DNA of 38,909 bases from a virus. Location of the stretch: IMG/VR virus record IMGVR_UViG_3300045257_000283, positions 1 to 38,909 of that record. The stretch is one strand, 5' to 3'. Shown piece after piece: positions 1 through 38,909 of the stretch (position 1 is its first letter; each line of letters begins with the position of its first letter). The translations under genes and the position numbers were made by a program. Under the pieces are notes generated by a model. The model was given only the letters and a program-made list of their open reading frames with translations. It was not told where the DNA came from and made no database searches.

Positions 1-127
1 GCGGTCCGCGGCGCCGGAGCCCGGCACCATCATCCCAATCATCCCGATGGTGGGCCTGCAGCGCTACAGGGGCACGGGCAGGATTCTGTTCTCCCTGGTT
101 CGCCTGGCGCGCGATCCGCAACTGAGT
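1..127. repeat. Terminal direct repeat, left copy (assembly overlap)
   Basis: These 127 bases recur without mismatch at 38783-38909. The repeat lies inside the portal reading frame, and joining the two ends restores one continuous open frame. That marks it as the overlap of a circular assembly rather than a biological terminal repeat; 127 is also a common assembler k-mer size. The unique genome length is therefore 38,782 bp. A circularly permuted, terminally redundant packaged genome would give such a circular map. Confidence 0.95.
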
Positions 128-1333
128 CTCGCCTACCTCAACTCGCAGGAGATGGAGGAGGCCGGCCTCACACCGAAGTCCCCCTTCCTCGGCTATAAGG
201 GACAGTTCGACTCCAACCGCACGCAGTGGTCGAACGTCACGAAGATCCCGTACGCCTTCCTCGAGGCCGACGTCCCGGACAACTGGCCGGTGGGGCAGGT
301 TCCCCCGTTACCGCAGCGGGTACCCTTCACCCCGAACTTCCAGAGCTACGAAGTCGCCAAGGACAGCTGCCGGCGCGCCATCCAGGCCGCGATGGGCATC
401 ACGCCGCTGCCCACCGCGATGCAGCGCAACAGCGAGAAGTCCGGTGTCGCCCTGGACCGCATGGAGACGCTGGAAGCGCTGGGGAGCTTCCACTTCGTCG
501 ATGGCTACGATCGCGCCATCCGCCTCGCCGGCAAAGTGATCGATCAGTGGATTCCCGCGGTCTACACCCGGGAACGCGTCAAGCATATCCGCAAGCCGGA
601 TGATAGCTACCGCAGGATCCAACTGAATACGGAGGCGCCCTACGCAGACGACAAGACGGGGGCCCCGGTGCAGTTCCCCGTGCAGCCGGCCGACCACGCC
701 ATCAGCATCTCGAGTGGCCCATCGATCAACTCGCAACGTGACGCGGTAAGCAAATTCCTGGACGGTCTGATCGCGCAGCTGCCCCAGCTCCCGATATCGC
801 CCCCACAGGCAGCCAGGCTTCTCAGCCTCGCCATCCAGATGAAGAACCTGGGGCCTAAAGGCGACGAGATGGCAGAGATCATCTCACCCACCGAGGGCAG
901 CCCCGACCAGAGCCAGCAGCAGCTCGCGCAGGCGCAGGGACAATTGCAGCAGCAGGGCATCATGATCCAGCAGCTGCAGGCAGAACTGCAGAAGCTCACC
1001 GTGGAGCGGCAAGCCAAGGTCGTCGAAGGCGAGTACAAGATGCTTACCGAGAGGATGCGTACCGAGGCCAGCCTGCTCGTCGAGCGGCTGAAGGTAGACG
1101 CGCAGGTGGCCACCGCGCAGATCCAGGCGAAGAGCCAGATGATCAACGAACGCATCGCCGCGGTGGATGAGCTGAACAAACAATCGCGCCAGCAGCTGCA
1201 CGAAGCCCACACCCAGGAGCAGGGGCAGGAGCACGAGCTGCGGATGGCGCAGCACGAATACCTGCAGCAGGCGCTAGAGTCTGCCGCCGGGGCGCAGCAA
1301 CAACCGGAATCGGAACCGGGATCGGAGGGATAG
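2..1333 (+). CDS. Portal protein, C-terminal part (P22 gp1-like)
   Basis: This is the C-terminal 443 residues of the dodecameric portal, which forms the DNA channel at one head vertex and docks the terminase and then the tail. The frame is open from base 2 and joins the N-terminal part at 37905-38909 across the circle junction, giving about 736 aa, close to the 725 aa of P22 gp1. The segment has the body typical of P22-type portals (for example GYKGQFDSNRTQW and a PLPTAMQRNSEKSGVALDRM region). A long Gln/Glu-rich coiled coil follows (about nt 900-1300), corresponding to the barrel helix that runs into the head in P22 portals. The extreme C-terminus is Gln/Pro/Glu-rich and probably disordered. 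The family assignment is by pattern recognition. Confidence 0.93.
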   Translation, partial: RSAAPEPGTIIPIIPMVGLQRYRGTGRILFSLVRLARDPQLSLAYLNSQEMEEAGLTPKSPFLGYKGQFDSNRTQWSNVTKIPYAFLEADVPDNWPVGQVPPLPQRVPFTPNFQSYEVAKDSCRRAIQAAMGITPLPTAMQRNSEKSGVALDRMETLEALGSFHFVDGYDRAIRLAGKVIDQWIPAVYTRERVKHIRKPDDSYRRIQLNTEAPYADDKTGAPVQFPVQPADHAISISSGPSINSQRDAVSKFLDGLIAQLPQLPISPPQAARLLSLAIQMKNLGPKGDEMAEIISPTEGSPDQSQQQLAQAQGQLQQQGIMIQQLQAELQKLTVERQAKVVEGEYKMLTERMRTEASLLVERLKVDAQVATAQIQAKSQMINERIAAVDELNKQSRQQLHEAHTQEQGQEHELRMAQHEYLQQALESAAGAQQQPESEPGSEG

Positions 1334-1337
1334 CGAT

Positions 1338-1511
1338 ATGTCTCTACAGTTATTGTTTTGGATTCTGATGCTGCTCTGGCTCGTGTTCGGGCTCTGGAGC
1401 GGCTACATACCAGGGCAGCCTTACACTATCCGGTCATGGGGCGGGAACGTACTCCTATTCCTCATGTTTCTCATCATTGGGTGGCAGGTATTCGGAGCCC
1501 CGGTTAAGTAA
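1338..1511 (+). CDS. Small two-helix membrane protein
   Basis: A 57-residue protein (starts MSLQLLFWILML) begins 4 nt after the portal stop. It has two hydrophobic segments, residues about 4-20 and 36-53, separated by a short polar turn (SGYIPGQPYTIRSWGG), so it is predicted to be an integral membrane hairpin. The AGGGATAG just upstream (spacing about 5) can act as ribosome binding site. It sits between portal and scaffold, where a structural role is not obvious. It could be a holin-like or virion membrane protein, but nothing beyond topology supports this. Confidence 0.75.
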   Translation: MSLQLLFWILMLLWLVFGLWSGYIPGQPYTIRSWGGNVLLFLMFLIIGWQVFGAPVK

Positions 1512-1554
1512 GAGTTCGTCCAGGCGGGACGTTAAAACGCTCTGAAGGTCACAC

Positions 1555-2601
1555 ATGGCAGACGTAGAAACACCGGCCGCGGATCCGTCGCCCGCGGCGC
1601 CAGCAATTGAGTCCAAGCCGGCAGAACCCGTTACGGTTCCCACGAATCCGGAGGCGTATGCAGAATGGCGCCAGACGGGTAAGCTGCCGGACCAGCCGTC
1701 AGAAGAGGACGATTCGGCACCGTCCAAATCCGCCGACAAAAAGTCGGGAAAAGCCGCCCCGGTCTCGGACACCGGTAATCAAAAACGACAGGGAAGAACC
1801 GATGCGGACAGCCGCAAAGAGGAACTGAATCGCGAGATCCGGGAACTGCTGGCAAAGCGGGACACGCTGCGCCAGGAGGTAGAGCCGGCCGGCAAGAAGG
1901 ACGTAAAAGCGGAGCCGTCCCCCGCGCCGGAGGCGGAGACCAGCAAGCGACCGGTGAGGCCCAAGCAGGAAGACTTCGACGATTGGGCTGCATACGACAA
2001 GGCGCGGGACCAGTACATCGAGGATTTAGCGGACTACAAAGCCGCGCAACGACTCGAGGAACACACCCAGCGCCAGCGCAAGGAGGCCGCCACCCAGGCA
2101 ATGCAGGAACGCCTGGATGCGGCCAAGGAACGCTACGGACAGGAAGCAGAGACGAAAATCACCGACACCGCGAAGACCATCTTCTCGGACACCCAGGTGG
2201 CGCCGGCACTCAAGGCGGCCATCGGCCGGTCGGATGTGATCGTCGACGCTCTGTACGTGATGGGCTCCGATGACGAAGAGATGTCGGAGTTTCTGACGCT
2301 CGCGAAACAGGATCCGCTCGAGGCACTACGCAAGTGGTTCACCATCGAGGCTCTGGTTAAAGAGGAGCTGAAGTCCAACCCCGGGAAGGCCACAGAGCCT
2401 GTCCGCGGAGAGGACGGAAAGTTTCTCCCCAGGTCCGAGAAACCTGCCAAACGAATTGAGGCGCCATCACCCCCGCGGGAGCTCAATGGCAACACACCCC
2501 CGCCGGGCGATGAACGGGAGAGAGCTGCAAAAACCGGTGATTTCCGGAGCTTCAAGGCCGACGCCGATCGCCGGGACCTGCAGCGCTTCAAAGGGGTTTA
2601 A
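1555..2601 (+). CDS. Scaffolding protein (putative)
   Basis: A 348-residue, very hydrophilic protein encoded between portal and coat, the position of the scaffold in P22-like phages. Residues 1-75 are Pro/Ala/Ser/Lys-rich and look disordered. Residues about 75-105 and 150-215 are strongly helical and charged (coiled-coil-like, with an EELNREIRELLAKRD stretch). The C-terminus is short, basic and polar (ADADRRDLQRFKGV), reminiscent of the basic coat-binding tail of scaffolds. It would direct procapsid assembly and then exit. The ATG is preceded by GAAGG. The coat start codon follows the stop with no gap, suggesting translational coupling. The call rests on position and composition, not on a recognised signature. 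Confidence 0.75.
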   Translation: MADVETPAADPSPAAPAIESKPAEPVTVPTNPEAYAEWRQTGKLPDQPSEEDDSAPSKSADKKSGKAAPVSDTGNQKRQGRTDADSRKEELNREIRELLAKRDTLRQEVEPAGKKDVKAEPSPAPEAETSKRPVRPKQEDFDDWAAYDKARDQYIEDLADYKAAQRLEEHTQRQRKEAATQAMQERLDAAKERYGQEAETKITDTAKTIFSDTQVAPALKAAIGRSDVIVDALYVMGSDDEEMSEFLTLAKQDPLEALRKWFTIEALVKEELKSNPGKATEPVRGEDGKFLPRSEKPAKRIEAPSPPRELNGNTPPPGDERERAAKTGDFRSFKADADRRDLQRFKGV

Positions 2602-3843
2602 GTGCCAAGCAACAACTTCACCAACACGAGCTGGGTCTCGATGGAGATCCTGCGCCTGTTGGTCAACAAACTAGTGGTCTCCGAGTACTTCAACCGGAAC
2701 TGGGAGAAGGACTTCAACAAGGAGTTCGCGCCAGGATCCTCGATCCAAATCAAGTTCCCGCAACGCTTCCAGACCGTGGATGGCATGGGCTACGCCCCGC
2801 AGGGAATCAACCGCATCTCGACCACCGTCGCTCTCGACACGTGGATCCAGGTGCCTTTCGAATGGGACGACTACGAACGCGCAGTGAAGTTGGAGCGCAG
2901 CGAGCAGGAGCTGCGCGAGAACTACTGGGAGCCGGCCGGCGCCGCGATCGGGCAAGCGATCGACAGCAAGGCCGCCAACTGGGCACGCTACAACACCAGC
3001 AACATCATCGGGCAGCTGGGCACCGACCCGACAACCGTGCAGACCTACTACCAGGCGCGCGCGATTCTCGAGAAGGAAGCCTGCATGCCGGGCAAGCGCT
3101 GCATGCTGATCTCGACCAACATGATGGTCTCGATCGGCAGCAACATCACCAACGTTTTCCATCCGTCCGATCAGATCACCCGCATGTGGAAACAAGGCAG
3201 CATCGGTGAGCTCGCAGCATTCGAGTTCTTCGAAAGCAACTCGCTGTGGACGCACACCGCAGGGACCTGGGCCGGCATCGTCAAGGTGGTTGGTTCCAAC
3301 CAATCCGGGGCCGCGATCAGCATCCAGGGCACCGCTGGGGACACCATCATGCCTGGCGATAAATTCGCCTTCACAGCGGTGAACATGGTCAACCCGATGA
3401 CCTACCGGTCTGCGGGTCCTCTGATACCACGCGTGTTCACCTACCCGGGACCGGCGCCTATCACGCTGACCGGCGGCACCGACACCGTCCCGATCCTGCC
3501 CCCGCTCTACGGGCCCGGATCGCAGTACCAGAACGTCGACGCGCTGCCACTCAACAACGCGAACCTGACGCTCTGGCCCGGCACCACCGCGCCCAACGGC
3601 AAAACCGGGACCATCGGTCTCGCACTCTCGCGCGAGGCATTCGCACTGGTCGGAGGCAAGCTCTATTTGCCGAAGGCAGTGGAATCCGCCGCGCAACAGC
3701 AGGACCCCGACTCCGGCATCGCCGTTCGCAAGGTGATTGCGTGGGATCCGGTCAGGTCGATGCAGGTTAACCGTTACGACTCACTCATCGGATTCGGGAA
3801 CCTGTACCAGCAAAACGGCGCCGTAGCGGTGCTGGGAGCGTAG
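2602..3843 (+). CDS. Major capsid protein (P22 gp5-like HK97 fold)
   Basis: A 413-residue protein close in length to P22 coat (430 aa) and directly downstream of the scaffold. It starts with GTG immediately after the scaffold TAA, with AAAGGGG as ribosome binding site. The N-terminal region (SMEILRLLVNKLVVSEYFNR, then GSSIQIKFPQRF) and the segment IQVPFEWDDYERAVKLERSE are characteristic of the P22 coat family, whose members carry an N-arm, a spine helix and an inserted I-domain. Residues about 235-330 (GDTIMPGDKFAFTAVNMVNP onward) correspond to the beta-rich insertion. It forms the icosahedral shell. Assignment is strong from context plus pattern. Confidence 0.9.
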   Translation: MPSNNFTNTSWVSMEILRLLVNKLVVSEYFNRNWEKDFNKEFAPGSSIQIKFPQRFQTVDGMGYAPQGINRISTTVALDTWIQVPFEWDDYERAVKLERSEQELRENYWEPAGAAIGQAIDSKAANWARYNTSNIIGQLGTDPTTVQTYYQARAILEKEACMPGKRCMLISTNMMVSIGSNITNVFHPSDQITRMWKQGSIGELAAFEFFESNSLWTHTAGTWAGIVKVVGSNQSGAAISIQGTAGDTIMPGDKFAFTAVNMVNPMTYRSAGPLIPRVFTYPGPAPITLTGGTDTVPILPPLYGPGSQYQNVDALPLNNANLTLWPGTTAPNGKTGTIGLALSREAFALVGGKLYLPKAVESAAQQQDPDSGIAVRKVIAWDPVRSMQVNRYDSLIGFGNLYQQNGAVAVLGA

Positions 3844-3856
3844 GGAGGAAACGAAT

Positions 3857-4282
3857 ATGCCAAGAACCTCATCTCATTTTGGTCTTCAGGACCCACGCTT
3901 CCAGTCCGTAGTGATGCCGTTAATCACTCCGGTGACGATCGCCGCGGCCGCCAACGCCACCTATACACCCGCTCAACTCCTGGGTGGGTGGATTAACCGC
4001 GATTGCAACGGCGGCGCGCGCACCGACACTCTACCCACGGCAGCTGCAATGTGTGAGGCCGTCCAGGGAGCAATGGTCGGTACAGCCTTCGACTTCGAGA
4101 TCCGCAACACCACCTCTACAGCCGTAGCGGTCACGCTGGCCGCGGGGGCAGGGGGCACGCTCAGTCCCGCTGCGACCACAGTGGCGCAGCTTGCGACCCG
4201 GACGCTGACATTCATCTTCACGAACGTGCAGCCGGGCCTCGAAACCTACACGGTATGGAGCCGTGGCGCCGGCACGTTCTAA
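3857..4282 (+). CDS. Small head-associated structural protein (putative decoration)
   Basis: A 141-residue protein 13 nt after the coat gene, with a strong GGGAGGAAACG ribosome binding site. The C-terminal two thirds are Thr/Ala/Gly-rich alternating beta sequence (ATTVAQLATRTLTFIFTNVQ), which suggests a compact beta fold. No cysteine cluster or catalytic motif is seen apart from isolated Cys residues near residues 50 and 66. Proteins at this position and of this style often decorate or cement the capsid, but that role is inference. An intrinsic terminator follows 18 nt after its stop, so it closes the first head transcript. Confidence 0.55.
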   Translation: MPRTSSHFGLQDPRFQSVVMPLITPVTIAAAANATYTPAQLLGGWINRDCNGGARTDTLPTAAAMCEAVQGAMVGTAFDFEIRNTTSTAVAVTLAAGAGGTLSPAATTVAQLATRTLTFIFTNVQPGLETYTVWSRGAGTF

Positions 4283-4300
4283 CGCTTTGCACCTTAGGCT

Positions 4301-4335
4301 GGGAGGGCCGGCAGGAACCCGGCCCTCTCGTTTTT
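4301..4335 (+). terminator. Rho-independent terminator after coat cluster
   Basis: A perfect 9-bp GC-rich stem (GAGGGCCGG at 4303-4311 with CCGGCCCTC at 4319-4327) encloses a 7-nt loop and is followed by TCGTTTTT. Two more pairs extend the base of the stem. It lies between the small structural gene and the next ORF, whose first possible ATG begins directly after the T run. It probably lowers expression of downstream genes relative to coat and scaffold. Confidence 0.9.
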
Positions 4336-4776
4336 ATGCCGCTAAACGAAGCCGGGGGGTATAACCTCGGCAACCTCACAGAGAAACAACAACGCGAGGC
4401 CGAGAGGGCAATCTATGGCCTGGCGGAAAGGGAACCCATGAGCCCCGAAACACTGAGCTACGAAGACCGCGTCAGGATGCGCCGTTTGCTTGACCAGATG
4501 GATCAGAAGGAGGCGGCCGGCGCGATGAGGGACTTCGACCTCAACAAGCCGCCGGCGCAGCCCTACGTGTACCGCGAGTTTCCATTCCTCCTGTATCACC
4601 ATGCGGACGGGAAGACGAAGCCCGCGCTCAACCCCGAAATGCGGGAGAAGATGCTGGCCGAGGGCTGGAGCGAAGCTCCATTCCCGGCTGAACTCCCCGA
4701 GATCCCCTTGACGGCCGCGGAGCATGCCGAGGCAGAGAAAATCGAGTCGCAGTTAACCAAGAGAAGGAGAGCGTAA
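4336..4776 (+). CDS. Hypothetical protein, paralogue of the next gene
   Basis: A protein of up to 146 residues of unknown function. Two starts are possible. The ATG at 4336 directly abuts the terminator and has no ribosome binding site. The ATG at 4438 is preceded by AAAGGGA at good spacing and gives 112 aa. The sequence between them looks coding (EKQQREAERAIYGLAERE), so the longer form is given. Residues following YREFPFLLYHHADGKTK match the downstream protein's YPEYPFLVYNHETRQTK, and both continue into a GW/GF..xPFP motif. The two genes therefore look like tandem duplicates. Such YP...Y....G short domains are frequent in phage head regions, but the role is not known. Confidence 0.75.
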   Translation: MPLNEAGGYNLGNLTEKQQREAERAIYGLAEREPMSPETLSYEDRVRMRRLLDQMDQKEAAGAMRDFDLNKPPAQPYVYREFPFLLYHHADGKTKPALNPEMREKMLAEGWSEAPFPAELPEIPLTAAEHAEAEKIESQLTKRRRA

Positions 4777-4777
4777 A

Positions 4778-5092
4778 ATGGCCCACCCGAATACTAAGAC
4801 AGAGCCGCAAGCGGCGCCCCCCGTGTTCACCGATCAGTATCCGGAATATCCGTTTCTGGTCTACAACCATGAGACCCGGCAGACCAAAGCTGCGATCGAT
4901 AAGCAGCACAGGGAAGAGCTCGCCAAGGAGGGCTTCGTCGACGTTCCATTTCCGCCTGAAGACGTCGATGCCCTTACGGAGTCCGAGGTGGCCCTGCTGC
5001 AGCAGCTGCTCGCCAAGGCCGCCAAGGCACTCGCGAAGCTCGGGAAGCTGAGCGAAAAACCGGAGCCGGCTAAAGCCTCGGACAAGAAATGA
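4778..5092 (+). CDS. Hypothetical protein, paralogue of the preceding gene
   Basis: A 104-residue protein with an excellent AAGGAGA ribosome binding site located in the end of the upstream gene. Its core, residues about 14-60, repeats the motif of its neighbour: YPFLVYNHETRQTK, then EELAKEGF and VPFPPED. The C-terminal third is an Ala/Leu/Lys-rich helix (LLQQLLAKAAKALAKL) ending in a charged tail. The stop overlaps the next start as ATGA. It lies between coat and head-completion genes, so a virion or assembly role is likely but unproven. Confidence 0.75.
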   Translation: MAHPNTKTEPQAAPPVFTDQYPEYPFLVYNHETRQTKAAIDKQHREELAKEGFVDVPFPPEDVDALTESEVALLQQLLAKAAKALAKLGKLSEKPEPAKASDKK

Positions 5093-5790
5093 TCAATCAG
5101 ATTCCGGACCTGCTACAAGATGCCCTGATCTACGTCGGGGCCTACGCGCAGGGCCAGACCCCGAATACCGACGACATGTCGCTCGCGTTCCGGATCTTGA
5201 ACCGGAAGATCGATAGCCTGTCCGCGGAGAAGCTCTCGATGGTCGGAATGCTGCGGTCTCAGTATCCGCTGACGGGCGCCCCCTCGTACACGTACGGATC
5301 CGGGATGCAATGGCAGACCACCAACCGCCCGATCAAGATCAAATCGGCATCAGTGCTGGCTGTCAACGGGGTGGAACGTCCCTGCAATATCCTGACGGCT
5401 GACCAGTGGGCCGCGGTGGCCGACAAGAGCCGCACCGGAGTCTACGCCGAGGACCTGTTCTACGATAACGGCTACCCTACGGGCGTTATCTACCTGAGCC
5501 CGATGCCGTTTGGCGGTACCGCGGTGCTCTGGACATTCCAGGCGATCGCGCAGTTGCCCGCGCAGACCGGCACGGTCGACCTGGCCCCCGGCTACGCCGA
5601 GACCTTCGTGGCGATCGCAGCGGTAGAGCTGTGCATCGCATTCCAGAGGCCTCTCACCGAGGAGCTCGCTTCCGCGGCCGGCCAGGCGAAGCAAGTGATC
5701 GCGCAACTGAACGCGGAGCTCTTTAACGCGCCGGCGCCCCCGCCAAGCGGCCCGGGGCCAACGGCGCCGCCGGCCTTGAGAACGACTTGA
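5089..5790 (+). CDS. Head-completion / DNA stabilisation protein, P22 gp4-like (copy 1)
   Basis: A 233-residue protein starting in an ATGA overlap. The N-terminal helical pair (DLLQDALIYVGAYAQGQTPNTDDMSLAFRILNRKIDSLS) and a central LFYDNGYPTGVIYLSPMP beta-hairpin region are typical of podoviral gp4-like adaptors. These bind beneath the portal after packaging and seal DNA in the head. A helical segment at residues about 160-215 (AETFVAIAAVELCIAFQRPL) follows, and the last 20 residues are Pro/Gly-rich. A second, diverged copy is encoded at 8065-8865. P22 gp4 is 166 aa, so this version is longer. Confidence 0.75.
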   Translation: MINQIPDLLQDALIYVGAYAQGQTPNTDDMSLAFRILNRKIDSLSAEKLSMVGMLRSQYPLTGAPSYTYGSGMQWQTTNRPIKIKSASVLAVNGVERPCNILTADQWAAVADKSRTGVYAEDLFYDNGYPTGVIYLSPMPFGGTAVLWTFQAIAQLPAQTGTVDLAPGYAETFVAIAAVELCIAFQRPLTEELASAAGQAKQVIAQLNAELFNAPAPPPSGPGPTAPPALRTT

Positions 5791-5804
5791 AAGAGTAAAC
5801 GAAC

Positions 5805-8051
5805 ATGTCCAATATCCTCCGCTCGACTCAATTCGGGTCTCCAGGCATCGCGCCGCAATCGCTCGGCATACCTACGGCGGCATATCCAGGACGCCTCGCG
5901 ACCGATTCCGATCTGATCGTAGCGGTCGATCGCCAGCAGACCATTCTGTTGCTCCCGTTGGGCACCGGTGATAACACAATGACCGTGCTCGACGCTTCAA
6001 TGATCCAGGCGTACAACCTCCTGTCGATCGATAACGAGATCGTCAAGAGCACCGGCGCGCCGACAGGCAATGTCATACCGGTCTCGCGTGGATTCGACGG
6101 CACGGTGCCTGCCGTCCACTTTGCCGGAACTGCGGTTGCCGGCCTGGTGGATGCTTACCACCACAACGGTCTGGTAGCGGAAATTAAGGCCATCGAACAG
6201 GCCCTCGGCCCGGGTCTCTCGAATATTTCCACGTCCCAGTCCGTGGTGAGCACCGATTATAAATTCGGGCCCGTAGTCTCGGGAGCGGGCGTATCGGTTT
6301 CCGGCGGCAATCTGGTCGTAGGCAACAACGTCCTGACGTTCGCCATCGTCCCTAAAGGCGTCAACGGGACCGACGTCGATCATTACCTCTGGATTGCTAA
6401 TGGGACCGGGACGGCCGAGGCCGTGAAGATCACGGGCGGCTCGGGCGTGGCAGGCCAGGCAAACGGGCAGATCATCGTGAACTGCGGGTTCACGCATTCA
6501 GGCGCATGGTCGGTAGAAAGCGCCTCGGCCGGCATTGCCGAGGCGTGCTCCGTAGTGGGCACGAGGAGCGGTGGGAGTATCCAAATACCGCCCGGTACAC
6601 ACGAAATGCGCGCGACGGTCAGGGTGACCGGGTTCACGACGATTCGCGGAGTGGGGCAGTACAACACCCGGCTGCACCGCACCGGCAATTACGGCAACAC
6701 ATTTGTAATGGGGTTCTCAAACGTGGGCGTGGACAACGTCTTAATCGAGGACGTGTTCTTTTACCACGAGCTTGGCTTTACCACGGGCGCCCCTCCGGTC
6801 GTGCTCAACAAGCCCACATCGGGAGCGCATTGCCAGGTGAACGGCGGCAATACCATCAGTTTTCGAAGATGCCGCTTTCAGGATCTGGTGACGGGCATCA
6901 ATATTCTCGGCGGCGCGCAGATCATGATCGACGACTGTGTCTTTCAGGGGCTCTGGTCGCCGGCGTATCCCGCCGGGCAAGTCACAGTAGCGGACATTCA
7001 AATCTCGAATGATGCGACCCTCGGCACCGCCACCTATATCAAAATCCGCGGGTGTCAACTCACCAACGGTTACCGCGGCCCAGCCAACGAGGTGTGGGGC
7101 TCGCGGTTTCGCGTCCTGGTCAATGGGGTCGAGGATCTGGAGATCCTGGGGGGCGCGGTTGCCGCGGCCGCGGTCAACAGCATCCAATTGCTATCGTTAG
7201 CCGGGGGAGGAGTCTTAGGCCAGGTCCGGATTACCGCGGGCGTGCGTTTCGACGGCTCGACAGGCGCCGATATCAACGTTACCAACGATGGATCGGGCCA
7301 GGTAGGGCACCTCTCGGTCGTAGGTTGTCAGTTTAACGGGCAGCGGCTCGGCTTGTCGTTCCCCTATTCGGTGAATGCGATTTTCGTGGCTGACAACGGG
7401 AGCGGCGCGAATGCTCTGGTAGGGCTTGAGGTTTCCGACAATGAAATGTTCAACTACGATGGGCCGCCGGTGCGGCTTCAGGATGGCTTGAACTTCTTGA
7501 TTGCGGACAACATCATCTACATGTACAACCTGCACGGCTTCACGGATCTGACCGCAAGCGGCATCCTCATCGGCGGGCGAGCCAACAACGGATTGATTCA
7601 AGGCAACCTGATCGGTGGAGACAACACCGGGGCCAACGCCTACGGAGTCGGCAACAATAAGTGCCTGTTCGGGATCGGCCTGTTGGGCCCTCCAACATCG
7701 GTAACTTTGGTTGATAACTATGCACCGTTTTTCACGGCCATCGGCACTCCTACCGACTCGATGTTTGCGGCCTACACCAGCCGGTCGTATTTCATCGCCA
7801 CCGAAACCGGCGCCAACAACGCGATAGCCGCCAGTTATGCCGGCTTGCCCCCGATTCCCGGCATCACCGTCTCCGTGAGAGTCGCTCATTCGCTCCAGGC
7901 TGGCGCGAACACGTTCAACCTGAACGGGACCGGAGCCAAGCCGATCCGCAGCTCTTACAATCCAAATCTGAATATCGCCAACGCCTACGTGGTCAACGCG
8001 GTCATCAACCTGCAATACGACGGCACCAACTGGCTCGATCTGTCGCAGTAG
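5805..8051 (+). CDS. Tail spike with right-handed beta-helix domain
   Basis: A 748-residue protein with weak GAAAGAG upstream of its ATG. Residues about 1-120 form a Gly/Pro-rich N-terminal module containing LSIDNEIVKSTGAPTGN and RGFDGTVPAVH, a motif common at the head-proximal end of phage spikes and fibres. From residue about 225 the sequence becomes a solenoid of short V/I-rich strands with Asn/Gly turns (TFVMGFSNVGVDNVLIEDVF, then NTISFRRCRFQDLVTGINIL), typical of pectate-lyase-like right-handed beta-helices that bind or cut surface polysaccharide. The C-terminal roughly 90 residues are a separate beta module. Enzymatic activity cannot be decided from sequence. It probably determines host range. 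Confidence 0.82.
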   Translation: MSNILRSTQFGSPGIAPQSLGIPTAAYPGRLATDSDLIVAVDRQQTILLLPLGTGDNTMTVLDASMIQAYNLLSIDNEIVKSTGAPTGNVIPVSRGFDGTVPAVHFAGTAVAGLVDAYHHNGLVAEIKAIEQALGPGLSNISTSQSVVSTDYKFGPVVSGAGVSVSGGNLVVGNNVLTFAIVPKGVNGTDVDHYLWIANGTGTAEAVKITGGSGVAGQANGQIIVNCGFTHSGAWSVESASAGIAEACSVVGTRSGGSIQIPPGTHEMRATVRVTGFTTIRGVGQYNTRLHRTGNYGNTFVMGFSNVGVDNVLIEDVFFYHELGFTTGAPPVVLNKPTSGAHCQVNGGNTISFRRCRFQDLVTGINILGGAQIMIDDCVFQGLWSPAYPAGQVTVADIQISNDATLGTATYIKIRGCQLTNGYRGPANEVWGSRFRVLVNGVEDLEILGGAVAAAAVNSIQLLSLAGGGVLGQVRITAGVRFDGSTGADINVTNDGSGQVGHLSVVGCQFNGQRLGLSFPYSVNAIFVADNGSGANALVGLEVSDNEMFNYDGPPVRLQDGLNFLIADNIIYMYNLHGFTDLTASGILIGGRANNGLIQGNLIGGDNTGANAYGVGNNKCLFGIGLLGPPTSVTLVDNYAPFFTAIGTPTDSMFAAYTSRSYFIATETGANNAIAASYAGLPPIPGITVSVRVAHSLQAGANTFNLNGTGAKPIRSSYNPNLNIANAYVVNAVINLQYDGTNWLDLSQ

Positions 8052-8064
8052 AGAAGAGGCCGAT

Positions 8065-8865
8065 ATGTCTCAATTTGACGCAGCTCTGTTCAATGGGGCG
8101 GTACTCGGTGGCGGCCTACCTCCGGTCACCATAAAGTGCCGCGACGTGCTGTATATCGCCTTCAGGGAGGCGCGCATTTTGAAGCGTCCGCAGGGGCTCA
8201 ATTCGGACAACGAATTGATGGACGGCATGATCTTCCTGAACCAGCAGATCAACTACTGGGCTGCCCGAAACTGCTACGCCTACACCACCACGTTCAACGT
8301 CTACACGTTGACTCCCCAACATCAACCGCACCTGATCGGCCCCAACCTCACCGCGCCGGAATTAACGGCCCCGATCAGGCCGGTGGACATCAAGTCCGCG
8401 GCTATCATCCTCACCGGTCCGATGCCGGTGGACGTCCCGGTCAAGCTGCGGGATAACGCCTGGTGGGCGAACACCCGGGCCAAGACCGTGACTAGCAGCG
8501 TGCCGGCAGACCTTTACTACGAGCCCGACTATCCCAACGGAGCATTGTGGTTCTGGCCGGTCCCGTCGTTCGGTTACGGTCTGCGCCTCGAGACCACCGT
8601 TCAGCTACAGGAATTCCTGACTCTTGATGATCCCTTCGTGGCGCCGCAGGCGTACCGTGCGGCTGTGACTCTGACGCTCGCCGAGGAGCTCTGCGATATC
8701 TGGGGAACCGAGACACCCCCCAACCTCCCGCGGAGGGCCCTAAAGGCCCGGGATGCCCTCCAGAGCAATAACAACCTGCCGCCCAGAATTGCGAGCGCAG
8801 ACTTCGGCACTTTCTCGCGGCCGAGTGGCGACTTCAATTACGTGACCGGCACGATTCCGGAATAA
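8065..8865 (+). CDS. Head-to-tail connector, P22 gp4-like (copy 2)
   Basis: A 266-residue protein downstream of the spike, with AGAAGAGG upstream. It shares with the 5089-5790 product an N-terminal helical block (DVLYIAFREARILKRPQGLN, then ELMDGMIFLNQQINYWAAR), a central DLYYEPDYPNGALWFWPVPS hairpin motif and a C-terminal helix with LAEELCDIW. Both therefore look like members of the gp4-like adaptor family. The C-terminus ends in DFNYVTGTIPE, a tail repeated in the next small protein. It probably forms a second ring or a distinct adaptor between portal and tail hub; the division of labour between the copies is inference. Confidence 0.72.
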   Translation: MSQFDAALFNGAVLGGGLPPVTIKCRDVLYIAFREARILKRPQGLNSDNELMDGMIFLNQQINYWAARNCYAYTTTFNVYTLTPQHQPHLIGPNLTAPELTAPIRPVDIKSAAIILTGPMPVDVPVKLRDNAWWANTRAKTVTSSVPADLYYEPDYPNGALWFWPVPSFGYGLRLETTVQLQEFLTLDDPFVAPQAYRAAVTLTLAEELCDIWGTETPPNLPRRALKARDALQSNNNLPPRIASADFGTFSRPSGDFNYVTGTIPE

Positions 8866-8870
8866 TTCCC

Positions 8871-9044
8871 ATGACGCCTCGCGAGGAGTTCCACGCCGCG
8901 GTGGGGATTCTCGAGGAGACCATGACCCGGCTGGCACTACTCCTGCAGTGCTTCCGGCGCCTCGAGGAGACGCTCGTGTTCGAAGAGAAGGCCGACTTCA
9001 ACTTCATGACGGGCACGCTGCCGGCCGACAAAGAGAAGCAGTAG
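8871..9044 (+). CDS. Small protein sharing the connector's C-terminal tail
   Basis: A 57-residue protein starting 5 nt after the connector stop; no convincing Shine-Dalgarno is seen, so translation may be coupled. It is a single amphipathic helix (EEFHAAVGILEETMTRLALL onward) followed by DFNFMTGTLP. The last motif repeats the DFNYVTGTIP end of the preceding connector, so both proteins could dock the same partner. Conserved position between connector and tail hub suggests a structural accessory role. Confidence 0.75.
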   Translation: MTPREEFHAAVGILEETMTRLALLLQCFRRLEETLVFEEKADFNFMTGTLPADKEKQ

Positions 9045-9046
9045 AC

Positions 9047-11038
9047 ATGGCACGTTTCGACGCGTTTCTAGGACCGTTCAATACATCGATCAGCCCCAAC
9101 ATCCAGAGCGAGCTGACGATGAACTGGATACCGGAGAGGAACGCTGTGCCTGTGAACGAGATGGGCACGGGGGTGACAGACAAGAACATCCGTTGCAGTC
9201 TGATCCGCACCCCGGGCCTGGCGACGTTCTGCAATCTCACTCCGCATGTGCCGGTGCGGTGTCTCTTCCCTGGCGAGAAGCGGTTGTTCGCGGTAAGTGG
9301 TGATCACTTCTTTGAGCTATTCGCAGATGGGCACTATGTAGACCGTTCGGTCCCTGGCTTTACCGGGGCCTCGGGCAGCGGGCCGGCCGGCGGCGCGATC
9401 GGCAACGACGGCCGGCCGGCGCAATGCTTCGCCAACGGGAATCAGGTACTCATCATCTCTGCCGGCGCGGCCTATCTGGACAACGGCAACGGGCCGGTCC
9501 CGATTCAATTCTCCGACCCCCTCACGGACTTACTGGTCGATCCCACTGATGCCACAGGTAGAACACTCACGAAGCCGATACCGGGCTTCTTCGACGCCAC
9601 CGATGTGGGGCGGACGGTATTCCTCACCGAAGGCGCCGGATTCAATGTCGGCCTTTCGCAACCCATCCTGTCGGTCAACGTTGATGGTGGAGCGGTCGGC
9701 GCGTCTGCCTGGGGAGCACCGGGGGCGGGCCTTGGTGTCGGCGTCGAATACCTGAGCGTCTCTTACGTCGACCTGCAGTTGATCCAGCCCTTCATGATTA
9801 AGTCGGTGTCCCGTCCGTTCGGGCCATCATCCATTGGTGCGACACTCACAATCACATCAGGCGCCGGTTTCACCCCGGGGGTATACACGATCACTGGCCT
9901 GGTGTTCGACCTCTCGGGAAACCCGACAGGCAATGCCCTCATCACCCCGGACGCCGGCGTGGCCGGCGCGTCCGGGGGCGTAGCCGCGGCCGCGGTGAGC
10001 CCGGTCACGGCAAGCCAGGGAGCATTCCTCGACGGCTATTTTTTCCTGGTGCCAAATCCGCCCACCAAGACCGTCTACTTTTCAGCGATCAATGACGGCA
10101 CGAGCTGGAATCCCTTGGACTTCTTCACTAAAGCGAATTATCCGGACAATGTGGCGGCACTGTTTAGCGATCACCAGGAGCTCTACACGCTGGGGAGCCT
10201 CGAGTCCACGCAGGTAATGCGCGACGTGGGCTCCGCGGACAACCCGTTCGCCCCCGATCCCGGCGCCGCGATGCATGTGGGCTGCCAGGCGCCGTTCTCG
10301 GTGGTGCGCCTCGGCAACGGGGTGGCATGGATCGGAGAGGACATGCGTAGGGGCTTCCGGCGCGCCTACCACGCCGTTGGCTACAACCCGGTGCCGGTCT
10401 CGACGCCCGCGGTGGAGGCGGCCTGGTCGAAGTTCTCGACGATCAACGATGCGGTGGCCTTTACGATGGCCGATTGCGGGCACGAGTGCTGGGTCATCAA
10501 CTTCCCGGGCGCCAATCAGACGTGGGTGTACGACGCGACCACCGGGTGGTGGCATCAGCGCGGATGGTGGAACACGGCGGCCGGCAACTGGGACCGTATC
10601 CGCACGTGGGTCCATACCTGCGCGCGCCTGGCCGGCGGGACCGGCGAGCTGCACTATGGCGGGGACTGGAGCACCGGACAGGTCTACGTCATGGCGCAGA
10701 ACTACAAGACGGATGACGGCCATGTAGTCTGGCGGCGCCGCCGGGCTCCGCATTTAACCAGTGAGAACATGCGGCGTTTCTACGCCCGTTTCGAGATCGA
10801 CTGCGACGTACAAGGGGCGCAGAGGATCTTCTGGAATCGCTTAGGCAACGGCCGCGATCGCATCTGGCAACTCGACACGATGCAGGCATCGGAGACCGGC
10901 GTCACCACGATGGCACTGTCCTTCAGCGATGACCGCACCCAAACCTTCCAGGCCATGTTCCCTCAGACCGTGCCGGCCGGCATAGACGTCCAGCTCGCAA
11001 ACGCTTACCTGAACGACACGAACGCAACCTGGCACTGA
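9047..11038 (+). CDS. Tail hub / packaged DNA stabilisation protein, P22 gp10-like
   Basis: A 663-residue protein. The ATG at 9047, just after the preceding TAG, is preferred to upstream in-frame starts that would overlap the preceding gene. The N-terminus (ARFDAFLGPFNTSISPN, ELTMNWIPERN, RTPGLATF) is the characteristic opening of gp10/stabilisation proteins, which begin with the statement of a set of parameters and a beta-propeller-like body. The C-terminal half has YFSAINDGTSWNPLDFF, GAAMHVGCQAPFSVVRLGN and TWVYDATTGWWHQRGWW, also typical. It would form the hexameric hub joining connector to spikes and needle. Residues about 165-330 are an inserted Gly/Ala-rich beta region that makes it longer than P22 gp10 (472 aa). 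Confidence 0.85.
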   Translation: MARFDAFLGPFNTSISPNIQSELTMNWIPERNAVPVNEMGTGVTDKNIRCSLIRTPGLATFCNLTPHVPVRCLFPGEKRLFAVSGDHFFELFADGHYVDRSVPGFTGASGSGPAGGAIGNDGRPAQCFANGNQVLIISAGAAYLDNGNGPVPIQFSDPLTDLLVDPTDATGRTLTKPIPGFFDATDVGRTVFLTEGAGFNVGLSQPILSVNVDGGAVGASAWGAPGAGLGVGVEYLSVSYVDLQLIQPFMIKSVSRPFGPSSIGATLTITSGAGFTPGVYTITGLVFDLSGNPTGNALITPDAGVAGASGGVAAAAVSPVTASQGAFLDGYFFLVPNPPTKTVYFSAINDGTSWNPLDFFTKANYPDNVAALFSDHQELYTLGSLESTQVMRDVGSADNPFAPDPGAAMHVGCQAPFSVVRLGNGVAWIGEDMRRGFRRAYHAVGYNPVPVSTPAVEAAWSKFSTINDAVAFTMADCGHECWVINFPGANQTWVYDATTGWWHQRGWWNTAAGNWDRIRTWVHTCARLAGGTGELHYGGDWSTGQVYVMAQNYKTDDGHVVWRRRRAPHLTSENMRRFYARFEIDCDVQGAQRIFWNRLGNGRDRIWQLDTMQASETGVTTMALSFSDDRTQTFQAMFPQTVPAGIDVQLANAYLNDTNATWH

Positions 11039-11040
11039 AT

Positions 11041-12813
11041 ATGGCGAACACCAAACAGGCGCCGATACCAGTCATTCCGGCCACGATGAAGATCGTGAAT
11101 CCGGATGGCACGGTCACACGATCAGGGCAGCAGCTACTCCAGCAACTCCAGGCCTCCAACATAGGCTCCGGAGTTCATGCGGACCGGCCGCTTCCCGGCG
11201 ACATGCCTGACGGTGCAATCTGGGTCGACGCCGACAGGGGAGTCATCTACCAGAACCAGGGAGGGAATTGGCAATACATTGCGGGGACGATGTACGGCAC
11301 ATTGGTTCCGGACCAGAGGCCCGCTGATCTTGGAGCCTATGACGGAGGCTTTGAGTTTCGGGCCAATGATACCGATCCGGCCTACAGGGGACGCGATTTT
11401 GTCTGGTCGGGGACCGCATGGGTCGAGACCACTCCGGTACTCTACGGTCCGCACGCTGACCGTCCGGACGCAACCGACGCGCCGGCACGATGCCTATACG
11501 TCGAGCAGGATCGCGGCAGCGTGCTCTATCAAAACCAGGGGAGTGTCTGGCAGTACATCGCGGGCATCATGTACGGCACGCTGGTACCCGATCAGCGGCC
11601 AACTGACCTCGGACCGGCGGCCGATGCCGGATTCCAGTTCCGTACAAATGTGGATCCTGCACAGGCCTTTACCTGGTCCGGGACCGAATGGATCGAAACC
11701 ACGCCGATCCGATACGGGACGCACGCCGATCGGCTGGCCGCGCCAATCGCGGATCTCGCTTCCGGCATCCTCTGGATGGAGACGGACCGCGGCTCCGTCA
11801 TCTATCAGAACCAGGGCGGGGTATGGCTATTCCTCACCGGAACGATGTGGGGCACTCTCGTGCCCGATCAGCGGCCTACCGATCTTGGTGTCCATGATGC
11901 CGGCTTCGACTTTCGCAGTACAGTGGCGCCGCCGCGTGAATTCATCTGGAATCAGGTGGCGTGGGTGGAAGTTACGGCTCTCGTGGATCCGACGACGGCG
12001 AAAGGTGATCTGATCGCGCGCGGCGCCGCGGCGCCGCCCGGCCGGCTTGCCGCGGGAACGGACGGCCAGGTATTGAGTGCGGATTCCACGCAGGCGCTCG
12101 GCCTCAAGTGGATAACGCCGGCGGCCGGAAGCACCCAGACACCGTGGACGGGCAACATCAATGGCGCGGGATTCAAGCTAATCAACACGGGCCAGGTGGG
12201 CATCGGAACCGCTTCTCCTACGGGTGTCCTGAACGTAAACGATGCGGCCGGCGGTGGCGTGATACTCAGGCTTCAGAACACCGGCACGAACGCATTCGAC
12301 TTTATCCGCTACACCGGGACCGGCGCACTGACGATCCAGGGCACGCAGTCCGGTTTCAACCATATCGTGTTGTGCCCGACCAGCGGCAATGTCGGCATCG
12401 GGCTTGGGACTGCCGCGAATCCGACCAACCAGCTACAACTCGGCCTCGATTCCGCGGGCAAGCCGTCCACGTCCACCTGGAGCGTCGTTTCCGATCTCCA
12501 GTTGAAGCAAAATGTGGAGCCCGTAAGCGACGATTCGCTCGCCATCCTGGGAACACTCGACTGGGTGCGCTATGAGTACAACGGGCTGGCAGGCACGCCG
12601 AAAGGGGCCAAAGGGATCGGCCTGGTGGCGCAGGAACTCCAGAAGCAGCTGCCGGAAGCGGTGCGGAGCACCAAAACGAAGCTCAATGAAACGGACGATG
12701 CCGAGGCCGACGTCCTGACAATCGATTATCACCACGTAATTGTGCATTCGGCGCGCGCGATTCAGCAGTTGGGTGCGGAGATAAAAGCTCTCAAAGCGCT
12801 CTTGAAACCCTAG
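11041..12813 (+). CDS. Tail fibre with S74 intramolecular chaperone
   Basis: A 590-residue fibre protein starting 2 nt after the tail hub gene. Residues about 44-313 consist of three consecutive copies of a roughly 90-residue repeat (see the repeat entry). Residues about 350-480 are Gly/Asn-rich short beta repeats (GNINGAGFKLINTGQVGIG, then GNVGIGLG). The last roughly 107 residues form a peptidase S74 chaperone: Ser484-Asp485 in SVVSDLQLKQNV is the usual autocleavage dyad, followed by KGIGLVAQELQKQLPEAV and a C-terminal coiled coil. S74 domains drive trimerisation and then cut themselves off. The protein is therefore a second host-recognition appendage beside the spike. Confidence 0.88.
   Translation: MANTKQAPIPVIPATMKIVNPDGTVTRSGQQLLQQLQASNIGSGVHADRPLPGDMPDGAIWVDADRGVIYQNQGGNWQYIAGTMYGTLVPDQRPADLGAYDGGFEFRANDTDPAYRGRDFVWSGTAWVETTPVLYGPHADRPDATDAPARCLYVEQDRGSVLYQNQGSVWQYIAGIMYGTLVPDQRPTDLGPAADAGFQFRTNVDPAQAFTWSGTEWIETTPIRYGTHADRLAAPIADLASGILWMETDRGSVIYQNQGGVWLFLTGTMWGTLVPDQRPTDLGVHDAGFDFRSTVAPPREFIWNQVAWVEVTALVDPTTAKGDLIARGAAAPPGRLAAGTDGQVLSADSTQALGLKWITPAAGSTQTPWTGNINGAGFKLINTGQVGIGTASPTGVLNVNDAAGGGVILRLQNTGTNAFDFIRYTGTGALTIQGTQSGFNHIVLCPTSGNVGIGLGTAANPTNQLQLGLDSAGKPSTSTWSVVSDLQLKQNVEPVSDDSLAILGTLDWVRYEYNGLAGTPKGAKGIGLVAQELQKQLPEAVRSTKTKLNETDDAEADVLTIDYHHVIVHSARAIQQLGAEIKALKALLKP
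11170..11979 (+). repeat. Three tandem ~270-bp repeats within the tail fibre gene
   Basis: Copy 1 is 11170-11445, copy 2 11446-11715 and copy 3 11716-11979. Each encodes G(V/P/T)HADR, a D/E-DRG-V-YQNQG segment, a W-x(2)-(I/L)-x-G-x-M segment, GTLVPDQRP and W....W(V/I)E(T/V)T. Lengths of 92, 90 and about 88 codons show small indels. The copies are diverged at DNA level, so the duplication is not recent. They probably form modular shaft or receptor-contact units. Confidence 0.9.
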
Positions 12814-12844
12814 GCGGCAAGTAAGAACAAAGGAGACAAACGAT

Positions 12845-13172
12845 ATGGCATATACGACACCCCCCGGTCGGAACGATCCTGCCGGCTCAGCAAAACACTA
12901 CCGTGCCGAATCCCGGTCCTGTGCATTCAGCCCACGGCAATGATGAATGGCTGCAAGCGCAAGCGCAGGACAAGGCCTTCGAGCAGAACCTGGTCCTCGT
13001 CGAGGAATGGCAGAATGCAGCCAAAGACTCCCCAGCATACGCAGAGCAGTTGGGCAGCAAGCCTGTCTGGGCGGTAGTCGTGATCGAGGCTGAAGCGGGC
13101 GGGGTCACGTTCGACCAGCAGCGAGTCGGAGTCCCGCTCAAATCTTGGGAGCATCCGGCGCCAACCTCCTAG
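12845..13172 (+). CDS. Small tail-region protein with apparent +1 frameshift at a C6 run
   Basis: AAGGAG lies 8-9 nt before the ATG at 12845, the best start in the region, but this frame stops after 32 codons. Skipping one base in the C run 12860-12865 joins it to the frame ending at 13172. The result is a coherent protein of about 108 aa that opens MAYTTPPVGTILPAQQNTTV and continues into GNDEWLQAQAQDKAFEQN and a Val/Ala-rich C-terminus. The downstream frame alone has only a GTG at 12903 with no ribosome binding site. Either the site CCC-C is used for programmed +1 frameshifting, or one C is an indel (sequencing, assembly or real mutation). No function is recognised. Confidence 0.65.
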
Positions 13173-13174
13173 AA

Positions 13175-13654
13175 GTGATCTCCATTGGACGCTCGAAAGA
13201 CTTCCGGTTGGTCTGGGGGATCCTGACCGAACCGGAGATCTACCCGTTGATTGGAGACGACTTCTCGCCTCCCTGGTGGAGATTCCGGGTCAATGAGCAC
13301 CCGGACATCTGGTATGTCGCAGTCCACGATGCGGGCAGATTGATCGGCATGTTCAGCCTGGTGCCACAGAACCGCGTGTGCTGGGAGTTGCACGCGGTGA
13401 TGCTGCCGGGCGCCGGCACGGTCGAGAAGTGGCGCGCGGCGCGTGCGCTGCCGGCCTGGCTTGCAGAGAACACCGAGTGCCGGCGCCTGACGGCCGCGGT
13501 ACCGGCCTGCAACGGTCCGGCGATCGCCTACGGCACGCACGGGATTGGGATGCATTACGTGGGCCGCCAGGTCAAGGCGTTCCAGAAGAACGGGCAGCTG
13601 CATGACCTGGTTCTGCTCGGACGGTCCATAGGGGAAGTAAAATGCCAAGCTTAG
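13175..13654 (+). CDS. GNAT-fold acetyltransferase-like phage protein
   Basis: A protein of about 159 residues. The GTG at 13175, 2 nt after the previous stop, is preferred because family members start a few residues before the (R/D)-x-V-W-G-I-L-T-E-P-E-I-Y-P-L segment; a TTG at 13145 would add 10 residues. The body shows the GNAT order: strand WYVAVHDAGRLIGMFSLVP, strand CWELHAVMLPGA, a helix (WRAARALPAWLAEN), the strand RRLTAAVPACNGPAIAYG and GIGMHYVGRQVKAF. Similar small acetyltransferase-like proteins occur beside tail and ejection genes in P22-like phages (DUF2824 type). Substrate is unknown, and activity is not certain because the acetyl-CoA loop is not textbook. Confidence 0.75.
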   Translation: MISIGRSKDFRLVWGILTEPEIYPLIGDDFSPPWWRFRVNEHPDIWYVAVHDAGRLIGMFSLVPQNRVCWELHAVMLPGAGTVEKWRAARALPAWLAENTECRRLTAAVPACNGPAIAYGTHGIGMHYVGRQVKAFQKNGQLHDLVLLGRSIGEVKCQA

Positions 13655-14580
13655 TCACAAGCGTCATCGGTGGAATTCAGGGGGCGAGTGCATCGCACCA
13701 CGCCGCGGACTACCTGCAGCAGGGCTACAAGCAGGCCGGCCAGACGGTCAACGACGCAGTCAGCCAAGTCAACCCGGACATCCTGAAGACCGCGGCCGAT
13801 GCCGGCGCGGGAGTCAGCACCGCGGCCAATACCGCCGGCCAGGGAATGACCACCGCGGCCGGCGCGGCGGGCACCGGCGCCACCACCGCGGCCGAGAGGC
13901 TGACGGGCATGCTCGACCCGTACATCTCGATGGGCTCCACCGCGGCCGGGCAGCTGGGGGACGCCAGCAAGCCATTTACCGCGGACATGATGGCGAAGTA
14001 TTCGCCGGCGTACCAGTTCCAGCTCCAGCAGGGGCTGCAAGGCGCCGCGCGCGCCGCGGCCGCCGGCGGCATGACCGGGTCCGGCGGCACGATGAAATCA
14101 CTCAGCCGATACGCACAGGACTACGCCGGCACCGCATTCAAGAACGCGAACGATATCTATAACCAGAATTTCAGCAGGCTCGCCACGCTGGCCGATATGG
14201 GACGGGGCGCCGCCACAACGGCCGGCCAGGCCGGGCTGCAGGCCTCAGAGTACGCCGGCACCGCGGGCATGCAGGGAGCGGAATACGCGGGGAACGCCGG
14301 CATGCGAGGCGCAGAGTACGCCGGCAACGCCAACATCAACGCGCGTAATTTGGCCTCTTCCAATACCCTGTCCGGAGCCAACTACCTCGCCAACACGCAG
14401 ATCGGATCCCAGCAGGCCCGTGCGTCGGGCGACCTCGGCGCGGCTAGTGCCTGGAACGGGATGCTGGGGGGCATCGGCGCCGCGGCTAACACTGCGGTGA
14501 TGGGCGGATTCGGGGCTGATGGCGGATGGAGCTTCAGCAACATCGGAAAGAACATCGGGTCATCGTGGGGGAAGAAGTAG
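13642..14580 (+). CDS. Internal virion / DNA ejection protein 1 (small, Ala/Gly-rich)
   Basis: A 312-residue protein overlapping the end of the GNAT gene by 13 nt, with GGGGAAG upstream of the ATG. It is extraordinarily rich in Ala, Gly, Thr and Asn (TAANTAGQGMTTAAGAAGTG) and contains three 11-residue AG..GAEYAG(N/T) repeats (residues about 197-229). The first of three ejection genes in a row, it corresponds in place and composition to the gp7-like DNA-transfer proteins of P22-like phages. These are carried in the head and enter the cell envelope during infection. The helix-rich middle contains KYSPAYQFQLQQGLQ, a motif frequent in this family. The family call is inference from composition and context. 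Confidence 0.7.
   Translation: MPSLVTSVIGGIQGASASHHAADYLQQGYKQAGQTVNDAVSQVNPDILKTAADAGAGVSTAANTAGQGMTTAAGAAGTGATTAAERLTGMLDPYISMGSTAAGQLGDASKPFTADMMAKYSPAYQFQLQQGLQGAARAAAAGGMTGSGGTMKSLSRYAQDYAGTAFKNANDIYNQNFSRLATLADMGRGAATTAGQAGLQASEYAGTAGMQGAEYAGNAGMRGAEYAGNANINARNLASSNTLSGANYLANTQIGSQQARASGDLGAASAWNGMLGGIGAAANTAVMGGFGADGGWSFSNIGKNIGSSWGKK
14230..14328 (+). repeat. Three 33-bp tandem repeats in ejection protein gene
   Basis: Units at 14230-14262, 14263-14295 and 14296-14328 encode AGLQASEYAGT, AGMQGAEYAGN and AGMRGAEYAGN. The third position of codons varies, so selection acts on the peptide. A fourth, degenerate unit (ANINARNLASS) follows. Confidence 0.85.
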
Positions 14581-16449
14581 ATGCCTATCGAATTCGCACC
14601 ACCAGCTCCCAACTTGCAGGGCTTTAACGTTCAGCCGCCGGCGTACACCGACCCCCTGCAGACTCTGGCACAGATGGGGCAACTCCGGACACAGGGACTC
14701 CAGCAACAGTCGGCCGGCATGCAGCTCGAGCAGGAACGTCAGAAGCTGGACTCGAGCAAGGCTTTACTCGATGCAATGGTGAAGGGCGGAGGCGATATCG
14801 ACAAGACCTTCGCAATCGCTGCAGGCTCCGGAAAGGTGCTACCGGCCGACCTGATCGCAATGCGGGAGCACCACGTGAAGATGCAGCAGGATGCTGCCTC
14901 GCTGGATAAAACGACGCGAGAGAATACGGCAACCGACCTCGATCGGTACCGGAGTCTGATCCTAGGCGCGCAGAATCAAGAGGACCTGGACACAGCGAAC
15001 GCGAGGGCAGACCAGCTTGGAGTCGGGAAAGCCATCCCGCGGCACACGCAGTTCAGTGACCCCAGCCATTTGCAGGCCTTCGCCAACAGTCTGGTATCGC
15101 AGGCACAGGTCCTCAAGGAGGCCCAGGAGAAGGCCGCCAGGGAGCGGGAGGAGGCGCAAGCCAAGCTCGCCGGCGTACAGACCACCGAGGCAGAGCAGAA
15201 GGTAGCGACGGGCGAACGGCAGGCAGCCATCCAAGAGATTCAGGCGGCCGCGGATCCCACCACGGGCGTCCCCAGCCCCGCAGACTGGGTGGCGATCCAG
15301 CAGAGACACCCCAAGGTGCAACTACCCCCGGGCCGGCCGACACCCGACATCATTGCGGCGTACGTGCGCTCCGCAGTCGCTCCGGAGAAGCAACCGGAGT
15401 TCGACCTCAACGCGATGAAGGCGAAGATGGGCCTGCTGGGCAATACCGAGTTCGACCAGTTCATGCTGAAGCACGCGCAGGGATTGAACACCACGCCGGC
15501 GAAGCTGACCCCGGAGCAGTTCAATCAGGGCCTGCAGAAGTACGCGACATTGAAGCAGGATCCCACTCTGCTGGCTCTGCTGATTGGGCAGAAGGGCCTG
15601 CAGGGGCAGGTCCTTCAGGCGCAGGTAAACTCGATCCCCGGGCCCGACGACATTAAAATGCTGGCGCGGCAAATGGTCAACGGGGACATGTCCCCGGATG
15701 ATATGAAACAGTTCCGCTCGCGCTACGGGAATGCCGCAACTCAGATCATCCGGGAAGCCGAGGAGATGGTAAAGGCAGAGGGCAACCCGCTGTTCCCCGG
15801 AAAGCCTTTCAGCATCGCCAACCTGCAGGCAGCGCTAGAGACCAGAGCGCTGACCGAGAAGAAGTTCGCTGACGGCCCGCAGGCCGATATGATTCGCAGT
15901 TTCGACAACCTGATGCAGCACGCCGCTCTCGGAGATGAGGCGCGGAAGGCACTGGTCAAAAGTGACTTTCCGGCAATCAGGAAAGTTGCAAATGCACTTG
16001 GGGTACAGGTGGGCGACGATGCGGCCACCACCTATGACTTAATCGCTGACTTCATTTCGAAAGAGGCAGGGAAAGCCTTTCAGCCGGCAGGAGGCGGGGA
16101 GGCCGAGAGGGCCCAGACATACGCTCATTTCGAGCGTGGTCTCGGAGACACGCAACTGCGTAAGAACTATGCGGCATTGATGCACCTGGCCGATGCCCAA
16201 CGGCAGGGACTCGAGAACCAGTACGCGCGGGGCACTTTTGGGAAGGGCCTGCAGACCGGGAAACTATTCTCGCAGGAGGCACTGGACGCGCGCGATCGCC
16301 TGATGGGGAGGGCACCGGCAGCAGCGCAGCGGCCGCCCGGCGTGCCCGCAAACGCAGTAGAAGTCCCGCTGAAGAGCGGCCGCTCCGCATGGTTGACTCC
16401 GGATGCGGCTGTCAAATTCAAGGCCGAACATCCAGAGCTGGTGAAATGA
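14581..16449 (+). CDS. Internal virion / DNA ejection protein 2
   Basis: A 622-residue protein whose ATG directly follows the previous stop; GGGGAAGAAG serves as ribosome binding site. It is almost entirely helical and hydrophilic. Residues about 30-70 and 165-220 are coiled coils (LKEAQEKAAREREEAQAKL), residues about 280-400 are helical with many Gln/Lys, and residues about 500-560 contain a conserved-looking FERGLGDTQLRKNYAALMHL. No signal peptide or catalytic motif is seen. Position and composition match the mid-sized ejection protein (gp20-like) of P22-type phages, thought to help build the trans-envelope DNA conduit. Confidence 0.7.
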   Translation: MPIEFAPPAPNLQGFNVQPPAYTDPLQTLAQMGQLRTQGLQQQSAGMQLEQERQKLDSSKALLDAMVKGGGDIDKTFAIAAGSGKVLPADLIAMREHHVKMQQDAASLDKTTRENTATDLDRYRSLILGAQNQEDLDTANARADQLGVGKAIPRHTQFSDPSHLQAFANSLVSQAQVLKEAQEKAAREREEAQAKLAGVQTTEAEQKVATGERQAAIQEIQAAADPTTGVPSPADWVAIQQRHPKVQLPPGRPTPDIIAAYVRSAVAPEKQPEFDLNAMKAKMGLLGNTEFDQFMLKHAQGLNTTPAKLTPEQFNQGLQKYATLKQDPTLLALLIGQKGLQGQVLQAQVNSIPGPDDIKMLARQMVNGDMSPDDMKQFRSRYGNAATQIIREAEEMVKAEGNPLFPGKPFSIANLQAALETRALTEKKFADGPQADMIRSFDNLMQHAALGDEARKALVKSDFPAIRKVANALGVQVGDDAATTYDLIADFISKEAGKAFQPAGGGEAERAQTYAHFERGLGDTQLRKNYAALMHLADAQRQGLENQYARGTFGKGLQTGKLFSQEALDARDRLMGRAPAAAQRPPGVPANAVEVPLKSGRSAWLTPDAAVKFKAEHPELVK

Positions 16450-16450
16450 C

Positions 16451-19400
16451 ATGCCGTACGATCAATCTCAAGAAGATGATCTGATCAAACGCTACGGTGG
16501 CATAGTACAAGGCGCCCCCGCGCCGGCCCAGGCGACCACTCCCGCGGGCGCGTCCGATGAGGACGAGATAATCAAGCGCTACGGCGGGGCTCTGGGGCAG
16601 ATGCCTACGCTGGCTCGACCGGTATCCGTTGGAGAGTCACGCGACCCAGGAGCCGAAGCGTTTCTGGAACGAGCCCCCGGTGTTCCCCTTTACCAGATAG
16701 CGCCGGGCGGGCAGCCGATGAAGGAGCTGCCTCCCCTCGGCGGGACGCCGGGAGGGGAGGTTAAAGCCGATCATGGACGGTTCGACGCCTACAACGAGTT
16801 CGGCAAACAGATCGGATCCGGATATTCGAGCGGTATGGCCGGCATCGACCATCTGATCGCGAATATTGCCGGGCTGGCCGAGGGCTCTGCTACACTTCTC
16901 CCTCAATTCAATTTCGGTGGGGCCGGCGCGGCCGAAATCTACAAGCACATCGGAAACTGGGCGCGCGAGCGGGAGAAGACCCTACAGGAACAGGCCACGG
17001 AACTCGCAGGGGGGAATAAGTCACTGCCGGCGCAGATCACGCGCGGCGCGGTGAGTTCGCTGGCGAGCCTCCCGATTGCCGCGGCCGCCACGACGCTGGG
17101 CGGGCCGGTGGGGGGCATGGCTGCCTTAGGCGCACTCGAGACCGCGGACCAGGGAGCGGGAAACATGGTGAAGGGTGCCGTCGAGCAAGGCATTATGGGC
17201 AAATTCATTCATGTGGTGGGCCCGGCCGGTCGGCTAATTCGTGTGCCTCTGGTGATGGGTGCGGAATACGTCAAGAACGTGGCGCAAGGGGTGCCCCCGG
17301 AGACCGCACTGGCGAACGCCATGAATATGGGCTGGCTGACTGCCATCGGCGGGCCAGGTACGGTCTCCGCCAGGGAGCTGCCGGGCCATCTACGCGAAAG
17401 CTTCACGCCGCGGCTGCCGGAGATGCTGCCGGAGTCGATGCGGTTCCAAAGCAGGCTCAATCCAGTACAGCAGCAAGCCGTGGACTACCTGAAGGAACAA
17501 GGTGTGCCCTTGACTGGAGGGCAGCAGACCGGCAATCGCTTCCTGACGGCTGTAGAGGCCACGACCGCACACACGCCACTGGGCTCTCAGCGGGCCCGTG
17601 AGTTCCACGCCGGCACCGAGAGGGCACTGCGGGACCTGGCTGGAGAATTAGCCGGCAAGGTACACGGTGAGCCCGTTTCGCCATACGAAGCCGGCACAAT
17701 CGTGGGAGACACGCTGAACCAGTCCATAGCGGAGCTCGCCGGCCAGGCGAACCAGGCCTATGAGGCGGCATGGGAGCACGCCGGGAACCCGGATTACAGC
17801 AAGCGTGTCCAGATTAAAACTGAGACGAAGCCCGTGTTGGACGAGTCGGGAAAACCGACCGGTGAGACGCAGCGGGTGCCGGTATATGCGGAAGTCAACA
17901 TGCCGGTGGACGTGCGCTGGATGAAGCAGATCGCCAGGCAACAACTTCCGCGGTACGAATACCTGCCGGCCGCGGAGCGGTCACAGAGCGCAGCGTACTC
18001 GATCCTGAAGGGCATCCTCAAGGGCAATGACCACATCAGCGCGCAGCAGGCCGAGGAGGCCCTCAAGGGGCTTAAAGCCGAGGTGGGCTACGACACCAAC
18101 AAGCACCTCAGGAATGTGGCGCAGGGAACGGCGGCGCAGATGGTCTCGCGGCTGCAGAAGGCGATCGACGCCGCGGTGGGGGAGACCGGCCAGGATGCCG
18201 TGATCGGCCTGCAGGAGGGCCGGAAGCTACACGCGCAGAAGATGGACTTCGCGGATATCCAGAAGAAGCTCCGTGAAGAGCCCGTGCAGGCCTTTGGGCA
18301 ATTGACGCAGGGCCGGGACAGTGGCGTCAACTACCTGAAAGAAGTAGCGCAACGGGCGCCCGATGCGATGCCCGTTCTCGGGCGCGCCTACCTGGACAAG
18401 TTGTTCGACCGTGCCATGAACGAGGGCGGCTGGATGCGGACGGATGGCGTGTTCAAGGAGTGGGATAACCTCGGCAACGAGACCAAAGCTCTGCTATTCC
18501 CGAAGGAAGGGCAGCTCGATGCCCTGAATCGCTTTTTCCTGGCGCAGAAGATCACCTCGGAGCGGATCAACACGTCCGGCACCGCACTGGTAAAAGAGGC
18601 CCAGGACGCCGGCACCAACCTTCTCAAGTGGCTAAAGGGTAAATATGCCGGCGACATCCTCTTCAGCCCGAAGGGCATTAAGTTTCTGACGGGCATTGCA
18701 CAGAATCCGCCCCGTACGTCCCTGGAAGTAGCGCATCTGCAGGCCGAAGCGAGCAAGCTATTCGCGGCAATGGATGCGGAGAAGAAGAAGCCCCCGGAGG
18801 AACCACCGACCGGACCTCCGGCAGGGGGCACACCTCCTGCAGGCGCGCCTCCGAAAGCTCCTCCAGCGGCGCCGGCGACTGAAGCCACGCCGAAAGAGCA
18901 TTTCGAGGTACAGAAGCAGGCCATACAGAAACTCGGCAAACCGGAGGAAGCAGAGACGGCCGGCTGGCGGGACAAGCTCAACCGGGCCGCCGATGACTCG
19001 CAGGACCGTATCGACAAGTTCTGGAAGGACCAAGGCACCACGCTGAATGCCGGGCTGCCGGTGCATGTTCTCGCGGATTATTCGATCGTGGGCGCCCGCA
19101 AGATTATCGATGGGGCTGCGAAGTTCACCGACTGGTCGAAGGGCATGGTGGACACGTTCGGACAACAGGTGGAGCCGCACCTACGGAAGATCTGGAAAGA
19201 AGCCCAGCACATTGCCGGCGTATACGGGTGGGGCAAGACAGGGAAGGCAGACATGCCGCTGGGCAACCGTCTCACGGTGAAGGCCGGCCTGGTATCGGAT
19301 GACGCGCCGCCGATCGCCCAGAATCCCAGATTGCATCGCGTGCAGCAGAGCCTGGATAATCTCGACGTCTTCCACAAGCGCAATCCGAACATGTTCGCGA

Positions 19401-20752
19401 ACGATGAGAATTATATCCGCGGCATGAATGAACTCTGGCAGCCGGAGAGCGGCCGAGTCCCGATACCGCCGGACAACCTGATAGCCTACGCCAACGACGG
19501 GCCAGCCTTAGGCGACAGCATCGATGCAGCTACCAAGGGACAGCGGGACCTCGCTACGGAGGGATTAGCAGAGACGCTCGCCACCAGGAAGCTCTACGCG
19601 GACGGCAAGATGACGCCGGTCGACAGCGGACTCTATTTCGGTTGGGCGGCATTGTCCCCCCGTCAATCCCCTTACCCGCAGGAGTCCGGCTTCCTGCATG
19701 CTCTGGATTCTGGGCTCGACAGGTGGGTCAAACTGGCCGCGAAGGGAAAGTTCGATAAATCGACCCTGCCAGCATATCTGGAGTGGGCCAGCGGCGTTCT
19801 GAAGGGCACGCCGGGAGCGCAAGCCACGTCTAACCTGAATTCGTTTGGGCGCCAGTTCCTGATGAATGCCGGCAAACCCGTGGCAAACGGACCCTACAAG
19901 GGAATGCGGACCATTGATGCGCTGCATGAGATCCTCGGTGACCAGAACATGAGTTCCATCGAGGCGCGGCGCCGCTACCAGCAAATCAACAATGGACTCG
20001 GCGTAGACAACAAGGTGTTCAGCTTCATTCTGTTAGTGACCGGGCACCATGACACTTTGGTGGCAGACCGCGTCCGGATCAATGATTTCTGGAACGCGCC
20101 GGCACTGGAAGACTCAGGACTTGCATACACAACCAATAAGAAGGGCAACATGACGCCTACCCGGAATCTATATGACAACGGGTTCAACCGGTTGTGGGAT
20201 GGCGTCACGGGGCTCGGCATGTACGAAGCAGCCGAGAAGGCCCTCGCAGACCGTGTGAAGCAAGCCTACGCCGATCGCGGGATCAAGGACGGCACCCTCG
20301 GCCGGTGGCACTGGGAAACGTGGTTGTCGAAGTCAGGACAGGAGGTCTCGCACGGAAGCCTTGGCGCGATCGCGAAGAGGGCAGAGCAGGGAATCACGGG
20401 CAAACAGGCCGCGGTGGGCGAAAGCGTCCGGCAGGGCAAATACAACGATCTGTCGTATGGTGTCCGGTATGAGAGAACCCCGCAAGGGTTCCGCTACAAC
20501 TGGGAAAAGAGCGATGGTAGTACGGTACCATTGACCCGGGAACAGCACACAAAAATCCTGGATACATTGCGCCAAATGCGAGGGAAAAAGCAGGTCTCCG
20601 GCTATACTAAAGAAGAGAGAATAATCCCGCATGGCACAAAAACCAGTGAAGCCACAGAAGCCCCTTGGCACGAACTCCCCGGCATCAACCGAGAAGCCCT
20701 CGACCGACTCCTCGAAAGAGTCGCGTCCAGAAAGAGACCGGTGGGTAGATAG
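16451..20752 (+). CDS. Large internal virion / DNA ejection protein 3
   Basis: A 1433-residue protein, the largest in the genome, starting 1 nt after the preceding stop. The N-terminus carries the same peptide twice (EDDLIKRYGG at residues 8-17, EDEIIKRYGG at 37-46). Residues about 190-225 (GAVSSLASLPIAAAATTLGG, then GGMAALGAL) are a hydrophobic Ala/Gly stretch that could insert in membranes. A helical domain (about 340-740) and a Pro/Ala-rich hinge (about 775-810, EEPPTGPPAGGTPPAGAPP) follow. A second globular part has NSFGRQFLMNAGKPVANGPY and KVFSFILLVTGHHDTLVADR. No lytic transglycosylase motif was recognised, although homologous proteins often carry one. It probably acts as gp16-like ejection protein; the C-terminal half may be a separate polyvalent-protein domain. 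Confidence 0.72.
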   Translation: MPYDQSQEDDLIKRYGGIVQGAPAPAQATTPAGASDEDEIIKRYGGALGQMPTLARPVSVGESRDPGAEAFLERAPGVPLYQIAPGGQPMKELPPLGGTPGGEVKADHGRFDAYNEFGKQIGSGYSSGMAGIDHLIANIAGLAEGSATLLPQFNFGGAGAAEIYKHIGNWAREREKTLQEQATELAGGNKSLPAQITRGAVSSLASLPIAAAATTLGGPVGGMAALGALETADQGAGNMVKGAVEQGIMGKFIHVVGPAGRLIRVPLVMGAEYVKNVAQGVPPETALANAMNMGWLTAIGGPGTVSARELPGHLRESFTPRLPEMLPESMRFQSRLNPVQQQAVDYLKEQGVPLTGGQQTGNRFLTAVEATTAHTPLGSQRAREFHAGTERALRDLAGELAGKVHGEPVSPYEAGTIVGDTLNQSIAELAGQANQAYEAAWEHAGNPDYSKRVQIKTETKPVLDESGKPTGETQRVPVYAEVNMPVDVRWMKQIARQQLPRYEYLPAAERSQSAAYSILKGILKGNDHISAQQAEEALKGLKAEVGYDTNKHLRNVAQGTAAQMVSRLQKAIDAAVGETGQDAVIGLQEGRKLHAQKMDFADIQKKLREEPVQAFGQLTQGRDSGVNYLKEVAQRAPDAMPVLGRAYLDKLFDRAMNEGGWMRTDGVFKEWDNLGNETKALLFPKEGQLDALNRFFLAQKITSERINTSGTALVKEAQDAGTNLLKWLKGKYAGDILFSPKGIKFLTGIAQNPPRTSLEVAHLQAEASKLFAAMDAEKKKPPEEPPTGPPAGGTPPAGAPPKAPPAAPATEATPKEHFEVQKQAIQKLGKPEEAETAGWRDKLNRAADDSQDRIDKFWKDQGTTLNAGLPVHVLADYSIVGARKIIDGAAKFTDWSKGMVDTFGQQVEPHLRKIWKEAQHIAGVYGWGKTGKADMPLGNRLTVKAGLVSDDAPPIAQNPRLHRVQQSLDNLDVFHKRNPNMFANDENYIRGMNELWQPESGRVPIPPDNLIAYANDGPALGDSIDAATKGQRDLATEGLAETLATRKLYADGKMTPVDSGLYFGWAALSPRQSPYPQESGFLHALDSGLDRWVKLAAKGKFDKSTLPAYLEWASGVLKGTPGAQATSNLNSFGRQFLMNAGKPVANGPYKGMRTIDALHEILGDQNMSSIEARRRYQQINNGLGVDNKVFSFILLVTGHHDTLVADRVRINDFWNAPALEDSGLAYTTNKKGNMTPTRNLYDNGFNRLWDGVTGLGMYEAAEKALADRVKQAYADRGIKDGTLGRWHWETWLSKSGQEVSHGSLGAIAKRAEQGITGKQAAVGESVRQGKYNDLSYGVRYERTPQGFRYNWEKSDGSTVPLTREQHTKILDTLRQMRGKKQVSGYTKEERIIPHGTKTSEATEAPWHELPGINREALDRLLERVASRKRPVGR

Positions 20753-20789
20753 GTACAAGAATTCTGGCCCGTGGCCGATCTCGAAGTAA
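20631..20789 (+). CDS. Possible small ORF overlapping the end of the ejection gene
   Basis: An ATG at 20631 opens a 52-codon frame that runs out of frame through the last 122 nt of the large ejection gene and 37 nt beyond. The product is Lys/Pro/Ser-rich at first (MAQKPVKPQKPLGTNSP) and ends in RWVDRYKNSGPWPISK. AGAAGAGAGA lies about 9 nt upstream. The aromatic, well-mixed C-terminus lying beyond the larger gene is protein-like, but a chance frame cannot be excluded. An overlapping lysis gene of the Rz1 type is unlikely, because no lipobox cysteine exists. Confidence 0.3.
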   Translation: MAQKPVKPQKPLGTNSPASTEKPSTDSSKESRPERDRWVDRYKNSGPWPISK

Positions 20790-20829
20790 AACAACCCCTC
20801 TTTTTCTTTTCCCCCAGGACCGCAAAAAC

Positions 20830-20946
20830 TTATCCTTCCCGGTTTGAACTGATGATCAGGAAGACGTGAACAATCACCGTAAGCCCCAACCACGCCAGTC
20901 CGGCTCCCACCATCAACAGGAAACCATTGAAGATCATGTTGATCAT
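20830..20946 (-). CDS. One-helix membrane protein
   Basis: A 38-residue protein, last gene of a three-gene minus-strand operon. The start at 20946 is chosen because AGGA lies 7-8 nt upstream and because it follows the DUF29 stop by a single base; longer in-frame versions would run inside that gene. MINMIFNGFLLMVGAGLAWL and the next ten residues form one long transmembrane segment (about residues 4-32), with a short polar C-terminus (SSNREG). It could be a small toxin, a holin-like protein or an inner-membrane exclusion factor; there is no evidence to choose. Confidence 0.6.
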   Translation of the reverse strand: MINMIFNGFLLMVGAGLAWLGLTVIVHVFLIISSNREG

Positions 20947-20947
20947 C

Positions 20948-21382
20948 TCAATCCTTTTCCTCAAGTAGCGCATCGAGGTCCCAAGGGCATTCTCCTGGGA
21001 TATCCGGATCGCTGCTCCCGGTTTCTTCCCGCGCATCCCTGGCCGCCAGCAGGTAGACGCGTTGGAGATTCTCCCGTAAATGGCGGCGCAGGCTGGGCGA
21101 GTCCGCCAGATCTTCGAGAATTTCGGTGCGGGCGCTGCGTACCGATGCGTGCCAGCTCGCGTTGTCTCGTTCCGGCTGGATCTGCTGCTTGATCTTGTGC
21201 ATCATAAGCCGCTGTAGTTGCGACCGGACAGCCTTACGTTCCGCTCTACCCAAGCTCTCGATCTCCTCGGCCACATTCTCTGCGTCCACCTGGTCAAACT
21301 TCCCCGCACGAATTAGCGCCGCTGTTCGGTCGCTCCATTCGGCGAAATCTCGCTCGTAAAGGGGTTTCGTGCTGCTGCTCAT
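20948..21382 (-). CDS. DUF29 family protein
   Basis: A 144-residue protein recognised as DUF29: the N-terminal YERDFAEWSDRTAALIRAGK followed by VDAENVAEEIESLGRAERKA is the signature of this family, which is widespread in cyanobacteria and proteobacteria and known in phages. It is all-helical and of unknown biochemical function. The start MSSSTK at 21382 has GGGAAGG upstream and overlaps the preceding gene as ATGA. It is cotranscribed with a Cys-rich KGG-like protein and a one-helix membrane protein from the strong promoter at 21747-21776, outside the late and early + strand operons. This suggests expression during lysogeny. Confidence 0.85.
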   Translation of the reverse strand: MSSSTKPLYERDFAEWSDRTAALIRAGKFDQVDAENVAEEIESLGRAERKAVRSQLQRLMMHKIKQQIQPERDNASWHASVRSARTEILEDLADSPSLRRHLRENLQRVYLLAARDAREETGSSDPDIPGECPWDLDALLEEKD

Positions 21383-21711
21383 TTCTTTACCTTCCCTTTG
21401 CCCCACCGCGCCTCGGCGGCCGCTTTCGCAATTTCCTTGCGCCGTTTGGCGGTTAGCGACTTGGCACGGGCGTCCCCACCTTTGGCGCCTCCCAGCTTGC
21501 CGATTTCGGCCATCTCCCCCGGGGCAGCCGTAGCCGCCCTTCGCTTTCCTAAACTCACCGCAGCGCGGTTCTTAGCCATATCCAGGATGGTACCAACATC
21601 CTGAACAGCGGTGGGCAAGGAGGGGCTCAATCCTTCCCCTTCGCAGTTGGGGCAGCCGTACCGGCCACACCCCTCATCGAATTCATAGCCACAGAATTCG
21701 CAATTGCGCAT
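21379..21711 (-). CDS. Cys-rich zinc-ribbon protein with C-terminal KGG-like motif
   Basis: A 110-residue protein. The N-terminus holds two closely spaced cysteine pairs (CEFC at residues 4-7 and CPNC at 20-23), likely one zinc ribbon. The C-terminal third reads GKLGGAKGGDARAKSLTAKR followed by KEIAKAAAEARW, a basic helical motif common in small bacterial proteins, some of them near toxin-antitoxin or ImmA/IrrE genes (from memory, not checked). It could bind DNA or RNA. The start at 21711 has no close ribosome binding site; the strong GGAGAAGG further up fits an out-of-frame ATG at about 21725, so a short leader ORF or a coupled start is possible. It is the first gene of the minus operon. Confidence 0.72.
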   Translation of the reverse strand: MRNCEFCGYEFDEGCGRYGCPNCEGEGLSPSLPTAVQDVGTILDMAKNRAAVSLGKRRAATAAPGEMAEIGKLGGAKGGDARAKSLTAKRRKEIAKAAAEARWGKGKVKK

Positions 21712-21746
21712 GCTTTCATCATCGCTTTACCTTCTCCATGTTTAAA

Positions 21747-21776
21747 ATTATAGCTTGCATTATCACCGCTGGTCAA
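21747..21776 (-). promoter_or_regulatory. Near-consensus sigma70 promoter for the minus operon
   Basis: On the minus strand TTGACC (21776-21771) is followed after 18 bp by a perfect TATAAT (21752-21747). Transcription would start near 21740 and read the zinc-ribbon, DUF29 and membrane-protein genes. It overlaps the divergent + strand promoter and shares the GCTTG-N16-CAAGC inverted repeat with it. Confidence 0.85.
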
Positions 21777-21793
21777 GCATACTAATAAGTATG
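21755..21793 (+). promoter_or_regulatory. Divergent early promoter with operator-like palindrome over the start codon
   Basis: TTGCAT (21755-21760), a 17-bp spacer and CATACT (21778-21783) make a moderate sigma70 promoter. Initiation would fall at about 21790, essentially on the ATG at 21791, so the transcript may be leaderless; no Shine-Dalgarno precedes the ATG. The -10 and start codon lie inside a perfect palindrome, CATACT-AATA-AGTATG (21778-21793), suited to a dimeric repressor. A repressor here could switch both divergent promoters. Confidence 0.55.
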
Positions 21794-21994
21794 AAGAACG
21801 AAGCGTACGACAAAGCGGTAAACGAGCTCAAGGAAGTCGCGGCAGGGACCCGTGGTTGGGTTTCTTTAACGAAGGCTAGCCGGCAATGTGGCGAGCGCAA
21901 AGAGATGCTCGCGGTGGTCGCGAAGGCCCTCGGTCTGGTGGTAACCAATCACGGGGCGCACGGGATGTGCGCCCGCCGGGAGGTGGCCCGATGA
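21791..21994 (+). CDS. Small early protein, first gene of + strand operon
   Basis: A 67-residue protein (MKNEAYDKAVNELKEVAAGT). The ATG at 21791 is chosen over an upstream in-frame ATG at 21755, which lies inside the promoter. The middle (WVSLTKASRQCGERKEMLAV, then VAKALGLVVTNHG) looks like a small helical DNA-binding unit, but no family is recognised. There is no ribosome binding site, in line with a leaderless transcript. The stop overlaps the next start (ATGA). Confidence 0.65.
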   Translation: MKNEAYDKAVNELKEVAAGTRGWVSLTKASRQCGERKEMLAVVAKALGLVVTNHGAHGMCARREVAR

Positions 21995-22152
21995 ACAACA
22001 ACGACACGGTCCGCTGGATCAAAGCCACCCTGGCGAACGACGAATATTCGACTGACGCAGAGCTCTTCGATCATTTCACCGCGCAGGGTGTAGATCCTGC
22101 AGAGGCGCAGGCCTGGATCGCCCGCCGCGAAGAATTCCTGGGGGCCTTCTAA
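21991..22152 (+). CDS. Small acidic hypothetical protein
   Basis: A 53-residue, acidic, all-helical protein (MNNNDTVRWIKATLANDEYS, ending REEFLGAF) with a strong GGGAGG ribosome binding site. Both ends overlap neighbours by 4 nt and 1 nt, showing tight coupling. The pattern TDAELFDHFTAQGVDPAEAQ suggests a helix-turn-helix-sized bundle. Function is unknown. Confidence 0.7.
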   Translation: MNNNDTVRWIKATLANDEYSTDAELFDHFTAQGVDPAEAQAWIARREEFLGAF

Positions 22153-22529
22153 TGAACTGGAAAACGTACGCTCGACAGATCTCCCCGAAAGAGCTTAAAT
22201 CGCTGGGCTGGGAACCCTCCGGACAGCGCAGATGCTACCAGCACAAGGCCGGCTGGACTCTCGAACACTGCGGACACCCGACGGCTCTGTATCCCTACCT
22301 GCTGCGCGACGCGGCCGGCAATGTGTACCTCACGGGCGCCGCGGTCTCTGGGCGTGCTGACTTCGGTACCGCGTGGCCCACCGTGGCCTCCGCGGTTGAC
22401 TTTGTCGCGACGCAGGTCCCGGAGGCCTCCTGCGCCTCCTGCGGCATGACCCAGCAATCCGTGCGCGCCTCCAACGCGAGCAATAACTACCGAAGCTCTG
22501 ATCCAATCTGCTGCGAGGTGAACCTGTGA
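22152..22529 (+). CDS. Hypothetical protein with C-terminal Cys pair
   Basis: A 125-residue protein of the early operon. It starts at an AATG overlap with the previous TAA. The sequence is well mixed with many aromatic residues (KTYARQISPKELKSLGWEPS, HCGHPTALYPYLLRDAAGN), as in conserved phage early proteins. CASC near residue 92 and a terminal CC pair could bind metal. No family is recognised. Confidence 0.7.
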   Translation: MNWKTYARQISPKELKSLGWEPSGQRRCYQHKAGWTLEHCGHPTALYPYLLRDAAGNVYLTGAAVSGRADFGTAWPTVASAVDFVATQVPEASCASCGMTQQSVRASNASNNYRSSDPICCEVNL

Positions 22530-22753
22530 GGCGCCCACGTGCCCGCTTCGTCGACCTCTCCCGGGTAATCATCGGCGCCACCCAGAAGCCCTCCCAGACC
22601 GGGCGAGCGGTGCCGGCAGTACGCGTCCCCCTCAAGACCAAGCACCGCGGCCAGTGCCACATCTGCGGCGGCGCCCGGGTCATCGAATCGGCCGTACCGG
22701 GCGTCACGCATCTCTGTCCGATTTGCACGGGGTACCAGTCATGCGGTCTTTAA
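22526..22753 (+). CDS. Small zinc-ribbon protein
   Basis: A 75-residue protein starting with GTG in a GTGA overlap. Its C-terminal half contains CHIC (residues 44-47) and CPIC (64-67) separated by 16 residues, a classic four-cysteine zinc ribbon. The N-terminus is basic (RRPRARFVDLSRVI). It probably binds nucleic acid or a partner protein. Its own end overlaps the HNH gene start by 13 nt. Confidence 0.7.
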   Translation: MRRPRARFVDLSRVIIGATQKPSQTGRAVPAVRVPLKTKHRGQCHICGGARVIESAVPGVTHLCPICTGYQSCGL

Positions 22754-23109
22754 CCAGCTACCTGATGTACGCGGTGCACGGTAAGAAGGCCCCACGCCGG
22801 GCGCCGCGGCGCCGCACCGGCCGCGGACCGGTCCGCGATCGCAAGTACCTCTCCTGGATCCGCACGCTTCCCTGTGCAGCCTGCGGAACCACCCACGAAG
22901 TGCAGGCAGCCCACACGGGTTCCGATGGCGGAATGCGCCAGAAGGCCAGCGACACCACTTGCGTACCACTCTGCCACGATTGCCATCAGGCGGCGCCGGT
23001 CTCCTACCACCGCGATCGCGCCGGCCTCGGCATCGACTTCACGGCACTGGTGGAGCGCTTGAACGAGGTGTACTCTGGCATGGCGGAGTACGCGAGGGGG
23101 CAGGAATGA
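22741..23109 (+). CDS. HNH-type nuclease, DUF968/Ref-like
   Basis: A 122-residue protein. The ATG at 22741 inside the end of the previous gene is chosen, as longer in-frame starts are antisense-like in composition. After a basic N-terminus (APRRRTGRGPVRDRK) come C45-A-A-C48, the AAH at 56-58, a GMRQKASDTTCVPLC segment with C78-H-D-C81-H82, and a helical C-terminus. This Cys4/His layout (CxxC ... AH ... G.....SD...PLC..CH) is that of the DUF968/Ref recombination-associated HNH nucleases of lambdoid phages. It probably nicks or processes DNA in phage recombination. It lies in the first, divergently transcribed early operon. Confidence 0.8.
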   Translation: MRSLTSYLMYAVHGKKAPRRAPRRRTGRGPVRDRKYLSWIRTLPCAACGTTHEVQAAHTGSDGGMRQKASDTTCVPLCHDCHQAAPVSYHRDRAGLGIDFTALVERLNEVYSGMAEYARGQE

Positions 23110-23201
23110 GGGCGTACGTGCGCGCCATCGCCGGCGGCTGGCCCGGTCTCCTGCTCTTCCTCCTGGTGATGTGGGTGGCGTGGACGCTGGGCGATCGATG
23201 A
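23106..23201 (+). CDS. Tiny membrane protein (31 aa)
   Basis: An ATGA overlap with the HNH gene opens a 31-residue frame: a basic N-terminus (MRAYVRAIAGG), one hydrophobic helix (PGLLLFLLVMWVAWTLG) and a terminal DR. This is a one-helix inner-membrane protein with N-in charge. It overlaps a second small membrane gene, so the pair may work together. Holin-like or single-gene-lysis roles are conceivable in a genome with no recognised lysis gene. Confidence 0.6.
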   Translation: MRAYVRAIAGGWPGLLLFLLVMWVAWTLGDR

Positions 23202-23335
23202 CAGAGAATAGGGAGATGCTCAAGCAGAGCTCGTGGACGCCGTACCGCGAGGTACTCCGGTACCGGCGTCTGCTCATGCTATCGATGGCATTAAACCTGA
23301 TCCTCGCGGCGGCTCTGGTGCGATGCCTGCGGTGA
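23198..23335 (+). CDS. Tiny membrane protein (45 aa)
   Basis: A 45-residue frame begins in an ATGA overlap. The N-terminal half is polar and basic (MTENREMLKQSSWTPYREVL, then RYRR), followed by a hydrophobic helix (LLMLSMALNLILAAALV) and RCLR. It is a type II-like bitopic protein. With the preceding 31-residue protein it forms a coupled pair of one-helix membrane proteins; function unknown. Confidence 0.6.
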   Translation: MTENREMLKQSSWTPYREVLRYRRLLMLSMALNLILAAALVRCLR

Positions 23336-23640
23336 ATGAATCCAACGCGGCACTTCGCCGGCGCATGTTCGACCCTTTACAGGGGCCGGACCGCGACACG
23401 TTACGCGAAGTGCTTAAGCGTGGCTTGAAATTGCAAATTCCACTCTATAACGCCAACCTTGTGGCAATGATTGCGAAGCAGTTAGTAGGACTGGGAGCGA
23501 AGCCGGGAGCAGCTGACGAGGATCGAACGATAGGCCGGAGGGCATACCAGCTTCGGCAGGAGATTATCGCAGCGCAGGTCGAGCACACACTGGCTCAAGA
23601 TCCGCTAGATCGCCTAATCTCGCATATTTTGCGTCGGTAA
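23323..23640 (+). CDS. Hypothetical helical protein, last gene of early operon
   Basis: A protein of about 105 residues. The ATG at 23323 overlaps the previous gene by 13 nt; a GTG at 23332 in a GTGA overlap is an equally reasonable start. The protein is charged and helical (RDTLREVLKRGLKLQIPLYN, then a Gln/Ala-rich C-terminal helix ending RLISHILRR). Slightly richer in A/T than the neighbours. It converges on the integrase gene with an 11-nt gap and no evident terminator. No family recognised. Confidence 0.65.
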   Translation: MPAVNESNAALRRRMFDPLQGPDRDTLREVLKRGLKLQIPLYNANLVAMIAKQLVGLGAKPGAADEDRTIGRRAYQLRQEIIAAQVEHTLAQDPLDRLISHILRR

Positions 23641-23651
23641 CCGGTTCGCTT

Positions 23652-24314
23652 TCACTTCCACTCCCTCAAACGCTTAACCCTGGCCTCGTTAGCTTCGTCA
23701 GTCAGGTCTGCATACACCATCGTGCTCCGGATATCCGCATGCCCCACGTGGGCTCGGACCTGCATAATGCTCTCCCCCTGATCGCTGACCAGGTGGGTGC
23801 AACAGGAATGCTTCAAGCAGTGCGGATGAGCCTTCTCGAGTGGAATCTCGGCTCGCCGGCAATACTCGCGCATCATGTCGAAGATCCGGATCCGGGAGAT
23901 GGGGGTGCCGTTCCGGGATGGGAAGAGCGTACCCGGCTTGATGCCTCGCTTTCGCAGCCAGGCGCGCACCGCTACCGCGGCGGCCGGCACCACGCCACAC
24001 TCGCCGCTAATGGAGCCCTTCAACCGATGGATATTGATGCGATCGAGATCACGCGCAGATCCAGGCCTGTAATCAGAGAGTTGCAGCTTGCCAATCTCGC
24101 TGGCGCGCAGCCCGTGATGGTACAACAGCCGGAATATCGCCCGGTCCCGGGCATTGTCGATGACCTTGAAGAGCCGGTCTTTCTCTGGAATTGTGAGATA
24201 TGGAGGGAGTTTTCTGGCCTTGCGTTTTCGCTTGATTTTACTGGGTTTTTCGACCAACCGAACATAATGAGTTTTAGGTTTGGTTCGAGCCTTCTTTACG
24301 GGCGTTTTTCCCAT
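23652..24314 (-). CDS. int: Tyrosine-type integrase, minimal catalytic form
   Basis: A 220-residue tyrosine recombinase for site-specific integration. Catalytic residues visible are Arg70 (HHGLRASEIG), Lys99 (RLKGS), His165 (HPHCLKHS), His192 (VGHAD) and the nucleophile Tyr201 (MVYADL). The second catalytic arginine of the HxxR box is Lys168. The N-terminus is only about 35 very basic residues; the usual SAM-like core-binding and arm-binding domains are missing, so the protein is shorter than typical phage integrases. GGA lies close to the ATG at 24314. The AT-rich, repeat-bearing control region directly upstream (24315-24699) is the best place to look for attP. Confidence 0.88.
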   Translation of the reverse strand: MGKTPVKKARTKPKTHYVRLVEKPSKIKRKRKARKLPPYLTIPEKDRLFKVIDNARDRAIFRLLYHHGLRASEIGKLQLSDYRPGSARDLDRINIHRLKGSISGECGVVPAAAVAVRAWLRKRGIKPGTLFPSRNGTPISRIRIFDMMREYCRRAEIPLEKAHPHCLKHSCCTHLVSDQGESIMQVRAHVGHADIRSTMVYADLTDEANEARVKRLREWK

Positions 24315-24699
24315 GATTCCATCAGTTTAGCGTCTCCGCCACTCACTCGTAATGTTCGGTTAAAAAAGTGCCGATTTTGGCAGAAAAATGCCGGCCCTGC
24401 GCGCCACGCCTGCCACGGGCGCCGGGCGCGCCGCGCGGAATGACACGAAAATGACACACCAAAAGGGGGGGCGGAAACTTGCCTTTCTTTATTATTCAAC
24501 GAGTTATAAACGCGGAATGATAGTAAATTGAGACACCCTCAAATGGGGTAAGCCCCCGCGGCCGGCCGCGCGACCAGTACCCCCATCCGCACACCCTCAC
24601 GATTTAAATAGCATTCCAGCGGCGTGCGTTTCTATACTGACGAAGGGGTGCGGGTCCGCGATCGGCCACGCGGACGGTACCCCCATCCGCGCACCTAAA
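24315..24699. promoter_or_regulatory. Integration/regulatory intergenic region, attP candidate
   Basis: 385 bp without a convincing gene, between the divergent integrase and the excisionase-like gene. It holds a TGCC-GATTTT-GGCA hairpin (about 24368-24385), two ATGACAC copies 11 bp apart (24440, 24451), an AT-rich stretch at about 24480-24530, TTGAG-ACACC-CTCAA (24528-24542), a 14-bp perfect palindrome CGCGGCCGGCCGCG (24557-24570), a TATACT -10-like box at 24633-24638, and GTCCGCG-N8-CGCGGAC (24654-24675). Such clustering is typical of arm-type sites and operators of an int/xis switch, but no core site can be named. Confidence 0.55.
24555..24695. repeat. Pair of ~40-bp direct repeats exactly 100 bp apart
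   Basis: The segment 24555-24595 is repeated at 24655-24695. The right part, GTACCCCCATCCGC followed by (A/G)CACC, is nearly perfect (24577-24595, 24677-24695). The left part is diverged, yet each copy carries its own inverted repeat. The second copy ends 4 nt before the ATG at 24700, a good operator position. Confidence 0.8.
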
Positions 24700-25248
24700 A
24701 TGGAAATCACACAAATCGAATGGGTAAGCAAAGAAGAAGCCGGAGTTCTGCTGGGCACCATCGGCAGGCCCCTAAGTAGCAGACGAGTGCTCGAGCTCGC
24801 GAAGGAGGGCAGGATAGAATCCGGCCGGTCACGAGACCCGAATAACGGGCAGACTGTGGTCCGGATCCACGCCGGCAGCATCGAGCGCTACCTCGAGAAG
24901 AAGAAGAACCCGGAGCCCGTGCCCCACCCGAAAGAGCGCGAGGTACGCGAACCGCAGACCTCGCAGGGCCGGCGCGGCACCGGGGAGCTGGCAGAGCTGG
25001 TGCGCGTGGTGCGCGAAGGGTGCGCGGCCGCGGGGCCCGCACGCCTGTGGCTGACGCTTCAGGAGGCTGTGGACTACTCTGGGCTGCCGGCTGCCGTTCT
25101 AGTCCAGTTCATCGCGATCGGCCGGCTGCCGGCACTCGACGTGGGTAAGGGGCGCCGCGGCGGCCGGTGGCGGATACGAAGGATTGACCTCCGGCAACTC
25201 GACGCTCGACCGCTCAGCCTGCCTCAAATCAGGGAGCAAAACGCGTAG
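24700..25248 (+). CDS. DNA-binding protein with two excisionase-like domains
   Basis: A 182-residue protein with two similar winged-helix units. The N-terminal one reads WVSKEEAGVLLG, a recognition helix (SSRRVLELAKEGRI) and a wing (NNGQTVVRIHAGSIERYLEKK). The C-terminal one reads LWLTLQEAVDYSGLPAAVLV, QFIAIGRLPALDVG, then GGRWRIRRIDLRQLD. They are joined by a charged linker (residues about 70-110). This is the excisionase/MerR-like fold used by phage Xis proteins and recombination directionality factors. It is divergent from the integrase across the repeat-rich region, so an Xis or integrase-promoter regulator role is likely. No Shine-Dalgarno precedes the ATG. Confidence 0.72.
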   Translation: MEITQIEWVSKEEAGVLLGTIGRPLSSRRVLELAKEGRIESGRSRDPNNGQTVVRIHAGSIERYLEKKKNPEPVPHPKEREVREPQTSQGRRGTGELAELVRVVREGCAAAGPARLWLTLQEAVDYSGLPAAVLVQFIAIGRLPALDVGKGRRGGRWRIRRIDLRQLDARPLSLPQIREQNA

Positions 25249-25249
25249 T

Positions 25250-25684
25250 TCAAGGCGTGGCGGGGGGCACCGAACGTCGCTCCAGGTCCCCCGCCAGTTC
25301 CCGCTGCATCTCTTCGATCCGGTAATCTCGGAACGATCCGATCAGGCCGGCAACCTGAACATCCTCGACCTCCACATTCTCCTTCAGAAATCGGGATAGA
25401 AAGCTTTCTGTGCGGGCGGCCGTCGCGGCTTCGATCAGCGATAACCCGAGGTGTTGGGAGTCCAATGGATCCAGCTGCGCCTCGTAATCACCGAGGCGTA
25501 CCACCACCTTTCCACCATCGGAAGACAGGATCGTGGTGACCTCGAATACGCTAGCCGGCGGGCTCACGATCGCGGCCACGAGGCCCCGGATGTCCTGCAT
25601 GAAGCGCTCATCCAGCGCTGGATCATTCGGGCGCCACTGCTGAATGAAGCGCTTCAACTGGTCGCTATACCGCGGCTGTGCCAT
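25250..25684 (-). CDS. Hypothetical acidic protein
   Basis: A 144-residue protein with a clear AGGGAGA ribosome binding site, convergent with the preceding gene (1-nt gap). The N-terminal helix has QLKRFIQQWRPNDPALDERF, the middle is alternating beta sequence (SVFEVTTILSSDGGKVVVRL), and the C-terminus is helical and charged (SFRDYRIEEMQRELAGDLER). No family is recognised. As the only minus-strand gene here it might belong to lysogeny control, but it has no helix-turn-helix signature. Confidence 0.7.
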   Translation of the reverse strand: MAQPRYSDQLKRFIQQWRPNDPALDERFMQDIRGLVAAIVSPPASVFEVTTILSSDGGKVVVRLGDYEAQLDPLDSQHLGLSLIEAATAARTESFLSRFLKENVEVEDVQVAGLIGSFRDYRIEEMQRELAGDLERRSVPPATP

Positions 25685-25710
25685 ATCTCCCTATTCTATG
25701 CGTCGGGGGT

Positions 25711-25738
25711 TTGAAGGCCGGCCGGCGTGGGGTATACG
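25711..25738 (+). promoter_or_regulatory. Promoter for the 79-aa basic protein
   Basis: TTGAAG (25711-25716), 16-bp spacer, TATACG (25733-25738); a shifted -10, TACGAT, would give an 18-bp spacer. The start point would fall at about 25745-25747, on the ATG at 25747. No ribosome binding site is present, so this is a second likely leaderless transcript. Confidence 0.5.
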
Positions 25739-25746
25739 ATTTTCCC

Positions 25747-25986
25747 ATGCTGGACATAGAGCAACTGTTGGCTGATCTTTGGGCCCGGCTGGAGGTACTC
25801 GACAAGGCAATCCGGGCGCTTTCCCGGATCCAGGGTGTACCGGCCCGGCCCATAGCCGCCCGGCCCGTTAGAAGGCGTGGTCGGAAATCGATGTCTGCAG
25901 AAGAGCGCCAGGTGGTATCCGCTCGCATGCGGCGCTACTGGGCTCAGCGCAGGGCAGGGAAGGCCGCGAGCGGGACTTCACGCTGA
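25747..25986 (+). CDS. Small basic protein with RxxRK..S.EER DNA-binding-like tail
   Basis: A 79-residue protein. The ATG at 25747 is chosen because a promoter occupies the upstream in-frame extension. Residues 1-30 form an acidic amphipathic helix (MLDIEQLLADLWARLEVLDK), probably for dimerisation. The C-terminus is very basic (PVRRRGRKSMSAEERQVVSA, then RMRRYWAQRR). That S.EER....ARM...WA.R pattern is common at the end of small bacterial regulators and resembles an AT-hook/H-NS-tail-like contact with DNA. The intrinsic terminator at 26056 follows. A regulatory role is inferred. Confidence 0.65.
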   Translation: MLDIEQLLADLWARLEVLDKAIRALSRIQGVPARPIAARPVRRRGRKSMSAEERQVVSARMRRYWAQRRAGKAASGTSR

Positions 25987-26012
25987 TCACTTTCCCGGGT
26001 GAATCAGAGCAG

Positions 26013-26087
26013 TATAATCGGGGAAAGCAGTCTAGAACGAACACTATCGCAAAGGAAAGCCCGCCAGAGTCCACGGCGGGCTTTTTT
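26013..26087 (+). ncRNA. Possible short transcription unit
   Basis: A perfect TATAAT (26013-26018) stands about 38 bp before the terminator stem and 26 bp after the previous gene. If used, it would make an RNA of about 62 nt ending in the terminator hairpin. No convincing -35 box is found at the right distance, so this may simply be part of the 3' UTR of the upstream gene. Confidence 0.25.
26056..26087. terminator. Bidirectional intrinsic terminator
   Basis: A 10-bp perfect stem AAAGCCCGCC (26056-26065) / GGCGGGCTTT (26075-26084), 9-nt loop, then a six-T run on the + strand. On the minus strand the hairpin is followed by TTTCCTTTG, weaker but usable. It separates the + strand gene ending at 25986 from the long minus-strand operon ending at 26126. 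Confidence 0.9.
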
Positions 26088-26125
26088 GCTTTCTGTCCTT
26101 CCGCTGGTCCGCGCTGCGGGGCGTT

Positions 26126-26428
26126 TCATAGCGATCTCCCAACACCATATTCGCCCGAATCGACGGACGCAAACTGACGTACGGCCGCGTCCGGCCGGCG
26201 CCACGGCTCGAAACTTTCGAGCCATTGCCAATAGGCAACGCGCGGAATGTAGGTTGCGCGCTTGCCCATTTGGAAACTCGGGAGTATCCCGTCGCGCACC
26301 AAGCTATATGCGGCAAGAATGCCCATACCGGACACGTACGCAACCTCGGCAACCGTCATCAAATCTTTGCCGCGATCGCCGAGGCGCGGCCGGAGCGACG
26401 TACGCTCCCGCACCGGTTCGTTCTTCAC
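26126..26428 (-). CDS. Excisionase-family HTH protein
   Basis: A 100-residue protein, last gene of the minus operon. The GTG at 26428 overlaps the previous TGA (GTGA). Residues about 22-70 match the excisionase/MerR-like HTH: LMTVAEVAYVSGMGILAAYS, then LVRDGILPSFQMGKRATYIP and a helix (YWQWLESFEPW). These proteins bind DNA at att or promoter regions. With the 24700 gene this makes two candidates for Xis in the genome. The C-terminal 30 residues are polar and probably unstructured. Confidence 0.75.
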   Translation of the reverse strand: MKNEPVRERTSLRPRLGDRGKDLMTVAEVAYVSGMGILAAYSLVRDGILPSFQMGKRATYIPRVAYWQWLESFEPWRRPDAAVRQFASVDSGEYGVGRSL

Positions 26429-26721
26429 AGCGGGTCTATCCCCCAGTCGGTCGCGACTTCGACCCATTCGTGGATTCCGCGGCGGCCGGTGATCTTATGT
26501 GCTGCCTGGCGCAGCTCCTCGAGCTCAGCGCGGCCGGCAGCGTCCATATTCGGGTTCTGGTCCCACACTGGGGCCTCGATCCACTGCACCAGGTAGGAGC
26601 GAATCAAGCCCACGTCGTAATTCGTAAGCGGCTCCTCCTGCAGGTAGCGCTTCATCGCCTCGGCCAGGCGGCCGCTGGTCTCGTGCATCCAGTAGAGGGG
26701 CGGGGAAGGTGTAGGGCTCAT
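26425..26721 (-). CDS. Hypothetical protein, minus early operon
   Basis: A 98-residue, mostly helical protein (SGRLAEAMKRYLQEEPLTNY, DVGLIRSYLVQWIEAPVWDQ). It overlaps both neighbours by 4 nt (ATGA and GTGA). No known family recognised. The pattern resembles other conserved small phage early proteins, but no role can be given. Confidence 0.7.
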   Translation of the reverse strand: MSPTPSPPLYWMHETSGRLAEAMKRYLQEEPLTNYDVGLIRSYLVQWIEAPVWDQNPNMDAAGRAELEELRQAAHKITGRRGIHEWVEVATDWGIDPL

Positions 26722-26951
26722 GGCTCAAATAGCCTCATGCGAAGCTGGTCATCGTCGGTGATTTGCTCCTGGTCCGGCCCACAGCGCCGCGCCAGGAAAT
26801 TGAAAACCACTGCCCCCCGCAGAACCTGTAGACAGACCGCCGCATCGGCAACCTCGATGACCCGCATCGTTAGGGTCGGGCGGCCTTGTTTCCACACCCG
26901 GACCTCAGTGCCAGGTTCAAGCTCGCTTACTTTTAGTTCCCGTCCGCTCAT
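26718..26951 (-). CDS. Hypothetical small beta protein
   Basis: A 77-residue protein. The start MSGREL at 26951, in an ATGA overlap with the upstream gene, is chosen over longer in-frame starts that lie inside that gene. The sequence is mainly beta (VSELEPGTEVRVWKQGRPTL, TMRVIEVADAAVCLQVLRGA), like a small SH3/Tudor-type barrel. Unknown function. Confidence 0.7.
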   Translation of the reverse strand: MSGRELKVSELEPGTEVRVWKQGRPTLTMRVIEVADAAVCLQVLRGAVVFNFLARRCGPDQEQITDDDQLRMRLFEP

Positions 26952-27169
26952 CGGAAGCCTTCGATGAAATGGCGCATTTCGGGTGCCGTATGTAGGCTGC
27001 CTATCATGTACAACTGCATGCCGAGATCGTAACCGGGGTGGTTTTTCGTTTCCGGATGCTTCGTCAAATCGGACCCGATGGATGTTAGGGCCTGGAGCAA
27101 ATCGCCCATCTCGACATATTCCAGGGCGCGCTGCTTTGCCCACTCCAAATGCTCATCACGGGTGATCAT
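26948..27169 (-). CDS. Conserved phage early protein (MITRDEHLEW type)
   Basis: A 73-residue helical protein: MITRDEHLEWAKQRALEYVE, a SDLTKHPETKNH turn, and a final MRHFIEGF. This exact style (M-T-R-(D/E)-E-H-L-x-W-x-K-x-R-A-L-E-Y ... FIEGF) recurs in many siphophage and podophage early regions, from memory. No function is established. It overlaps both neighbours as ATGA. Confidence 0.75.
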   Translation of the reverse strand: MITRDEHLEWAKQRALEYVEMGDLLQALTSIGSDLTKHPETKNHPGYDLGMQLYMIGSLHTAPEMRHFIEGFR

Positions 27170-27372
27170 GCGCCCCTCTGCAGGCCTCGTTTTTTGTACG
27201 CGATCCGGCGCGCCAATTCGAGGAGTTCCTTGTAATCGACATGCAGGGCTTCCCGATCGCCTTTCAGGCGGATCTTGAGGTATCGGGGGTGAAGACTGAC
27301 CACAAGGGCCACGGTGCGCTCGAAAACTTCAGTTTCTCGTACGACGGGCGAATCGGGGCGTATTTTCGTCAT
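27166..27372 (-). CDS. Hypothetical small basic protein
   Basis: A 68-residue protein with a strong GGAGG 8 nt upstream of the ATG. Its start overlaps the end of the MerR-like gene by 44 nt, unusually long for this operon, but the ribosome binding site supports it. The sequence has a beta segment (VALVVSLHPRYLKIRLKG) and a basic helical end (LARRIAYKKRGLQRGA). No family is recognised. Confidence 0.65.
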   Translation of the reverse strand: MTKIRPDSPVVRETEVFERTVALVVSLHPRYLKIRLKGDREALHVDYKELLELARRIAYKKRGLQRGA

Positions 27373-27712
27373 CCAGGCGCCTCCGGAGATCTTCTACGGA
27401 TACCACACGGCAGGGACCGGGGCACGCGGCTACGTAAGGAATCAACCCATCACGGCTGCACCAGCACGCCGTATTTGGGCCGGCAATCACGAGGTACTCC
27501 CCCTGCGGGGTCCCGATCCGCAGCTTGCGGATGCGGTGGAGCGAGACGCCTTTGTACCGTAGTTCGGCGACAATGGCCGCGGTCAAGGATTGCGCCTCAT
27601 CGAAGTCGCGCCCGCGGGCGGTCCTGGTCGATACAATCACGCCGGTGTTGTGCCACCACTGAAGTTCACGCGGGGTGATCCGGTATCGCTGGCAAAGTTC
27701 GGCGGGCGTCAC
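27329..27712 (-). CDS. MerR-like helix-turn-helix protein
   Basis: A 127-residue protein. The GTG at 27712 overlaps the stop of the preceding tiny membrane gene and is preferred to a much longer frame that runs through the HNH gene. The N-terminal 70 residues have MerR-type layout: VTPAELCQRYRITPRELQWW, HNTGVIVS, GRDFDEAQSLTAAIVAELRY, KGVSLHRIRKL. The C-terminal half contains three cysteines (CWC, then PGPC) and could bind a metal or ligand, as in MerR effectors. A regulatory role within the minus operon is likely. Candidate for the missing lysogeny regulator. Confidence 0.72.
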   Translation of the reverse strand: MTPAELCQRYRITPRELQWWHNTGVIVSTRTARGRDFDEAQSLTAAIVAELRYKGVSLHRIRKLRIGTPQGEYLVIAGPNTACWCSRDGLIPYVAACPGPCRVVSVEDLRRRLDDENTPRFARRTRN

Positions 27713-27798
27713 CGTCGCCGCCCGCTGCGATCCCCTCGGGAAACGTCGATCACCAGCAGGGCCAGCACAATCACCGCAACCGCCATAATCACTTCCAT
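27709..27798 (-). CDS. Tiny membrane protein (29 aa)
   Basis: A 29-residue frame (MEVIMAVAVIVLALLVIDVS, then a basic RGDRSGRRR tail) starting inside the end of the HNH gene (10-nt overlap) with GGAG 5 nt upstream. It is a single hydrophobic helix with a positively charged C-terminus. Its stop overlaps the GTG of the MerR-like gene. Too short for automatic gene callers. Its role is unknown. Confidence 0.55.
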   Translation of the reverse strand: MEVIMAVAVIVLALLVIDVSRGDRSGRRR

Positions 27799-28088
27799 AG
27801 CTTCTCCAGCAGCGGCCGGCCGCGGTCCTTACGCGCCCGCCTGGTTTCGCGGGCCTTGGCGGCCCATATGTCGTAATCGATCGCGTGGTGACAGCGGGAA
27901 CAGACCGCGGCCAGGTTCTCCAGGTCATCGTTGCGCGGGTTCTGATCGAGGTGCGCCACATCAAGGCCGCCAATGGGGATTATGTGGCAACGCTCGCAGC
28001 GGCCGCCGCAACGCGCCAAAATCTTCGGACGGGTCTGGGTGCGCCACTTGTGGCCGTAAAGCTTTTTCAGTTCAGGAGCGATCGGCAT
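27789..28088 (-). CDS. HNH endonuclease
   Basis: A 99-residue HNH nuclease: C31-E-R-C34 and C63-S-R-C66 form the structural zinc site, AH at 45-46 supplies the first catalytic His, ENL at 57-59 the Asn and HH at 67-68 the last His (LDVAHLDQNPRNDDLENLAA). Small stand-alone HNH proteins in phages act in packaging (near terminase) or as homing or host-DNA nucleases. Here it is far from the terminase and inside an early operon, so a homing or genome-processing role is more likely. It overlaps the upstream gene by 17 nt. Confidence 0.88.
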   Translation of the reverse strand: MPIAPELKKLYGHKWRTQTRPKILARCGGRCERCHIIPIGGLDVAHLDQNPRNDDLENLAAVCSRCHHAIDYDIWAAKARETRRARKDRGRPLLEKLWK

Positions 28089-28299
28089 CGGGCTTGGACT
28101 CGTCGGGGATTTCGTAGGGAATGAAGTTTGGATTACCGGTATTCAATCGATTGGCGAAATCGACCCAGGACCAGACGGTTTTCTCGTCTCCATCACGCGC
28201 TGTTACGCCGGTGGCGATTCCAATGGCGACGAGCAGGCGGGCGTACTCGCCCTGCGTCATCTCGAGAGTGACCGTGTCGCCATTTGCGGTGTATTTCAT
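28072..28299 (-). CDS. Conserved phage early protein
   Basis: A 75-residue protein with KYTANGDTVTLEMTQGEYAR, LLVAIGIATG and NPNFIPYEIP. The combination of a VTLEMT-EYxxLL N-terminus with a GNPNFxPYEIP C-terminus is familiar from early regions of other phages, but no function is known. The start overlaps the preceding stop (ATGA). Confidence 0.72.
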   Translation of the reverse strand: MKYTANGDTVTLEMTQGEYARLLVAIGIATGVTARDGDEKTVWSWVDFANRLNTGNPNFIPYEIPDESKPDADRS

Positions 28300-28562
28300 A
28301 CGCCCACCTTCGAAAGATCCACCATCACCGGCCGGCGCATCAGCGACGGATCGCTCCCGAACCGGAAAAATCGCTGTAGCGGGTTGGGTTCGTCCAGGAA
28401 TTCTATCTCGATCATGTGGAGCGCGTGCTCGGCCAGCCTTTCGGCGTGATCGTTCGCCAGGATCGCTATCCTCGCATCGAGTTCCGCATCGTCGTCCAGC
28501 ACCAGCAGATCTTCGAACTGCTGCTCGCCGGCAACATAGCCGCGGATCGCCAGTCGGATCAT
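28296..28562 (-). CDS. Hypothetical acidic helical protein
   Basis: An 88-residue protein; the ATG at 28562 in the ATGA overlap with the radical SAM gene is chosen, because upstream in-frame codons lie in that gene. Acidic helical middle (FEDLLVLDDDAELDARIAIL, ERLAEHALHMIEIEFLDEPN). No family. It is directly coupled to the radical SAM gene and could be its accessory protein, which is speculation. Confidence 0.68.
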   Translation of the reverse strand: MIRLAIRGYVAGEQQFEDLLVLDDDAELDARIAILANDHAERLAEHALHMIEIEFLDEPNPLQRFFRFGSDPSLMRRPVMVDLSKVGV

Positions 28563-29398
28563 ATGCTGACTCCTACCGCTTGCCTCGAATGGATGATGAT
28601 TGGGCGCGCCCACTGCCTCTGAAAACTTCTCCAGGCCGGCGCGGGCCGGTGCTTCTCTGCGGTTGGTGTTTCGGGTTGCCAGAGCATCGCATGGGGAGTG
28701 AAGCCGATTCGCAGCATATCGCAGAGCCTCTTTTCTGCGGCGTCGAATGTGTCCTTCGGGTATCCGATCAGCACATAACAGCGCAGCCGGTGTGAGCAAG
28801 CGGTGAAACCGGCGCCAATCAACCGCTCGGCAGCACTCTTCAGCGTTTCGAACGGGTCGCCTGGATCATAGGCAAAGAAGCAGTTCGGCCGCGGTTTCAG
28901 ATCTGCCAGGAGGCCCACTTGGTAATCCTGAAGGGCTAACGCCTCGAGGCCGCCGGTAAACTCGATGCGCCGGCCCTGCCGGGCCAGCATCGCGAAGACC
29001 GCGCGCACATGAGGCTCGGGGCACGCTAGCAGATTATCGTCCAGGATATTCCAGCCAGCCTGGATAGGGAGCAGCCGCGGCACCGGATCCCGCTTCCAGA
29101 CAGAACAGAACCAGCATCGACGCGGGCAGCCGCGGGATGTGAAGGTGTAGCCGTCTTTGATGTATTTTCCAGGAACGAATTCGCAGCCTGGATCGCCGTA
29201 GGCAACCCCACCAACCTTGACCGGAGCCACATTCGACCATGCCGCAGCCAGTGCTTCCGCCCGCTCCTTGTCCGCGGTGAACGTGCAGTCCACATGGACC
29301 TCATCCGCTTCAGCAAACAGATCCGGTGGACCGTAAAACGCCAGATCGTCATCGGGGGTGGCTTTGGTCTTCCGCGGGAATACACGAGCCAGTTTCAT
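28559..29398 (-). CDS. Radical SAM enzyme
   Basis: A 279-residue protein with the radical SAM cluster motif Cys91-P-R-R-Cys95-W-F-Cys98 (TSRGCPRRCWFCSV), which holds a 4Fe-4S cluster used to cleave S-adenosylmethionine. Downstream are elements of the (beta/alpha)6 barrel: ILDDNLLAC (119-126), RIEFTGGLEAL (144-154), YVLIGYPKDTFDAAEKRL (208-225). The first 80 residues are an N-terminal extension with no clear motif; the protein lacks an evident TRAM or SPASM Cys-rich tail, so substrate class is open. It is tightly coupled to a small zinc-ribbon gene upstream and a small acidic gene downstream. Nucleobase, tRNA or protein modification are all possible. Confidence 0.85.
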   Translation of the reverse strand: MKLARVFPRKTKATPDDDLAFYGPPDLFAEADEVHVDCTFTADKERAEALAAAWSNVAPVKVGGVAYGDPGCEFVPGKYIKDGYTFTSRGCPRRCWFCSVWKRDPVPRLLPIQAGWNILDDNLLACPEPHVRAVFAMLARQGRRIEFTGGLEALALQDYQVGLLADLKPRPNCFFAYDPGDPFETLKSAAERLIGAGFTACSHRLRCYVLIGYPKDTFDAAEKRLCDMLRIGFTPHAMLWQPETPTAEKHRPAPAWRSFQRQWARPIIIHSRQAVGVSI

Positions 29399-29598
29399 AC
29401 GCTGACTCCTACCGGCGCCGCCGCATCGAGTCCCTCCCCCGAGTTTTTCGAGGTTGCGACGCCGGCTTGCGTCTCGTTCGCAAGATCAGGATGCGTCCAG
29501 CCCTGGCCTGTCACGTACCCGTGGCCGGCATATGGGTGCCATTCCCAGTCTGTAGACGCGTGGAGGCGCTTAACGGCGCAGGCGGGGCAGTCAGTCAT
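29395..29598 (-). CDS. Small conserved phage protein, first gene of long minus operon
   Basis: A 67-residue protein starting MTDCPACAVKRLHASTDWEW; the CPAC pair may bind metal with HPYAGHG histidines. Short proteins that begin MTDCPAC...H.....HP.AGHG....GW.HPDL occur in other phages. The ATG at 29598 has no clear Shine-Dalgarno and stands 3 nt after a 12-bp palindrome. The stop overlaps the radical SAM start (ATGA). Confidence 0.72.
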   Translation of the reverse strand: MTDCPACAVKRLHASTDWEWHPYAGHGYVTGQGWTHPDLANETQAGVATSKNSGEGLDAAAPVGVSV

Positions 29599-29702
29599 TG
29601 TAGAATCGATTCTGCCGGGTAGCTCCCGGCATTCTTTGCGGACCGGGGCGAGTGTCTTTCACCGCTCGCTCCGACCGCATGCCTTGTGAAAGGGGCCGCC
29701 CT
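29599..29702. promoter_or_regulatory. Divergent control region with palindrome and hairpin
   Basis: 104 bp between divergent genes. It carries AGAATCGATTCT (29602-29613), a perfect 12-bp palindrome, immediately followed by the hairpin GCCGGG-TAGCT-CCCGGC (29614-29630) and ATTCTTT. A regulator dimer on the palindrome would sit over the minus-strand start. No consensus promoter is recognisable on either strand. Confidence 0.55.
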
Positions 29703-30713
29703 ATGGAAGAGATCCAGCCTACTGGAAGACTCGCAGGTGAACTGCGCTCCACGAAGAAAGTAACCGTCATCCCTGAAAAGACCTATGTCTCGCCTGCTCA
29801 GACTGTTGTCGAACGGACATTTTATGGACCTTGTTTGGTCTGCGCGAAAGACATTCAGTACAGCTTTTATTGGCGTTGGAGCACGGAAGAGGGGACCGAA
29901 GAGTGGCTGCTGAAGCAATTCGAACCGTCCCGTAGAAAGGCGCACCTCAGTTTTCTCGAAGGCAGGCGAAAAGATGGGTTTTGCCAACTGAGAGTACTCC
30001 ATGGCATTGTTTGTGTTTCCTGCCAGGAGAAATACGCGACCGCGCGTACTGCGATTCAGAGGGTCAAAGCCGCCAAGGAAGAGCTGAAGCGGCAAGCCGA
30101 ATTGGAGGAAGCCGAGGTCCGGCTCCACGAACGGGAGCGATGGGAATACCACACGACGTGGCGCGACGCGGAAGTTGGCGAGTTTGGCACCGTACCGGAT
30201 GGTGTTGCGCGATTCACCGCGAGGGTTTCCCGCGGGCGCACTCATAAAATACTGTTCCGTTGGCGGCCGGTCGGAGGCAAGTGTCAAGGCAACTCGCCGA
30301 GGAACGTCGTCGGCATGTGGGTCGACCGACAGTTCATTACGCATTACCACGGTTGGAATATCGAACCCTTCGATGGAGAGCCGCCACAATACCAATGGGG
30401 AGATTACGAGGAAGCGGAAGACTTTTCGGTCCAAGATGTTTTTGGCGTGGGATTCTGCCGTTGGTTTGAGCGCGCGTTTCAGCCCGAACTCTTGCGAATT
30501 ACTCCTGCTGCGACGTGGGAAGCGAAAGGGAGTGGGTGGCCAACCGGTATCAATCCGTTGTACGAAGAGGTTGAGACGCCAGCTGTCGTTCATACCCGCT
30601 GGATCGATGGTGCTGTTTATGCCCGGCTGCTCTGCGACAACGAATTGCCCAAAGTACTCGCATTTGCGAGTGAGCACCTTGGCATGAATATTGTCCGCAC
30701 TACAGCCGTGTAG
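29703..30713 (+). CDS. Zinc-ribbon/coiled-coil protein of unknown function (isolated + strand gene)
   Basis: A 336-residue protein. The ATG at 29703 has AAAGGGG at good spacing; in-frame starts further up lack one. Residues 44-47 (CLVC) and 104-107 (CVSC) can form a split zinc ribbon around a Trp-rich insert. Residues about 112-150 are a Glu/Lys/Arg coiled coil (VKAAKEELKRQAELEEAEVR). A C-terminal alpha/beta domain follows (RFTARVSRGRTHKILFRWRP, KVLAFASEHLGMNIV). The gene runs against its neighbours, has its own control region and looks less GC-rich than the surroundings, the typical profile of a moron acquired by transfer. Anti-defence, exclusion or lysogenic conversion are possible roles; none is shown. 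Confidence 0.75.
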   Translation: MEEIQPTGRLAGELRSTKKVTVIPEKTYVSPAQTVVERTFYGPCLVCAKDIQYSFYWRWSTEEGTEEWLLKQFEPSRRKAHLSFLEGRRKDGFCQLRVLHGIVCVSCQEKYATARTAIQRVKAAKEELKRQAELEEAEVRLHERERWEYHTTWRDAEVGEFGTVPDGVARFTARVSRGRTHKILFRWRPVGGKCQGNSPRNVVGMWVDRQFITHYHGWNIEPFDGEPPQYQWGDYEEAEDFSVQDVFGVGFCRWFERAFQPELLRITPAATWEAKGSGWPTGINPLYEEVETPAVVHTRWIDGAVYARLLCDNELPKVLAFASEHLGMNIVRTTAV

Positions 30714-30714
30714 T

Positions 30715-32103
30715 TCAGTCACCGGCCACTCCCTGCTCGCGGGCCAGTTCCGGAAATTGATCCAGTGCCCGTTGCTGTTCGTCCGCGTCGAATTCCTGCC
30801 AATTGTCGCGGACATACGCGATGCGTTCTGCCTTCCGTTCTTCTTCTCTTCTCAGTTCCGTCCTCACGTTCTGGAGATCCACTCCCGTGCACATCGTTGG
30901 AACGTGCTTGATAAGGAGCCCAGTAACGCTGTGGATCTTTCCTTTCCGGATCTGCTCGCGTGCTGCGTGGAGCTTCATGGCTGCCAGTGCGACAATCTCC
31001 GGGGCGGTGATCGTCTTCTCAGCAGCTCTGCACCCGGCTACCAGTCGGCGAGCCGCATCTCCGTCAACGCTCAGTTCCTGGATTATGAGCGCTTCCATGT
31101 CCATAGTAGAATCGGCGGCGGCGTTCTTCAGAGACGCCGCCGCCGGAATAGAATCTTCCATCGATGGAGAAGTGCCGCGCAGAGAAGTTCTCTGAGACTC
31201 TAAAACCGCACGTTTGGAACCATCCCCGGAAGCCTTGCCCGTAGCTGGAGTTACCTTCCCTTTCTCCGGTTTTTCAACGGTCTGTACAACCGGGGTTTCT
31301 GATGTTTGTACAGACCCGTCCGATGTTTGTACGGACCTTTCCTCAAAGGTCTGTACAAACTTTTCCAGGCCGGGAAGAAACTCTTGGACCAACTTGACGC
31401 GGACCGGCGACTTGGCCGCGCCGTTCTTCGGTTTGTGCTCCTCGCGAATCTTCTTTATCCCGAACTTGTCGAATATGGTATTCTCACGTTGGTCGAAGAT
31501 GAGCCGAACCGCCACAGTGACATCCGCGTGCACGTCCTTATATAGCCGCTCGTTTCGCTCGTACTCGGTCTCAAAGTTCTTTCGCTTCGCTTTTGGTAAA
31601 CGCTTGATTTGTAAGCGCAAATAGGGTGGAAAAAGGTCTGTACAGACTAGTTTCGCTTTCTCTTCGCCTTTTTCGGTATTCGAATCATCTTCCTCTTGGC
31701 TCTCCTGATCTCCCTGCTCCTCTTCTAATCCGGCTGGTACGGGCACTACCTTTGCATTGAGGAATAGCTGCCGTTTGTCCGCCGCGTTGGTCCCCTTCCG
31801 CCAGAGCCCAAGGGCAAACCCATCGCGCCATGCGCGCCGGCACACTCCCGGGTCCATCTTTAAATCGACCGCGGCATCTTCCACTGAGAGGGGCCTCCCG
31901 CGCTCGTCGCACACGTAGCCTTTCCGACGACCCTTCCGTATCGTGTGGGCGCACATCCACGACCAGAGTCTGAAGACATTGATGCCCGGGTTCGTAGCCA
32001 GCATCATCGGCCATGCGTGCTGATCGGGAGGGATCGGATCGAAGTAGCCGCCTTTCGACCCCAAGGCCTTCATTAAATCCTGAGGGGATAGGTCGGGCTT
32101 CAT
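30715..32103 (-). CDS. Replication initiation protein (putative)
   Basis: A 462-residue protein with GGGAGA 6-7 nt before the ATG. Residues about 35-105 resemble a winged helix (NVFRLWSWMCAHTIRK, PLSVEDAAVDLKMDPGVCRR, AWRDGFALGLWRKG), as in phage replisome organisers and plasmid Rep proteins. A long acidic and then basic linker (about 125-330) contains VQT four times (residues 250-275), encoded by iteron-like repeats. Residues about 365-425 (KTITAPEIVALAAMKLHAAR, GLLIKHVPTMCTG) form a helical C-terminal domain of the kind that binds the replicative helicase. The layout is that of lambda O: DNA-binding head, ori in the middle of the gene, helicase-loader-binding tail. No helicase or polymerase gene is seen, so host enzymes are probably recruited. 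Confidence 0.7.
   Translation of the reverse strand: MKPDLSPQDLMKALGSKGGYFDPIPPDQHAWPMMLATNPGINVFRLWSWMCAHTIRKGRRKGYVCDERGRPLSVEDAAVDLKMDPGVCRRAWRDGFALGLWRKGTNAADKRQLFLNAKVVPVPAGLEEEQGDQESQEEDDSNTEKGEEKAKLVCTDLFPPYLRLQIKRLPKAKRKNFETEYERNERLYKDVHADVTVAVRLIFDQRENTIFDKFGIKKIREEHKPKNGAAKSPVRVKLVQEFLPGLEKFVQTFEERSVQTSDGSVQTSETPVVQTVEKPEKGKVTPATGKASGDGSKRAVLESQRTSLRGTSPSMEDSIPAAASLKNAAADSTMDMEALIIQELSVDGDAARRLVAGCRAAEKTITAPEIVALAAMKLHAAREQIRKGKIHSVTGLLIKHVPTMCTGVDLQNVRTELRREEERKAERIAYVRDNWQEFDADEQQRALDQFPELAREQGVAGD
31279..31360. repeat. Iteron-like repeats, candidate replication origin
   Basis: Four copies of a GTTTGTACAGACC-type site: 31279-31290 (reverse), 31304-31316, 31325-31337 and 31348-31360 (reverse). 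The TGTAC(A/G) cores are 24, 21 and 24 bp apart, i.e. close to two helical turns. A fifth, fully palindromic copy GTCTGTACAGAC lies at 31636-31647. All five are within the initiator gene. Copies in inverted orientation argue against simple duplication of coding repeats only. Confidence 0.65.
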
Positions 32104-32171
32104 TTCACATCTCCCGCCGCGGCCGCGCAGCTCGCGTCGATTGTTCTGCCTGTTTGGATCTCATTCGACAT
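32100..32171 (-). CDS. Possible 23-aa leader ORF before the initiator
   Basis: ATG at 32171 with GGAGAA 8 nt upstream opens 23 codons (starts MSNEIQTGRTIDASC) ending in a TGA that overlaps the initiator ATG (ATGA). The arrangement suggests translational coupling; the peptide itself shows no known feature. Confidence 0.4.
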   Translation of the reverse strand: MSNEIQTGRTIDASCAAAAGDVK

Positions 32172-32451
32172 CGCAAATTCTCCAGGGCGCGACAAGGCAC
32201 GCCCGAAATTTCATGTATTGGGGGGGGTTGCGCTGGGGAAGGACTACAGGCAGAATGAATTCAGCGGATGTAGATCGCCTTTACCTCAGCGTTCCGAGAT
32301 TCTCACCTGCGACGCTGTGTGGTTCAACCGCCAAGAAGAAGACACAGTTCGAAGGTGCAGGATTCAAGGCGATCGACAAGGCGCGACGTAATATTCGTTG
32401 TCGGGACGGAGTTCAGTTCCGATAACGAATACAGTGAATCCCACCACCTGC
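32172..32451. promoter_or_regulatory. Region upstream of initiator with large inverted repeat
   Basis: 280 bp with no convincing gene. It contains an inverted repeat with 15-bp arms, ATTCGTTGTCGGGAC (32393-32407) and GTTCCGATAACGAAT (32416-32430), 13 of 15 positions pairing, 8-bp spacer: an operator or a hairpin in the transcript leaving the 32452 gene. A G8 run is at 32220-32227. On the minus strand TTGAAC (about 32326) with an AGAATC-like -10 could be a weak initiator promoter. Confidence 0.5.
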
Positions 32452-32859
32452 CTATTTGGCTGCTTTCCTATCGGCTGTTCGTGTCTCACGTCCAGCCGAT
32501 TTGCGCTCAGAATTATGTAAACTCTCTGAGGGTCCGTCGTAGCTCCATGAGCGGACGCGCATCGGAGGTTCAGGGAAGGGCGCCTGCCCGACTTTGACGA
32601 CTGCCGGGGGGCGATACGTATACCACGCCAGAGCATGCCCGCCGCGATGCGGCCGTAAGATCTGGCCACTGATAGCGCCATCTGGACGAACACGGCAAAC
32701 CAGGAGGAGAGAACTTTCCCAGTGCGGGTCGGCGCCGGGCCGGAGCTGGACGACATCGCCGGGCGCGATCGTGTCCGGGGACTTAGAAGACGCCACCTGA
32801 GCGGCACGTGCGCGGACGAGTAAGGACTCGAGGAGGGCGAGTTCTTCGTTGGTGAGCAT
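32452..32859 (-). CDS. Conserved hypothetical protein with GDVVQLRPGADP motif
   Basis: A 135-residue protein starting MLTNEELALLESLLVRARAA. Residues about 33-90 (APGDVVQLRPGADPHWESSL, LLVCRVRPDGAISGQILRPH) form a small beta domain of KOW/SH3 style; the same wording is familiar in hypothetical proteins of phages and soil bacteria. The C-terminal 35 residues are basic and disordered (RKSAGRETRTADRKAAK). It is the first gene of the minus replication unit and may act at the control region next to it. No strong ribosome binding site is visible. Confidence 0.75.
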   Translation of the reverse strand: MLTNEELALLESLLVRARAAQVASSKSPDTIAPGDVVQLRPGADPHWESSLLLVCRVRPDGAISGQILRPHRGGHALAWYTYRPPAVVKVGQAPFPEPPMRVRSWSYDGPSESLHNSERKSAGRETRTADRKAAK

Positions 32860-33236
32860 TCCCGGGAGTCTACCGACACCTCGGGGCCGGATGACAGCCG
32901 GACTTCACCTGCTATCCGCTTGTGCTGACAGGGGAGTTTACCTACCTTCGAATTGGCTCGATGTCTTTTAGCGGTCACGTCATTTCCCCACGTCACTGGG
33001 GTTTGAGTCTGGGGGTGCGGCGCGGGTGACGTGCCACCCCGGGAGGGGTAGCCCGGCCGCACACCCAAATCAGAACTACTATTACGCAGTTCTGGACGGA
33101 GCGCAACTATTAGTGTGCAGAAATACGGGAATTCCCTTGAAGTACCTGTGTCCGGGATGATAGTCTGAACTTGCATAAACGCGTTCCTCGCGGCTTGTGC
33201 ATGCGAAATCTCCGCAGTGCTAGTGCGGGTTTCGCT

Positions 33237-33252
33237 TTCAACATACGTTGAA
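33237..33252. promoter_or_regulatory. Perfect 6-4-6 palindrome, operator-like
   Basis: TTCAAC-ATAC-GTTGAA, 16 bp. It has the same 6-4-6 geometry as CATACT-AATA-AGTATG at 21778-21793 though a different sequence. This is typical of sites bound by a homodimeric repressor. Confidence 0.5.
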
Positions 33253-33361
33253 TTCGCCGGGGTAACCCTAGGATGAGGGGTCCTGCCATTTGGCGATGGC
33301 TGACGGTGTCCCTTTGTGTCCTTGGGTTGTCCCGGCGCGACCCATTTACCAAAGATCTTTT

Positions 33362-33397
33362 GGGCGACTCGGTTCAAAATATCGGACCGAGTCGCCC
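33362..33397. other. Stable hairpin (14-bp stem)
   Basis: GGGCGACTCGGTTC (33362-33375) pairs with GGACCGAGTCGCCC (33384-33397) with one G-U pair when transcribed on the + strand; the loop is AAAATATC. No T run follows on either strand, so it is not a standard terminator. It could be an RNA stabilising element, a binding site or part of an origin. Confidence 0.7.
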
Positions 33398-33448
33398 CTA
33401 TCATATCCCCGCTCATCTGCTGACGGCTAGCGTTTTTTACCTCACACC

Positions 33449-33913
33449 GTGGCCGGCGTGGGTGATATCGTGATTTCTAGAGTGGCACGCAAGCTCAAAC
33501 CGGTAGCATCCGCCCAGTGGAACCAGCGGGCCAAATTGATCGAAGAATTCGCTGCGCTCGACCAGGAAATCTCCAATTTCAAGCCAAAGTTGTTCCGCCA
33601 CGGGAAACTGCGCGAGCTGATCCTGGACTGGTATCCGGCCGCCAACCCCGAAGAAGAGATTACCGTACCGGGCGTAAATTGCGATATCCTCATCTCAGCG
33701 CGGGACAAAGTCCGTTCCGTGACACACATAGGGAGACAGAAATTGTATCGTCTGTGGGGTTCCCGGGAATTCGTCGCCAAAGCAATCGTATTGCTGAAGT
33801 CCCTACCGGACCCACAAGATGAAGCCGGCCTGTATACCGTGCAGGCCCTCACTGGTCCGCGGCATTTGCGGGTAGTCGCAAAGTCGCGAGCCGCCGCAGA
33901 TACCGCGGCATAA
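33449..33913 (+). CDS. Hypothetical protein upstream of terminase genes
   Basis: A protein of up to 154 residues. GTG at 33449 is the longest start; GTG at 33458 or 33470 is equally possible, as no clear ribosome binding site decides. The body is well conserved-looking: LIEEFAALDQEISNFKPKLF, LRELILDWYPAANPEEEITV, PGVNCDILISARDKVRSVTH and a C-terminal DEAGLYTVQALTGPRHLRVV. It has no recognised domain. As first + strand gene after the control region it is probably read together with the terminase genes. Confidence 0.7.
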   Translation: MAGVGDIVISRVARKLKPVASAQWNQRAKLIEEFAALDQEISNFKPKLFRHGKLRELILDWYPAANPEEEITVPGVNCDILISARDKVRSVTHIGRQKLYRLWGSREFVAKAIVLLKSLPDPQDEAGLYTVQALTGPRHLRVVAKSRAAADTAA

Positions 33914-33977
33914 GCCCTCTCGCGGAGGAGAGGCACTAGTTAAACTCTCTCCGGTCTCGTACCAATACAGGACAATT

Positions 33978-34253
33978 GTGCTCAGGCCGCTGAACAGCCG
34001 CATCCCGGTGACGGCCGGCCCGAGGCTTGTCGAATTCGCGGATCCGCAGCGGGTCGAGGCCTTGCTGCGGGCGCCCAACGTGCACGCCATCTACAAGCAC
34101 GGTCGAACTCTCGTGGAGCTGCAGCTGCGGGACTGCGGCGACTCCTCGCGAATACCGCCGAAGTGGGGGAACCCGCAGAAGACCAGCACAGATTTAGAAT
34201 CGGATGATAATCCCCCGCGCATCTGGACTCTTAAGCGTCCACGGTCGGGGTAG
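33978..34253 (+). CDS. Hypothetical protein
   Basis: A 91-residue protein with GTG start (ACAGGA about 6 nt upstream). LNSRIPVTAGPRLVEFADPQ is followed by RVEALLRAPNVHAIYKHGRT and a polar C-terminus ending PPRIWTLKRPRSG. The well-mixed composition supports a real gene; function unknown. The 64-bp gap before it holds a CCTCTC/GAGAGG hairpin (33916-33933). Confidence 0.6.
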   Translation: MLRPLNSRIPVTAGPRLVEFADPQRVEALLRAPNVHAIYKHGRTLVELQLRDCGDSSRIPPKWGNPQKTSTDLESDDNPPRIWTLKRPRSG

Positions 34254-34389
34254 CACCTTGAATGGCCCACAGGGGGGTGAGTTGTTGGGCCTCCGCTCCG
34301 GCCATTCCTCGCGGATCATCCCCGCGGGATTGGCTCGGACCCGGGCGTAGGGGATGGCTCTCTCGCCCGGGCTAACAAATCCAGACTGA
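34254..34389 (+). promoter_or_regulatory. Highly structured leader before the terminase genes
   Basis: 136 bp without a gene. Nested inverted repeats: GAATGGCC (34260-34267) with GGCCATTC (34300-34307), the alternative GGCCCA/TGGGCC (34264-34269/34286-34291), a CGG..CCG element around 34311-34326, and a perfect 8-bp stem CCCGGGCG (34340-34347) / CGCCCGGG (34364-34371). Competing hairpins suggest an attenuator-like or packaging-site function. No T run follows the last hairpin. Confidence 0.5.
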
Positions 34390-34815
34390 ATGTCTCGGAG
34401 AAAAAAGGAAGAGGACGCCCGCAGCGTACGCGAACGCCAGCGGGACTTCCTGGCCGCCTATGCGGACACCTTCAGCGTCCAGAGCGCCGCAGAGAAGGCA
34501 CACGTTGACTCATCCACGCACTTTCGATGGGTTCGAAGAGACTCGCATTACGCCGCGGCCTTCAAGAGACGCCGGGAGACTGCCGGCGCCTTTCTCGAGG
34601 CGGAAGCCATCACGCGCGCCGGCGAAGGCTGGCTGGAGCCGGTGTACTACCAGGGTGACGTATGCGGCCAGGTACGCCGCTTCGATTCGGGGCTGATGCA
34701 GTTTCTTCTGCGGGGCATGATGCCGGAGAAGTACGGCGCCAAGACGGAGATCAGCGGGCCTCAAGGGGCGCCGCTGCAGGCGAAGATTGAAGTCGTTTTC
34801 GTAAAGGCTGAATGA
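34390..34815 (+). CDS. terS: Terminase small subunit
   Basis: A 141-residue protein that recognises the packaging site and regulates the large subunit. The N-terminus carries an HTH typical of TerS: RQRDFLAAYADTFSVQSAAE followed by KAHVDSSTHFRWVRRDSHYA. A helical oligomerisation part (AFLEAEAITRAGEGWLEPVY) and the common C-terminal LMQFLLRGMMPEKYGAK follow, ending in the TerL-binding tail. It overlaps the terminase large subunit by 4 nt (ATGA). Confidence 0.92.
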   Translation: MSRRKKEEDARSVRERQRDFLAAYADTFSVQSAAEKAHVDSSTHFRWVRRDSHYAAAFKRRRETAGAFLEAEAITRAGEGWLEPVYYQGDVCGQVRRFDSGLMQFLLRGMMPEKYGAKTEISGPQGAPLQAKIEVVFVKAE

Positions 34816-36089
34816 CACCCCAGACGGTGGAAACACGAGCCAGTTTCCCCGAAAAGCTGGAGTTTCTCTTCACGCCTTCCCCGTACAAGGTGGGCTACGG
34901 CGGCCGCGGCGCGACCAAAAGCTGGGGATTCGCGCGGGCTCTCCTGATAGCCGGCACGCAGCGTCCGCTCCGGATCCTGTGCGCCCGGGAGACGCAGAAG
35001 TCTATCCGCGACTCGGTGCACCAGCTCCTGGTCAGCCAGATGAATGCTCTGGGCCTGGAGTCCTTCTACCGGGTCGAGAAGGCAGCGATCTACGGCAGCA
35101 ACGGCACTGTGTTCCTCTTCGCCGGCCTCAAGCACAACGTCGACAACCTGAAGTCGATGGAGGCGATCTCGATCTGCTGGGTGGAAGAGGCGCAGGGTGT
35201 CAGCAAATCTTCGTGGGACAAACTGATCCCTACCCTGTTCCGCATCCCGGATTGCGAGCTGTGGGTCTCCTTCAATCCGGACCTCGAGCAGGACAACACC
35301 TACCAACGCTTCGTGGTGGATCCGCCCCCGGGCGCCGCGGTGGTGAAGCTGACCTGGCGCGACAATCCCTGGTTCCCTGAAGGCCTGCGCCGGGAGATGG
35401 AAGACGCGCGCCGGCGCAACATCGACGAGTACAACCACATCTGGGAAGGGGTCTGCATCAACACGTTGGCAAATGCGATCTACGCCAACGAGATGCGTCT
35501 GGTCGACACCGAAGGCCGGATCCGCAGGGTACCGTACGATCCCAGTAAACCGGTCGACACAGCGTGGGATCTCGGCTATGGGGACATGGTCAGCATCTGG
35601 ATGTTCCAGAGCTTTCCGATGGAGCACCGGGTCATTGATTACGAGGAAGGCCAGCGGGAGCCGATCAGCTACTACATCTCGGAATTGCAGAAGAGGCCCT
35701 ACATGTGGGGTACCGACTACCTGCCTTGGGACGGGGGCCTGAAGGCCTTGGGCACCGGCAAGTCGATCGAGGAGCTGATGCGTTCCGCCGGCAGGCGCGT
35801 ACGGGTTGCGCCGCGCCTGCCGGTGATCGACGGCATCAATGCGGCCCGCACCGTGTTCCCGCTCTGCTATTTCGACGAGCAGAGGTGCGCGGCCGGCATC
35901 CGGTCACTGAGGATGTACCGCTACGGCGAGATGAAGTCGTTCGAAGGCCCGACCCGGGAGCCGCTGCACGACATTCACTCTCATTGCGCTGATGCATTTC
36001 GGACGCTCGCTGTGAGCATCAGGCAGCCGCAGAAAGAGCGCGAGCGGGAGCAACTGAGGCAGAAGGAATACCTGAGCCCTTGGAGCTGA
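34812..36089 (+). CDS. terL: Terminase large subunit
   Basis: A 425-residue DNA-packaging motor with N-terminal ATPase and C-terminal nuclease. Walker A is GGRGATKSW (residues 30-38), Walker B ISICWVEEAQ (119-128, catalytic Glu125/126), and the coupling motif FNPD is at 154-157. RNase H-like nuclease residues are visible in DTAWDLGYGD (249-258), the DYLPWDGG loop (302-309) and HCADAFRTL (391-399). The set resembles the Terminase_3/Sf6-P22-like headful packaging group, consistent with a circularly permuted genome. The C-terminus is charged and probably binds the portal. Confidence 0.95.
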   Translation: MTPQTVETRASFPEKLEFLFTPSPYKVGYGGRGATKSWGFARALLIAGTQRPLRILCARETQKSIRDSVHQLLVSQMNALGLESFYRVEKAAIYGSNGTVFLFAGLKHNVDNLKSMEAISICWVEEAQGVSKSSWDKLIPTLFRIPDCELWVSFNPDLEQDNTYQRFVVDPPPGAAVVKLTWRDNPWFPEGLRREMEDARRRNIDEYNHIWEGVCINTLANAIYANEMRLVDTEGRIRRVPYDPSKPVDTAWDLGYGDMVSIWMFQSFPMEHRVIDYEEGQREPISYYISELQKRPYMWGTDYLPWDGGLKALGTGKSIEELMRSAGRRVRVAPRLPVIDGINAARTVFPLCYFDEQRCAAGIRSLRMYRYGEMKSFEGPTREPLHDIHSHCADAFRTLAVSIRQPQKEREREQLRQKEYLSPWS

Positions 36090-36090
36090 A

Positions 36091-36570
36091 ATGAGACTGA
36101 AGGCGAAAGAATACCTGACCTACGCGGGCCGGGAATGGCAGCCCGGAGCGCTCTTCGACGCACCGGAACTACAGGCGAGGGAGATGATCAACCTCGGCCA
36201 GGCTGAACGATTCAACCTCGAGGACCCCTCCCAGCGTACAGTGAGGGACGCCATCGAGAACCTGCTGCCACCCGTACCGGGCGTGACAATCAGTCCGGAA
36301 TCGGCACTGGCGGCCGCGGCCGGCGACACCGGCACGCTCTCGGTGACGATCACCTCGCCGGGCGCCTCGGGCAGCTGGACCGCGAGTAAGGACGCCACAG
36401 CCGACTGGCTCACCTATGCGCCTGTGACGCCGCAATCGACGGACGGCACGGTGACCTGGACGGCCGCGGCCAATCTCGACACGGCACGAACGGGAAACCT
36501 GTACATCAACGGGAAGACGTTCACCGTGCAACAGGACGCCCCGGTGACCCGGGGGACGCGCCGGCCATGA
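36091..36570 (+). CDS. BACON-like domain protein
   Basis: A 159-residue protein directly after terL. Residues 1-65 form a small N-terminal module (MRLKAKEYLTYAGREWQPGA). Residues about 70-155 match a BACON/viral Ig-like pattern: TLSVTITSPGASGSWTASKD, DWLTYAPVTPQ, GTVTWTAAANLDTARTGNLY and a final FTVQQD. BACON domains are beta-sandwiches often linked to carbohydrate binding and found on phage surfaces. A capsid decoration that adheres to mucus or polysaccharide is conceivable, but the position right after terL and before portal is unusual. Confidence 0.7.
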   Translation: MRLKAKEYLTYAGREWQPGALFDAPELQAREMINLGQAERFNLEDPSQRTVRDAIENLLPPVPGVTISPESALAAAAGDTGTLSVTITSPGASGSWTASKDATADWLTYAPVTPQSTDGTVTWTAAANLDTARTGNLYINGKTFTVQQDAPVTRGTRRP

Positions 36571-36737
36571 GCGATCAGGAACAACCGAAGGATCCGGCCG
36601 AGGTGCTGAAAAAGCACTTCTCGAGCATCCAGGACCCGGGCGCCAAAGATCCGCCGCGGTGGGTCATGAGCGCGCGGAACCGGCTGAAGCTGGAGCGGAT
36701 CCGCCAGCGGGTCCGGCAGCTGAGAGGGGGACAGTGA
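36567..36737 (+). CDS. Small charged protein
   Basis: A 56-residue protein (MSDQEQPKDPAEVLKKHFSS) in an ATGA overlap with the BACON gene. The C-terminal half is a highly basic helix (RNRLKLERIRQRVRQLRGG). Could bind DNA or a partner in packaging. No family recognised. Confidence 0.65.
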   Translation: MSDQEQPKDPAEVLKKHFSSIQDPGAKDPPRWVMSARNRLKLERIRQRVRQLRGGQ

Positions 36738-36943
36738 TGGCTGAACTGAAGCAGAGCACCCGCAACAAACTCCCCGCGGAAAAGTTCGGTTTACCGGGCT
36801 CGCGCCGGTACCCGATGCCGGACAAATCCCATGCCGGCAACGCGAAAGCGAGGGCAACCCAGATGGTGGACGCCGGCAAGCTATCGCCGGCCGCCGCGGC
36901 GAGGATCAGAGCAAGAGCTGACCGGATCCTCGGAAAGGACTGA
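36737..36943 (+). CDS. Small phage protein with FGLPGSRRYP motif
   Basis: A 68-residue protein; ATG at 36737 in a TGATG overlap with AGAGGGGG upstream. The core FGLPGSRRYPMPDKSHAGNA-KARA followed by a helix (AAAARIRARADRILGK) is a pattern common in phage head regions (DUF6582-like). Unknown role, frequently beside portal or protease genes. Confidence 0.72.
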   Translation: MAELKQSTRNKLPAEKFGLPGSRRYPMPDKSHAGNAKARATQMVDAGKLSPAAAARIRARADRILGKD

Positions 36944-36946
36944 GAG

Positions 36947-37249
36947 ATGGCGAAGCCGAAGTTAGTAGCGATCACCGTACGCCCCGCGAAAGGGGGCGGG
37001 CACAAGGTAACCCACGAGTATGCCGCGGCCCCGAAGTATTCCGCCGGCAGCCGCAACGGCGGGATGTCGATGGATCAGGCGCCGCCGGCAGAGCACAACT
37101 TCCAGCCAGGCGAGCACAACGCGCTACTCAATCACATTGCCAGCGCACTGGCCCTCAAGGGGCTCGCGGCGCGCCCCGGTGCCGGCGCCGGCCTCGGTGG
37201 ACCGGGTGGCGGGATGGGCGGCATGCCCCCGGGCGGGCCAGGACTGTAG
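36947..37249 (+). CDS. Hypothetical protein with Gly/Pro-rich tail
   Basis: A 100-residue protein with GGACTGAGAG before the ATG. The first 30 residues are basic beta sequence (KPKLVAITVRPAKGGGHKVT), then EHNFQPGEHNALLNHIASAL forms a helix, and the last 25 residues are Gly/Pro/Met-rich and disordered. It sits among small genes between terminase and portal. No function recognised. Confidence 0.68.
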   Translation: MAKPKLVAITVRPAKGGGHKVTHEYAAAPKYSAGSRNGGMSMDQAPPAEHNFQPGEHNALLNHIASALALKGLAARPGAGAGLGGPGGGMGGMPPGGPGL

Positions 37250-37250
37250 G

Positions 37251-37742
37251 ATGCGAGCGGCGCCGGAAGCCAACGCGATCAACCGGGTGCTCAAGGCCCG
37301 GGGACTGCCGTCGCTCGATGAGCCCGGAATCGTGGAGGCACTCGCCTTCCTGGTCGAGGATCACCAGCACCTGACGGAGCTCCTGAGGGCATGCGAGCCG
37401 AGGTTACGCCGCGACATGTACGAGGCCATGCGGCCGCATTTGCGATTCGTGGCACGGGATCTCGAGAGCTACATCATGGCGGCCAAGGCTCACGCGGAGG
37501 CCGCGGAGCTGCCGGTGATGGATGAGCGAGGCGTTCTGCACCCGTACATGGCGGGCAGCGTAGAGACCGCGGCGCCGCCGGTAGTGGAAGTGTGGGCCCA
37601 GTGCGCCCAATGCCAGAAGGAAGCGACGTTCACGGGCGCCCACTTTGCCGACGCCGTTTTCACCATGCGTACGGCCGGCTGGGCATACGACGAGAGCTCG
37701 CAGCAAAGGCACCTGTGTCCTGAATGCCTGGAGGTTTCCTAA
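37251..37742 (+). CDS. Hypothetical protein with Cys4 zinc site
   Basis: A 163-residue protein; ATG at 37251 follows the previous stop by 1 nt, and the upstream in-frame extension is rejected as it overlaps that gene in another frame. The N-terminal half is helical (ANAINRVLKARGLPSLDEPG, RDMYEAMRPHLRFVARDLES). The C-terminus has CAQC and CPEC (spaced 36 residues), a zinc ribbon. Role between terminase and portal unknown. Confidence 0.7.
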   Translation: MRAAPEANAINRVLKARGLPSLDEPGIVEALAFLVEDHQHLTELLRACEPRLRRDMYEAMRPHLRFVARDLESYIMAAKAHAEAAELPVMDERGVLHPYMAGSVETAAPPVVEVWAQCAQCQKEATFTGAHFADAVFTMRTAGWAYDESSQQRHLCPECLEVS

Positions 37743-37743
37743 A

Positions 37744-37908
37744 TTGCCCTGGACCCCTAAACAAGTCAAACGTCTGCTGGGCCCCGACTCTCCATTGAGC
37801 GAGGAACAGAAGGAAAAGATGCGGAAAGAGCTGGAAGCTGACCCTTCCCTCGGTCACGCGAAGAAGGGCTCCGAGGCCCTGAAATTCAAGAGGACAAAAA
37901 AGACGTGA
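37744..37908 (+). CDS. Small conserved phage protein (MPWTPKQ type)
   Basis: A 54-residue protein with TTG start, supported by GGAGG 9-10 nt upstream and by the start motif (M)PWTPKQVKRLLGPDSPLSEE. Short phage proteins beginning MPWTPKQ are common immediately before portal genes. The C-terminus is Lys-rich (ALKFKRTKKT). Its stop overlaps the portal GTG start. Confidence 0.75.
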   Translation: MPWTPKQVKRLLGPDSPLSEEQKEKMRKELEADPSLGHAKKGSEALKFKRTKKT

Positions 37909-38909
37909 TCTCCGAAGACTCCGTCGACCTCTACGGGCGTGAGAGGGGCGAGCGGAGCTCTGATCCGGACGAGGAGCTCCTGCAGGAGATCCGCGACCGC
38001 TATCGGGCCTATGACACCGAGTGGTCGAAGCTCCGCGAAGAGCGGGACACCGACCTCGCGTACATCTGCGGAGACCCGTGGGACGCGAAGGACCGGAAGG
38101 CCAGAACAGATGCCGGCCGGCCCTGCATCAACCACGATGAGCTGGGCCAGTACGTAAACCAGTGCGTCAACAACGTCCGGCAGAACAAGCGCGGCATCAA
38201 GGTGGACCCCGAGGGAGAAGGCAGCAACGATCAGAGCGCAGCCCTACGCCAGGACCTGATCCGCACCATCGAATACGACTGCAACGCTGCCTCCATCTAT
38301 GCCGGCGCCTACCAGGATATGGTGGAGGGCTCTTACGCATTCTTCCGGATCGGCCGGCGCTATGTGGCGGAAGACGTGGAGTCCGATGACCCGAAGCTTT
38401 TCGACCAGGAAATCGTAATCAAGCCCATCAGCAACCCCAACAGCGTGCTTTTCGATCCGAGGTGTAAAGAGCCGGACTGGAGTGATGCGCGCGCCTGCTT
38501 CGTGCTTGAGCGTGTGCCGAAGAAGGAATTCCGGGTCAGGTGGCCCGACGCGCGCATGACCGATTTTACCTGGTCGGACCAGAGCTTCGCGTCGGACTGG
38601 ATCTTCGACCAGGACGTACTGGTAGCGGAATACTGGCGCGTGGAAATCAAGCGCAAGAAGCGCTACCTGCTCGAGGACGGCCAGGTGGTATACGAGCCCC
38701 GCGGCCGGCCGGTGGACAAAGAGCGCTGGGTGCAGGAACGCAACGTAATGCAGTACCTCACCAACGGCATGGAGATCCTGGAGCGGTCCGCGGCGCCGGA
38801 GCCCGGCACCATCATCCCAATCATCCCGATGGTGGGCCTGCAGCGCTACAGGGGCACGGGCAGGATTCTGTTCTCCCTGGTTCGCCTGGCGCGCGATCCG
38901 CAACTGAGT
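37905..38909 (+). CDS. Portal protein, N-terminal part (P22 gp1-like)
   Basis: The first 335 residues of the portal, starting with GTG in a GTGA overlap with the small upstream gene. Helical opening (EELLQEIRDRYRAYDTEWSK), then DTDLAYICGDPWDAKDRKAR, CINHDELGQYVNQCVNNVRQ and NKRGIKVDPEG, a signature of P22-type portals, and the wing domain (VISNP-like SNPNSVLFDPRCKEPDWSDA). The frame runs off the window end and continues at base 2, giving about 736 aa in total. The stretch 38783-38909 is the same DNA as 1-127. Confidence 0.95.
   Translation, partial: MISEDSVDLYGRERGERSSDPDEELLQEIRDRYRAYDTEWSKLREERDTDLAYICGDPWDAKDRKARTDAGRPCINHDELGQYVNQCVNNVRQNKRGIKVDPEGEGSNDQSAALRQDLIRTIEYDCNAASIYAGAYQDMVEGSYAFFRIGRRYVAEDVESDDPKLFDQEIVIKPISNPNSVLFDPRCKEPDWSDARACFVLERVPKKEFRVRWPDARMTDFTWSDQSFASDWIFDQDVLVAEYWRVEIKRKKRYLLEDGQVVYEPRGRPVDKERWVQERNVMQYLTNGMEILERSAAPEPGTIIPIIPMVGLQRYRGTGRILFSLVRLARDPQLS
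38783..38909. repeat. Terminal direct repeat, right copy (assembly overlap)
   Basis: Identical to 1-127. One copy should be removed to circularise the genome; see the left copy. Confidence 0.95.

Follow-up and report, generated by a model that had tools for sequence, protein, structure and literature searches.

Does a set of short near-palindromes inside a phage gene act as DNA, forming the replication origin of the phage within its initiator gene, or does it spell out a repeated peptide? The question is raised by a soil phage genome of 38.9 kb (IMG/VR record IMGVR_UViG_3300045257_000283, positions 1-38,909); this whole stretch of 38,909 nt is called here the window. Judging from relatives, the host is probably a member of the Acidobacteriota. 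Because of a 127-bp direct terminal repeat (1-127 and 38783-38909), the window is probably a complete, circularly assembled phage genome, and the absence of further copies of the sites would therefore hold genome-wide. Terminase genes were found with Pfam and PHROG and a tyrosine integrase with Pfam, and no DnaB-type helicase family was detected in the phage. Other genes observed were a radical SAM-like protein in the early region (28559-29398, minus strand) and two small HNH-endonuclease-like genes, one with a PHROG match (22654-23109, plus strand) and the second judged by eye from its translation (27789-28088, minus strand).

The candidate replication initiator gene, P0001, is an open reading frame of 462 aa on the minus strand (30715-32103). 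Its product was divided into a presumed winged-helix N-terminal region, a middle region, a disordered linker whose coding sequence holds the sites, and a helical C-terminal domain. No significant match was obtained in Pfam, PHROG, NCBIfam, PDB, annotated phages or plasmids, and the best PHROG match (E 0.07) belonged to a family that is not an initiator. The AF2 model, built from three sequences, reached an overall pLDDT of 47, being confident at about 334-458 only and falling to about 25-33 in the linker; a PDB search with a model of this quality was rejected as meaningless.

Five near-palindromic sites with the consensus GGTYTGTACARACC, each matching it at 12-13 of 14 positions, were located in the gene where the initial annotation had placed them. 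All are given on the minus strand. Site 1 (31635-31648, AGTCTGTACAGACC) is read as L-V-C-T-D, and its 12-bp core at 31636-31647 is indeed the perfect palindrome GTCTGTACAGAC. The others form a cluster: site 2 (31348-31361, AGTTTGTACAGACC, encoding FVQT), site 3 (31324-31337, GGTCCGTACAAACA, SVQT), site 4 (31303-31316, GGTCTGTACAAACA, SVQT), and site 5 (31279-31292, CGGTTGTACAGACC, VVQT). The cores of the cluster begin at 31283, 31307, 31328 (TGTACG), and 31352, in agreement with the reported spacing of 24, 21, and 24 bp. VQT had been assigned to three of the sites; it is encoded by all four of the cluster, in a single frame, and the two orientations ascribed to them carry little meaning, the site being a near-palindrome. 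When the whole window was scanned with TTTGTACAGACC at one mismatch or less, five matches were found, all within 31279-31646, and none lay outside the P0001 gene, as had been noted before. The TGTACA word also occurs without the flanks at 7522, 27007, and 36500, which is about the number due to chance (2.58 expected in total). Cumulative GC skew, proposed earlier as a check, had no extreme at the sites (minimum at 10261, maximum at 20619); the lack of a turn there counts against an origin, and skew was dropped as an origin mark.

Homologues, their site sets, and the AT-rich stretch

A first whole-protein scan of genome contigs with P0001 gave no match; the N-terminal part as query then found L007, a Bryobacterales contig with 31-34% identity to P0001 in the alignment. 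A motif-only scan of viral contigs retrieved L055 (profile E 3e-74) and L166 (2e-25), homologues that had been missed by earlier protein searches, and a five-sequence profile then yielded L170, L171, L172, and L174 together with the genome loci L176-L179. A first DNA-pair scan had retrieved three repeat proteins, all unrelated, and among the matches listed in a second motif scan most were unrelated two-site proteins, so that it was used as a source of candidates only. A search of viral contigs with P0003 gave no match.

All five sites are kept in L002 (94%). In L007, site 1 is retained together with two sites of the cluster, and the motif is not scattered over genomes: there is no copy elsewhere in the phage, and in the 5.3-Mb genome of L007 the GGTYTGTACARACC 14-mer occurs three times, each time in the homologous gene. 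Homologues sharing 25-35% of the protein retain sites, partly in other frames. Site 1 is kept in L002, L007, L055, L166 (twice), L171, L172, L176, and L178, appears as TGCGCA in L170, and is found in a different frame in L174; about 255-330 bp separate it from the cluster in the phage-type members, and about 290 bp in the window.

The number of sites was compared with synonymous-codon shuffles within each gene, in which protein and codon usage are held fixed. The P0001 gene has 4 TGTACA words against 0.7 expected, a count reached in 6 of 2000 and 3 of 1000 shuffles. Most members also stood above their shuffles: no shuffle in 1000 reached the counts of L007 (3), L055 (5), L166 (6), L172 (6), L176 (6), or L178 (5), while those of L174 (3) and L171 (2) were reached in 5 and 46, respectively. 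The full-length homologues L177 and L179 have one TGTACA or none and no significant in-gene repeat, which would argue against an origin in the gene; the single word of L177 falls outside the conserved part, and L179 has one.

Site 1 is surrounded by an AT-rich stretch of low stability (31591-31690), a candidate DNA-unwinding element. Its AT content is 60% compared with a mean of 39%, which places it in the top 0.16% of the window, and by stability it ranks with the three lowest 100-bp windows of the phage. In 11 of 11 members checked, site 1 coincides with the AT maximum of the locus or comes close to it. Its rank among the windows of each locus is about the top 0.1% or better in L002, L007, L055, L170, L171, L172, and L178, then 0.16% in the window, 0.5% in L174, 1.1% in L166, and 2.2% in L176. 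An AT-rich stretch combined with candidate initiator sites looks like an unwinding element, and the conserved peptide could partly explain the AT richness at site 1.

It could also be postulated that the sites serve as operators, with P0001 acting on them as an in-gene roadblock to repress the operon it belongs to, the origin being elsewhere. A repressor would just as typically have near-palindromic sites and a winged helix, and the position of the P0001 gene puts it at the head of a group of leftward genes; however, no site is present upstream of the gene, and an operator would not usually comprise four or five in-gene sites together with a conserved AT-rich stretch that lies 400-500 bp inside the gene. 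We consider this role improbable.

ParA-linked relatives

A profile of P0001, L002, and L007 found relatives of the C-terminal domain in Acidobacteriota genomes (hhalign probability 96, E 2e-9), and further profile rounds enlarged the family. These distant homologues carry in-gene repeats of their own, specific to each lineage and in most cases exceeding the synonymous shuffles: GTTTCATCC in L014/L015/L033, CTGTAAGCGA in L013, and TTGAACGTTCAA in L028/L029. The in-gene repeat test was not passed by L191, L193, and L194, nor by L177 and L179. Some of the relatives are on islands, tyrosine integrases are near two distant ones, and searches of plasmids with the island homologues gave no match. 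No report of the family was found in the open-access literature, and one may exist elsewhere.

Similarities to replication proteins were found in several of these relatives. L040 matched a PHROG "replication initiation protein" (E 2.4e-6), L041 has a C-terminal DnaA_N-like stretch whose E of 0.0017 is below the curated cut-off, and a 62-column C-terminal stretch of the island relatives is weakly similar to RPA (PF10134; hhalign probability 89, RPA Pfam E 3e-7). Pfam scans of P0001 and its relatives detected no RepA_N (PF06970). The RPA, DnaA_N, and PHROG links hint weakly at replication initiation. In the AF2 model of an island relative, the domains were well predicted, with a winged helix at a pLDDT of about 90, and the linkers were disordered. 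The winged helix superimposed on the initiator structures 4pql and 4pt7 with Z of 9.1 and 8.7 and rmsd of about 6.5, values tied with those of unrelated CRP/MarR-type wHTH; because it matches many families, the fold cannot separate an initiator from a partition protein.

Taking into account that in most loci checked a ParA ATPase gene lies directly upstream of the island homologues, the in-gene sites could be a parS-like centromere and P0001 the DNA-binding partner of ParA, the arrangement in the phage being a remnant or depending on a host ParA. The modelled winged helix also resembles the pNOB8 centromere-binding protein, and in L018/L013 and L027 copies of the repeat reach outside the gene. 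Against this, searches for ParA/AAA_31 in the phage and in the L002 contig gave none, and ParA was absent from the other phage-type loci in the stretches scanned; moreover, neither the AT richness at site 1 nor the presence of initiator-type domains in the relatives is a partition feature. A centromere in place of an origin seems therefore quite unlikely.

Some ParA-linked relatives showed features of their own. L041 (88-2127, plus strand; L207) encodes 680 aa and has about 16 in-gene repeats of the ACAGTGCTCA type, together with its DnaA_N-like C-terminus. L027 is short (270 aa) and has no C-terminal domain; TACGGTA-type repeats precede parA, recur within the gene, and follow it, and five TTACGTT..AGTACGG repeats are upstream as well; the repeat stretches are at 155-390, 1635-1740, and 2195-2236. 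The L017 island (1120-13683), which contains a ParA-linked relative, also bears genes for a DNA methylase, for a restriction subunit of type III-like kind, and for a member of the HamA family.

Conservation of DNA and of peptide

Conservation inside the sites was compared with that of the flanking codons, as the initial annotation had suggested. Among residues identical in P0001 and L007, the codons are identical in 8 of 11 cases inside the sites and in 44 of 123 elsewhere. Of the three site codons that differ, two stay on the GGTYTGTACARACC consensus and the third alters the last base only. The annotation had also considered that relatives might keep VQT and lose the core; what was found is the opposite, with TGTACA held while peptide and frame change. 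Across the homologues the word is read in three frames, giving xVQT, VCT, and LYK or LYR, the last frame being that of L166, L172, and L176.

A particular case is L170, which has no TGTACA and six TGCGCA (1.07 expected; 0 of 1000 synonymous shuffles). These TGCGCA sites are distributed over three frames at about the same places as the sites of the relatives, with site 1 doubled as in L166, and the peptides change accordingly from VQT to AQT or AHT and from VCT to VCA. The concerted switch fits a changed DNA recognition that was tracked by all sites, because a peptide function would not predict it. Selection seems to preserve the DNA sites and not a protein repeat. That VQT is a linker motif binding a partner protein, with the DNA similarity as a by-product, is hardly credible: even though four sites give VQT in one frame and VQT pairs with TGTACA were found in unrelated phage proteins too, the same word is also read as VCT and LYK, the conserved site 1 uses a different frame, synonymous shuffles fail to give the observed counts, and L170 alters peptide and core together.

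The proposed origin and known in-gene origins

It is likely that P0001 is the replication initiator of the phage and that its gene contains the phage origin. The in-gene origin first put forward in the initial annotation is supported by the conservation at the DNA level, the conserved AT-rich stretch, the absence of a phage DnaB, and the initiator-type domains and matches of the relatives. The name of initiator would come from distant relatives that share mainly the C-terminal domain, P0001 itself matching no known initiator family. In the proposed mechanism, the N-terminal winged-helix region would bind the five TGTACA-type sites, presumably as a dimer considering that these are palindromic; the four-site cluster (31279-31361) would collect the initiator in the vicinity of site 1; the AT-rich stretch would melt; and the C-terminal domain would recruit the host helicase and the replisome. 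With no helicase of the DnaB type detected in its genome, the phage would have to recruit that of the host. Sequence-specific binding, melting, helicase recruitment, and replication are all predicted activities.

The family is absent from Pfam, PHROGs, and NCBIfam, and its best reading is an in-gene origin that would work like those of lambda O or pSK41 Rep. More tentatively, it may be an unclassified family of initiators that extends over phages of Acidobacteriota and integrative elements linked to ParA. Every lineage would then have an origin of its own written into the linkers of the initiator and could swap the whole set, from TGTACA to TGCGCA, when recognition shifts; in the ParA-linked members, the sites may also serve partition. 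In-gene origins are known from a few model replicons. The family would offer a natural range of initiators that come with their own sites in the gene, where the same motif occurs in different frames, one set has been switched, and distant members have unrelated motifs, so that the co-evolution of initiator and site becomes directly testable. It would also offer small self-contained replicons for Acidobacteriota, for which replicating tools are scarce, and in-gene site sets could be a route to origins in unannotated mobile elements.

By comparison with known systems, the likeness to lambda O is one of function. In lambda and the Stx phages the initiator gene holds iterons in its middle with an AT-rich tract adjoining (PMC7466680), and P0001 likewise has candidate sites repeated inside a candidate initiator gene, an AT-rich tract, and a presumed reliance on the host helicase. 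The P0001 sites are, in contrast, 14-bp near-palindromes, and the AT-rich part lies about 290 bp from the cluster, which may be counted against the origin reading; no lambda P-like helicase loader was identified in the phage, and no homology with P0001 was detectable in O-like PHROGs or annotated phages. In pSK41 Rep, four Rep boxes are located centrally in rep, which encodes a wHTH N-terminal domain, a site-encoding linker, and a separate C-terminal domain, and the origin-encoded linker is dispensable in trans (PMC5703833). With this RepA_N type P0001 shares the in-gene sites, the site-encoding linker, and the separate C-terminal domain, its N-terminal wHTH being presumed; however, its family is found in phages and Acidobacteriota islands and not in Firmicutes plasmids, the motif varies by lineage, and the RepA_N Pfam was unmatched in P0001.

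The repC gene of repABC plasmids contains the origin inside its coding sequence near an AT-rich region, without iterons in the case described, and adjoins partition genes (PMC3155836). The island relatives of P0001 adjoin parA in a similar way, but site sets are the main feature of the P0001 family, and no homology was found. As for PF10134, the likeness is the weak one in the C-terminal stretch of the island relatives; the RPA genes L042 and L045 have no significant in-gene repeats, and P0001 has no RPA match.

A similar arrangement was observed in L126 (IMGVR_UViG_3300001336_000030), which came from a motif scan, where convergence and selection of the match are indistinguishable. Comparison of A1 with L126 revealed no homology beyond VQT, and the L126 protein, unrelated to P0001, matched DnaD-like loaders as well as O-like initiators weakly in PHROG. 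In its gene (3746-5959, minus strand) TGTCTGTACAGACA occurs three times and a variant of it once, at a spacing of 21 bp, with a stretch of 76% AT adjoining.
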